Origin: Agathobacter sp.
GTDB lineage: Bacteria > Bacillota > Clostridia > Lachnospirales > Lachnospiraceae
Direction of reading: 5' to 3'
Assembly: GCA_017623935.1 (NCBI GenBank)
Contig: JAGAOC010000006.1
Coordinates: 1-45,634, forward strand
Length of the DNA stretch: 45,634 nt
Position 1 is the stretch's first letter. The number at the start of each line of letters is the position of its first letter. The position numbers and the translations under genes are program-made. Shown here one piece after another: positions 1 to 45,634 of this stretch. Under the pieces are notes generated by a model. The model had not been told where the DNA came from and did no database searches. It saw only the letters and a list, made by a program, of their open reading frames with translations.

Positions 1-975
1 AAACAGGTCAATATCTACACAGTTATTAATGGAAATAAAGTTATCCAGTGCAGAAATAGAACGGATATCATTGGTATATTCTACAGGTGCGCTCATGAGC
101 TCTGGATTCTCATCCATGTAATCATACATCTTCTTAGTACCTGCACCGAAAGCATATGCCTGACGGTAACGGTCGATATTCTTATGAGCACCAGTGATCT
201 TACCAGCCTTTGCAATGTCAACGAAAGCGTCAACGTACATTTCTGTATGAACACCTAAATCTTTCAGATCAGATTCTGCGATCAGAGATCCTACTGCATT
301 TGGCATACCGCCGATTCCTAACTGTAAGCAGGCACCGTTTGGAATCTGGTCTACGATAAGCTGTGCTACTTTCTTATCAACTTCTGTAGCAGCTCCGCCA
401 CCACCCATTTCAGCGATTGGAGGATTATTACCCTCTACGATAGCGCTGACCTGAGAAATATGTACACCTACCTCAGTACCGCCCAGACAACGAGGCATAT
501 TTTCATTTACCTCAACAATGATCTTCTTTGCCGTCTGGCAGACAGCTCCCATATGGGAAGCGTTTGGTCCAAAGTTAAAGTATCCATGAGCATCCATTGG
601 TGCTACCTGGAACATTGCCACATCAAGAGATGTGTTAGAATCACGATAATAACGTGGAAGTTCAGAATAACGGATTGGAGCGTAGTATGCACATCCTCTG
701 CTGATGAGCTTTCTCTCTAATCCACCCATATGCCAGGAATTCCATGTAAAATGTTCTCCTGCATCTTCTCTCTCAAACACTGCTAATGGTTTTAAAAGGA
801 TACCACCACGAAGGTTGATGTCTTTTAATTCATCTGTGCGTTTTGCCAGAGCCTTGTCCAGTACATCCGGTGTACCAGTACACCAGCCATAATCAACCCA
901 TTCTCCAGATTTTACGACTTTGACCGCCTCATCAGGAGAGACTAATTTCTGTTTGTATTCTGCTGAATAATCCAT
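1..975 (-). CDS. but: Butyryl-CoA:acetate CoA-transferase, 3' end beyond window
   Basis: The enzyme moves CoA from butyryl-CoA to acetate, the last step of butyrate formation in many gut Clostridia. The visible 325 codons start at an ATG (973-975) behind GGAGG. They read through the start of the window with no stop, so the C-terminal part is missing. Recognisable stretches are [19 protein letters not shown] at the N-terminus, [29 protein letters not shown], the glycine-rich [16 protein letters not shown] and [14 protein letters not shown]. These match the But / 4-hydroxybutyrate CoA-transferase branch of the acetyl-CoA hydrolase/transferase family, and closely resemble the Roseburia-type But as I remember it. 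The catalytic glutamate of this family lies just beyond the visible end. Discrimination from 4-hydroxybutyrate CoA-transferase is by resemblance only. No partner butyrate genes are in view. Confidence 0.85.
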
Positions 976-1029
976 AGAAACCTCCTAAATATATCTTTAT
1001 CTTTGTTAAATTTATATCATTCTTTTTCC

Positions 1030-1058
1030 ATTCTAACATTTTGGTGGAAAGGTTACAA
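1030..1058 (-). promoter_or_regulatory. Putative sigma-A promoter of but
   Basis: On the minus strand TTGTAA (1053-1058) is followed after 17 bases by TAGAAT (1030-1035), about 55 bases upstream of the but start codon. It lies immediately after the stop of the LiaF-like gene, and no convincing terminator separates the two genes. Read-through from upstream therefore remains possible. Confidence 0.5.
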
Positions 1059-1062
1059 GGAA

Positions 1063-1794
1063 TTATTCAGAATAAATGTTAATACATCCAAAACTACAGT
1101 CAGCATCAATGTATACGCAAGGAGAATCCGGACTCACACTTGCCATTCCGTGAAACTCAATGCTGCCAAGAGATGCACTCTGCTTGGTTTCTAAGCGCCA
1201 GGTCTTTGGAAAATACAGATTTGTCTCACCAAAAGCATTCTGCACTTTAACACTAGCCTGATTTTCTTTCATAATAGCGTTGTTAAAATATACATTTGTG
1301 CTCCCGAAGCTGTTCTTAATCTTCGCTTCTCTAAAGATTCCGGAGTTGATGTATTTACTGATAGCCCCAAAAGAATTAGATACTTTTACAATTTCTCCAT
1401 CCTGGATATTCTCGATATGTCCTGTGTAATTTCCATTGTGGCCGGATACATTTGCAAAATTTACATTAACTTTGTTGGTAGCTTTTTTTTTGAAAACATT
1501 CTTAAAGATCATATCAAGACCGATTCCCACTAATAAAGCAGCAATGATCAGTGGCCAAGGAGTAATAGCTTCGATCTTAAGATATTCTTCATAGACACAA
1601 CCCAACAATGCCACGGAAACTAATGTCATGGTGAAGCTTCTCTTAAAGATTCCCTGAACTGCTGTATACACAAACAGTACTGTAAAGACTACTGTGAAAA
1701 ATGGAAGCTGTGGAACCAGTCCCATCTGACTAATGAGCAGATACACACCTGCTAATACTAAAACGATTCCCCATAAAATACTTTTTTTGTTCAT
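1063..1794 (-). CDS. LiaF-like multi-pass membrane protein
   Basis: This 243-residue protein begins with four closely spaced hydrophobic segments (about residues 7-25, 31-47, 55-68 and 78-95). A basic stretch (KNVFKKKATNK) follows, then a soluble C-terminal domain of repeated beta-strand units (FGAISKYINSG, FGSTNVYFNNA, FGETNLYFPKTW, FGCINIYSE). That repeat pattern is typical of the C-terminal domain of LiaF / cell-wall-active antibiotic response proteins. Its start overlaps the stop of the LytTR gene as ATGA, which indicates translational coupling. In Bacillus LiaF restrains the LiaRS envelope-stress system. Here the partner is a LytTR regulator instead, a pairing common in Clostridia, and the protein is probably an accessory sensor or repressor at the membrane. 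The exact ligand is unknown. Confidence 0.75.
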   Translation of the reverse strand: MNKKSILWGIVLVLAGVYLLISQMGLVPQLPFFTVVFTVLFVYTAVQGIFKRSFTMTLVSVALLGCVYEEYLKIEAITPWPLIIAALLVGIGLDMIFKNVFKKKATNKVNVNFANVSGHNGNYTGHIENIQDGEIVKVSNSFGAISKYINSGIFREAKIKNSFGSTNVYFNNAIMKENQASVKVQNAFGETNLYFPKTWRLETKQSASLGSIEFHGMASVSPDSPCVYIDADCSFGCINIYSE

Positions 1795-2252
1795 TTTCTC
1801 AACCTCTTTTCTTCTAATTTACCGATGAACGCTTTAAAATAGTTACGAGATACAAAGACTTTCTTATGGCAGTCATGAAATTCTACCTCGCTGGCACCTG
1901 CTAAGTTCTTATGAACCGCCTGCACCTGTCTGGTATTTAGGATCGCGGATTTGGATATCCGGAAGAAAAACCCCGGAAGCATTTCTTCCAACTCATACAG
2001 TCTTAATTTTGTTTCAAAAATATCGGACTTGGTATGAACCGCTACCATGGCACCATTGGTCTCAAAGAACAAGATATCATCTAGTGTTAAATAATATTCT
2101 GTCTCGCCCTTATACACATTCAGCTGAAGTCTTGACTTTACAGCTTCCGCTACCTGTTTTTGGATTGCCATGATCTCTTCATCCATATTTCTGCATCGGA
2201 TCAGTATTTCATCTTCCGGCAGATTCTCGTCGATCTCAATCTTTATTTTCAT
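1791..2252 (-). CDS. LytTR DNA-binding transcriptional regulator
   Basis: This 153-residue protein has an N-terminal region of about 45 residues with charged and helical character, followed by a LytTR domain. The domain shows YYLTLDDILFFETNGAMVAVHT, LYELEEMLPGFFFRISKSAILN and KKVFVSRNYFKAFIGKL, the usual ELF/LytTR landmarks. There is no receiver domain, so it is not a classical response regulator. It belongs to the LytTR-only class that is normally paired with a small membrane protein. The start ATG follows GAGGTGAGTT. The gene is translationally coupled to the LiaF-like protein, which probably modulates it. The target is unknown; autoregulation is common in this class. Confidence 0.85.
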   Translation of the reverse strand: MKIKIEIDENLPEDEILIRCRNMDEEIMAIQKQVAEAVKSRLQLNVYKGETEYYLTLDDILFFETNGAMVAVHTKSDIFETKLRLYELEEMLPGFFFRISKSAILNTRQVQAVHKNLAGASEVEFHDCHKKVFVSRNYFKAFIGKLEEKRLRK

Positions 2253-2279
2253 AACTCACCTCTGTATCTTACTGTCTGC

Positions 2280-2308
2280 ATTATAGAAAAAAAGCCTCTT
2301 GGTGTAAA
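2280..2308 (-). promoter_or_regulatory. Promoter of LytTR operon embedded in the mrp terminator
   Basis: TTTACA (2303-2308) and TATAAT (2280-2285) are separated by 17 bases on the minus strand, upstream of the LytTR gene. The -35 hexamer lies inside the stem of the preceding intrinsic terminator, and the spacer contains the terminator T-run. Confidence 0.65.
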
Positions 2309-2326
2309 TAACTTTACACCAAGAGG
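2287..2326 (-). terminator. Intrinsic terminator downstream of mrp
   Basis: On the minus strand a perfect 14-bp stem (CCTCTTGGTGTAAA, 4-base loop, TTTACACCAAGAGG) is followed by C and seven Ts. It ends the lepB-CDF-mrp transcript. Confidence 0.9.
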
Positions 2327-2352
2327 TTGATTTTTGATTCCAACAGGTTGAT

Positions 2353-3195
2353 TTAAATCCCTTTTAAGACTTCAACAGCCTTCTTTAAATGATCATTCTC
2401 GATCTGGTAGAACTCACCTTTATCTGCTGCCTCTGCACATGCAGGATCTAAAGGAAGCTTTCCTAATACAGAAACTCCTAACTCCTGTGCAGTCTCATCA
2501 ATATGGCTCTCTCCAAAGAGTTTGATCTCTTTGCCACAATCTGGGCAAGAAAGATAACTAAAGTTCTCCACTACTCCTAATACCGGAATATGCATCATAT
2601 TTGCCATGTTGTAGGCTTTCTTTACGATCATCTTAACTAATTCCTGTGGAGAAGTTACGATCACGATTCCATCCACTGGAAGAGACTGGAATACAGTCAG
2701 AGGAACATCACCAGTTCCTGGTGGCATATCTACAAATAAGTAATCGATCTCGCCCCATACGGTTTCGTTCCAGAACTGTTTTACTGCACCTGCGATAACA
2801 GGTCCACGCCATACTACTGGAGCTTCTTCATCATCCATCAGAAGATTAATGGAGATCATCTTGATTCCTTCCGGAGTCTCTGCCGGATACATTCCTCTTT
2901 CGTCTCCAACTACCTGACCTTTTACACCGAACATCTTCGGAATGGAAGGTCCTGTGATATCTGCATCTAAGATTCCTACATTATAACCGGCTTTTGCCAT
3001 CTGAACTGCTAAGGAAGCAGTCACGAAGGATTTTCCTACGCCACCCTTTCCGCTGACTACACCAATTACGTGTTTTACGTTAGAATATGGATTCATAGGC
3101 TCCTGCATGCTCTGCGGTCCTTTATTACTAGCGCATCCTTCACAGCTTTCTTTTGAACAGCTTCCTGCGCTGCTACAACTACTATTTTCTGGCAT
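2353..3195 (-). CDS. Mrp/NBP35-family iron-sulfur carrier ATPase
   Basis: This P-loop ATPase of the Mrp/NBP35 (ApbC) family carries or transfers [4Fe-4S] clusters in the cytoplasm. The deviant Walker A motif GVVSGKGGVGKS, the D-x-D motif GILDADITGPS and VDMPPGTGD are all present in the 280-residue product. A C-terminal SCPDCG supplies the bridging CxxC. The N-terminus carries four cysteines (C7, C13, C18, C21), as in NBP35-type members with an extra N-terminal cluster site, although the spacing is not the classic one. The start ATG follows GGAGGATAAGAAA. It is the last gene before a strong terminator and lies downstream of a CDF transporter. A role in metalloprotein assembly is inferred from the family. 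Confidence 0.88.
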   Translation of the reverse strand: MPENSSCSSAGSCSKESCEGCASNKGPQSMQEPMNPYSNVKHVIGVVSGKGGVGKSFVTASLAVQMAKAGYNVGILDADITGPSIPKMFGVKGQVVGDERGMYPAETPEGIKMISINLLMDDEEAPVVWRGPVIAGAVKQFWNETVWGEIDYLFVDMPPGTGDVPLTVFQSLPVDGIVIVTSPQELVKMIVKKAYNMANMMHIPVLGVVENFSYLSCPDCGKEIKLFGESHIDETAQELGVSVLGKLPLDPACAEAADKGEFYQIENDHLKKAVEVLKGI

Positions 3196-3220
3196 TTTCT
3201 TATCCTCCTGTCTGCCCGAA

Positions 3221-3271
3221 CTTATGCTTTTAAATTCAAGATCTTATTCAAATTCAAGATCTTATGCTTTT
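3221..3271. repeat. Short direct duplication spanning the CDF stop codon
   Basis: A 16-bp unit AAATTCAAGATCTTAT occurs at 3232-3247 and 3250-3265. The pair is flanked by CTTATGCTTTT on both sides (3221-3231 and 3261-3271). One copy contains the stop codon of the CDF transporter, and the other lies in the gap before mrp. It looks like a local slippage duplication. Confidence 0.7.
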
Positions 3272-4449
3272 TTCTTATATTGGCTCATGGAGATCTTATC
3301 TACCTTAATTACCGTAAAATACTCCTTGCCAATGTCTTCTTTGATCCGCTTCTCGATTTCAGTGGTCAACTCCTCATCCGATAATTCAAATTCAAAAGGA
3401 ACTACCACATCAAAGATCAAATTCGTATGGGTATCTCCAAACACCACTCTGAAATCATGGAGTGTGATCACTTCGTTGATCTTATGGATCGTTTCAATTG
3501 CCTGCTCTTTTAATTGATTTACTTTCGGATCATTGATCAGGACTGGATCCATATGGATCGTAGCCACACAACCCAACTCTTTCGTCAGAGCCATTTCGAG
3601 GTTATCGATGATATCATGCAGTTTTAAGATGTTTCCATCCCCCGGTACCTCTGCATGAAGGGAAATAACCCTTCTTCCCGGACCGTAATCATGAACCAAA
3701 AGGTCATGAACACCACAGATATTTTCATCGAAATTCAAAACGATCTGCTCGATCTTCTCTACGAATTCATCTTCCGGCGGCTGTCCCAGCAATGGATTTA
3801 AGGTATCTTTTGCCGCCTGTAATCCTGCATACATGATCAAAAGCCCTACCAAAACACCGCAGACTCCATCAATCTGTAATCCACTGAAATATCCAACTAC
3901 AGAACAGATCAAAACAACTGTGGTAGAAACACAATCGCTTAAACTGTCTGTAGCGGTTGCTTTCATTGCCGCAGAATCAATCTTTTTCCCAATCTTATAA
4001 TTATAAAATGCCATATAGCATTTTACCAAAATAGACACGATCAAGATCACTGCTGTCACTGCAGAAAATAACGGTTTTTCAGGATGAATGATCTTCTCTA
4101 TAGAACTTCTTACCAACTCAAATCCCATGATCAGGATAATTGCTGACACCACAAATCCTGCAATATATTCCATCCTTCCATGTCCATACGGATGCTCTGA
4201 ATCTGCTTTCTGTTCAGCCAGTTTAAATCCTGCCAGTGTGATAACAGAAGAGCCTGCATCAGAAAGATTATTCACTGCATCTGCTGTAATAGCGATGGAA
4301 TTGGTCACAAATCCCGTTATGAATTTTCCTGCAAAAAGCAGAATATTTAATAGTATTCCCACAACTCCGCAGAGCATCCCATAGGCGCCCCGCTTTTTTT
4401 CCTCCGGTAACTCCTCCAAGGAAAAACATCTTGTTAATATACCTATCAT
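3262..4449 (-). CDS. Cation diffusion facilitator (CDF) transporter
   Basis: This 395-residue inner-membrane transporter of the CDF/ZT_dimer family exports divalent metals (Zn, Mn, Fe or Co) in exchange for protons. The signature SIAITADAVNNLSDAGSSVIT lies in transmembrane segment 2 and contains the aspartates of the metal site. HPYGHGRMEYIAGF follows, and DSLSDCVSTTVVL in segment 5 supplies the second D-x3-D half-site. The C-terminal half (from about residue 215) is cytoplasmic and metal-binding, with HDLLVHDYGPGRRVISLHAEVP. The tail beyond residue 290 is longer than in the minimal family. Spacing to lepB (20 bases) suggests one transcript. Substrate metal cannot be decided from the sequence. 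Confidence 0.9.
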   Translation of the reverse strand: MIGILTRCFSLEELPEEKKRGAYGMLCGVVGILLNILLFAGKFITGFVTNSIAITADAVNNLSDAGSSVITLAGFKLAEQKADSEHPYGHGRMEYIAGFVVSAIILIMGFELVRSSIEKIIHPEKPLFSAVTAVILIVSILVKCYMAFYNYKIGKKIDSAAMKATATDSLSDCVSTTVVLICSVVGYFSGLQIDGVCGVLVGLLIMYAGLQAAKDTLNPLLGQPPEDEFVEKIEQIVLNFDENICGVHDLLVHDYGPGRRVISLHAEVPGDGNILKLHDIIDNLEMALTKELGCVATIHMDPVLINDPKVNQLKEQAIETIHKINEVITLHDFRVVFGDTHTNLIFDVVVPFEFELSDEELTTEIEKRIKEDIGKEYFTVIKVDKISMSQYKKKA

Positions 4450-4469
4450 TTTCTAAACTCCCAGACCTC

Positions 4470-5213
4470 TTATTCCAGAATTCCCATATGGGAAAATGGA
4501 TAGTAAATAAATAATGCCTTTCCAATGATCTGTTCATCCGTAACATAAGTATTATTCCAAAATCTTGCATCTCTGGAATTATTACGATTATCTCCTAATA
4601 CCAGGTAGCTGTTTTCCGGAACCTGAAACTCATAAGGACCATCATTTAATACCCATGCTTCTTTTAAATAGCCTTCTTGCAACGGTGTCTCAGAATCATT
4701 GATAAAAATCTGCCCATCGATGATGGTTACTTTCTCTCCCGGAAGTCCGATAACCCTCTTAATATACTTCTGGGACTCATCATCCGGATATTTAAAGATG
4801 ATAATATCGCCACGCTCCGGTTCAGACCAAGTGTAAGCCAAACGATTTCCGAAAAGATTATCGTTGATCTGGATGGTATTCTGCATGGAACCTGTTGGAA
4901 CATTTGCGTTAATGATCACAAAATTCTTTAATAAAAGAGCTGCTACAATGGCTACCGCAAAAGTAATGACCCAACTTAACAGTTCTCTCCACAAAGGTCT
5001 CTTCTCATCAGAACCTGATTTCTTCTTGCCTTTCTTCTCTTTCTTTTCTGCCTTCTGCCCCGCATCCTTCTGGGTTCCCTGAAAAGCTGTAGCTTCCAGA
5101 TCTACTTCCACCAGACTTTCATCCTGTTCATCTTGATCTACTGTAGAACCATTCTGCTCTAATTCATCATTAAAATCAATCACTTCAAATTCGTCATTTC
5201 TTTCAGAATTCAT
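4470..5213 (-). CDS. lepB: Signal peptidase I
   Basis: This type I signal peptidase (247 residues) cleaves leader peptides from exported proteins on the outer face of the membrane. A long N-terminal cytoplasmic tail of about 75 residues is first acidic (EFEVIDFNDELEQ, DEQDESLVEVDLE) and then lysine-rich (KAEKKEKKGKKKS). One membrane segment follows (WVITFAVAIVAALLLKNFVI). The catalytic serine S109 is in NVPTGSMQNTI and the general-base lysine K152 in YIKRVIGLPGE. GDNRNNSRDAR is the box E signature. The acidic/lysine tail is unusually long. Start ATG follows GGAGATGAATAA. The gene sits between the HSP90-like gene and the CDF gene, all on one strand. Confidence 0.93.
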   Translation of the reverse strand: MNSERNDEFEVIDFNDELEQNGSTVDQDEQDESLVEVDLEATAFQGTQKDAGQKAEKKEKKGKKKSGSDEKRPLWRELLSWVITFAVAIVAALLLKNFVIINANVPTGSMQNTIQINDNLFGNRLAYTWSEPERGDIIIFKYPDDESQKYIKRVIGLPGEKVTIIDGQIFINDSETPLQEGYLKEAWVLNDGPYEFQVPENSYLVLGDNRNNSRDARFWNNTYVTDEQIIGKALFIYYPFSHMGILE

Positions 5214-5266
5214 TTATTCATCTCCATTCTATTGAATCATTTAACCATAGAGTTCATTTTAACACA

Positions 5267-7165
5267 TCAGCAAGGAGAATACCACCATTCAATAAAATCT
5301 CCTTTTGTAAAAATTAATTTCTCTATTCCCAATTCTCTTTTCTCTGCAGGTGTAAACTGTATCCTGATAAACTCATTCAGTTCTTCTGCAAAATCCTCTT
5401 CCAAACACCACTCTGCTTTCAAGGTGACCGGCGCTTCCATATTCCAGGAATCCACCCGAACTCCTCCAAAGTCCATGATCTTCTTCCATCGGTTCTGGGA
5501 ATGTAGGATCCGATACTTGATATTCTCAGCAATGACTCCTAAAAGCCAGATGATCCTTGGATGATCCTTGCCCATCAAAAGGGAAGCCATAGGATGTTTC
5601 TCATTAAATTTCAATTCAAAATACTCTGGCTGATCATTAATGACATAACAGAAAATATCATCCCTTGGACAGATCTTCGGATAAAGCTGGTATTCATTCT
5701 TATAAGCTTCATAATCCGCTGGCCTGGAGAAATCCACCTCCATCTTAATATACTGAATACCTGCTAATCGAGGCATCATATATTCCTGATTCACAACGAA
5801 AGGCGCCAGAAGCTGAGAAAAGATCTTAAAATTCTTCTCAAAAAGCACCAATGGATGATCTTTCATCATCATCTCAAATTCTTTCGGATAAGTATCCCGA
5901 AAATGCATAAACAACGCTTTCGGCATCCGGATGATCCTGGTCTTTCGTCCCTTTAGACCAGAAACGATCTGTTCCACGGACAACTCTAACTCCTGATTCT
6001 TCCAGAAGACATCCCCATAAGCGGCTCTACATACAAATTCCATCTCTTCTTCAAATTCAGACAGGATATTCTGTTCTCCATCCGCCAAATACTGACACAT
6101 AGAAACCGGACTTCCTTTAAAATGCCCGATAATGAGTTTTCCGACGGCCTCTCTTAAAACTCTCCAATTCTTGTCTTTAACGACTCCATTTCCCCCAACC
6201 TGCAAGGTGTAGAAATTCTGCTTCAGATTCAGTACAAAATGCAGATTTTCCAACCAAGGCGGACAGATTCCCAGATCCTTGCCATCTTCTAAGATCCGAA
6301 ATCCCTGCTGGTAGATAATCGACTGTCCCGCCACACAACTCTGCCGCTTGGTATGTAGTACCAGATATCCTTCTATCCAGTTCTCTTTGATCTGGATCCC
6401 TGTCATTCCTAATATATTAGAGAATGGATTCGTCAGGTGCGGAACCTGAGGCTCGATCTCAACAGTCTTATCATCATATCGAACCACAATAGGTATCTGT
6501 TGTTTCATCATATAGTGATCAATACTTTTTATGATAAAATCCAAAGACATTTTCTGAGCATAATAGGATTTTAAAGCCATAGAAACTCTTGTTCCTGCTG
6601 CGCCTTTCGTAGACTGGATATACTCGATCTTATCGCTGTTCTCAAACCACTTTACTGTGATCGCTTCCAAAGACTGTCTTTCATTGCCCATCCAGGCTGT
6701 ATTAATGGAATGATGTTTTCTGGACTCGATCAAAATTGCCTTGGATACCACAAAACAACTATACAGACCTACTCCGTTCTTGGAAACAGGTTCAAAGTCC
6801 AAATGCTGCTTGGCAAAGGCCTCACTGGTATAATAGCTCTTCCCAAACTTTGCCACATACTCCCGCAGATCCTCGTCATTGATCCCAAACCCATTATCTT
6901 CCATAGTAAACATCTTAGACTTGGAGTCATAAGTAATGAAGATCTTCGGCTCATATGCTTTTCGAACCATATAACTACTAGAACTGATCTGTTCCAAAAA
7001 ATCCATTCCCCAACTTAATTCCAATGCCTCTCGCATATTGCAGGCATCACAGGCATTTTTCAAAAGTTCCCTCAAAAAAATATCTGGATTAGAAAACAAC
7101 TGCCCCTTCACCAAAAAGGAATTCATATTCGATTGTTCAAATGAGATAGAAACTTCCTGAACCAA
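5267..7165 (-). CDS. Divergent HSP90-family ATPase (HtpG-like)
   Basis: The 632-residue product has a GHKL ATP-binding domain of HSP90 type. FLRELLKNACDAC at residues 30-42 holds the ATPase glutamate E33 and Mg-binding N37. MEDNGFGIN (D90) is the D-x-G-x-G box, GKSYYTSEAF is the lid, and KNGVGLYSCFVVSKA (129-143) is the third ATP motif. The rest (about 230-632) is only weakly like the HSP90 middle and dimer domains, and no C-terminal EEVD tail is visible. The start is TTG, behind GTGGAGC. The first in-frame ATG would remove the N-terminal strand VSISFEQ that aligns with HtpG. The protein could be a specialised chaperone or a signalling GHKL protein. It is probably expressed with lepB, 53 bases downstream. 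Client and role are unknown. Confidence 0.75.
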   Translation of the reverse strand: MVQEVSISFEQSNMNSFLVKGQLFSNPDIFLRELLKNACDACNMREALELSWGMDFLEQISSSSYMVRKAYEPKIFITYDSKSKMFTMEDNGFGINDEDLREYVAKFGKSYYTSEAFAKQHLDFEPVSKNGVGLYSCFVVSKAILIESRKHHSINTAWMGNERQSLEAITVKWFENSDKIEYIQSTKGAAGTRVSMALKSYYAQKMSLDFIIKSIDHYMMKQQIPIVVRYDDKTVEIEPQVPHLTNPFSNILGMTGIQIKENWIEGYLVLHTKRQSCVAGQSIIYQQGFRILEDGKDLGICPPWLENLHFVLNLKQNFYTLQVGGNGVVKDKNWRVLREAVGKLIIGHFKGSPVSMCQYLADGEQNILSEFEEEMEFVCRAAYGDVFWKNQELELSVEQIVSGLKGRKTRIIRMPKALFMHFRDTYPKEFEMMMKDHPLVLFEKNFKIFSQLLAPFVVNQEYMMPRLAGIQYIKMEVDFSRPADYEAYKNEYQLYPKICPRDDIFCYVINDQPEYFELKFNEKHPMASLLMGKDHPRIIWLLGVIAENIKYRILHSQNRWKKIMDFGGVRVDSWNMEAPVTLKAEWCLEEDFAEELNEFIRIQFTPAEKRELGIEKLIFTKGDFIEWWYSPC

Positions 7166-7208
7166 TGATACTGCTCCACTTCATTTAACTTTAATCCTTA
7201 TTCAAAAT

Positions 7209-7239
7209 GGCAACAGGAATGCAAAGCATCCCTGTCACC
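7209..7239 (-). terminator. Stem-loop terminator after the capsule-control operon
   Basis: On the minus strand GGTGACAGGGATGC pairs with GCATTCCTGTTGCC (14 pairs including three G-U wobbles) around a TTT loop, followed by ATTTTG. It separates the secreted-protein gene from the HSP90-like gene. Confidence 0.65.
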
Positions 7240-7285
7240 ATAACCACATATCCTTAAAAACTATTTTCTGTCTATCCTTTAAATA

Positions 7286-8164
7286 TTATCTGGTAATTAC
7301 CTTTCTTCCCAAGAGAATAATTCCGGCACCACATATTAATCCAACAAAAACAATTGCTGGGATCCATAAATCCCCTGTAATTGGACTTAAGAGATCTGTA
7401 GAAGTTGTGCCCTTTGTATTCTCTTTGCTTGTTATTTCTGTATTCGCTGTTGAACTCTCAGATCCAGTTGCTCCAGTTCCGGTTCCTTCTGTTCCTGCCC
7501 CTTCGGTTCCTGTTCCGATTCCTGTCCCAGTTCCAGCTCCGGTTCCAGTTCCTTCTGTTCCGGTTCCCTGAGTTCCTGAACCTTCAGTTCCTGTTGTTCC
7601 GGTTCCTTGGGTTCCTTCTGTTCCAGTTCCCTGATTATTTGTTCCAGGAGTCTCTTCAGACTGTTTTTCCTCTTCTACTCGAAAGATCGCAACTGGAGAA
7701 AAAGAAGTAAATGTTGCTGTAACCTGACCATCTTTCTTAACCTTGGAAGCTAAGATCTCCCATACTCCATTCTCTTTCTGATGAAGAACGATAACCTTAT
7801 CTCCCACCTTAATGCCAGAAACCTGGAAGGTCACATCAATACTGATATATCCCTCTGGGATTCCAGACTGCACATCTACGATACCTAAGACATTAGCTGT
7901 AGCTCCTTCTGCAACTTTAGCTGCTACAACTGTTGCGCGGGTCTTTGCAGATTCTACAATATCAATAGAATCAACTGCTGTAATACCAACTGCTACTCCA
8001 TTACCGTCAGGAGTTACTGCTGTCGCGCCAGAAACAGAACCAACCTCCGCCTGCAAGATCTCTTCGTTTGCAGAATCCTTATCCACACTTGGTGATGCAA
8101 ATACTGTGGTTCCAACCAAAAGAACCATCATCATGGCAATTGCCCCTGCCAATCTCTTCTTCAT
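7286..8164 (-). CDS. Secreted Gly/Thr-rich repeat protein with C-terminal SPITG sorting signal
   Basis: From ATG at 8164 (AAGGAGG eight bases upstream, a better fit than the ATG two codons earlier) this is a 292-residue exported protein. The signal peptide KKRLAGAIAMMMVLLVGTTVFA is followed by a domain of about 130 residues of beta character (GYISIDVTFQVSGIKVGDKVIVLHQ). A spacer of about 70 residues of GTG/GTE/TEG repeats comes next. The C-terminus is SPITGD, a hydrophobic helix and GRKVITR. This three-part tail is a cell-wall sorting signal, and SPxTG is accepted by class B sortases of Clostridia. The DNA of the repeats is itself periodic. As the last gene of the cpsB-cpsC-cpsD-LCP operon it is probably a surface protein made with capsule or teichoic-acid assembly. 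The folded domain is not one I can name. Confidence 0.7.
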   Translation of the reverse strand: MKKRLAGAIAMMMVLLVGTTVFASPSVDKDSANEEILQAEVGSVSGATAVTPDGNGVAVGITAVDSIDIVESAKTRATVVAAKVAEGATANVLGIVDVQSGIPEGYISIDVTFQVSGIKVGDKVIVLHQKENGVWEILASKVKKDGQVTATFTSFSPVAIFRVEEEKQSEETPGTNNQGTGTEGTQGTGTTGTEGSGTQGTGTEGTGTGAGTGTGIGTGTEGAGTEGTGTGATGSESSTANTEITSKENTKGTTSTDLLSPITGDLWIPAIVFVGLICGAGIILLGRKVITR

Positions 8165-8239
8165 GTTCATTTCCTCCTTGATCCATATGGTTTATTTTAA
8201 ATTGACTTCGCCAAAAACACTCTGCCAAATATACTATCT

Positions 8240-9268
8240 TTATGATACAACTTCTTTATAAAATACATCAAGTATAATTTTATAAAACTCTTCATTATCT
8301 ACAGAAAATTCTTCAAAGGTCTCCCCCATTTTGGTCTCTCCCGGAACTGTATACATCCGGGAACTATCAAAGTCATATTCCATTAACTCTGTAATAACCT
8401 GTGCCGCATCCATATTGGTCACAATATAATCAGAGATAGAATTATAGACATTGATCCCATTTTGGGCGTCCATAGCCGGAGCCTGATTCATTTTCTCAAG
8501 ATAATTACTGATATACTGCTCCTGTCTCCGTAAACGATCCGTAGAACTATCGAACTGATCTACATCTCTGCCTCGCAGATATAAATATGCCTGCTGTCCA
8601 TCAAGAAGAACCCGTTCCCCTTTCGTTAAGGTTATTCCATCGCCTTCCATATCCTCTAGGATCTCTACCTCAACGCCGCCAACAGCATCATTGATCTTAG
8701 GAATGGCTCCCATATTTACAGAAAGATAGCCATTGATCGGCAGATTATAAAATAGATAAGATACTGCCTCCACTGTCCGGGCACAACTTAGATTCGCCCC
8801 ATCTCCATAAGCGTACTGAAGACAGAGCTGCATATTGTAATATCCCACACTGCCTCCGGATTCGCTGAAAGCCTCTATCCTGGTCATGGTGTTCCGGTTT
8901 ATAGAGATCACTGACATCTGCATGGTCTGTGGGTCTGCTACCAAAAGGAACATGGCATCTGACTGCCCCGGGTCCTCTTTGCTGTTTATGCTCTCATTTA
9001 CCGTAAGCTCCGTATCTACTCCCATAAGTAGATAGATCTTTAACTGATTATTGTATTGATATCCTTTATTATTGTACTGGATAACGCCTTCCTGCCACTT
9101 CTCCGTCTCTTCTTCCGATTGGGAACTGGCGGAAGTACTATCTGCAACGTTTCCTGTCTGTTGTTTTGCTGTAACAGTTACTACCACTACCACGATCAAA
9201 ACCAGAAGGAGCAGTATAAGTAAAATATACAGATTTCTTTTTCCTACTGCTTCTTTCATATTACTCAT
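8240..9268 (-). CDS. LytR-CpsA-Psr (LCP) family cell-wall glycopolymer ligase
   Basis: LCP proteins attach undecaprenyl-linked glycopolymers to peptidoglycan on the outer face of the membrane. The 342-residue product has a short cytoplasmic N-terminus, one membrane helix (LYILLILLLLVLIVVVVVTV) and a Ser/Thr/Glu-rich linker. The LCP domain follows: YLLMGVDTE, SVISINRNTMTRI with the conserved arginines, GGVEVEI, and YLRGRDVDQFDSSTDRLRRQ with the R-x-R-x8-D-R-x2-R phosphate-binding set. Its start overlaps the stop of the CpsD gene by 8 bases and uses GAAGG as ribosome binding site. Linkage to CpsB/C/D argues for capsule attachment. The hydrophobic segment could also be counted as a signal anchor. 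Confidence 0.9.
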   Translation of the reverse strand: MSNMKEAVGKRNLYILLILLLLVLIVVVVVTVTAKQQTGNVADSTSASSQSEEETEKWQEGVIQYNNKGYQYNNQLKIYLLMGVDTELTVNESINSKEDPGQSDAMFLLVADPQTMQMSVISINRNTMTRIEAFSESGGSVGYYNMQLCLQYAYGDGANLSCARTVEAVSYLFYNLPINGYLSVNMGAIPKINDAVGGVEVEILEDMEGDGITLTKGERVLLDGQQAYLYLRGRDVDQFDSSTDRLRRQEQYISNYLEKMNQAPAMDAQNGINVYNSISDYIVTNMDAAQVITELMEYDFDSSRMYTVPGETKMGETFEEFSVDNEEFYKIILDVFYKEVVS

Positions 9269-9998
9269 CTGTCTGACCTTCGCTCATCTGTCCATAATAG
9301 CTGCCATAATACTCGCCATAATAGCCACCATAATATTTACCATAGTAGCCTTTTTTCTTGACTTTTACCTTATTCAGGATTGCTCCAAGGATCCGTATTC
9401 CGGAAGCTTCTAACTGCTTCTTAACACTGGCAACCATTCGACTGTTTGCTCCACCCTGGGCAACTACGATCACTACACCATCACAATATTTTGCAACTAC
9501 TGCTGCATCAATGGCAGCTCCGATCGGCGCACAGTCCACGATCACATAATCAAAATTTGCTCTTGCAAAATCCATTAATTCCTGGAAATATTTCTTCTCT
9601 AAGATTTCTGTTGGATTTGGGACTGCCGGTCCTGCAAATACCATAAAAAGTCCATAAACTTCTGTTGCATAAAGTACGTCTCCCATCTTTCGCTGGCCGG
9701 AAAGAAAATGAGAAAGCCCGCAGACTTCTTTTCCTGTGGAAGTTCTTGCCCGAAGACGTCCCACCAGGACAGATTTTCGCATATCTGTGTCAATGATGAG
9801 AACTCGCTTTCCTGATTCCGTAAGAGACCTTGCCAGCTCCATAGAAACTGTGGTCTTTCCTTCATTCGGAACAGAGCTTGTCAACATAATGACCTTAATA
9901 TCATCACCGCAAAACTGCAGATTTGTCTTTAATGCACGTATGGATTCTTTCATGGTATAGCTTTGCTTTTTTAAATTGCCAAACTTCAACATTTCCAT
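9261..9998 (-). CDS. cpsD: CpsD/CapB-type tyrosine kinase
   Basis: This bacterial tyrosine kinase (BY-kinase) forms the cytoplasmic half of the capsule/exopolysaccharide co-polymerase. The 245-residue sequence shows Walker A SSVPNEGKTT, Walker A' VLIIDTDMRKS and Walker B YVIVDCAPIG. The C-terminus has a dense tyrosine cluster of repeated GYYG/EYYG units with ten tyrosines, the usual autophosphorylation tail, followed by GQMSEGQTDE. It has no transmembrane helices, so it must be activated by the separate CpsC protein, encoded just upstream. Dephosphorylation would be by CpsB, encoded two genes upstream. ATG follows GAGGTG. Confidence 0.92.
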   Translation of the reverse strand: MEMLKFGNLKKQSYTMKESIRALKTNLQFCGDDIKVIMLTSSVPNEGKTTVSMELARSLTESGKRVLIIDTDMRKSVLVGRLRARTSTGKEVCGLSHFLSGQRKMGDVLYATEVYGLFMVFAGPAVPNPTEILEKKYFQELMDFARANFDYVIVDCAPIGAAIDAAVVAKYCDGVVIVVAQGGANSRMVASVKKQLEASGIRILGAILNKVKVKKKGYYGKYYGGYYGEYYGSYYGQMSEGQTDE

Positions 9999-10023
9999 TG
10001 GCTACACCTCTTTCTTCATCCTT

Positions 10024-10767
10024 CTAGGAAGCCGCTTTCTTACGGCGTTTTTTCTTCTTAGTTGGTTCTCCATCGTACTCTTCTTCCTCTAATGGGAGGC
10101 TGCCCAATACGTGAAGACCGACTTTCTTCTCCAGATCTTCCGGAGTCATGATGGAGTCATTCATGATATATGATAAAATGACCATAACGATCGCCAAAAA
10201 CATTCCAGCCGCTGCTGCAATTACTGTATTCTTCATAACATTCGGACTGACTGGTTCTCCATCTGCATAACCATTCTGAATAGTTCTTGGTGGATCCTGT
10301 GCCATCTTCTCTGCGATATATGCCGAAGCTACTTCTGCCATTTCATCTGCGATCTTCTTCGCCACCGCCGGATCAGCATCCTTGACGGATATGTATAAGA
10401 TTCGGGAATCCGATGGATTCTCTACGCTTACTTTCTTCTCCAATTCTTTATAGGTCATATTCAGATCCAGATTATCTATAACCTGTTCTAAGACCGGCCT
10501 ACACTTCACAACTACGATATAATCGCTGGTAAGACTGGTTCCCGTCTGAAGATCTGCCAGACTGGTAATGGAGGTACTTTTTGTTAAAACATAAAGCGCC
10601 GAAGTCGATTCATACTGAGGCGTCATAATAAAAGTGCTGACGCAAAATGCGATCGTTCCTGTAAGGATCGCTGTTAAAAAGATCACCTTCCAGCTGCTTA
10701 ACACTTCAAAAAATACTTCTTTTAGATCAATCTCAAATTCATCCCCATTATCAAATTGATTTGCCAT
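10024..10767 (-). CDS. cpsC: Wzz/CpsC chain-length determinant and kinase activator
   Basis: This 247-residue membrane protein of the Wzz (PF02706) type controls polysaccharide chain length and activates CpsD. An acidic N-terminal stretch (FDNGDEFEIDLKEVFF) leads into membrane helix 1 (WKVIFLTAILTGTIAFCVSTFI). The extracellular part carries SALYVLTKSTSITSLADL and RILYISVKDADPAVAKKIADEMA. Membrane helix 2 (VIAAAAGMFLAIVMVILSYIM) is followed by a cytoplasmic tail ending in a lysine/arginine-rich stretch, KKKKRRKKAAS. The proline-rich motif before helix 2 (EPVSPNV) is characteristic. ATG follows AAGGAG. Confidence 0.9.
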   Translation of the reverse strand: MANQFDNGDEFEIDLKEVFFEVLSSWKVIFLTAILTGTIAFCVSTFIMTPQYESTSALYVLTKSTSITSLADLQTGTSLTSDYIVVVKCRPVLEQVIDNLDLNMTYKELEKKVSVENPSDSRILYISVKDADPAVAKKIADEMAEVASAYIAEKMAQDPPRTIQNGYADGEPVSPNVMKNTVIAAAAGMFLAIVMVILSYIMNDSIMTPEDLEKKVGLHVLGSLPLEEEEYDGEPTKKKKRRKKAAS

Positions 10768-10780
10768 CTTTTCTCCTTAA

Positions 10781-11485
10781 CTATCCTTCATCCAGGATCT
10801 TTCCCGGATTCTGTCTCAAAATTCTATCTACATAAGATCTCTCATATTTTTTCACGAGATAATCTCTACATTCCTTCATTCGATTCGGGCGATTCTTGAT
10901 CCCGTGGCTGTCACTGCCAATAAAATCTACTTCTCCCATATCTAAGAGTTTTCTGCAAAAACGCTTCTGTGTCCATCCTTCTTTTCCAAGGATCGCCGGA
11001 GCATTGATCTGGATCAGCGCGCCCAATCGCCGCAGTTCTTCTATATTCTCTGCGCCTTTTAATAAGCATTTGTATCGCTCCACATGGGCAATTACCGGCA
11101 CATATCCACGGGAAATAAGTTCTCTCGACATATTCACGATATATTCATATTCTGTCTCATATTCATATTCCGTTAGCACATAAGCCGAATCTGCCAAGGT
11201 TAGTACCCTCTTACTAGAAAGAGCCTCTATGATCCTGCTGTTTACATGATACTCACAGCCCAGAAAAAGTGAGATCCCTTCTTCCTTGGCATAAGGGAGA
11301 AGTTCTCTATAATGTTCCATGATCGTATCTTTTTTGTATGGAAACATCCCATGTCGATAATGAGGTGTCAAAATTATAGTTGAGACGCCCTGCTCTGCTG
11401 CTTCTTTTAACATCAGAGCAGATTCTTCTAATGTTTTTGGTCCGTCATCTACCCCAAAAAGTAAATGGGAATGTATATCTATCAT
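10781..11485 (-). CDS. cpsB: CpsB/CapC PHP-domain tyrosine-protein phosphatase
   Basis: This 234-residue Mn-dependent phosphatase of the PHP family removes phosphate from the CpsD tyrosine tail. Metal ligands are visible in MIDIHSHLLFGVDDGP at the N-terminus, ILTPHYRHG, CEYHV, VIAHVERY and GSDSHG. Residues 1-234 cover the whole family length. It is the first gene of the operon, behind a perfect consensus promoter with a leader of about 60 bases, and is followed after 13 bases by cpsC. The gene order phosphatase, Wzz, kinase, LCP is the one known from Gram-positive capsule loci. Here no glycosyltransferase, flippase or polymerase follows. Confidence 0.93.
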   Translation of the reverse strand: MIDIHSHLLFGVDDGPKTLEESALMLKEAAEQGVSTIILTPHYRHGMFPYKKDTIMEHYRELLPYAKEEGISLFLGCEYHVNSRIIEALSSKRVLTLADSAYVLTEYEYETEYEYIVNMSRELISRGYVPVIAHVERYKCLLKGAENIEELRRLGALIQINAPAILGKEGWTQKRFCRKLLDMGEVDFIGSDSHGIKNRPNRMKECRDYLVKKYERSYVDRILRQNPGKILDEG

Positions 11486-11550
11486 GAATCTTTCCTCTAA
11501 AAAATTTTATGAAAACCTAAAATTTCCCTATCTTAATCATTTTCCTTAAA

Positions 11551-11579
11551 ATTATAAGCCCGTTCCTTTTTTCTGTCAA
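11551..11579 (-). promoter_or_regulatory. Consensus sigma-A promoter of the cpsB operon
   Basis: TTGACA (11574-11579) and TATAAT (11551-11556) are spaced by exactly 17 bases on the minus strand. This is a full match to the sigma-A consensus, about 65 bases before the cpsB start. Confidence 0.85.
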
Positions 11580-11592
11580 GGCTGGGCGCTAA

Positions 11593-11645
11593 CAGGAAAA
11601 ACTCCCGCCATGCGCCTTACTTTGCATGAGCAGGAGTTTTTCCTG
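11593..11645 (-). terminator. Terminator of the condensation/ACP/ligase operon
   Basis: A perfect 13-bp inverted repeat, CAGGAAAAACTCC (11593-11605) and GGAGTTTTTCCTG (11633-11645), encloses further pairing in the loop. The A/T tracts within the stem allow termination in either direction. It lies between the ligase stop codon and the cpsB promoter. Confidence 0.75.
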
Positions 11646-11677
11646 ATTACAGAGATGTCGTTCACCTCGTACTTTAG

Positions 11678-13216
11678 TTAAAATCTTTTGATCTTCTTAG
11701 TGGTGTTCTTCTCGAACTCTACTTCACGAACTTTCAGTTTAAATACTCGTTTGTATAATGGAGCCTCTTTATTGTAGGCGTCGATCATTCCCTGAAGTTC
11801 ATTCTGGATATCTTTGATCTTTTTCTTCTTGGCATATTCATAATCCGGGAAGATCTCTGCTTCGATGACACCTTCGCTGTCACGAACTAATACTTCCTGT
11901 ACCAGACGATTCTCGCCTAATTTATTTTCGATCTCTTCTGGAGAAACGTTCTCGCCATTTGGAGTAATGATCAGGTTCTTCTTTCTTCCTGTCAGGAAAA
12001 TGAATCCATCTTCATCTACATAACCTAAATCTCCGGTCTTTAACCAGCCATCTTCCAAAGTAGCTGCGGTCTCTTCCGGCATATGATAATAGCCCTGCAT
12101 AACGCTGGAACCTTTTACCCAAAGTTCATCATCTACGGTCTTTGCTTCGCAGTTTGGCATTAATTTACCTACAGAACCCACTTTATTGTGCCACTCTAAG
12201 TTTGTACTGATAACAGGAGAACATTCGGTCATTCCGTATCCCTGTAAAATATTGATTCCATATTTCTTAAAGGTATCTAAATATGCTGGATTTAAGTATG
12301 CTCCACCGCTGCAGATGGTGTGGAACTGCTTTCCAAATACTTTCGCTTTAATGATAGGTGCTGGGAGCATTGCCACTTCTTCTAACTTCTTCGCAAAAGT
12401 CTCGATCATCAATGGAACCATTAAGATCATTTCCGGTTTAAAGAGCTCGATATTTTTTGCCACACGCATCAAAGAATCGTTGATACAGATCACGCTTCCT
12501 AAAGAGATTCCTTTTAAGATATCCATACTCAAACAGTATGCGTGATGAATTGGCAATACGGATAAAAGAACGGTTCCCGGTTTGATCTTCATATCCAGAC
12601 AGGTTGCATTTTCTGCCAGATTACGCTGGGAAAGCATAACTCCCTTGCTTTTTCCAGTAGTTCCTGATGTAAACATAATGGTTGCCAGATCTTCCGGCTG
12701 TGGTTCATGATCGAATCCCGGATTCTGTTCTCTTACAACAGACCAGAAGGATTTTGCTCCTTCGACTTTGCTCTCGTTGCTAAGAGAGATCACATGCTTT
12801 AATTCTGGGCAAGACTTTAATGCTGCGCTGGCAGCATCTGCTTTGCTCTCATCAAAGACCAGAGTAGTAACCTCTGCTCTGCTTAACAGATCGCACAGAT
12901 CTTCATCTGGTAACTGAGCATCTAAAGGCACTGCTACACTACCGCTGTTTACGATTCCTAAATATGCTACTACCCATTCATAAGAAGAAGTACCTAATAC
13001 TGCAATGTGCTTTTTCTGTTCTCCCAAAGCTGCTAATGCTGCGGAAAAACATTCAGAGTCATTTTTTAAATCTGTATAAGTCTTGCTTTCAATAGCAACG
13101 GCTTTCTTTCCTTCTGCATTTGGCTTCTTTACTTTGTAACGAAAGGCATCCCATGTGCCATGCTCTGCCTCGGATTTTACTAAAAGTTCACGAATGGTGC
13201 TGCTTAAAATGTCCAT
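11678..13216 (-). CDS. AMP-forming acyl-CoA/acyl-ACP ligase
   Basis: This 512-residue member of the ANL superfamily activates a carboxylic acid as acyl-AMP and transfers it to a thiol. Motifs in order are IMFTSGTTGKSKGVML (A3 P-loop), VLPIHHAYCL, LQGYGMTECSP (A5), WLKTGDLGYVDEDGFIFLTGR (A7/A8) and a C-terminal FEKNTTKKIKRF with the candidate A10 lysine. The fold and length fit medium/long-chain fatty acyl ligases rather than amino-acid adenylation domains. The next gene upstream encodes a free-standing acyl carrier protein, so the likely acceptor is that protein's phosphopantetheine rather than CoA. This last point is inference. ATG follows AAAGGGG. It is the last gene of the TetR-controlled operon. 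Confidence 0.85.
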   Translation of the reverse strand: MDILSSTIRELLVKSEAEHGTWDAFRYKVKKPNAEGKKAVAIESKTYTDLKNDSECFSAALAALGEQKKHIAVLGTSSYEWVVAYLGIVNSGSVAVPLDAQLPDEDLCDLLSRAEVTTLVFDESKADAASAALKSCPELKHVISLSNESKVEGAKSFWSVVREQNPGFDHEPQPEDLATIMFTSGTTGKSKGVMLSQRNLAENATCLDMKIKPGTVLLSVLPIHHAYCLSMDILKGISLGSVICINDSLMRVAKNIELFKPEMILMVPLMIETFAKKLEEVAMLPAPIIKAKVFGKQFHTICSGGAYLNPAYLDTFKKYGINILQGYGMTECSPVISTNLEWHNKVGSVGKLMPNCEAKTVDDELWVKGSSVMQGYYHMPEETAATLEDGWLKTGDLGYVDEDGFIFLTGRKKNLIITPNGENVSPEEIENKLGENRLVQEVLVRDSEGVIEAEIFPDYEYAKKKKIKDIQNELQGMIDAYNKEAPLYKRVFKLKVREVEFEKNTTKKIKRF

Positions 13217-13263
13217 ATTTTTCCCCTTTCCTTTTTCAGGTTCTCCAAAAGATCTCGAACAAA

Positions 13264-13491
13264 CTATTCAGAGATCTTTTCCAGATAATCAACAGCTTCC
13301 TGTACTGTGCGGATATCTGCTGCTTCTTCCTGTACGATCTCTACATCCAGTTCATCTTCGATCTCACCTAACATGCTCATAAAGTCGAAAGAGGTAAATC
13401 CGAGATCCTCCATAAAACGGGATTCTGGTTTAATATCTTCTTTATTTACTTCTACATAATTTACGATAATATCTACTAATTTTTCAAACAT
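13264..13491 (-). CDS. Stand-alone acyl/peptidyl carrier protein
   Basis: This 75-residue acidic carrier protein has the phosphopantetheine attachment serine S34 in EDLGFTSFDFMSM. That differs from the usual DSL triad of fatty-acid ACPs: here the context is TSF. Helix 1 (FEKLVDIIVNYVEVNKEDI) and the terminal helix (VQEAVDYLEKI) are typical. It is distinct from the fatty-acid-synthase AcpP at 36.6-36.9 kb, which has GADSLDLFE. Position between a condensation-domain gene and an AMP ligase gene indicates that it carries the activated acyl group in this pathway. ATG is preceded by GGAG. Confidence 0.9.
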   Translation of the reverse strand: MFEKLVDIIVNYVEVNKEDIKPESRFMEDLGFTSFDFMSMLGEIEDELDVEIVQEEAADIRTVQEAVDYLEKISE

Positions 13492-13531
13492 GATAATTCT
13501 CCTTCTTCATTCAATTTATATTTAAATACGA

Positions 13532-14929
13532 TTAGATCAACTTAATGATATCGCCGATCTTTAAGTTTGGATTCTCAATTCCCTTGAACATGATCTTGCA
13601 CATATAGTAATAGAAGTATTCCAAAGTCTCTCTGGTGATGGCCTCTACCTGATGTTCAAAGTTAAAGTCTAATCCATTGTCATCCGGTCTGTGCATAACG
13701 GTCAGATACATTGCCTGAGTTGTAGCACCGTTTGGATACCACTTAGTCTTATATTTAATGTCTCCTAACTGAGTCAGACCTTTTTCCTTCAAGGTAGCTG
13801 GCTGATAAGTCAGAGTCATTGGCTCATAACCTCTGCCTGGCTCGATCGGATAAACTTTTCTTCTGTAGGCAAAATACTCTACTGGATCGAAGTTAGTATG
13901 GCGGAAAGTCTCATTCTGGCTGTCACGGATAATATGGATTCCTTCCAGGAAAGTCTTATCCTCTGGGATGATCGTTCTGAATGGGAAAGAATGAATTCTT
14001 GTACCACCAGATTTTTTCTCTGCTAAAGTAGCTCGTCTTGCATAAGCCACGTTGAAAGATACATCATCATTTCCGTTCATTTTCTGAAGATATGTACGGA
14101 TTCCCATGATCAAAAGACACTGCAGGGAAATATGCTGTTCCTCACAGAATCTCATAAGACGAGTAGTAGGTTCTTCTTCCAAATGGAAGATATCTAATTC
14201 TGCATCTACATTTCTGGAAATGAACTGAGCTGCTCTTGCATTTGGATTGGTCTTTCTCTCTTCCTCTAAGGCTCTTGGTCCATCAATTCCATTGTAGATT
14301 GGCTCGGACTCTTCAATGAGCTTGTAGAAGAATTCTCTGTCTCTCTGCTGAGCCTTGCTGCCAGCTTCATAAGCCAGATCCTTCTCTAACTGTTCAATGT
14401 AAGAACGCATTTCCTTTGGATATGCTACACCTTCATACATAGTATTACAGTATAACTCGATAACATCTCGTAAGAAACAGATCAATGACTGAGCATCTAA
14501 AGTCAGATGATCTGCCAACAGGTATACACCCTGGTATCCGTCTGGATTTTTGATCATGACCACTCGGTTCATTGGAGAATCTTCTCTCTCAAATGGGATC
14601 TGAGTCCAACTCTTCATGATGGCATCTGCTTCTTCCTGAGTCTTACCGGAAAAATCTACGAACTCGATGTCTCTGTCTTCTTTTTCAGCAATGTACTGAT
14701 ACCACTGCTTTTCCTCTTTATCATAAGCAAAGCGGAGGCGCATTGCCTCACAACGCTCATAAGCTTTGTAAATAGACTGCTTCAACACATTCAGATCCAG
14801 CTCATATTCAATTGTAAGGCTGGTTCCTACATTTACAACTTCTTTCTTTGGACAGTATTCCAAATAGTAAAAATGGAACTTCTGTGCAACAGTTAATGGA
14901 TAAACTTTGTAACCATTTCTTTCCTTCAT
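13532..14929 (-). CDS. Stand-alone condensation-domain (HxxxD) acyltransferase
   Basis: From ATG at 14929 (AGGAGG seven bases upstream; a longer frame with ten extra residues lacks a site) the protein has 465 residues. It resembles a chloramphenicol-acetyltransferase-fold condensation domain. YPLTVAQKFHFYYLEY at residues 10-25 is the C1-like start, and LLADHLTLDAQSLI holds the active-site H141 and D145 in an HxxxD motif preceded by D rather than H. DDVSFNVAYARR and FPFRTIIPE in the second half match latch and floor elements. Such proteins join an acyl group from a carrier-protein thioester to an amine or alcohol. There is no fused adenylation or carrier domain: those are separate genes downstream. 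Donor and acceptor are unknown. Confidence 0.72.
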   Translation of the reverse strand: MKERNGYKVYPLTVAQKFHFYYLEYCPKKEVVNVGTSLTIEYELDLNVLKQSIYKAYERCEAMRLRFAYDKEEKQWYQYIAEKEDRDIEFVDFSGKTQEEADAIMKSWTQIPFEREDSPMNRVVMIKNPDGYQGVYLLADHLTLDAQSLICFLRDVIELYCNTMYEGVAYPKEMRSYIEQLEKDLAYEAGSKAQQRDREFFYKLIEESEPIYNGIDGPRALEEERKTNPNARAAQFISRNVDAELDIFHLEEEPTTRLMRFCEEQHISLQCLLIMGIRTYLQKMNGNDDVSFNVAYARRATLAEKKSGGTRIHSFPFRTIIPEDKTFLEGIHIIRDSQNETFRHTNFDPVEYFAYRRKVYPIEPGRGYEPMTLTYQPATLKEKGLTQLGDIKYKTKWYPNGATTQAMYLTVMHRPDDNGLDFNFEHQVEAITRETLEYFYYYMCKIMFKGIENPNLKIGDIIKLI

Positions 14930-14945
14930 AACATACCCTCCTGGA

Positions 14946-15890
14946 TTATAAATCTGCAATAAATTCGTCTAACGCCTTTTCATAAGACTTCATATCTTTA
15001 AAGTAGCTTTCTGCATGAGCAGCGCCTTCCACAATGAGTTTTTTCTTTTTGGAGGCACAACACTCATAGATCTCATTACACATATTTGTTGGAACAAAAG
15101 TATCCTTTGAACCATGGATGAACAGCATTGGCACTTTTGCCTTTGCCACTTCCCTTTTTGCATTACATTCATCCATTCCGTATCCTGCCAGCTTTTTATT
15201 CATGAGCTCAGCTCCCTGCATAACTGGGAAAGATGGAAGATGATACATGGTCTTAAGTACGTGAGTAAATACTTCTTTTGGAGAAGTAAATCCACAATCA
15301 GAGATGATTCCTTTTACCTGAGGTGGTAATTCCAATCCTCCCGCCATCATGACAGTGGCGCCACCCATGGAAATTCCATGAAGCAGGATCTCTACATCTT
15401 CTCCATATTTCTTAACTGCCCAGTTGATCCACTGTAGAGCATCTTTCCTATCTAAACATCCAAATCCTATGTACTTGCCTTCGCTCTGTCCATGGGCTCT
15501 TGCGTCCGGATGGATCATGGCATATCCATTTTTAAAATAATAATCTGTCAGTCCGATAAAATCTTTTAATCCCTGACTGGTATATCCGTGAAAACAGATG
15601 ACCAGCTTCTTCTTTTCACTTTCTTTGATCGCTGGAAAATAAGCAGCATGAAGTTTTAATCCATCAAAGGATTCCTGGTAAATATCTTCATGAGGCTGTG
15701 CCAGCATATATTCTTTTCGCTCTTTTAAAATATCTGCATACTGATTCCAATCAGTACCTGCCATCTTTACTGTGCGTTCTACTTTCGCTCTCTGGCGTTT
15801 CATAGTTCTTCCGTAAAAATATACGGTCTCTACTACGCCTCCAGCTACAAGCGCCCCCGCACAGGCAACTCCGATTCCTAAAATTCCCAT
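14946..15890 (-). CDS. Membrane-anchored alpha/beta hydrolase (S33-like)
   Basis: This 314-residue protein begins with an uncleaved-looking hydrophobic anchor (GILGIGVACAGALVAGGVVETVYFY). The hydrolase fold follows: LVICFHGYTSQ (oxyanion strand), ARAHGQSEG, nucleophile elbow LLHGISMGGA, acid in FIHGSKDTFVP and histidine in VEGAAHAESY, so the catalytic triad is complete. It resembles the BAAT/serine aminopeptidase S33-like hydrolases. Within this operon it could release product from the carrier protein, edit mis-loaded acyl chains, or hydrolyse a lipid substrate at the membrane. Which one is not decidable from sequence. It lies 16 bases upstream of the condensation-domain gene, and its stop is followed directly by that gene's ribosome binding site. 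Confidence 0.82.
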   Translation of the reverse strand: MGILGIGVACAGALVAGGVVETVYFYGRTMKRQRAKVERTVKMAGTDWNQYADILKERKEYMLAQPHEDIYQESFDGLKLHAAYFPAIKESEKKKLVICFHGYTSQGLKDFIGLTDYYFKNGYAMIHPDARAHGQSEGKYIGFGCLDRKDALQWINWAVKKYGEDVEILLHGISMGGATVMMAGGLELPPQVKGIISDCGFTSPKEVFTHVLKTMYHLPSFPVMQGAELMNKKLAGYGMDECNAKREVAKAKVPMLFIHGSKDTFVPTNMCNEIYECCASKKKKLIVEGAAHAESYFKDMKSYEKALDEFIADL

Positions 15891-15917
15891 ATTTCCTCCA
15901 AACGAAAACGCAGTTTT

Positions 15918-16271
15918 TTATTTTTTCTTCTTGTCCTGTTTTACTTTCAGTTCGATCACTTCTTTTAACTTAAGAGCTTTCTCAATATTACCTTCTACCT
16001 TTAACTTCTGAGTGGTAAATGCCAATACTGGATCTAATTTTCCTTCTGCGATCTTCATAAAGGTATCTGGGTTTGCAATAAAGTTTGCATCTCTATCATA
16101 AAATTCGTAAGGTTCTACAAAAAGCTGTCCATCTTTTACTTCCACATAAAAAGCACCGCCGGCTTCTTCATCTTCAATGGAAAACTGGTATGCCAAGTGC
16201 TCATTGATCTCACTTACATCAGTTCCCATAAAACGGTTCTTGATCTCATAAAAAAATTCTGCGAATGTCAT
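15918..16271 (-). CDS. SCP2 sterol/lipid-transfer domain protein
   Basis: The ATG at 16271 has AAGGAGG immediately upstream. The in-frame extension to 16388 runs through the promoter and operators and is rejected. The 117-residue protein is a single SCP2-like domain: ending in a lysine tail, with FYVEVKDGQLFVEPYEFYDRDANFIANPDTFMKIAEGKLDPVLAFTTQKLKVEGNIEKALKL split across its length. GKLDPVLAFTTQKLKVEGN is the family's most recognisable part. SCP2 domains bind acyl chains and lipids. As first gene of the operon it probably supplies or shuttles a hydrophobic substrate or product. A role as a lipid sensor is less likely. Confidence 0.82.
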   Translation of the reverse strand: MTFAEFFYEIKNRFMGTDVSEINEHLAYQFSIEDEEAGGAFYVEVKDGQLFVEPYEFYDRDANFIANPDTFMKIAEGKLDPVLAFTTQKLKVEGNIEKALKLKEVIELKVKQDKKKK

Positions 16272-16292
16272 ATGATCCTCCTTATTTTCCAG

Positions 16293-16353
16293 TTCGACCC
16301 ATGGTCGAATCACTTTAAGCCCATCATAGCACAACTTTCGACCGCTGGTCAAA
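16293..16353 (-). promoter_or_regulatory. Promoter of the SCP2-ligase operon with two dyad operators
   Basis: On the minus strand TTGACC (16347-16352) and TATGAT (16323-16328) are 18 bases apart. Two copies of one dyad overlap the promoter. The distal copy, read on the minus strand as TTTGACCAGCGGTCGAA (16337-16353), covers the -35 hexamer. The proximal copy, TTCGACCATGGGTCGAA (16293-16309), lies just downstream of the expected start of transcription. Centre spacing is 44 bases, about four helical turns, suited to cooperative repression. The obvious candidate binder is the divergent TetR protein. Confidence 0.75.
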
Positions 16354-16400
16354 CGTAAAAAATACCAAATTAATCCAATCTTTTTCATAATAATTCGCTA

Positions 16401-16436
16401 TTGTTCACAATTTGCAGTTGTGTTAGAATGTTCTAA
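16401..16436 (+). promoter_or_regulatory. Promoter of the TetR gene with overlapping palindrome
   Basis: TTGTTC (16401-16406) and TAGAAT (16424-16429) are 17 bases apart. The perfect dyad TTAGAA-TG-TTCTAA (16423-16436) covers the -10 and start region, so an autoregulator or another factor may act here. Its sequence differs from the two operators of the divergent operon. Confidence 0.5.
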
Positions 16437-16471
16437 TACATATATGCAACACAGAAGAAAGGTAACTTTAT

Positions 16472-17086
16472 ATGCCTGATATAAATAAGTCAGAAAAAAT
16501 CTTAGACGCCCTGCAGCAGCTGTTGGAGGAAAAGTCCATACAAAACATTTCGGTAAGTGAGATTGCAAGCCGAGCCGGCATTGGAAAAGGAAGTATCTAT
16601 TATTACTTTCCTTCGAAAGATGCGATCGTAGATGCCCTAATTGCGCGAAACTATGAACAACCTATACAGACTGCCAAGAAGTTGTCCACTCAGACAGAGG
16701 TATCCTCTTTTACCAGAATGGCAATGATGTTTCAAGCCTGTCGGAATTCTTCTGTAGCTTTTATGCAGCAGAAGACCAACTCCACTAGTTCCGTTCAGGA
16801 TCAGGCATTTTTGCACCAGAAGTACTTAAAATATCTGATCGCAGAATTAAAACCGGTTCTAACCGACATCATCTCTCAGGGTATTGAAAAAGGCGAGATC
16901 CATTTCGATTATCCAGCTGCACTGGCAGAGATTGCCCTGATCGTATTAGCGGTAAAACTGGATAACACCCTTGCTCCATCTTCTTTAGAAGAGATTGAGG
17001 AGACCCTAAAAGGATTGATCTCCCTATTAGAAAAGGGCACCGAAATTCCTTCCGGCACCCTTGGGTATTTAACGCTTATTAATTAA
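16472..17086 (+). CDS. TetR/AcrR-family transcriptional regulator
   Basis: This 204-residue repressor has an N-terminal helix-turn-helix of TetR type: ILDALQQLLEEKSIQNISVSE, IASRAGIGKGSIYYYFPSKDAIVDALI (recognition helix with the IYYYF signature). The ligand domain follows, about residues 60-190, with no recognisable ligand signature. It is transcribed away from the SCP2-hydrolase-condensation-ACP-ligase operon, with 200 bases between the start codons. The dyads in that gap are the likely binding sites. The inducer may be an acyl-CoA, fatty acid or the product of the pathway, by analogy with other lipid-responsive TetR proteins. This is inference. Confidence 0.88.
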   Translation: MPDINKSEKILDALQQLLEEKSIQNISVSEIASRAGIGKGSIYYYFPSKDAIVDALIARNYEQPIQTAKKLSTQTEVSSFTRMAMMFQACRNSSVAFMQQKTNSTSSVQDQAFLHQKYLKYLIAELKPVLTDIISQGIEKGEIHFDYPAALAEIALIVLAVKLDNTLAPSSLEEIEETLKGLISLLEKGTEIPSGTLGYLTLIN

Positions 17087-17098
17087 TTACTGTAAACT

Positions 17099-17143
17099 AA
17101 GCAAATGTCCACTGGAACTTTCCATCTGGGCCTTTGCTTTTTT
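17099..17143 (+). terminator. Terminator between the converging tetR gene and ABC operon
   Basis: AAGCAAA (17099-17105) pairs with TTTGCTT (17133-17139), extended by GTCC/GGGC pairing, and six Ts follow on the plus strand. It lies between two converging genes. Confidence 0.75.
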
Positions 17144-17178
17144 AATATAACTCAGAAATTCTTTATTTTTTCTGTTCC

Positions 17179-18096
17179 CTATGCCTTCGGATCAAGTGCA
17201 TCCCTTAAGGCATCTCCCACAAAGTTGATCGCGGTAACTAGTATGACGATCAACAGTCCCGGCGGGATCCAAAGCCATGGCTGGTTGGTCAATACCGTAA
17301 GGGACTGAGCCCCATTTAACATATTTCCCAAACTTGCTGTGGGAGGCTGCACTCCCATTCCAAGGAAACTTAAAGCCGCCTCATCCAACATGGAAAGTGC
17401 TAGAACAGAAGTGGCATATACCAGGATCGGTGCCGCTGTATTAGGCAGGATCTCCGAAAATAAGATATGTGGAACTGACATTCCTGCCACAATATTCCCT
17501 TTAATAAAATTGGTTTCTCGTAAAGCTAATACATTGCCTCGCACCATTCTGGCAATTCCCGGCCAATCCACAAATCCTAAGATCAGGATCATGTTCCACA
17601 TTCCCGGTCGAAAGATCGCTGCCGCAACTAACACTAATAACATATATGGAAATGACATAACAATATCTGTGATTCGCATGATCACCATATCAATGATTCC
17701 GCCAAAATATCCTGCCAGCAAGCCTAGCACCACTCCAATCACTGTAGAGATCAACGTTGCCAAAACTCCCACCAAAAGAGATACTCTCATTCCGTACAAA
17801 AGCCGGCTCAACACATCTTTTCCAATCTGATCTGTACCAAGCCAGAACTCTTTGGTAGGTGCTGCCCCAAAATCTCCAACTATGGCATTGGGATCATACG
17901 GTGCAATAACAGGAGCTAAAATTGCCAGTACGCATAATATCCCTAGTACGATAAGACTAACCATCGCAAGACGGTGCTTTTTAAAACGACGGAAAACTGT
18001 TTGGAGATAGCTCTCCATTATGATCGTATTTTCTTGAATTTTCTTTTCCCTAGATTTCTTTTCTTGAAACTTCTCTTCCTGAGATCTTTTTCCCAA
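17179..18096 (-). CDS. ABC transporter permease, DppC/OppC type
   Basis: This 305-residue inner-membrane permease belongs to the peptide/nickel importer class. After a charged, glutamate/lysine-rich N-terminus of about 28 residues come the OppC_N helix (LAMVSLIVLGILCVLAILAPVIAPYDPNAI), GTDQIGKDVLSRLLYGMRVSL, and the BPD signature region NFIKGNIVAGMSVPHILFSEILPN that contacts the ATPases. LDEAALSFLGMGVQPPTASLGNML is the classical OppC ending. The frame opens at TTG (18096) with AGAGG seven bases upstream. An internal ATG at MESYLQ lacks a ribosome binding site. It is the last gene of the five-gene operon. Confidence 0.9.
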   Translation of the reverse strand: MGKRSQEEKFQEKKSREKKIQENTIIMESYLQTVFRRFKKHRLAMVSLIVLGILCVLAILAPVIAPYDPNAIVGDFGAAPTKEFWLGTDQIGKDVLSRLLYGMRVSLLVGVLATLISTVIGVVLGLLAGYFGGIIDMVIMRITDIVMSFPYMLLVLVAAAIFRPGMWNMILILGFVDWPGIARMVRGNVLALRETNFIKGNIVAGMSVPHILFSEILPNTAAPILVYATSVLALSMLDEAALSFLGMGVQPPTASLGNMLNGAQSLTVLTNQPWLWIPPGLLIVILVTAINFVGDALRDALDPKA

Positions 18097-18112
18097 ATCT
18101 GTGCCTCTTTTC

Positions 18113-19060
18113 CTATTTTAACTGAATGGTCGGATCAACCACCGCATACATAATATCTGTGATCAGATTTGCCACCAAAACTACTATGGCAGATAACAGA
18201 CACACTCCCATAATAACCGGATAATCTCGGTTGCTGATGGCATTCATGGTCATCAGTCCTAATCCCGGCCAGGAAAATACCTGTTCAATAATGACTGCCC
18301 CTCCAAAAAGAGTCGGGATCTGCATACCGATCACTGTTACGATCGGTACAAGGGCATTACGCAGTCCGTGCTTATAGATCACTCGGAATCTTCCAATTCC
18401 TTTTGCCCGGGCAGTGCGCATATAATCCTGTTGTAAGATCTCTAAGACCGAACTTCGAATATACCGGATATTACTGCCTGCCATGGAGACCGCTAGGACA
18501 ATGACGGGCATTACCATATGCTGTGCCACATCTGCTGCTCCCCCTCCCGTTCCAAGGGTAGTCATTCCGCTAGAAGGCAATATTCCTAATTTTACTGTAA
18601 ATAAATATACTAACAACAAAGACAGAAAAAAACTCGGTATACTGCTGCTCACAAAAGAAGTAGTAACTACTGCATAATCTCCTTTGGAGTACTGATGAAC
18701 CGCACTGTAGATTCCTGCTGGAATAGAAATGAGCAGACTCACCAAAAGAGAGACTCCCATAAGCAATAGCGTAGGTCCTAAATGACTTCCGATCATGACA
18801 CTGACTGCTTGGGAAGACTTAATGGAATATCCCAGATTTCCCTGTAATAATTGCCCTAGCCAGATAAAATACTGGACATAAAAAGGCTTATCCAGTCCTA
18901 ATGCAATTTCTTTTGCCTCGATCGCTCCTGCCGACACTCTCGGTCCCTGCATCATTTCTAAGGGACTTCCTACCAGACACATGATCCCATAATCAATGAT
19001 CGTAATACCGATCAGCACAGGAATGGCGATGAGGATTCTTTTTATGATATATTTTCCCAT
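18113..19060 (-). CDS. ABC transporter permease, DppB/OppB type
   Basis: This 315-residue permease has YIIKRILIAIPVLIGITII as first helix, GLDKPFYVQYFIWLGQLLQGNLGYS (typical DppB), the BPD domain with SVLEILQQDYMRTARAKGIG (EAA-like coupling loop) and FGGAVIIEQVFSWPGLG. It forms the heterodimeric channel with the DppC-type permease encoded 17 bases downstream. The substrate is presumed to be oligopeptides, though nickel or other small solutes use the same class. Confidence 0.9.
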   Translation of the reverse strand: MGKYIIKRILIAIPVLIGITIIDYGIMCLVGSPLEMMQGPRVSAGAIEAKEIALGLDKPFYVQYFIWLGQLLQGNLGYSIKSSQAVSVMIGSHLGPTLLLMGVSLLVSLLISIPAGIYSAVHQYSKGDYAVVTTSFVSSSIPSFFLSLLLVYLFTVKLGILPSSGMTTLGTGGGAADVAQHMVMPVIVLAVSMAGSNIRYIRSSVLEILQQDYMRTARAKGIGRFRVIYKHGLRNALVPIVTVIGMQIPTLFGGAVIIEQVFSWPGLGLMTMNAISNRDYPVIMGVCLLSAIVVLVANLITDIMYAVVDPTIQLK

Positions 19061-19074
19061 GGATACACACCTTT

Positions 19075-19917
19075 CTATTTATCCATCTCACCAGCAGTAA
19101 AATGTTCGTTTCTCATCTTTTCCAGATCTCCCCCTGGAATCGCCTGCAAAAGCGCCTGGGTATATGGATGAGCAGGAGAAGTAAAGACTTTTTCAGCTTC
19201 ACCGATCTCTACGATCTGCCCCTGATACATGACTGCAATCCGGTCACTGACATAATGAACGGCTCCCAATCCATGTCCCACAAAAAGAAGAGTCAGATTC
19301 AGTTCCTTCTGCAAACTTTTCAAAAGATTTAAGATCTGCGCCTGAATAGACACATCTAAGGCACTGACAGGTTCATCACACACCAGAAATTCCGGATTTA
19401 AGGAAAGAGCTTTTGCAATTCCGATCCTCTGCCGTTGTCCTCCGGAAAACTCATGAGGATACCTGCCCAAGACGCTCTTCGATAGCCCCACCATATCAAG
19501 AAGTTTCACAATATCCTGTTCTAGGGTATCCTTCGTAGATATCTTATGATATAACATGGGCTGCGCCAAAATTTCATAAATATGCTTTCTAGGATTTAAA
19601 GAGGAATAGGGATCCTGAAATACCATCTGCAGATCTGTGCGGATTTCTTTTTGCTCCCGCTTCTTCATTTCAGACAGAGCTTTCCCTTTATAAAGAACGC
19701 TTCCCTCTGTAGGCGATTCCAGCCCCACTAACAACCTGCCTACGGTAGATTTTCCAGAACCGGACTCACCTACCAGTCCCAAGGTTTCCCCTTTTTGAAT
19801 GGAAAAGCTGACCCCATCTGCTGCTTTTGTATAGCCTGTGATATGGGTAATGATTCCGCCTTTTTGCGGATAATACTTTTTTAAATTTTCAACTTGGATT
19901 AAAGGTATGTTGTTCAT
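19075..19917 (-). CDS. ABC transporter ATPase, DppF/OppF type
   Basis: This 280-residue ATPase carries Walker A GLVGESGSGKST, Q-loop MVFQDPYSSLNPR (an OppF hallmark), signature FSGGQRQRIGIAKAL, Walker B FLVCDEPVSALDV and H-loop LFVGHGLGAV. In the H-loop G replaces the usual D after H (GHGLG rather than SHDL), which is worth noting although the histidine itself is kept. The C-terminal tail is shorter than in DppF of enterics. It is encoded between the DppD and DppB partners. Confidence 0.9.
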   Translation of the reverse strand: MNNIPLIQVENLKKYYPQKGGIITHITGYTKAADGVSFSIQKGETLGLVGESGSGKSTVGRLLVGLESPTEGSVLYKGKALSEMKKREQKEIRTDLQMVFQDPYSSLNPRKHIYEILAQPMLYHKISTKDTLEQDIVKLLDMVGLSKSVLGRYPHEFSGGQRQRIGIAKALSLNPEFLVCDEPVSALDVSIQAQILNLLKSLQKELNLTLLFVGHGLGAVHYVSDRIAVMYQGQIVEIGEAEKVFTSPAHPYTQALLQAIPGGDLEKMRNEHFTAGEMDK

Positions 19918-19939
19918 TTTTTAACCGGCCTTCCAAATG

Positions 19940-20917
19940 CTAACTCTGAAATTCTTGTTTGCTTACTATACATCTTGCAGTATGCCCCTCACCAAACGCA
20001 TAATCCTCTTGAGGAGCTGCACATTCCGTCCTGCAATATCGACAACGCTTGGCGAATCTACAACCTACTATATCATCATAATTTTCCGGCACCATTCCTG
20101 GTATAGAAAAAAGTTCTCGATCCGGGCGGTCATGAATTGTCGGAACAGAATCAAATAATGCCTGGGTATAAGGATGTTTGGGATCTTCAAGAAGTTCTTT
20201 GACCGGGGCTTTTTCGATCAACTGTCCCGCGTACATAACAAGTACCCGATCTGCCATTTCTGCCACTACTCCAATATCATGCGTGATCAATATAATTGAC
20301 ATTCCATTTTCTTTTTGCAATTCTTTCAGTAATTCTATGATCTGAGCCTGAATAGTCACATCTAATGCAGTAGTAGGTTCATCTGCGATCAATAACTTCG
20401 GATTACAAGCTAACGCCATAGCGATCATGGCTCTTTGCCTCATTCCCCCGGAAAGAGTATGAGGATAAGTTTTCATCATACGTTTTGGATCCGGCAGCCC
20501 AACTTTTTCCAATAGCATTTCTGCTCTTTGAACTGCCTCTTTTTTGGATAAGCCCATATGAATCCGAATACTTTCTGTGATCTGATTTCCTATGGTAAAA
20601 ACAGGGTTCAGAGATGTCAATGGATCCTGAAATATCATAGTCATCTGATTGCCCCGGATCTTATCTAATGCTTTTTCTTTCATGCAAAGAAGATCCTGCC
20701 CTTCAAACAGGATCTTCCCTTCTATCACATCGCCGCCTTTTGAAAGCAGTCCCATAATGGACAGCGAAGTTACACTTTTTCCACAGCCCGACTCTCCTAC
20801 GATACAGACTGTCTCTCCTTCATCTACATGGAAATCAATATGATCCACACTGACAGTCCTTCCAGAATCTCCTGTAAATGCTGTCGTAAGTCCTTTTACT
20901 TCCAACAAATGCGACAT
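19940..20917 (-). CDS. ABC transporter ATPase, DppD/OppD type
   Basis: From the ATG at 20917 (AAGGAG six bases upstream) the product has 325 residues. It contains Walker A CIVGESGCGKSVT, Q-loop MIFQDPLTSLNPV, signature LSGGMRQRAMIAMAL, Walker B LLIADEPTTALDV and H-loop ILITHDIGVVA. The C-terminal oligopeptide-transporter domain has the cysteine set CRFAKRCRYCRTEC, which in related proteins binds an iron-sulfur cluster. The longer frame to 20947 overlaps the preceding gene and is not needed. It pairs with the DppF-type ATPase encoded 22 bases downstream. Confidence 0.9.
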   Translation of the reverse strand: MSHLLEVKGLTTAFTGDSGRTVSVDHIDFHVDEGETVCIVGESGCGKSVTSLSIMGLLSKGGDVIEGKILFEGQDLLCMKEKALDKIRGNQMTMIFQDPLTSLNPVFTIGNQITESIRIHMGLSKKEAVQRAEMLLEKVGLPDPKRMMKTYPHTLSGGMRQRAMIAMALACNPKLLIADEPTTALDVTIQAQIIELLKELQKENGMSIILITHDIGVVAEMADRVLVMYAGQLIEKAPVKELLEDPKHPYTQALFDSVPTIHDRPDRELFSIPGMVPENYDDIVGCRFAKRCRYCRTECAAPQEDYAFGEGHTARCIVSKQEFQS

Positions 20918-20928
20918 ATTTTTCTCCT

Positions 20929-22548
20929 TTATTTTATGATCTCCCATTCATGGACATTATTGAAAAATCCGTAAACATCAACATTGACTCCTGTAAGCCG
21001 TTTGCTTACTGCACCCTGACCGCTGATGATATAAGCAGAAAACATAGGAACATCTTCCTGCATTTTCTTATCTACGATTGAATACAATGCTTTGATCTCC
21101 TCTACGCTTGCTGCCGTCTGGGTCGCCTCCAACGCTGTGTTTACTTCATCATTATAATATCCTGTCCAGCTGCCTGCACCACTTAAGAGCCATGCCACAT
21201 CCGGATAAGGATCTAATGGTACATAAGTATACTGCACCGCCATCAGATCATACTCCTTCGTTCCGGCAGTTGTCATAAGGGTTGCCAGATCTACGGTCTG
21301 TAATTCAACTTTGATCCCAACCTCTGCCCACTGAGCCATCATGACCTGTGCCGCTTTTACAAAAGTTCCATCTCCGGAATTCACATAAAAACGAAGAGTG
21401 GTTGAACCATCCCATCCCGCTTCATCTAACAGTTCTTTTGCTTTCTGTGGATCATAAGAAATCGGGGTAATGCTCTCATCATAGAATGGTCCCGCAGAAG
21501 AAAGAAATCCATCCACGATCTCTCCGTGATCTTTCATTAACTGATTCAAGATCTGTTCTCGATCAATGGCATATAAAAGTGCCTGACGAATCCTAGCATC
21601 TGTAACATTTTCTGTCTGGATAAAAACGGACTGGTTCGTAACCGGAGAACCATATACCACATTTACATTTTCTAGAGCTTCGATATTTTCATAATCGTCC
21701 TGCGGAATCGCTGTCATAGAAGGCAGTGCCACATCGATCTCACCGGACTTTAATCCTGCATATACCTGACTGGAATCCACGATCTTGATATTGAGCTTTT
21801 CAATCTTCGGAGCCCCTTTCCAATAATTCGTATTGGCAGTATAAGAAATGTAATGATTGACATCATAATCTGTTAACATATATGGGCCACTTACTACATC
21901 CGGATGATTGAACCAATCCAATGTCATTAATTCTTCATCACTATATTGCTCCAAAATATGCTTCGGCAAGGTCAACAGATAACTGGCATAGGCACTCTGA
22001 AAAGTAGTCAATGCTATAGGTTCTTTGGTGGTAAACTGAATGGTCTTTTCATCCATGACCGTTACCCCAGCCACACTGGTTGCTCCTTCCGCCACAAAAG
22101 GATAATCTTCATCACCAACTCCTTCAAAGCGATATAACATCATAGTAGAATTAGCGATCACCGGACTTGCCAGTTTTAAGAAAGTAAATTCTACATCCTG
22201 GGCAGTTACCGGAGTACCATCTGACCAGTTAGCATTTTCATCCAAATGCACGGTAAAATGAATATTATCTTCTGTAGTAATAGAATCTGCTAACATAGGC
22301 TGGAAATTGAGCTCTGAATCCAGCTCTATTAATGGCAGAAACTGCAGTCCTGCCGCATATTTATTAATATTTGTCTGATCCATGACAAAGGGATTTACGC
22401 CTCCCAGGGAATCTGTAACTCCAACATTTACAATATGATCAGAAACCTGTGCGCTGTTCTCTTCTCCAGAACCACCGCAGCCAACCAAAGCAAATACCAT
22501 CGCTGATGCTAAAAATAAGCTGATTGCTTTGCGGATTATTTTTCTCAT
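20929..22548 (-). CDS. Family 5 extracellular solute-binding lipoprotein (peptide/nickel class)
   Basis: This 539-residue secreted lipoprotein has a signal peptide with lipobox FALVGC (lipidated cysteine C24). The SBP_bac_5 domain follows: HLDENANWSDGTPVTAQDVEFTF, LDWFNHPDVVSGPYML, RIRQALLYAIDREQI and SYDPQKAKELLDEAGWDG are the typical landmarks. It captures the substrate outside the cell for the permease and ATPase genes that follow. The ATG has AAGGAG ten bases upstream, and a perfect consensus promoter precedes it. No direct peptide-specificity signature was recognised. Confidence 0.92.
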   Translation of the reverse strand: MRKIIRKAISLFLASAMVFALVGCGGSGEENSAQVSDHIVNVGVTDSLGGVNPFVMDQTNINKYAAGLQFLPLIELDSELNFQPMLADSITTEDNIHFTVHLDENANWSDGTPVTAQDVEFTFLKLASPVIANSTMMLYRFEGVGDEDYPFVAEGATSVAGVTVMDEKTIQFTTKEPIALTTFQSAYASYLLTLPKHILEQYSDEELMTLDWFNHPDVVSGPYMLTDYDVNHYISYTANTNYWKGAPKIEKLNIKIVDSSQVYAGLKSGEIDVALPSMTAIPQDDYENIEALENVNVVYGSPVTNQSVFIQTENVTDARIRQALLYAIDREQILNQLMKDHGEIVDGFLSSAGPFYDESITPISYDPQKAKELLDEAGWDGSTTLRFYVNSGDGTFVKAAQVMMAQWAEVGIKVELQTVDLATLMTTAGTKEYDLMAVQYTYVPLDPYPDVAWLLSGAGSWTGYYNDEVNTALEATQTAASVEEIKALYSIVDKKMQEDVPMFSAYIISGQGAVSKRLTGVNVDVYGFFNNVHEWEIIK

Positions 22549-22567
22549 ATTTTCTTAACTCCTTTTC

Positions 22568-22624
22568 TCCTAGTATATCTCTAGGAATTGTTGAAATTAT
22601 ATTACCCCGGGGGATGGTTGTCAA
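22568..22624 (-). promoter_or_regulatory. Consensus promoter and leader hairpin of the ABC operon
   Basis: On the minus strand TTGACA (22619-22624), a 17-base spacer and TATAAT (22596-22601) match the sigma-A consensus perfectly. The spacer contains the palindromic CCCCGGGG, unusual in this AT-rich setting and a candidate operator. In the leader, TCCTAG and CTAGGA form a small 6-bp dyad (22568-22586) just before the ribosome binding site. Confidence 0.8.
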
Positions 22625-22638
22625 TACTTACTACCTGT

Positions 22639-23037
22639 TTAGCATAGCGCCGGCATGAATTTCGCAAACAAATACAATCCCTCTTCTCCAGCGTTTACTT
22701 CATGTTTCACGCCAGCCGGCATGATAGAAATCGTGCCAACTTCATATGCCAATTCAACGCCTGCATTCACGCATACACCGTTTCCTGCAACTACTTCATG
22801 AGTTTCTAACTGACCTTCATGAATGTGCTCTCCAATACTGCAATTTGGGACAACATGCACTAAATGATAGCTAAATTTACCCTCTGTATCTTTTGCGGTA
22901 ATAATATTCTTCTGTTCTACGCCCTCAAATTTCGGATGCTTTGTCCAGGCAATTTTCTCAAAAGAGATCGTCTTATCTGGAAGCTCTAATCTTCCATGTT
23001 CAAATGCTTCAAAAACCTTCATTTTAGCGTCTTTCAT
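22639..23037 (-). CDS. Small cupin-domain protein
   Basis: From the ATG at 23037 (TGGAGG eight bases upstream) the product has 132 residues and is a single cupin barrel. HVVPNCSIGEHIHEGQLETHEVVAGNGV supplies the G-x5-H-x-H-x-E-type motif 1, and ISIMPAGVKHEVNA is motif 2 with a metal-binding histidine. Metal and substrate cannot be deduced. It lies downstream of the AraC-type regulator on the same strand and may be controlled by it. A sensor-like role or an isomerase/dioxygenase role are both possible. Confidence 0.75.
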   Translation of the reverse strand: MKDAKMKVFEAFEHGRLELPDKTISFEKIAWTKHPKFEGVEQKNIITAKDTEGKFSYHLVHVVPNCSIGEHIHEGQLETHEVVAGNGVCVNAGVELAYEVGTISIMPAGVKHEVNAGEEGLYLFAKFMPALC

Positions 23038-23129
23038 TTTAATGTCCTCCATCTTATAATTTTTCTAAATGACTTGTTCATTATAAGAAACACACATCTG
23101 AAGGTCTTGTAAAAAATTGCGCACCTAAT

Positions 23130-23891
23130 CTATCCCATTTTCGTTTCCGAAGCAATATATTCCATTGGGGAAATTCCCACTATTTTCTGAAAATACCGAC
23201 TAAAATGGCTTTGATCGTAAAATCCCATCTCCAAAGAGACTTCCACAATAGAATGTCCATCCCTTAACATATCCTGGGCTTTTCGGATCCTCCTTTGCAC
23301 CTGAAATTGATGAGGTGTTAAGCCAATATCCTGCTTGAATTTCCGAATCATATGATATTTACTTAATGCACTTTCTTGTGCCATCTCATCTATGGTCAGC
23401 TCCTCCTCCGGAAAATCTATCAATCTTTGTGTCAGATTTTCCATTGTCTTTTCCACTTCCCTTTTCATTGCTTTGTCTATGGTCTCATTTCTTTCAGTAC
23501 TTCTCTCCCAGAGCTTTATTAACCTCTCCAAAATACTTTTACGTGCTTCTTCTGTGATGATCCCTTTTTCCATTGCATCAGTTAGGAATTCTTCTATAAC
23601 CCTTGCTGTTTCTTCTCTAGTATTTTCTTCTAAGAATACTTTTCCCATGCATAGAGAGACCAACTGCGTATTCTCTTCCACCTGTACGGAATGGGGTTCA
23701 AAAGGCATGACAAGAAAAGCCTCCCCCGCCTGATATAGGTGCAGGATTCCATTTAAAATAACCTCCACACTTCCCCTTGTAACATAGGAGATCACGTAAT
23801 GCCTGGCATGGTTGTGAAGTTCAAAATTCTTATTCAGGTTCTCGGATTTCACCAATTCTAATTGATGTTCCTTTGAGTGGTAGTATTGCAA
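23130..23891 (-). CDS. AraC-family transcriptional regulator with N-terminal cupin
   Basis: This 253-residue protein has an N-terminal AraC-binding cupin (LHNHARHYVISYVTRGSVEVI, QAGEAFLVMPFEPHSV) and a C-terminal double helix-turn-helix: ELTIDEMAQESALSKYHMIRKFKQDIG and VEVSLEMGFYDQSHFSRYFQKIVGISPMEYI. The middle is helical and rich in charged residues. The start is TTG with AAAGGTG eight bases upstream; no in-frame ATG is nearer. It is flanked by the cupin gene and the DUF4143 ATPase, and neither a pathway nor an effector is evident. Confidence 0.88.
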   Translation of the reverse strand: MQYYHSKEHQLELVKSENLNKNFELHNHARHYVISYVTRGSVEVILNGILHLYQAGEAFLVMPFEPHSVQVEENTQLVSLCMGKVFLEENTREETARVIEEFLTDAMEKGIITEEARKSILERLIKLWERSTERNETIDKAMKREVEKTMENLTQRLIDFPEEELTIDEMAQESALSKYHMIRKFKQDIGLTPHQFQVQRRIRKAQDMLRDGHSIVEVSLEMGFYDQSHFSRYFQKIVGISPMEYIASETKMG

Positions 23892-23906
23892 TGGGCGTCA
23901 CCTTTA

Positions 23907-25208
23907 TTATTTTATATTTCCAATCTCTTCAACTGCATAAAGTGGAAGATTGATGAGCCAATCTTCTTTCTTATAATCTGACATGGAACTTCTCACAGAT
24001 TGTTTCGGATTATATTTTTCTACATATGTTTTTAAACTTTTTGCTCTAAGATTTATCTCTGCTTTTACTTCTAATGGAACAACCATTTCGCCATTATCAA
24101 TCAAAAAATCAATTTCACAAGTTCCACGTTCATTTGTATAATAATAAACATTTAAAGAATCTTGCGTACAAAGCTGCTGTAATACATATTGCTCTGTCAA
24201 TGCACCTTTGAATTCAATAAACAAATGATTTCCATTCAACAACACACTTTGGTTTAATCCTGCCATACAACCCAATAGTCCCACATCAAGAATAAACAAC
24301 TTAAATGCCTTCAAATCTTCATATGCCTTTAAGGGCAGATTTGGTGTCGTTACTCGGCTTACTTTATGCACTAATCCACAGTCAACTAACCACATCAATG
24401 CGGCCTCATAATCTTTTGCTCTGCTTCCTTCACGGATCAAACCATATATAAATTTTTTATTTTCTTTTGCCAACTGTGACGGAATACTATTCCAAAGCAT
24501 TCGTAGTTTCGGCACGATCTCAATAGGTGCATGTTTTGAAAAATCCTGCTCATATGCAGCTAAGATACGTTTTTGTATTTCTCTTACTTCATTAAAATCC
24601 TTATTTTCAGAAAATCGCGACACCGCTTCGGGCATCCCTCCCACGAAAAAGTAATATTTTAGATTTTCAATAAAAGTTTGCTTAAATGTAGATACCATGG
24701 AGAAGTCCTGCTCGGATAATAATTGCGCAAATCGCTCTTGACCTGTCGCCATTAAAAACTCTTTATATGATAACGGATACAGTTTTAAGAAATCAACTTT
24801 CCCCACCGGAAAAGACGTTCCACCATGCAATGCAATTCCCAGTAATGAACCAGCACACATAATGTGATATTGAGGTGCATTTTCATAAAAATATTTTAAA
24901 CTGGACAATGCCTTTGGCACCTCTTGCACTTCATCAAATATAATAAGTGTATCCTCTGGACAGATTTTTTTCCCCGAATAAAGTTCTAACCCCAATAATA
25001 AACGCTCTACATTCAGATCAATAGAAAATAGATCTGTCATTTCAGAATTTGAGTCAAAATTGATATAGACAGTTTCTTTGTATGCAACTTTCCCAAATTC
25101 CTTCATAAGCCAAGTTTTTCCTACCTGACGTGCCCCTTCAATGATCAAAGGCTTACGATATTTACTTTCTTTCCATTTAAATAGTTTTTCTATTGCGATT
25201 CGGTACAT
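23907..25208 (-). CDS. AAA_14/DUF4143 ATPase
   Basis: This 433-residue protein belongs to the widespread AAA_14 plus DUF4143 family. Walker A is IIEGARQVGKTWLMKEF and Walker B TLIIFDEVQEVPKALSSL, followed by sensor-like MCAGSLLGIAL. The C-terminal half (about residues 200-433) is DUF4143 with QEVLQQ-type elements: FIEFKGALTEQYVLQQL and CEIDFLIDNGEMVVPLEVKAE, the latter resembling a PD-(D/E)xK nuclease core. No cellular role is established for the family; links with defence or mobile DNA have been suggested. The gene has a long AT-rich upstream region with three phased dyads. It sits apart from any operon. Confidence 0.85.
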   Translation of the reverse strand: MYRIAIEKLFKWKESKYRKPLIIEGARQVGKTWLMKEFGKVAYKETVYINFDSNSEMTDLFSIDLNVERLLLGLELYSGKKICPEDTLIIFDEVQEVPKALSSLKYFYENAPQYHIMCAGSLLGIALHGGTSFPVGKVDFLKLYPLSYKEFLMATGQERFAQLLSEQDFSMVSTFKQTFIENLKYYFFVGGMPEAVSRFSENKDFNEVREIQKRILAAYEQDFSKHAPIEIVPKLRMLWNSIPSQLAKENKKFIYGLIREGSRAKDYEAALMWLVDCGLVHKVSRVTTPNLPLKAYEDLKAFKLFILDVGLLGCMAGLNQSVLLNGNHLFIEFKGALTEQYVLQQLCTQDSLNVYYYTNERGTCEIDFLIDNGEMVVPLEVKAEINLRAKSLKTYVEKYNPKQSVRSSMSDYKKEDWLINLPLYAVEEIGNIK

Positions 25209-25256
25209 ACCATGCCCCCTAAATTACCTTATTTACTTCTAAAATATCATCAAAAT

Positions 25257-25342
25257 ACATTTTTTGCAACGTAATTATGTTTTATTCATACATTTTTTAC
25301 AGCGTAATATTGTTTAAGAACACATTTTTTACATTGTAATTG
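25257..25342. repeat. Three phased dyad repeats upstream of the AAA_14 gene
   Basis: A 21-bp unit occurs at 25257-25277, 25290-25310 and 25322-25342, starting every 33 and 32 bases. Read on the minus strand each has a dyad TTACR-Y-TGYAA-like core (TTACAATGTAA, TTACGCTGTAA, TTACGTTGCAA) followed by a run of A. Periodicity near three helical turns, the A tracts and the place before the start codon all suggest operator sites. Confidence 0.7.
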
Positions 25343-25365
25343 CGTATTTGTCACCCTAATGCAAT

Positions 25366-25393
25366 AATCCCGGAAACACAATGTTCCCGGGAT
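25366..25393 (-). terminator. Hairpin after the epimerase gene
   Basis: ATCCCGGGAACA, TTG and TGTTTCCGGGAT form an imperfect inverted repeat on the minus strand. There is no long T-run. It closely resembles the gdhA terminator at 27508-27540. Confidence 0.55.
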
Positions 25394-25436
25394 ATCTTCT
25401 TTATCACACTTAATATACTATCGTGTGCACATAATT

Positions 25437-26309
25437 TTATTTTTCCTCCACCAATTCAATATAATGATCGATCAGCTCATAGATCCAATCCTTTAAATTT
25501 GAAAATGTAAATCCTAATCCTTCTGCCTTATCCGTGTTGATACTATATTCCGATTCTCCATTATAAGGCGCCTCATCACCGGTATCACTTAAGATTGCTT
25601 TGGAACCTGTTTTTCTTTCCACATAATCAATGATCTCTCTTAAAGAAATAGTTCCACTAGAACTTCCATTGATGGCTCCTTGAACGTTTTTATCTGCCAA
25701 AAAAGCCATAAATTTTCCTGCTTCATCAGAACGGATAAAACTCATTTGATCATCGATATTGTCAATCTTCATTGGAATAGATTTCATGGTATGTTCCACA
25801 TAAAAGAGCAATCGCCCTGTATAATCATCTTTTCCAATCGCAAATGGATATCGGACTGCGATCCAGTTTTTATCTCCATATTTCTGCCACAGTGCACATT
25901 CTGCCTGCCGTTTTATCTCTTCATAAGGAAAATCAAATCGATTACACCACACAAATTCTTTGCCCAAAGCATCAAAATCTTCTTCTTTTGTATTGAGCTT
26001 TTTCGGATCATAAACGGAGGTGCTGGACATATAAATATATTTATCGCAATCAATTGCATCCATGGCATATTTGATGTCATTGGAGCAGTAAGCGATCTTA
26101 TCGTACACCACATCAAAATGTTTCCCTTTTAATGCCTGTTCCATCTGAACCGGATCCATCCGCTCAACCTGTATTCTGGAAACTGCATCTCCAAAATGAT
26201 CCTTCGCCATCTGTCTTGTTGCAATTGTCACATCATGACCCTGACGAATAAGTTCCTCCACCATTGGAATTCCAAAAAATCTGGTTCCGCCTAGCACTAA
26301 AATTTTCAT
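25437..26309 (-). CDS. NAD-dependent epimerase/dehydratase-like protein
   Basis: From the ATG at 26309 (AGAGG before it, two bases after the stop of the methyltransferase gene) the product has 290 residues. It starts with the Rossmann motif MKILVLGGTRFFGIPMVEEL and contains YMSSTSVYD and a YEEIKRQAEC stretch like the YxxxK active site of extended short-chain dehydrogenases. The remainder is of NmrA/NAD_binding type. Its substrate is unknown. Such proteins are often annotated as NAD-dependent epimerases or as RNA-binding cofactors in plants. It is translationally linked to the XRE-methyltransferase fusion. Confidence 0.8.
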   Translation of the reverse strand: MKILVLGGTRFFGIPMVEELIRQGHDVTIATRQMAKDHFGDAVSRIQVERMDPVQMEQALKGKHFDVVYDKIAYCSNDIKYAMDAIDCDKYIYMSSTSVYDPKKLNTKEEDFDALGKEFVWCNRFDFPYEEIKRQAECALWQKYGDKNWIAVRYPFAIGKDDYTGRLLFYVEHTMKSIPMKIDNIDDQMSFIRSDEAGKFMAFLADKNVQGAINGSSSGTISLREIIDYVERKTGSKAILSDTGDEAPYNGESEYSINTDKAEGLGFTFSNLKDWIYELIDHYIELVEEK

Positions 26310-26311
26310 AT

Positions 26312-27418
26312 TTACCTCTTTCTTCCGAAGGTGATCAAAAACCCAGTAGTTTTTAAAAATGCCTTCTTTTCTTTCATTATTTTTTCTTTCATCTGCCCCC
26401 AATTTTGGGTAAGTTGCTCGGCTTCCTCTCTCGTTAATCCACGATTTGTTAATACTTCCACTGCAATCCTGTCACCTTCCGTATTATCTTCTTTCCAGCC
26501 TTTTTCCTGCACATAAGCCGCTTGCAATCTATTGTATTCATCCTCATTTCTAGGATCCGCGAACTTTACTTTATCCTGCATACGCACTTCAATATCCCGA
26601 ATTCCTAAATCCTTCAAAAGAAAAGGAAGCCGTATGCCTACTGCATAATCCCTATCCTTTTTTTCAAGCTCAGTCGTCCAATATTTTCTCTGTATTTCTG
26701 TCATGAGCATGGAAGCATAATCCATTCCCTCTATGTAAGTTCCTGCGTTATCCAATTCCCTGTCTACCTCAATACAAACGATCAGCCCGCCTGTTTTCAG
26801 GGAATCGACCATATTTTTTAATGCCTCTTTCGGCTTAGACAGCTCCCGCAAAAATGCCTGGCAGATGACCATATCATACTGTTCTGTTTCCTGATGATCA
26901 TACGCATCTTTACATAAAAACTTAACTGGAAATTTTGCGTCTGCATATATACTTTTTGCTTCTTGGATCATAACTTCACTGATATCGATTCCCGTATAAG
27001 TACTTCCCTCCGTCAAAAAAGGCATAATAAGCCCAGCCAAGTAACCATTTCCACATCCAAGATCAAGCACATCCACTTTCTGTTCAATTTTCCAGACCTT
27101 CCGTACAAGAAACTCCATGTAATCTAAATTCCACAATTCAAACCTTGAATTATGAATATAATGCAGTTTATCTTTCCAATATTCCGCCGTTTCTGTTCTC
27201 CTGGAAAAATAGTCATTTTTAATTGGCTGCAATCCAAGGATCTGATCCGTCGTCACTCCGAAAAATTTTGCCAAGGCTATAACATATTTGACATCCGGCA
27301 CTGCCATTCCTGTTTCCCATTTGCTGATAGTCTGAAAGGAAACTCCTATCACCTCTGCCAGATAGCTCTGGGTGATTCCTCTGGATTTGCGTAGTTCAAA
27401 AAGATTAAGTGTAATCAA
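26312..27418 (-). CDS. XRE helix-turn-helix fused to a SAM-dependent methyltransferase
   Basis: The 368-residue product begins with an XRE domain (ITQSYLAEVIGVSFQTISKWETGMAVPDVK, residues about 14-43) and continues with a class I methyltransferase. VDVLDLGCGNGYLAGL is motif I, YTGIDISEVMIQEA motif II, YDMVICQAFLRELSKP motif IV and LKTGGLIVCIEVDRE motif V. The last 100 residues are charged. The start is TTG, ten bases after AGGAGG. Fusion of a DNA-binding regulator with a small-molecule-type methyltransferase suggests that SAM or a methyl acceptor controls binding, or that the enzyme is recruited to DNA. Both are inference. The gene is coupled to the epimerase downstream. Confidence 0.85.
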   Translation of the reverse strand: MITLNLFELRKSRGITQSYLAEVIGVSFQTISKWETGMAVPDVKYVIALAKFFGVTTDQILGLQPIKNDYFSRRTETAEYWKDKLHYIHNSRFELWNLDYMEFLVRKVWKIEQKVDVLDLGCGNGYLAGLIMPFLTEGSTYTGIDISEVMIQEAKSIYADAKFPVKFLCKDAYDHQETEQYDMVICQAFLRELSKPKEALKNMVDSLKTGGLIVCIEVDRELDNAGTYIEGMDYASMLMTEIQRKYWTTELEKKDRDYAVGIRLPFLLKDLGIRDIEVRMQDKVKFADPRNEDEYNRLQAAYVQEKGWKEDNTEGDRIAVEVLTNRGLTREEAEQLTQNWGQMKEKIMKEKKAFLKTTGFLITFGRKR

Positions 27419-27507
27419 GATAGTTCAACCTCCTGGGATCATACTAACATATAATCTATTGTTTTTACATCAATCTGAATTGGAAATTATTCTCCTCTAG
27501 GGAGAAA

Positions 27508-27540
27508 CAAAAAAACCCCGGAAACATAATGTTTCCGGGG
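27508..27540 (-). terminator. Intrinsic terminator of gdhA
   Basis: On the minus strand CCCCGGAAACA pairs with TGTTTCCGGGG around a three-base loop, followed by a run of Ts (27508-27515 as As on the plus strand). It lies 34 bases after the gdhA stop codon. Confidence 0.9.
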
Positions 27541-27573
27541 TATATGTATCCTATGACACTAAGTGTTTACTGA

Positions 27574-28932
<1,359 letters not shown>

Positions 28933-28955
28933 TTATTGTATACATCAACACTGCT

Positions 28956-29003
28956 ATTGTATATGAAAATGAATAAATGTACAAGAAAAATTTGCAATTT
29001 TTC
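28956..29003 (-). promoter_or_regulatory. gdhA promoter with an AT-rich palindrome upstream
   Basis: TTGTAC (28979-28984) and TACAAT (28956-28961) are 17 bases apart on the minus strand. Directly upstream an 8-bp dyad (GAAAAATT-TGC-AATTTTTC on the plus strand, 28985-29003) could act as a weak fabT terminator or as an A/T-rich UP-like element. Confidence 0.6.
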
Positions 29004-29020
29004 TATAACAAAAATTCATC

Positions 29021-29518
29021 TTACCTATCATCCTCTTTTATAGAATCCCAGCTTTGGTACTGACTTTCCTCAGTTTCATCCCAATAAACGATGTTAAAGT
29101 AATCCACCAATTTTGCAAGTGCATAAATTAAAACTGTCATTTCCTGTTCAGAAAGACCGTCTTTTGCATGCTCCATGATCTGCCGGTGGAACTGCTCGTG
29201 ATGATAATAGGCTGTTTTTCCTTTTTCCAAAAGAAATGCCTTAACTACGCGCTTATCATCTACGCTTCGTTTTCGCTCCACATAGCCTTTCTTCTCAAGA
29301 GCGTCCATTGCCTTAGTTAAAGTTCCCATGGTAATATCCAAGCTTTTAGCAATTTCGCTCATCTTCTTAGGCTCTGCAACACCTACTGCTTCAATTATAT
29401 GCATATCGTTAACCGAAATATCCTTAAACTCCTCAGTGATCAGATATTTGGCTTCACTTTCCAATATATTCTTAAATACCTGAACTAATAGTTCATTTAA
29501 ATTTTCGTCAAGTGTCAT
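29021..29518 (-). CDS. fabT: MarR-family regulator of the fatty-acid operon (FabT-like)
   Basis: From ATG at 29518 (GAGAGGGAAAC upstream; the longer frame overlaps fabH and is not preferred) the product has 165 residues. It is a winged-helix MarR protein: KYLITEEFKDISVNDMHIIEAVG, MSEIAKSLDITMGTLTKAMDALEKKGYVERKRSVDDKRVVKAFL (recognition helix and wing). Its place as the last gene of the fab operon and the FabT-like dyads before the operon suggest that it is FabT. In streptococci FabT represses membrane fatty-acid genes with acyl-ACP as co-repressor. Direct evidence here is context, not function. Confidence 0.82.
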   Translation of the reverse strand: MTLDENLNELLVQVFKNILESEAKYLITEEFKDISVNDMHIIEAVGVAEPKKMSEIAKSLDITMGTLTKAMDALEKKGYVERKRSVDDKRVVKAFLLEKGKTAYYHHEQFHRQIMEHAKDGLSEQEMTVLIYALAKLVDYFNIVYWDETEESQYQSWDSIKEDDR

Positions 29519-29535
29519 GTTTCCCTCTCTATCTA

Positions 29536-30495
29536 TTACCAGGAGAGTACACAAGCTCCCCAGGTAAGTCCTGCACCAAATCCTGCAAGAACAATTTTGT
29601 CTCTGGCTTTTATCATACCATCTTTACAAACTTTATCAAGTAAAATCGGCACACTTGCCGCAGAAATATTTCCACAATCCTGAATATTGGTAGGGAATTT
29701 CTCCATTGGCTGATCAAGACGCTTTGCCACGGACTCAATGATTCGCAGGTTTGCCTGATGAAGGATATAATAAGAAACTTCGTCCGCAGCCACTCCAGCC
29801 TGCTCTAATGCCTCATTAATGGCTGCCGGTACAGTCTTTACAGCAAATTTATATACAGCCTGACCTTCCATATGTACGTAAGACAATGGAGCCGGCTCTT
29901 TTCCGGAAAATGGATTGCTGGTGTTTCTGTTTACACAGGATAATACCATACCATCTTTGCCTTTTGCGCCCTGAACCATTCCTAAGACACAATCTTCTTC
30001 ATCACTTACTACTACAGCACCTGCACCGTCCCCGAACAGTACACAGCTGCTTCGATCGTTCCAATCCATCAGCTTGGAAAGAGTCTCTGCTCCGATCAAA
30101 AGAGCTTTCTTGGATCCGCCTGCTTTCATGTATGCATCAGCAATTGCCATGTCAAATAAAAAGCCTGAGCAGGCAGCATTAATATCAAATGCAACTGCAT
30201 TATCAGCCCCGATCTCTGCCTGCACCTGGGCAGACAGCATAGGGATGATCTGATCAGAAGAAACGGTCGCTGCAATAATGAGATCCAATTCTTCCGGCTT
30301 AACGCCTGCATCTTCCAGTGCTCTTTTTGCGGCAACAACGCTCATGGAAGTGGTAGTTTCTTCTGTTGCGATATGTCTTTTTCTAATTCCTGTACGAGTG
30401 GAGATCCACTCGTCAGAAGTATCCATTATTTCTGCCAAATCCTGATTAGTTACGATGCGTTCTGGAAGACAACTTCCTGTTCCTATAATTTTCAC
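29536..30495 (-). CDS. fabH: Beta-ketoacyl-ACP synthase III
   Basis: This 319-residue enzyme condenses acetyl-CoA or a branched starter with malonyl-ACP to start fatty-acid synthesis. The catalytic triad residues are C109 in DINAACSGF, the histidine in YYILHQANLRI and the asparagine in CGNISAAS. ACP-binding arginines are in STRTGIRKRH. The C-terminus is GFGAGLTWGACVLSW. It lies between accDA and fabT in the fab operon. Starter-unit preference (straight or branched) cannot be read off reliably. Confidence 0.95.
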   Translation of the reverse strand: MKIIGTGSCLPERIVTNQDLAEIMDTSDEWISTRTGIRKRHIATEETTTSMSVVAAKRALEDAGVKPEELDLIIAATVSSDQIIPMLSAQVQAEIGADNAVAFDINAACSGFLFDMAIADAYMKAGGSKKALLIGAETLSKLMDWNDRSSCVLFGDGAGAVVVSDEEDCVLGMVQGAKGKDGMVLSCVNRNTSNPFSGKEPAPLSYVHMEGQAVYKFAVKTVPAAINEALEQAGVAADEVSYYILHQANLRIIESVAKRLDQPMEKFPTNIQDCGNISAASVPILLDKVCKDGMIKARDKIVLAGFGAGLTWGACVLSW

Positions 30496-30545
30496 GACAC
30501 GTTCTCCTTTTTCTCTCAGATCAAAAATGATCTGCTTTTCTATAT

Positions 30546-32288
30546 TTAGAACTTACGGAAACGCCCATAGCGTTCTTCACGCAGTTCTTCCTCAGTCATA
30601 GTTTCTCTTTTCTTTAAAAAGGCTTTCATATTGCCTTTCATATAATTTGCAATAGAAGTTAATGCATCATCATCTGCAGTTCCGTATTCCGGAATGATAT
30701 CTTCGATGATTCCCAGCGTTTTCAGATCCTGGGCTGTAATATGCATAACATCAGCTGCTTCTTTTGCTCTGCTTCCGTCTTTCCATAAAATAGAAGCAAA
30801 ACCTTCTGGTGAAAGGATCGCATAAGTTGCATTTTCCATCATCCATACTTCATTTCCTACTGCAAGAGCTAACGCTCCGCCGCTTCCGCCTTCGCCGATC
30901 ATTAAGCAGAGTACCGGTACTTTTAAGCCGGACATCTCATAAAGATTACGGGCGATAGCTTCTCCCTGTCCATTCTGCTCTGCTTCAAGACCTGGATATG
31001 CTCCGGACGTATTTACGAAAGTGATGATCGGACGTCCGAATTTCTCTGCCTGCTTCATAAGACGCAGAGCTTTTCTGTAACCTTCTGGAGAAGGCATTCC
31101 ATAATTGTGATCCATACAAGCCTGCAGGTCACGCCCCTTGTTTACACCGATCACAGTAACCGGCTGGCCATCCAAGTATGCCACACCACCGATAATGGCT
31201 GGATCATCCCGATAAGCACGGTCTCCATGGAATTCCATGAAATCATCAAAGATAGCGTTAATATATTCTACAGCCCCCAGACGTTTTACCTGACGGACTT
31301 CTTTTACTTTATCCCAAGCTAAGAGCGGATTTGTTTTAACTGCTCTTTCCTTCATAAGCTCTGTTGGCTCATAAATATCATCATCACGAAGTGGATCAAA
31401 ATTAGTAAATCCTTTTACCGGACGATGCATTTTTAAGATCTGGTATAAGGTCATTTTCAACTGATCTCTGGTAACGATAGCATCTACAAAACCATGCTCA
31501 AGCTGAAATTCTGCTCTCTGAAATCCTTCCGGAAGTTTCTGACCAATGGTCTGCTCAATTACTCGTGGTCCTGCAAAACCGATCAATGCTCCCGGCTCTG
31601 CCAGAATGATGTCTCCTAACATTGCAAAACTTGCTGTTACACCACCTGTAGTAGGATCTGTTAATACTGGAACATATAAAAGTCCTGCTTCAGAATGTTT
31701 CTTAAGTGCTGCAGAAGTCTTTGCCATCTGCATTAAGGAAACGATTCCCTCCTGCATTCTGGCTCCACCAGAACAGCAGAATAAGATAACAGGTAATTTC
31801 TTTTCTGTTGCCCTTTCTACTGCTGCAGTGATCCTTTCGCCTACTGCATAACCCATACTTCCCATAAAGAATCTGGCATCGATCACCCCTAAAACGGTCT
31901 TTTCGCCGTAAATGCTGGCTTCTCCGATCAGAACACCTTCGGTAAGTCCTGTTTTTTCCTGAACCTGTTTTAATTTATCTTCATACCCTTCAAACTGTAA
32001 CGGATTGTTTCCCTGAACCTCTTCTAACCATGGCTCAAAGCTCATAGAATCTGTTACCATTTTAATACGGTTTTTTGCACGAACACGGAAATAATATCCA
32101 CATTCATAACATACATATTTTCCCTTTACTACCCTCTGTTTAAAAAGTTCTTTTCCACAGGAAGGACAAGTCAGCATCTCTGGTGCTGAATCCTTTGCAG
32201 TTTCTTTTCCTGCAGTTTTTACCTCTGCTGATTCTTTTGATTTATTAACAGTTGCATATTTTTTCCCGAAAAGATTGATCTGTTTCAT
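30546..32288 (-). CDS. Fused acetyl-CoA carboxylase carboxyltransferase AccD-AccA
   Basis: From ATG at 32288 (GGGTGATAGAA upstream) the 580-residue protein joins the beta subunit (AccD, about residues 1-285) and alpha subunit (AccA, about 300-580). The AccD part has the zinc finger [11 protein letters not shown] and [33 protein letters not shown], and [11 protein letters not shown]. The AccA part has [46 protein letters not shown] and [24 protein letters not shown]. It transfers carboxybiotin to acetyl-CoA to make malonyl-CoA. Fused AccDA is known in some Clostridia, while most bacteria have separate chains. The biotin carrier and carboxylase genes are not in this operon. Confidence 0.93.
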
Positions 32289-32298
32289 TTCTATCACC

Positions 32299-32727
32299 CT
32301 ATCCAATCGCAAAGGTCAATTCAGCCATGCAGACTACTTTTCCATCTACATAAGCGGTGGCTTTTCCTACACCAATTGGTCCTTTTACTTTAATGATCTC
32401 TGTTTCCAACATAAGTGTATCTCCAGGCAGAACTTTCTGCTTGAATTTTGCAGAATTGATTCCTGCAAAGTAAGCAGTCTTTCCTTTCCATTCCTCCTTG
32501 GAAAGGATCGCTACTGCTCCTGTCTGTGCTAATGCTTCAATGATCAGCACTCCCGGCATAACCGGATTTCCCGGAAAATGTCCGGTAAAATGTCCCTCTG
32601 AAAAAGTAACATTTTTCTTAGCTACTGCCCGAACGCCAACTTCTAATTCTTCTACGGTATCGATAAGAAGAAATGGATGACGATGTGGCAGGATTTCCAT
32701 GATCTGACTTGTATTTAAAATTGACAT
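32299..32727 (-). CDS. fabZ: 3-hydroxyacyl-ACP dehydratase
   Basis: This 142-residue hot-dog-fold enzyme removes water from 3-hydroxyacyl-ACP. The active-site histidine lies in [20 protein letters not shown] and the catalytic glutamate in the same helix; [17 protein letters not shown] is the usual N-terminal signature. The ATG lies one base after the fabF stop, and the gene ends ten bases before accDA. Tight packing indicates coupled translation. No FabA-type isomerase gene is in view. Confidence 0.95.
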
Positions 32728-32728
32728 A

Positions 32729-33964
32729 TTAACCCTCGTATTTTTTAATTAAGATACTTGCATTGTGACCACCAAAGCCTAAGGAGTTGCTTAAAGCATA
32801 TGGAACTTCTTCTTCGTAAGATTCCTTACAGTAATTTAAGTCCATTTCCTCATCTGGGGTCTCATAACCTACTGTTCTATGAATAAAACCTTCTTCTACT
32901 TCCTTAACACAGGTGATAAATTCAACTGCACCTGCTGCTCCTAATAAATGTCCGATCATAGATTTTGTGGAATTTATCTTTAACGCCTGGGCATGCTCCC
33001 CAAATGCCAGACGGATCGCTCTTGTTTCAAAAAGATCGTTGTGGTGAGTTCCAGTTCCATGAGCATTGATGTAAGTGATCTCTTCTGGATTTACAAATGC
33101 ATCTTTCATTGCATTTTCCATAGCTCTTGCTGCGCCTGATCCACTTTCTTCTGGAGAAGTGATGTGGTAAGCATCTGCAGAACATCCATATCCTACAACC
33201 TCTGCATAGATCTTAGCTCCTCTTGCTTTTGCGTGCTCTAATTCCTCTAACACTACAACACCAGCACCTTCACCCATAACGAAACCGCTTCTGTTCTTAT
33301 CAAATGGAAGAGAACATCTCTTTGGATCTTCAGAAGTAGATAATGCTGTTAATGCCTGGAAACCTGCAATACCTAATGGACATACAGCACCTTCTGTTCC
33401 ACCTGCAAACATAATGTCTGCTTCACCATGCTGAACACTTCTAAATGCTTCACCGATTGTATTCGTTCCTGTTGCACAAGCTGTTACTACGTTAATATTT
33501 TTTCCCTTTAATCCAAACTGAATAGAAACGTTTCCAGCTGCCATATTTGAGATCATCAGTGGTACGAAAAGAGGATTTACTTTGGATGGTCCTTTTTCTA
33601 CCAGCTTGCTGTGTTCACGTTCCATGGCCGGAATACTTCCGATACCGGAACCAATCGCACAACCTACCATGTATGGATCTTCTTTTTCCATATCCAGTCC
33701 AGAATCTTCCATAGCTTCCTTTGCAGCGGCTACTGCGTACTGAGAAAATAATTCCATACGCTTTGCAGCCTTGAAATCCATATAATTCTTTCCTTCAAAC
33801 CCTTTTACTTCTGCTGCAAGTTTGCTCTTATAATCAGTGGTATCAAAACGGGTGATCTCACCGAAACCAATTGTTCCTTCTTTCACGTTTTTCCAGAATT
33901 CTTCTACACTTAAACCGATTGGAGTAATGGCTCCCATTCCGGTTACTACAACTCGTCTGCCCAT
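32729..33964 (-). CDS. fabF: Beta-ketoacyl-ACP synthase II
   Basis: The 411-residue condensing enzyme elongates acyl-ACP. Cys163 in [12 protein letters not shown] is the nucleophile; [12 protein letters not shown] and [13 protein letters not shown] hold the two catalytic histidines. [17 protein letters not shown] opens the thiolase fold. Length and motifs match FabF, not FabB. It follows fabG by 17 bases and overlaps nothing. Confidence 0.95.
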
Positions 33965-33981
33965 ATTTCTTTCCTTTCCTA

Positions 33982-34719
33982 TTAAGCCATGCCTCCATCT
34001 ACAGACAATACCTGACCAGTGATATAATCAGAGTCTGCTGATGCCAGAAACAGTACTGCTTTTGCTACGTCTGCTGTTTTTCCAGGTCTTCCCATTGGAA
34101 TCTGTTTTAATAATGCTTCTTTTGCATTTTCTGGGATCGCGTCTGTCATTTCTGTTGAAATGAAACCTGGTGCTACTGCGTTTACATTGATTCCTCTGCC
34201 TGCTAATTCTTTTGCAACTGCTTTGGTCAGTCCGATCACGCCGGCTTTGCTGGCTGAATAATTTGCCTGACCTGCATTTCCCATAACACCGGAAACGGAA
34301 GAAATATTAACGATCTTTCCGCTTCTCTGTTTTAATAAATAACGGGATGCATGACGGATCACGTTGAAACAACCTTTCAGGTTGGTATCTAATACAGCAT
34401 CAAAATCATTTTCACTCATGCGCATGATCAGTCCATCTCTGGTGATTCCTGCGTTATTTACGATGATATCCAATCGACCGAATTCTCCGATGATGTATTC
34501 GATCATTTTCTGACATTCTTCAAAATCAGATACATTACAGCCGTATGTAACAGCATTTCCTTGATTCTCTTTAATTTCTGCAACTACCTGCTCTGCTGCT
34601 TCTTTAGAACCATTATAGTTTACGATTACGGTAGCTCCTGCCTGAGCTAAAGTCTTTGCAATTTCCTTGCCAATTCCGCGGCTTGCGCCGGTAACAAGGG
34701 CGATCTTATCGGTTAACAT
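33982..34719 (-). CDS. fabG: 3-oxoacyl-ACP reductase
   Basis: From ATG at 34719, which lies within the last codons of fabD (14-base overlap), the product has 245 residues. TGASRGIGKEIA binds NADPH, ISSVSGVMGNAGQANYSASKAG carries the Ser-Tyr-Lys triad (YSASK), and GFISTEMT is the FabG-type loop. It reduces 3-oxoacyl-ACP with NADPH. Ribosome binding by TGGAGG is about 12 bases away, long for this organism, so coupling to fabD translation may be important. An upstream alternative start is not supported. Confidence 0.95.
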   Translation of the reverse strand: MLTDKIALVTGASRGIGKEIAKTLAQAGATVIVNYNGSKEAAEQVVAEIKENQGNAVTYGCNVSDFEECQKMIEYIIGEFGRLDIIVNNAGITRDGLIMRMSENDFDAVLDTNLKGCFNVIRHASRYLLKQRSGKIVNISSVSGVMGNAGQANYSASKAGVIGLTKAVAKELAGRGINVNAVAPGFISTEMTDAIPENAKEALLKQIPMGRPGKTADVAKAVLFLASADSDYITGQVLSVDGGMA

Positions 34720-35632
34720 ACTTATTAAAATCCTCCATAGTATCAATATTTACAGCAGTTACGTCTCTGTTGATTTTCTTCAAGAAACCACATAATGTAC
34801 GTCCTGGTCCGATCTCTACGAACTCATCTGCACCATCTGCGATCAGTCTTTCTACGGTCTGCTGCCATTTTACTGGGGCACATACCTGTTTTGCCAACAA
34901 CTCTTTGATTGGCTCTTTTGTGGTAACGTAATCTGCAGTTACATTTGCCAGATATGGAATCTGAGGATCATTTACGTTAACCTCTGCAAGACTTTCTTCT
35001 AATTTAATTCCAGCTTCCTTTAACATCTGAGAATGGAACGGTCCACTTACTTTTAATGCTACAACTCTTTTTGCTCCGGCTTCTTTACATCTTTCTCCGG
35101 CTTTTTCTACAGCTTCCTGTGCACCTGTAATAACGATCTGTCCAGGGCAGTTATAGTTTGCAACGGAAACCACCTGATTCATCTCTTCTGCGGTCTTTGT
35201 GCAGATCTCGTCGATTATAGCTCCATCCAGACCTAATACAGCACTCATTGCTCCACCAGTTGGAACTGCCTCCTGCATATAGATTCCTCTTTTTCTTACA
35301 AGAGCGAAAGCGTCTTCCATGGAAAGAACGCCTGCTGCGATCAACGCTCCGTATTCACCAAGACTTAAACCTGCAGTTACATCTGCTTCGATTCCTTTTA
35401 AACGAAGTGCTGTAAAAATTGCGGCTTCTGTGGTTACCATAGCGATCTGTGTATACTCTGTGATATTGATCTGATCATTTTCTGTAAAACACAATGCTGG
35501 AATATCTAAACCTGTTACTTCACTTGCCTTTTCATAAATTGCCTTTACTTCCGGCATAGTGTCATAAAACTCTTTGCCCATTCCAACGTACTGCGCTCCC
35601 TGTCCTGGAAACATAAATACACGTTTTCCCAT
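34706..35632 (-). CDS. fabD: Malonyl-CoA:ACP transacylase
   Basis: This 308-residue enzyme loads malonyl groups onto ACP. From ATG at 35632 (AAGGAG seven bases upstream) it begins MGKRVFMFPGQGAQYVGMGKE. The nucleophile elbow is GLSLGEYGAL (the usual GHSLGE with L for H), and the second histidine lies in VSGPFHSQML. Arg in QEAVPTGGAMSAVLG-side helix follows the family pattern. Found directly between fabK and fabG. Confidence 0.93.
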   Translation of the reverse strand: MGKRVFMFPGQGAQYVGMGKEFYDTMPEVKAIYEKASEVTGLDIPALCFTENDQINITEYTQIAMVTTEAAIFTALRLKGIEADVTAGLSLGEYGALIAAGVLSMEDAFALVRKRGIYMQEAVPTGGAMSAVLGLDGAIIDEICTKTAEEMNQVVSVANYNCPGQIVITGAQEAVEKAGERCKEAGAKRVVALKVSGPFHSQMLKEAGIKLEESLAEVNVNDPQIPYLANVTADYVTTKEPIKELLAKQVCAPVKWQQTVERLIADGADEFVEIGPGRTLCGFLKKINRDVTAVNIDTMEDFNKYVNR

Positions 35633-35692
35633 AATCGACTCCTTTTTCTGCAATCTATTAGGCATAAGAGAAATTTCCCTTATGCCAGTGTC

Positions 35693-36619
35693 TTAATTAT
35701 CTAAATTTAATAATTTTGCTCCGGTCATGAAATCTGCGATGATCTCTGCACAGCTTTCCTGCTTAGTGATCAGACCAGCACTCTGTCCAGCCATTACGCT
35801 TCCTAATTTCACGTCACCTTCTACTACAGCTTTTCTCAAAGCTCCCAGAGTAAGTCTTTCTAATTCATCCAGACTTGCTCCTTCTTTTTCCATCTTTAAA
35901 TACTCTCTTGTCATCTGATTGCGAAGTACGCGGATCGGATGACCGGTAGAACGACCTGTTACCTCAGAATCGATATCTTTTGCTTTGATTATTCGTTCCT
36001 TATAATTCTCATGAACGATAGATTCTTTGGATACTACAAATCGTGTTCCTACCTGAATTGCTTCTGCACCTAATGCAAACGCTGCCGCAAATCCTCTTCC
36101 GTCTGCGATTCCGCCTGCTGCGATAACCGGAATGTTCACTGCGTCAACTACCTGTGGAACCAGGGTCATGGTTGTCTGTGCTCCGATATGTCCACCGGAC
36201 TCAGTTCCTTCTGCGATAACCGCATCTGCACCGCCACGCTCCATCATCTTTGCAAGGGCTACACTGGCTACTACAGGAATGATCTTAACTCCTGCGTTTT
36301 TCCAGAGTTCTATGTATTTTCCTGGGTTACCAGCGCCTGTGGTTACGACAGGAACTTTTTCTTCCACGATAACCTGTGCGATCTGATCTGCTTCCGGATT
36401 CATCAACATAACGTTCACACCAAATGGACGGTCTGTCTTTGCTTTTACCTGACGGATCTGATCTCTTACCCACTCTGCTGGAGCTCCACCTGCGCCGATG
36501 ATTCCAAGACCACCTGCATTAGAAACGGCACTTGCCAGCTCATGAGTTGCTACCCATGCCATACCACCCTGAATAACCGGGTATTCAATTCCAAGAAGTT
36601 CAGTAATTCTTGTTTTCAT
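35693..36619 (-). CDS. fabK: FMN-dependent enoyl-ACP reductase II
   Basis: The 308-residue TIM-barrel flavoprotein completes each elongation cycle by reducing enoyl-ACP. ITELLGIEYPVIQGGMAWVATHELASAVSNAGGLG, GTESGGHIGAQTTMTLVPQVVDAV and VIAAGGIADGRGFAAAFALGAEAIQVGTRF are the nitronate-monooxygenase/FabK landmarks; the position next to acpP and fabD decides for FabK. No FabI or FabL gene is visible in the operon, so the strain is expected to be insensitive to triclosan at this step. Its ATG overlaps the acpP stop as TAATG. Confidence 0.93.
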   Translation of the reverse strand: MKTRITELLGIEYPVIQGGMAWVATHELASAVSNAGGLGIIGAGGAPAEWVRDQIRQVKAKTDRPFGVNVMLMNPEADQIAQVIVEEKVPVVTTGAGNPGKYIELWKNAGVKIIPVVASVALAKMMERGGADAVIAEGTESGGHIGAQTTMTLVPQVVDAVNIPVIAAGGIADGRGFAAAFALGAEAIQVGTRFVVSKESIVHENYKERIIKAKDIDSEVTGRSTGHPIRVLRNQMTREYLKMEKEGASLDELERLTLGALRKAVVEGDVKLGSVMAGQSAGLITKQESCAEIIADFMTGAKLLNLDN

Positions 36620-36852
36620 TATGCTTCCACACCTTTGTTTTTCAGATAATCCATTACTTCTCCAACTGTTGTAAGTTTCTCTAAATCTTCAGAAGGGATC
36701 TCTGTTCCGAACTCTTCTTCCATAGACATGATCAGTTCGAATAAATCTAAGGAATCTGCTCCTAAATCATCTTTAAAACTTGTTGCTTCTGTAATTCCTG
36801 CTGCATCTACTCCTAACTGGTCTGCGATCATTTCTTTCATTTTTTCTAACAT
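36619..36852 (-). CDS. acpP: Acyl carrier protein of fatty-acid synthase
   Basis: From ATG at 36852 (AAAGGAG eight bases upstream) the 77-residue acidic protein carries the growing acyl chain on phosphopantetheine attached to S34 in DLGADSLDLFELIMSMEEEFG. Longer in-frame extension to 36912 crosses the promoter leader and is rejected. It is the first gene of the fab operon and couples to fabK by a TAATG overlap. Confidence 0.95.
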   Translation of the reverse strand: MLEKMKEMIADQLGVDAAGITEATSFKDDLGADSLDLFELIMSMEEEFGTEIPSEDLEKLTTVGEVMDYLKNKGVEA

Positions 36853-36902
36853 AATCTTTTCTCCTTTAATCTGTGCTTTTCTCTTTTCTTTGATTTCGAA
36901 AC

Positions 36903-36995
36903 ATTTTGACAATCAAAATATTTACTTTGCAAAGTATATTCTCGCTGGAAAGAATTGTCAATAGCTTTTTTAAAAATATTTTGATTAGCAAACTA
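36903..36995 (-). promoter_or_regulatory. fab operon promoter with three dyads (FabT-like sites)
   Basis: On the minus strand TTGACA (36956-36961) and TATACT (36933-36938) are 17 bases apart. Three dyads surround them: ATTTTGATTGTCAAAAT (36903-36919) in the leader, the perfect palindrome TACTTTGCAAAGTA (36923-36936) over the -10, and TAGTTTGCTAATCAAAATA (36977-36995) upstream. The first and third resemble the TTTGATTATCAAA-type FabT consensus. Confidence 0.8.
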
Positions 36996-37034
36996 TTTTA
37001 ACAGTTTGTTCATAATTAGGACAAAAATGGACTT

Positions 37035-37058
37035 GGACAAAGTTCGTTGTCCTTTTTT
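37035..37058 (+). terminator. Terminator-like hairpin before the DUF3990 promoter
   Basis: GGACAA (37035-37040), a six-base loop, TTGTCC (37047-37052) and six Ts make a compact intrinsic-terminator structure on the plus strand. No plus-strand gene lies upstream of it, as the fab promoter faces away. Confidence 0.6.
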
Positions 37059-37076
37059 ATACGTTTATGGTATAAT
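37047..37076 (+). promoter_or_regulatory. Promoter 1 of the DUF3990 pair
   Basis: TTGTCC (37047-37052), an 18-base spacer and TATAAT (37071-37076) with extended TGG in front. The -35 is also the right arm of the terminator-like hairpin at 37035-37058. A second TGGTATAAT lies at 37149-37157, nearer to the gene. Confidence 0.55.
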
Positions 37077-37157
37077 GAGCGCAAGCGAGCTTGGGAGAGC
37101 GAAGCTCTCACACAACGAGCGGCGAAATGCGACCACAAGCTTTGCTTGTGGTATAAT
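37068..37157 (+). repeat. Structured 72-bp element between 9-bp direct repeats
   Basis: TGGTATAAT occurs at 37068-37076 and 37149-37157. Between them GAGAGC-GAA-GCTCTC (37095-37109) and CCACAAGC-TTT-GCTTGTGG (37133-37151) form perfect hairpins, the second reaching into the right repeat. GC content is clearly above the flanks. The layout fits a small inserted element with a target duplication, or a structured leader. Confidence 0.6.
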
Positions 37158-37191
37158 CTGTAAAGACAGATATATTAAGGAGGTTTTATAG

Positions 37192-37833
37192 ATGGAAAGC
37201 AATAACATTGTCACCCTTTATCATGGTTCCAAATCTGGTATCCAGGGCAATATTGCTCCGATCAGCCGCGGAAGATGTGATTTCGGACGAGGTTTTTATA
37301 TGGGTACAGACCGCACACAACCTCTTACCCTTATCTGTAATTATGAAAACTCTAAACTTTACACTTTAAAAGCCAATCTATCGGGACTAAAGATTTTAGA
37401 TATAGAGGTCGGTCTAGACTGGGCACTGCTTGTAGCATACAATCGTGGTAAAATGGAATCTATAAAGGGAACTTCTATTTACAATCATTTTAAAAATCTC
37501 ACAGATGGATATGATATGGTAATCGGTTATATTGCTAATGATCGAATGTTCACAGTTCTTGATCGATTTTTCAGAGGAGATATTACCGATGCAGCATTGA
37601 TCCATAGTTTATCTGCATTAAAGCTTGGTAAACAATATGTCGCCATTACTGAGAAGGCATGTTCCCAAATTCAGATTATAGAAGAAACAGCATTATCTGC
37701 TAATGACCTGGAGACACTAAAAATAGCAAGTGAAAAAAATCGTAAACAGGGAATCGCCTTAGCAGATGAGATATGCAGAAAATATCGCCGAGAAGGCAGA
37801 TTCTTTGACGAAATCTTAAAGGTGGGTGAATGA
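37192..37833 (+). CDS. DUF3990-like protein, possible ADP-ribosyltransferase toxin
   Basis: The 213-residue product has LYHGSKSGI and CDFGRGFYMGTDRTQP near the N-terminus, then GYDMVIGYIANDRMFTVLDRFFRG in the middle and KQYVAITEKACSQI. These fit the DUF3990 family as I remember it, whose H-x-S/T-like YHG and GFY motifs recall ADP-ribosyltransferase folds (RES/ART clans). The C-terminal 45 residues are charged and helical. The ATG has a strong AAGGAGG. A small gene follows one base after the stop. The gene lies alone on the plus strand between fab and thiT, like an accessory insertion. ART activity is inference, and only a toxin-like role is suggested. Confidence 0.6.
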   Translation: MESNNIVTLYHGSKSGIQGNIAPISRGRCDFGRGFYMGTDRTQPLTLICNYENSKLYTLKANLSGLKILDIEVGLDWALLVAYNRGKMESIKGTSIYNHFKNLTDGYDMVIGYIANDRMFTVLDRFFRGDITDAALIHSLSALKLGKQYVAITEKACSQIQIIEETALSANDLETLKIASEKNRKQGIALADEICRKYRREGRFFDEILKVGE

Positions 37834-37834
37834 G

Positions 37835-38266
37835 ATGACTTTAGACAGTTTCCAATTTCAACTTTGTGATATTCAGGGACGCTTATTTGAATTGAGTGTA
37901 AAGAAAAGATATGATTCAGCTTCTTTTATACAAACCTTTATGACAAGCCGATGTGCTGCGGCTCTTGATGATATCTATGACCGCCTACAATGGGCCGGCG
38001 AAGAATATATCCTAGAAGAACTTAACGATGAAGTGAAGGGACTGGCACAATCCCAAAACCAATTCTCCACGGAGGTTATGTATTGGGCAGGATATCTTTA
38101 CCGCTATTGGCACTTTTATACGGGACATAGCAGTAAAGATATCTACAGGATTGCGGATTCCAAAACCATGAATGAATCCTGGCTTGGATTCCATACCCTC
38201 GACAATGAGATGGCAATTGATAATTTGATAGAGATATACGACCAGAAAAAAAGCGCCAAATATTAA
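37835..38266 (+). CDS. Partner of the DUF3990 gene, putative antitoxin
   Basis: The 143-residue product from the ATG at 37835 starts one base after the TGA of the toxin-like gene. A GTG frame begins at 37826 but is too close to the AAGGTGG site. The sequence is acidic and helical: FELSVKKRYDSASFIQTFM, DDIYDRLQWAGEEYILEELNDEV, VMYWAGYLYRYWHFYTGHSSKDIY. I recognise no named domain, but this type of protein occurs next to DUF3990 genes in other Clostridia, as far as I remember. Coupling and size suggest an antitoxin or immunity partner. Nothing in the sequence proves it. Confidence 0.6.
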   Translation: MTLDSFQFQLCDIQGRLFELSVKKRYDSASFIQTFMTSRCAAALDDIYDRLQWAGEEYILEELNDEVKGLAQSQNQFSTEVMYWAGYLYRYWHFYTGHSSKDIYRIADSKTMNESWLGFHTLDNEMAIDNLIEIYDQKKSAKY

Positions 38267-38317
38267 GATTAGGGTGTCAAAAGGGCTAGAAAAACCAACC
38301 CTTTTGACACCCTAATC
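38267..38317. terminator. Long perfect inverted repeat, bidirectional terminator
   Basis: A 19-bp perfect stem, GATTAGGGTGTCAAAAGGG (38267-38285) with its complement at 38299-38317 and a 13-base loop, begins at the stop codon of the plus-strand gene and ends eight bases before the stop of thiT on the other strand. There is no T-run, so termination would rely on the strong stem. Confidence 0.7.
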
Positions 38318-38325
38318 ATATTCAT

Positions 38326-39000
38326 TTATTTCTCCGCAATCTCTTTCACATATCCTAATGCCTTATTCACTGGTGGCAGCGAGATCAAGATCATGGTGAT
38401 CAAAGCTTCCAGACCAATATATGCGCCATTGTATGCCAGAGAGTAAACTACTGCGCTGTTGAAGAATTCCGGTGTATAGGTCGCAAAAAAGATCCAACCG
38501 GACAGGAATGTAAAGAAATATCTTCCCAACACACCTGCTAAGTATCCCTTGATCAGTCCGTGTTTTGACTTAGAAAAGATTCCGGATAATCCCAGCGCAC
38601 CAAATGCAAATACATAATCCAATAACATCTGTGGGAAGCTGATGATATAAGGATCGATGATCAGCTGTAAGATACCATAAGCGATAGCGGTGGTAAGACC
38701 AGCTCCCAGCCCATACCAATAACCGATCAGCACGATAAAAAGCATACTGAATAAGGTCACAGAACCGCCCATTGGCATATTCACAACTTTTAACATAGAA
38801 GTAACCATTGCAAGTGCGATTGCCATAGCGGAAAATGCCAACTGTTTTGCGGTTAATTTTTTCCCTTTTCCAAAGATTGCACATCCAGCCAGAAGAATGA
38901 CCACCATACAGAGTACCAGTGCGGTATATCCTGCAGTAGTGAGCTGATAACTGGTTCCCCATTCATCCGTGACTGCTTTTGCAAAAATTGATAGTAACAT
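38326..39000 (-). CDS. thiT: Thiamine transporter S-component ThiT
   Basis: This 224-residue membrane protein of the energy-coupling-factor type binds thiamine in the membrane and uses shared ECF ATPases. Five to six hydrophobic segments include the KKLTAKQLAFSAMAIALAMVTSML N-terminal helix with the family's LAMAIAL-type stretch, GGSVTLFSMLFIVLIGYWYGLGAGL (S-component core), and FPQMLLDYVFAFGALGLSGIF. The upstream TPP riboswitch confirms the substrate. The frame has an additional N-terminal helix (about residues 20-40) not found in the shortest ThiT. ECF A/T genes are not in this window. Confidence 0.92.
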   Translation of the reverse strand: MLLSIFAKAVTDEWGTSYQLTTAGYTALVLCMVVILLAGCAIFGKGKKLTAKQLAFSAMAIALAMVTSMLKVVNMPMGGSVTLFSMLFIVLIGYWYGLGAGLTTAIAYGILQLIIDPYIISFPQMLLDYVFAFGALGLSGIFSKSKHGLIKGYLAGVLGRYFFTFLSGWIFFATYTPEFFNSAVVYSLAYNGAYIGLEALITMILISLPPVNKALGYVKEIAEK

Positions 39001-39035
39001 AAAAAAGTCCTCCTTTGCATATCTGCTAGGAGGAC
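39001..39035 (-). terminator. Riboswitch-linked terminator overlapping the thiT ribosome binding site
   Basis: On the minus strand GTCCTCC (39029-39035) and GGAGGAC (39007-39013) pair, and TTTTTT plus the ATG follow. The right arm is also the Shine-Dalgarno sequence of thiT. The hairpin can therefore end transcription and also hide the ribosome binding site. Confidence 0.85.
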
Positions 39036-39050
39036 TCTATAATCCTTATC

Positions 39051-39132
39051 ATGCTTCCTTACGCCAGTATTACCTGGTTCAAGTAGTGAGGGTCGATCTT
39101 ACATCATCTCAGCCATAGGGCACCCCTAGCAA
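39051..39132 (-). ncRNA. TPP riboswitch (THI element)
   Basis: The minus strand reads TGCTAGGGGTGCC, GGCTGAGATGATG, GACCCTCACTACTTGAACC, AGGTAATACTGGCG and TAAGGAAGCA. This gives the conserved CUGAGAUGA core, the GACCC...ACCUGAUCUGGAUAAU-like arm and the closing GUAAGGAAGC; P1 pairs TGCT with AGCA. Thiamine pyrophosphate is expected to switch thiT off. Confidence 0.96.
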
Positions 39133-39189
39133 ATCTTATTCATTTAAATCTGTCACAAAAATCTGCGACGATATCTTTTCCGATATAAA

Positions 39190-39218
39190 AGGATATTACA
39201 CTTCTTATCAATCGTCAA
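39190..39218 (-). promoter_or_regulatory. Promoter of the TPP riboswitch-thiT unit
   Basis: TTGACG (39213-39218) and TATCCT (39190-39195) are 17 bases apart on the minus strand, just upstream of the aptamer and within 20 bases of the glucokinase stop. Confidence 0.65.
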
Positions 39219-39234
39219 GTATTTTCTATGTAGA

Positions 39235-40173
39235 TTAATCCAGAATCATGTTCATGCAGCCATAGATTCCTGCATCATTTCCAAGGGAAGCCAGTTCAAA
39301 TCTGGTATCACGGCAAGCATGGAAAGATGTCTCAATAAAATGCTTCTGAATAGTATCGATGAGGATCTGTCCTGCTTTGGAAACGCCACCACCGATTACG
39401 ATAACTTCTGGATTAACAACACAAGCCATATTGGAAAGTGCGCCACCTAAGATCTGTCCTAATTCATCAACCAGATCCATAGCTACTTCGTCTCCTGCTT
39501 TTGCTTCATCGAAAATATCCTTTGCTGTTAACTCGCTAAATTTAGAAAGAGAAGTATTTTCAGCTGTTTTTGCAAGCTGTCTCTTTGCCATACGAACGAT
39601 TCCTGTTGCGGATGCATACTGCTCCAGACATCCATACTGTCCACAGTTACAAGCTTCGATCTCATCTGGATTCACAGTGATGTGTCCAATCTCTCCACCG
39701 GCTCCATTAGATCCGGCTACGATCTTGCCACCTACGATGATTCCACCACCTACACCAGTTCCTAAAGTAACCATAATGACATCAGTGCTTCCTTTTGCAC
39801 CGCCCTGCCACATTTCGCCTAAAGCTGCTACGTTAGCATCATTACCAACCTTTACGGTTAATCCTGTTAAAGCAGCTAACTCTTCTCCAACATTCATTCT
39901 TCCCCAGCCTAAGTTTACACAGCCGTTTACCACGCCGTCACTGGTTACAGGTCCTGGAACACCGATTCCTACACCCTGTACTTCACTCTTGCTGATAGCT
40001 TCCTGAGCAAGTTTATTGTCAATAGACTGAGCCACGTCAGATAAAATGTTCTTTCCGCCATTCTCTGTATTAGTCTTGATCTCCCATTTATCTAAGAGTT
40101 TTCCAGATGTCTCGAAAAATCCCATCTTGATCGTTGTTCCCCCGATATCTACTCCAAAACCATATTTCTTCAT
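39235..40173 (-). CDS. ROK-family glucokinase
   Basis: This 312-residue kinase phosphorylates glucose with ATP in the cytoplasm. GVDIGGTTIKMGF binds phosphate, VGNDANVAALGEMW holds the catalytic aspartate, VTLGTGVGGGIIV and the zinc motif CNCGQYGCLEQYAS are the ROK signature, and GAGGEIGHITVNP contains the sugar-binding histidine and glutamate. Domain length and motifs match the GlcK type. A different hexose or N-acetyl sugar cannot be fully excluded. No operator is evident apart from an extended -10 TGGTATAAT at 40264-40272. Confidence 0.9.
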   Translation of the reverse strand: MKKYGFGVDIGGTTIKMGFFETSGKLLDKWEIKTNTENGGKNILSDVAQSIDNKLAQEAISKSEVQGVGIGVPGPVTSDGVVNGCVNLGWGRMNVGEELAALTGLTVKVGNDANVAALGEMWQGGAKGSTDVIMVTLGTGVGGGIIVGGKIVAGSNGAGGEIGHITVNPDEIEACNCGQYGCLEQYASATGIVRMAKRQLAKTAENTSLSKFSELTAKDIFDEAKAGDEVAMDLVDELGQILGGALSNMACVVNPEVIVIGGGVSKAGQILIDTIQKHFIETSFHACRDTRFELASLGNDAGIYGCMNMILD

Positions 40174-40263
40174 ATTATAATTCCTCCCAAATTATTCTGC
40201 ACTTCTATAAGGCAGTTTTTCACGATCATTCATGCTATTTATTTCATGAAATATGCTTTAAAA

Positions 40264-40272
40264 ATTATACCA
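40264..40272 (-). promoter_or_regulatory. Extended -10 promoter of the glucokinase gene
   Basis: TGG-TATAAT on the minus strand lies about 90 bases before the ATG. No good -35 is present 17 bases upstream. The leader has no clear structure. Confidence 0.45.
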
Positions 40273-40370
40273 TAATCTTATCTATATTTCCATGAAAAAT
40301 ACCACATAATTTATAGAAAATTTTCGCTCTTGACCACCTTATTCCAACTGCCACCTGCAGAGTCCAGAAC

Positions 40371-42845
40371 CTAGTCACCTTCCGCTGGCAGGTTCTGCTC
40401 TTGAACATCTCCTATTTGATCTTGCTCCTGGCCATCTCCAGCTTGGTCTCCTCCGGCTTGATCTTGTCCGGTCTGCTCTCCTCCGGTTTGTTCTCCGGTC
40501 TGGCCTTCTCCAGCTTGATCTTGTCCGGTCTGGCCTCCTCCGGCTTGATCTCCGGTCTGCTCTCCTCCAGTTTGTTCTTGTCCCTGACCTGCTCCGGCTT
40601 GCTCTTGTCCCTGGTTTTCTCCGGTCTGGCCTCCTCCGGCTTGATCTTGTCCCTGGCCTTCTCCGGTCTGCTCTCCACCAGTTTGCTCTTGTTCTTGCTG
40701 CTCTCCGGTCTGACCCTGCTCTCCACCAGTTTGCTCTTGCTCCTGACCTTCACCTCCGGTCTGGCCTTCCATGCCCTGCTGATTCGCTTCCTGCCGCTCT
40801 TGCTGTTGTTGTTCCTGTTGCGCCTGCTGTTCCTGCTGGAACTCTTCGGAAAGCTGGGCATACGGCAAGAATTCCACCGCTGGCAGATCTGCATGGATCT
40901 CTTCCATATAATTCTTCCAAATCCGTCCTGGATAAGTATTACCACTTAGATCCTCAATCTCCTGCGGCATATCACAACCAACCCAGACACTGGTGGTATA
41001 GTATCTGGTATAACCTACAAACCAACCATCTTTATGAGAGTTGGTAGTTCCTGTCTTACCGGCGCAAGGCATATTTTCCAGTTTCATGTTGCGCGCAGTT
41101 CCGCTTTCCATAGTGGTCTTCAGAACGTCCGTCATCATTCGCGCCGCTGTTTTATCATATATCTGCTTTTCTACTGGTCGGGATACATATACCAGATTTT
41201 CATCCGAATCAATGATCGCCTCAATACAGGTTGGTTCCCGATAGACTCCATCGTTTACCAACGTTGCGTAGCCGGATGCCATTTCCAGTGCAGACATTCC
41301 CGTAGTAAATCCTCCTAATGCGGTTGCCAGTACTTTATCCGATTCTCGAATATCCGAAAAATTCATCTTCTTAAGATATGACAGACCAACTTCCGGTGAT
41401 AGTAGCTCATACAACTGCCATGCAATAGTATTTAAGGAATGTTCTACTGCAAAACGCAGTGTTACGTCCCCATAATATCGTCCCGTGGAATTTTCCGGTC
41501 CGTCTTTTAACTCATGATCATTGATCACGGTATCCGGCGAATAACCTTTTTCAAAAATAGGTGTATATACCAGTAATGGCTTAATAGAACTTCCCGGCTG
41601 TCTGTGACTCTGATATGCACGGTTTAAAGTGTAGGTGGAAAAATCCTGATCCCTTCCCCCTACGATCGCAACTACATAGCTTGTCGTATTGTCAATACAC
41701 ACCGCAGAGCCCTGCATTTTATAGACTCCGTCTTCGCCCACTTCTGTAAAACTCGCCAGTTCCGAATCTACTGCTTGCTGCAAAAGTTCCTGTTTTTCCA
41801 TGTCAAAAGTCGTATAGATCTTATAGCCACCTGTATATAATTTCTTACGACACTCTTCATACAACTGGGAGTAAGCCTCATTATAAGCCTCTTCCTCTTC
41901 CTCAGATTCAAAATAATACTGGAACTGAAAACCTTCATTCTCCATCAATGCTCTGGTTGCACAATAATATGTATAGGTATCCACATAATTGTTCATTGTG
42001 GTACCCTTGCTCTGCGCCGGATTCAAAACGATCTCTTCTGCTAGCGCAGCTTCATATTCCGCCTCGGTGATCACACCATCCTCATACATATTCTTAAGGA
42101 TCCTGTCACGACGCTCCAAGGTATGCTCTGGGTAAACCAGAGGGTCATAGTATAGAGGACTGTTCGGGATCGCACACAAAAATGCTATTTCCGATACACT
42201 GAGCTCACCCAATTCGCAATTAAAATAACCACGACAGGCAGCCTGAATCCCATAATATCCATTGGAAAAATAAATATTATTGAGATAAAATTCCATGATC
42301 TTGGTCTTACTATATCGCTTTTCAAGCTCCATAGCCACAAACATCTGCTGTACCTTGTACTGCCAAGTCGTACTATGTTCCAAATACATCAACTTTGCAA
42401 GCTGCATGGTAATGGTACTGCCACCCTGAGTGATCTTCTTCTTATCCATAATGTCTAATGCTGCACGAACAATAGCTTTATAATCTACCCCCTTATGGGA
42501 ATAAAACTTCTTATCTTCGATACTAATGACCGCATCGACAAATAATGCCGGAATATCTTCATATTCTACATAATCTGCTTCTACTTCCGTTTGTAGTTCC
42601 TGTATCAGGTTCCCGCTGGAATCATATACTGTACTAGTCTTGGCTGGAACAAAGTCACTTTCCGTAGAGCCCATGACCATAATACGTGCTTCTTTTTGCA
42701 GGGCTTCTACTTCTTCTGCATAGCCACTGCCAAAATAGTATCCGATCGCACCTAGAACAAGAAGGATCAAAACCACCTGTATTTTTACAAAAAACCAGAA
42801 TACTCTATGCTTTTTCTGCTTCTTTTTCTTCTTTTGCTTAGTCAT
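40371..42845 (-). CDS. Class A penicillin-binding protein (PBP1A-like)
   Basis: From ATG at 42845 (AAAGGAG before it) the 824-residue protein has a lysine-rich cytoplasmic start, one membrane helix (FVKIQVVLILLVLGAIGYYF), a GT51 transglycosylase domain and a transpeptidase domain. GT51 shows SIEDKKFYSHKGVD with the catalytic glutamate, GGSTITMQLAKL and KTKIMEFYLNNIYF. The transpeptidase shows GSSIKPLLVYTP (SxxK), EHSLNTIAWQ (SxN) and GKTGTTNSHKDGW (KTG). The last 150 residues are an almost pure Gly/Gln/Glu/Thr tail made of GGEQTG and GQDQAG variants. It polymerises and crosslinks peptidoglycan at the outer membrane surface. The extreme tail length is unusual. Confidence 0.92.
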   Translation of the reverse strand: MTKQKKKKKQKKHRVFWFFVKIQVVLILLVLGAIGYYFGSGYAEEVEALQKEARIMVMGSTESDFVPAKTSTVYDSSGNLIQELQTEVEADYVEYEDIPALFVDAVISIEDKKFYSHKGVDYKAIVRAALDIMDKKKITQGGSTITMQLAKLMYLEHSTTWQYKVQQMFVAMELEKRYSKTKIMEFYLNNIYFSNGYYGIQAACRGYFNCELGELSVSEIAFLCAIPNSPLYYDPLVYPEHTLERRDRILKNMYEDGVITEAEYEAALAEEIVLNPAQSKGTTMNNYVDTYTYYCATRALMENEGFQFQYYFESEEEEEAYNEAYSQLYEECRKKLYTGGYKIYTTFDMEKQELLQQAVDSELASFTEVGEDGVYKMQGSAVCIDNTTSYVVAIVGGRDQDFSTYTLNRAYQSHRQPGSSIKPLLVYTPIFEKGYSPDTVINDHELKDGPENSTGRYYGDVTLRFAVEHSLNTIAWQLYELLSPEVGLSYLKKMNFSDIRESDKVLATALGGFTTGMSALEMASGYATLVNDGVYREPTCIEAIIDSDENLVYVSRPVEKQIYDKTAARMMTDVLKTTMESGTARNMKLENMPCAGKTGTTNSHKDGWFVGYTRYYTTSVWVGCDMPQEIEDLSGNTYPGRIWKNYMEEIHADLPAVEFLPYAQLSEEFQQEQQAQQEQQQQERQEANQQGMEGQTGGEGQEQEQTGGEQGQTGEQQEQEQTGGEQTGEGQGQDQAGGGQTGENQGQEQAGAGQGQEQTGGEQTGDQAGGGQTGQDQAGEGQTGEQTGGEQTGQDQAGGDQAGDGQEQDQIGDVQEQNLPAEGD
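40390..40830 (-). repeat. Degenerate tandem repeats coding for the PBP tail
   Basis: Variants of GGTCTGCTCTCCTCC and GGCTTGATCTTGTCC recur along 440 bases in units of 6 to 18 bases, all in frame with the GGEQTG / GQDQAG tail of the penicillin-binding protein. Such DNA can change in length by slippage. Confidence 0.8.
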
Positions 42846-42902
42846 ATTCTCTCCTTTGAATCTATCCGGCTCTATTGTATCCTTTTTAGCCATTTTATGC
42901 AA

Positions 42903-42931
42903 CAAACCGACAGAGCTTTTCTGTCGGTTTG
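42903..42931 (-). terminator. Hairpin downstream of spoVT
   Basis: CAAACCGACAG (42903-42913) and CTGTCGGTTTG (42921-42931) form an 11-bp perfect stem with a seven-base loop between spoVT and the penicillin-binding protein gene. The T-run after it is weak. Confidence 0.65.
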
Positions 42932-42981
42932 CTTATTCTTTGCCATCAGTCAGCGTATTTTTGTCTTCTGACTTCTGCACA

Positions 42982-43524
42982 TTATTCCATTTGTCTGCCT
43001 AAAAACTGCGCTGCAGTCTGGGCGATCTGCTTCATGGCATCTGGCTGCCAATTCTCATCTTTTCCACATATAACAACTGACCCGATCGTATCCCCACTGC
43101 TTATGATAGTGGTCATTGCCTCTGCAAAAAAATCTTTCTCATCATCTGCCGTAATCTTGATGAGATTATTCTCTTTCTTGCTGGCTACCATTGTCTTTCT
43201 ACCATCAATTAACTCCGTCAGACTAACATCCAAAGGCTTTCCCTCAAACTCTTTCTTCTTAGGACCTGCTGCCGCGATCACATAATCACGATCTGTAATG
43301 CATACTAACTTTCCAGTGGTAGCTGCAATGCTTTCCGCATATCCAGAAGCAAACTCGCTTAACTCCCCAATCGGAGAATATTTTTTCAGCATGACCTCCC
43401 CTTCCCGATTGGTAAATATTTCCAAAGGATCTCCTTCACGAATTCTCATGGTTCTTCTGATTTCCTTCGGCACAACGATTCTTCCAAGATCATCTATACG
43501 GCGTACAATTCCTGTTGCTTTCAT
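42982..43524 (-). CDS. spoVT: Stage V sporulation regulator SpoVT
   Basis: From ATG at 43524 (GGAGG eight bases upstream) the product has 180 residues: an AbrB-type swapped-hairpin DNA-binding domain (TGIVRRIDDLGRIVVPKEIRRTMRIREGDPLEIF) and a C-terminal GAF-like domain from about residue 55 (ASGYAESIAATTGKLVCITDRDYVIAAAGP, GDTIGSVVICG). It controls forespore genes late in sporulation in Bacillus. The promoter that precedes it has sigma-G character, in agreement. Adjacent to the IS element, but intact. Confidence 0.93.
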   Translation of the reverse strand: MKATGIVRRIDDLGRIVVPKEIRRTMRIREGDPLEIFTNREGEVMLKKYSPIGELSEFASGYAESIAATTGKLVCITDRDYVIAAAGPKKKEFEGKPLDVSLTELIDGRKTMVASKKENNLIKITADDEKDFFAEAMTTIISSGDTIGSVVICGKDENWQPDAMKQIAQTAAQFLGRQME

Positions 43525-43573
43525 CACATTTTCCTCCAAATTTGCTAACTTTGTTAGTTTTTTGCTATAGAGT

Positions 43574-43602
43574 TAGTATGTGGAAATGCTGGGGATTTAT
43601 AC
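43574..43602 (-). promoter_or_regulatory. Sigma-G/F-type promoter of spoVT
   Basis: On the minus strand GTATA (43598-43602), a 17-base spacer and CATACTA (43574-43580) fit the forespore sigma consensus GYATA-N16-18-CATNNTA. The start codon is 50 bases downstream. In B. subtilis spoVT is transcribed with sigma G. A short CTAAC-GTTAG dyad lies near the ribosome binding site. Confidence 0.7.
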
Positions 43603-43789
43603 TTTCTCACTATAAGAAACTGAAACTGATGATTATATATTTTCATTTTTTAATTATTTTCTTGCTCTATTTTTATCGCTCATTTTATCGCTCATTTTTC
43701 GCTCACTTTTCGTTCATTTTTCGTTCATTTTGACTCTTATTTCGTTCATCTCATATTTCTTACCTACATGTGTCATCATATTTAATTAT
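43603..43789. other. AT-rich gap between the spoVT promoter and the IS
   Basis: The stretch holds no gene. It contains five 11- to 12-bp tandem repeats (43676-43731) and an 8-bp inverted repeat CATCATAT/ATATGATG (43774-43795) that overlaps the left end of the IS element. Confidence 0.7.
43676..43731. repeat. Tandem 11-12 bp repeats near spoVT
   Basis: Five units, TCGCTCATTTTA, TCGCTCATTTTT, CGCTCACTTTT, CGTTCATTTTT and CGTTCATTTT, follow one another without gaps; a sixth, isolated CGTTCAT lies at 43743. The period is close to one helical turn. Confidence 0.85.
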
Positions 43790-45634
43790 ATGATGTTGGG
43801 GTCAAAAGCCCCACTATAGCACTTTGAAAAATTTATATATTTTGTAGCAAACACAAGCCTCTTTAATCCTTTAGGTGTATAATAGAGATAACTTATGAAA
43901 GAAGGTATTCTCTATGTCATTCAAAGAAAATTCATGTCAACAAATATCAATAACAGATAGTTTTTCTACTTTAACTGCCAGAGAGCAGAAAGCATTAGAA
44001 AAATCATGGGCAAAGGTTTTTGCAGATGAAATTTTTCCTGCTATTGATGAACAGCGATTTTCTGTTTTATATAGTAATAAGGCATCCAGACCAAATACTC
44101 CAGTAAATGTAATTGTTGGTGCACTTATTATTAAAGAGCTGTTTGATTACTCGGATGATGAAATGGTTGAAAATCTTATGCTTGATTTCCGTATTCAGTA
44201 TGCTTTGCATACAACCAGTTTTGAAGAACAGCCGCTTTCCGACAAAACTTTAAGCAGATTCCGTAAACGCTGCTATGATTATGAGAGACTGCATAATCAG
44301 GATTTATACCATGACTGCGTGACGAACCTGAGTGCAGCAATCGCTAAGATCATGAAGATTAATGGAAGAATACGCCGAATGGATTCCATGATGATAGAAT
44401 CAAACATCCGAAAATTAAGCCGCATGGAATTAATATATACCTGCATTGCAAAGCTGGCTGTTTACATTGAAAACAACACAGATACGAATCTTCCAGATGA
44501 ATTAAAGCACTACTGTGACCCAAATGATTTTAATACGGTTATTTATCATCAAAGAAGTACGGATGCAGAAATTCGAATAAAACAGCTGCTTGAAGATGCC
44601 GACAATCTTCTTAAGTTATGTGGCTCGGATTATGTAGACATTACAGAATACGAACTCTTTGTCAGATGCCTTACAGAGCAGACGACAATAGATAATTCTG
44701 TAAGAAGGCTTCGTACAAAAGAAGAAGGTACAATGAATTCCACAGCTCTCCAGAATCCATCTGATCCTGAAGCAACTTATCGCAGTAAAGGCGGTAAATC
44801 CTATCGCGGATATGTTGCAAACATAGAGGAATCTGTTGGAAAAAGTGCTTCCGTAATAACTGATTACCGCTATGAACAAAACATTCACAGCGACAATTCC
44901 TTTTTAAAAGAACACTTGGAACAGATGGCTAAACAGAAAGAAACAGTATCACTGGTTACGGATGGTGCCTATAGTGGAACAGCCAACGCAGAACTTGCGA
45001 AAAGTAAAAATATAGAACTGATAACCACAAGTCTCGTAGGACGTGATGCACCAGATATCCTTGCTGATTTTGAGTTTAACGAAGAAGGAACTAGAATACT
45101 GAAATGTCCTGCCGGTCATGAACCTAAAAGCTGTACTTATATGAAGGCAACGAATCAGTGCAGTGTGTCCTTTGACCGTAACCATTGTGCAGGATGCCCG
45201 TATCAGGATAAATGCAAACCCAAAATATTCAAAAGGGTTGCAAAACTGGTAACTTCCAAAATGGCACATGAACGTGCCAAGATCCAGCGTAAAATGCAGA
45301 TGGACGATTACAAAGCATACATCCGATTGCGTAACGGAGTAGAAACCATACCTTCAAATCTGAGAAATAATTATCATCTTGAGAAACTGCCACGAGGCAA
45401 ACAGCGTGGAAAGTTTTTCTTGGGCTGTAAGATTGCAGCATTGAATTTCCGAAAGCTTTTCAATTTTTTGAAAGGCTTAGGTAACTATGCTCCAAATCCA
45501 ATTTTTGCATAATAAATAATCAGAAAACCATCTGTAATCTTATGATTACACAATAAACTTACTGCAAAATATAAATTTTTCAAAGTGCTATAGTAATAAT
45601 AGGGGTTGAATTAATGTTTTGACCCCAACATCAT
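43790..45634 (+). mobile_element. IS1182-like insertion sequence, right end at window edge
   Basis: The left end ATGATGTTGGGGTCAAAA (43790-43807) is the exact complement of the last 18 bases of the window (45617-45634). A second 26-bp inverted repeat starting ACTATAGCACTTTGAAAA lies inside each end. The element is about 1.85 kb with a single transposase gene. The target duplication cannot be seen because the window ends at the repeat. Confidence 0.88.
43914..45512 (+). CDS. IS1182-family transposase
   Basis: The 532-residue transposase has the N-terminal DUF772 region (LYSNKASRPNTPVNVIVGALIIKELFDYSDDEMVENL, RIQYAL, PLSDKTLSRFRKRC) and a DDE catalytic domain: RRMDSMMIESN with the first aspartate, VSLVTDGAYSGTAN with the second, and IRLRNGVETIPSNLR with the glutamate. 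Between the second and third lies a cysteine-rich insertion, HCAGCPYQDKCKP, common in the family. The frame is complete and looks active. ATG follows GAAGG; a TATAAT lies about 30 bases upstream at 43878-43883. Confidence 0.93.
   Translation: MSFKENSCQQISITDSFSTLTAREQKALEKSWAKVFADEIFPAIDEQRFSVLYSNKASRPNTPVNVIVGALIIKELFDYSDDEMVENLMLDFRIQYALHTTSFEEQPLSDKTLSRFRKRCYDYERLHNQDLYHDCVTNLSAAIAKIMKINGRIRRMDSMMIESNIRKLSRMELIYTCIAKLAVYIENNTDTNLPDELKHYCDPNDFNTVIYHQRSTDAEIRIKQLLEDADNLLKLCGSDYVDITEYELFVRCLTEQTTIDNSVRRLRTKEEGTMNSTALQNPSDPEATYRSKGGKSYRGYVANIEESVGKSASVITDYRYEQNIHSDNSFLKEHLEQMAKQKETVSLVTDGAYSGTANAELAKSKNIELITTSLVGRDAPDILADFEFNEEGTRILKCPAGHEPKSCTYMKATNQCSVSFDRNHCAGCPYQDKCKPKIFKRVAKLVTSKMAHERAKIQRKMQMDDYKAYIRLRNGVETIPSNLRNNYHLEKLPRGKQRGKFFLGCKIAALNFRKLFNFLKGLGNYAPNPIFA

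Follow-up and report, generated by a model that had tools for sequence, protein, structure and literature searches.

The window analysed here, a stretch of 45,634 nucleotides from an Agathobacter sp. contig (JAGAOC010000006.1), contains five minus-strand genes and a divergent TetR-family regulator that probably represent a CTA-type operon for fatty-acid amides, extended to six genes as is usual in one clade of Lachnospiraceae. The core of this operon is known, since its condensation protein (C) matches OaaC, the fatty-acid-amide condensation domain of Coprococcus eutactus (PDB 12KH; PMC13142362), and the genes for C, the carrier protein (T) and the acyl ligase (A) are arranged as in published CTA operons. 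The complete unit, written here R/S-H-C-T-A with the slash marking the divergent regulator (R), also includes an SCP2-like protein (S) and a hydrolase (H). It is a variant of the known core for which no description was found in the literature searched, which did not extend to Chang et al. 2021. The initial annotation had seen in these genes an NRPS-like line under TetR control that conjugates acyl groups and is built of unfused single-domain proteins, a reading supported by the grouping of C with OaaC and by the co-occurrence of the genes in relatives.

Organization of the six-gene locus

All six genes described by the initial annotation, five on the minus strand and TetR divergent from them, are real, with their ORFs present, and Pfam concurs with the domain assigned to each of the six proteins. 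NCBIfam points in the same direction, with all matches below the curated cut-offs. The features of the locus are listed below.

16472..17086, plus strand: TetR-family regulator (R), divergent; TetR_N 4.8e-15 and TetR_C_39 2.3e-8 (Pfam); recurs beside the operon in relatives
16337..16352, minus strand: putative operator O1, TTGACC-AGC-GGTCGAA, overlapping the -35 box TTGACC (16352-16347)
16323..16328, minus strand: -10 box TATGAT, at a spacing of 18 nt to the -35 box
16293..16309, minus strand: putative operator O2, TTCGACC-ATG-GGTCGAA, palindrome with 7-bp arms and a 3-bp spacer, lying downstream of the -10 box
16277-16283, minus strand: AAGGAGG, ribosome-binding site (RBS) of the SCP2 gene
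15918..16271, minus strand: SCP2-like lipid-carrier protein (S), 117 aa; SCP2 3.1e-16; start corrected by the alignment of relatives
14946..15890, minus strand: alpha/beta hydrolase (H); Hydrolase_4 (S33/alpha-beta hydrolase) 2e-17; hydrophobic N-terminus; S174/D263/H292
13532..14929, minus strand: stand-alone condensation protein (C), 465 aa; Condensation 1.5e-36; PDB 12kh; tree placement; motif D-H-x-x-x-D-A
13264..13491, minus strand: acyl carrier protein (T); PP-binding 1.9e-10; phosphopantetheine serine in GFTSFD; ACP relatives in the PDB
11678..13216, minus strand: stand-alone AMP-forming fatty-acyl ligase (A); AMP-binding 1e-68

The minus-strand genes run in the order S, H, C, T and A from 16271 down to 11678, and R faces away from them. 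With the corrected start of C, the gaps S-H, H-C, C-T and T-A measure 27, 16, 40 and 47 nt, respectively. The 156-aa ORF of the SCP2 gene, which opens with the ATG at 16388, is 39 codons too long; the ATG at 16271 gives the protein of 117 aa and is preferred because the longer N-terminus would overlay the promoter and both operators, while the relatives and the RBS indicate 16271. The start of C is most likely the ATG at 14929 (465 aa), rather than the TTG at 14959 that opens the 475-aa ORF. The genome that carries the window comprises 2.08 Mb in 101 contigs and is about 80% complete, and within this assembly C is the sole condensation domain at E 0.001.

The condensation protein, its partners and the CTA core

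Among solved structures, 12kh is the best match to C (E 5.2e-107), covering residues 18-474 of the 475-aa ORF; the remaining nine PDB chains that match C all score below 45 bits. The identity between C and OaaC is 39%. Residues H141 and D145, which the initial annotation had pointed out in C, are present and invariant in 24 of 24 aligned sequences.

The tree of C (67 rows, including 5 of the 80 named-contig loci, built by a quick method with several long branches flagged) places the window in a clade of 43 rows (SH-aLRT 97). OaaC and 12 others form a separate clade (SH-aLRT 98), and six NRPS domains stand apart (SH-aLRT 99). The initial annotation would have been at odds with a C that falls among unrelated CAT-fold enzymes; by the 12kh match and the tree, C groups with OaaC and apart from the NRPS domains. 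An ordinary NRPS fragment was considered and dropped, C being stand-alone and outside the NRPS outgroup in the tree. A decayed cassette was likewise dropped, as the checked motifs are intact.

OaaC and the window C also differ in their motif, DHxxxDS versus DHxxxDA. Of 118 window-clade loci, 117 carry the pattern (D/N/H)HxxxDA and one (L085) gave no pattern match, in a count that took the first pattern match per locus and was then rechecked. In the 15 loci of the OaaC-type and C-alone groups, DHxxxDS occurs in 13 and DHxxxDA in one, the last having no pattern match. The published set of 127 fatty-acid-amide C sequences presents a (D/H)HxxxD motif followed by Ser in 42% and by Ala in 36% (PMC13142362), and the Ala of the window clade fits this set.

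Free-standing A, ACP and C proteins are reported to make fatty-acid amides in gut Clostridia; in these relatives A loads a fatty acid on T, and a free amine then receives the acyl chain through C (PMC13142362). CTA has been termed a three-gene operon and catalogued, at 70% identity to catalogued C and A, in 36 species, all of them Lachnospiraceae (PMC13060934). The CTA operons of gut Clostridia are credited to Chang et al. 2021 in both PMC13060934 and PMC13142362. The initial annotation had mentioned N-acyl amide clusters of gut Clostridia, and these papers confirm them.

The window resembles these operons in its stand-alone C, T and A, placed in the same order and in the same family, and in having a fatty-acyl ligase, an ACP-type carrier and a C protein with D/H-H-x-x-x-D. 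In contrast to the three genes of PMC13060934, it adds TetR, SCP2 and hydrolase genes upstream, together with the double operator. The accessible main text of PMC13142362 and PMC13060934 makes no mention of SCP2, the hydrolase or TetR, which Chang et al. 2021 may show. OaaC matches the window C over its full length, yet belongs to a separate clade. The oaa locus of C. eutactus itself was not found, the best match being 57% in 28 genomes of one genus.

The separation from OaaC and the Ala at the end of the motif, where OaaC-type proteins have Ser, leave some room for a different conjugate, for example an ester or an N-acyl amino acid, or for an operon that mainly disposes of toxic fatty acids or amines instead of making a signal, the amine acceptor being presumed by homology. 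However, the enzyme of the sister clade, that of OaaC, forms amides with small amines (PMC13142362), and CTA carriers yield more N-acylethanolamines, two Blautia species with CTA exceeding two without and one Coprococcus catus isolate with CTA exceeding one without (PMC13060934). We regard another conjugate or a disposal route as unlikely, and by homology the product of the window operon is probably an amide.

The carrier T is a separate ACP-like protein between C and A on the same strand. The initial annotation had remarked on TSF in place of DSL at its serine; TSF is indeed present, and it is the commonest form around the T serine in the window clade (61 of 79 and 24 of 37 sequences). For the ligase, within the best 25 of 103 NCBIfam matches, the long-chain-fatty-acid ligase model scores 255 bits versus 150 for the amino-acid adenylation model, both below their curated cut-offs. 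From these scores, A appears to be a separate acyl-activating ligase rather than an amino-acid A domain.

The hydrolase is predicted to be membrane anchored by its hydrophobic N-terminus. S174, D263 and H292 are invariant in 25 of 25 sequences and by position would fit a catalytic triad. Such a serine hydrolase might act as an amidase or thioesterase on the acyl amide or on acyl-T, making the conjugation reversible or proofread, and not as a supplier of fatty acid. Its best NCBIfam match, an acyl-homoserine lactonase, leans that way at 51.7 bits, far below the cut-off of 400, but nothing here separates the two roles, and the named PDB relatives include esterases and monoacylglycerol lipases. 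This assignment is compatible with a fatty-acid-amide operon, and we consider it plausible although somewhat short of probable. The initial annotation had given the hydrolase a part in releasing or editing; for product release it would be unneeded, because OaaC-type enzymes hand the acyl chain to a free amine.

Gene order and paired operators among relatives

The complete R/S-H-C-T-A arrangement is present in 51 of the 60 assessable loci of the named-contig sample, eight of the others being without R and one without S (80 loci fetched, 20 set aside because a contig end hid the flank). In the family sample, 25 of 31 assessable window-clade loci are complete, five are without R and one is without both R and S (37 fetched, 6 set aside for the same cause). 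The two samples partly overlap and their loci are related. Claveliimonas bilis (L074) is one carrier of the full arrangement. The genes were found together, and in order, in most relatives; their failure to co-occur would have spoken against the initial annotation. Neither TetR nor SCP2 is essential everywhere, since 6 of 31 and 8 of 60 loci have no TetR nearby and 1 of 31 and 1 of 60 have no SCP2.

OaaC-type loci are organized differently. Twelve were fetched and three set aside for contig ends; of the nine assessable, six present C-T-A and three H-C-T-A, and SCP2 is absent from all nine. Three more loci have C alone. An SCP2 gene at the head of the operon, which had seemed unusual to the initial annotation, is the rule in the window clade and was not found in the assessable OaaC-type loci. 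Having TetR nearby does not in itself set the window clade apart, because 6 of the 12 OaaC-type loci also have weak TetR-family matches (23-28 bits) in their vicinity. A relative of the hydrolase is separated from C in two OaaC-type loci (L128 and L132). Kept outside these tallies were L176 (C-A-T), L178 (T-A-C) and L177 (TetR-SCP2-hydrolase-incomplete C-A).

Within the genus, C has a match at E 1e-3 in 27 of 60 genomes, the window genome included, and one of the 27 matches only to a frame of 5316 aa, an NRPS by its size. At the family level, 73 of 397 genomes match the OaaC query, with 56 places at E <1e-40 in 55 genomes including that of the window; the 55 places outside the window are the family loci that were fetched. 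At the order level, C matches 33 of 392 genomes at 1e-30, three of them from another family. These three present R/H-C-T-A with no SCP2, A being cut by a contig end in one, and a TTGACC-N3-GGTCAA palindrome occurs in two of the three and an imperfect palindrome in the third. At the phylum level, 4 of 398 genomes match at 1e-30, namely the window and three genomes of one genus, in which the matches (26%) fall within frames of 716 to 1460 aa. These arrangements would be simply explained if SCP2 had been added, in Lachnospiraceae, to an existing R/H-C-T-A unit.

Relatives of SCP2 are spread more widely than the operon (91 of 397 family genomes at 1e-3). Among 20 SCP2 loci picked for having no stand-alone C alongside, five have TetR and the operator but no complete C-T-A, and one of the five (L183) retains pieces of A. 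L183 indicates that loss also happens, and from the five loci SCP2 and TetR may also function independently of the operon. None of the nine proteins flanking the window operon was found at 45% identity or more in the loci of the 80 relatives, where the six cassette proteins were found in 66 to 80 of the 80; the cassette thus stays together in differing surroundings.

The double operator between R and S is conserved as well. Removal of 10 duplicates from 94 R-S intergenic regions left 84 distinct ones, of which 79 hold at least two GACC-N3-GGTC sites, counted with at most one mismatch each, and the other five have one site; in 50 Markov-resampled sets, a pair turned up in 0.4 regions on average and in 2 at most. 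The two sites are spaced by 43-45 bp, apart from one pair at 54. Within the first site lies the -35 hexamer, which is TTGACC in 77 of the 79 pairs and TTGACT in 2, and a TANNNT -10 hexamer is located 17-18 nt from it in all 79, taking the best of spacers 16-19. The operator occurs at least once in 96 of 97 loci with TetR versus 7 of 26 without, these rows being related and partly duplicated, and the corresponding Fisher value of 1e-15 is no true probability because the samples overlap and the loci are related.

In the window genome, the fuller operator pattern (at most one mismatch) is found only at O1 and O2; this rarity carries no weight, since the backwards control pattern, with 4 matches per strand, occurs more often. 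A general promoter scan ranks the SCP2 promoter second in the region, in which promoter-like sites are no more frequent than in shuffles.

The paired palindromes are strong comparative evidence that TetR would control the operon locally. The window TetR belongs to its family by score (TetR_N 55.5 bits, Pfam cut-off 24), and FadR of Bacillus and PsrA are among its best NCBIfam matches, all of them far below cut-off. What it would share with regulators of the FadR/PsrA type is that it governs lipid genes locally. A GACC/GGTC core is also present in operators of other FadR-type TetR proteins. With gene order and double operator recurring in dozens of genomes, the window operon appears to be beyond chance.

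Proposed function and the SCP2 protein of Blautia hominis

As a fatty-acid-amide operon, the locus could work as follows. TetR would keep one promoter shut from two operators, one across the -35 box and the other just past the -10 box, until it is displaced by a lipid signal, which might be a fatty acid or an acyl-CoA. SCP2 may gather the hydrophobic acyl substrate, or carry the product, at the membrane, where the membrane-linked hydrolase may free fatty acid from lipids or clear stalled acyl thioesters. The ligase A would then activate the fatty acid with ATP and load it on the carrier T, and an N-acyl amine would be released once C has transferred the acyl group to an amine that diffuses freely. 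The chemistry given for A, T and C is that of papers on relatives, and the parts of SCP2 and the hydrolase are guesses from their families. We also infer the role of TetR, its signal and the identities of the acyl chain and the amine. Bacterial fatty-acid amides have been reported as active on human receptors (PMC13142362). If a dedicated repressor, a lipid carrier and a hydrolase do serve the operon, they would offer a simple route to find the trigger of production, and tests with C, T and A only may miss the natural supply of substrate.

Locus tags usually step by five. In Blautia hominis HA2291, whose RNA-seq data bear the accession GSE316063, cholesterol raised 29 genes, that of the SCP2-like protein RS03310 included; the protein is reported to bind cholesterol and to oxidise it with NAD, and the condensation protein RS03300 lies nearby, two locus tags away (PMC13029680, 2026). 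This tag spacing leaves room for one gene, as the hydrolase would fill, and resembles SCP2-hydrolase-C in the window. When RS03310 is compared with the window SCP2, I10, I22, Y28 and F30 fall on the same residues, whereas G21 corresponds to E, with G in 11 of 96 cassette loci. The residue match supports but does not prove the link, since SCP2 relatives outside the operon share several of these residues. By tag spacing and residues, RS03310 would head the same operon in Blautia hominis. Among the papers examined, which did not include Chang et al. 2021, PMC13029680 is the only one that links SCP2 to a condensation protein, and its accessible text contains none of the terms 'fatty acid amide', 'operon', 'N-acyl' and 'TetR'.

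That paper reads RS03310 as a cholesterol-converting protein, and the induction, binding and oxidation reported there, with RS03300 alongside, would suit a sterol pathway in which SCP2 binds and oxidises cholesterol and C acts as a partner. Against it, C, T and A are by homology a fatty-acyl amide machine, C-T-A and hydrolase-C-T-A exist without SCP2, and PMC13029680 itself remarks that SCP2 proteins are otherwise carriers. The window protein belongs to the SCP2 family by score (60 bits, Pfam cut-off 21.3), and no nucleotide-binding domain was called in its Pfam search. A sterol pathway is, in our judgement, highly improbable.

In a broader version of the fatty-acid-amide reading, which we put forward tentatively, as possible rather than probable, the full unit in this large Lachnospiraceae clade would be a lipid-responsive line of six genes and not of three, in which lipid from host or diet is sensed by TetR, the acyl group is captured and freed by SCP2 and the hydrolase, and A, T and C conjugate it; the Blautia hominis SCP2 would be its first gene, with cholesterol, or the vehicle, inducing acyl-amide synthesis. 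If true, one operon would join the literature on acyl amines to that on 'cholesterol-lowering' Blautia. In one relative of the window operon (L169), a phosphopantetheinyl transferase gene (PF01648, E 1.4e-17) is located between R and S, which would fit the need to arm T.

SCP2 genes outside complete operons

The arrangement of TetR gene, predicted operator and SCP2 gene was also found without complete genes for the condensation protein (C), carrier (T) and ligase (A) in five of the compared loci, L183, L185, L186, L187 and L202. Fragments of the ligase gene are retained in L183, and for this reason the locus looks like a remnant. The genome of the window itself has a second SCP2 gene (locus L200, G000:C84), which is 43% identical; the TetR gene, the operator and the C gene are all absent from its 6.2-kb contig.

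In one relative, a phosphopantetheinyl transferase gene (L169:9648-10331) is placed between the TetR and SCP2 genes.

A third clade of condensation proteins

The C tree and locus architecture showed that L136-L138 form a third, small clade, in which the T and A genes are not adjacent to C. The neighbours of L136 include an AbiH-like gene and an AAA/helicase-like gene.

Other genes in the window

A capsule or exopolysaccharide gene set (8240-11485) begins 3' of the operon and shares its strand; by eye only, further ORFs of this set resemble Wzz, a CapB kinase and a LytR-type protein. It is preceded by a predicted promoter-like site (11579-11551), which matched the consensus perfectly (12/12) in a general promoter scan. 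About 13 kb separates the operon from fatty-acid synthesis genes (30546-35665). The DUF3990 gene is on the plus strand, while the surrounding genes are mostly on the minus strand.

Features assigned by domain
10781-11485, minus strand (that of the operon): CpsB/CapC (Pfam domain match)
30546-32312: acetyl-CoA carboxylase (domain search)
34706-35665: acyl-transferase domain (domain search)
37192-37833, plus strand: DUF3990 protein gene (domain match, 1.7e-31)
43914-45512, close to the window end: transposase gene (DUF772 and DDE_Tnp_1_6 domains)
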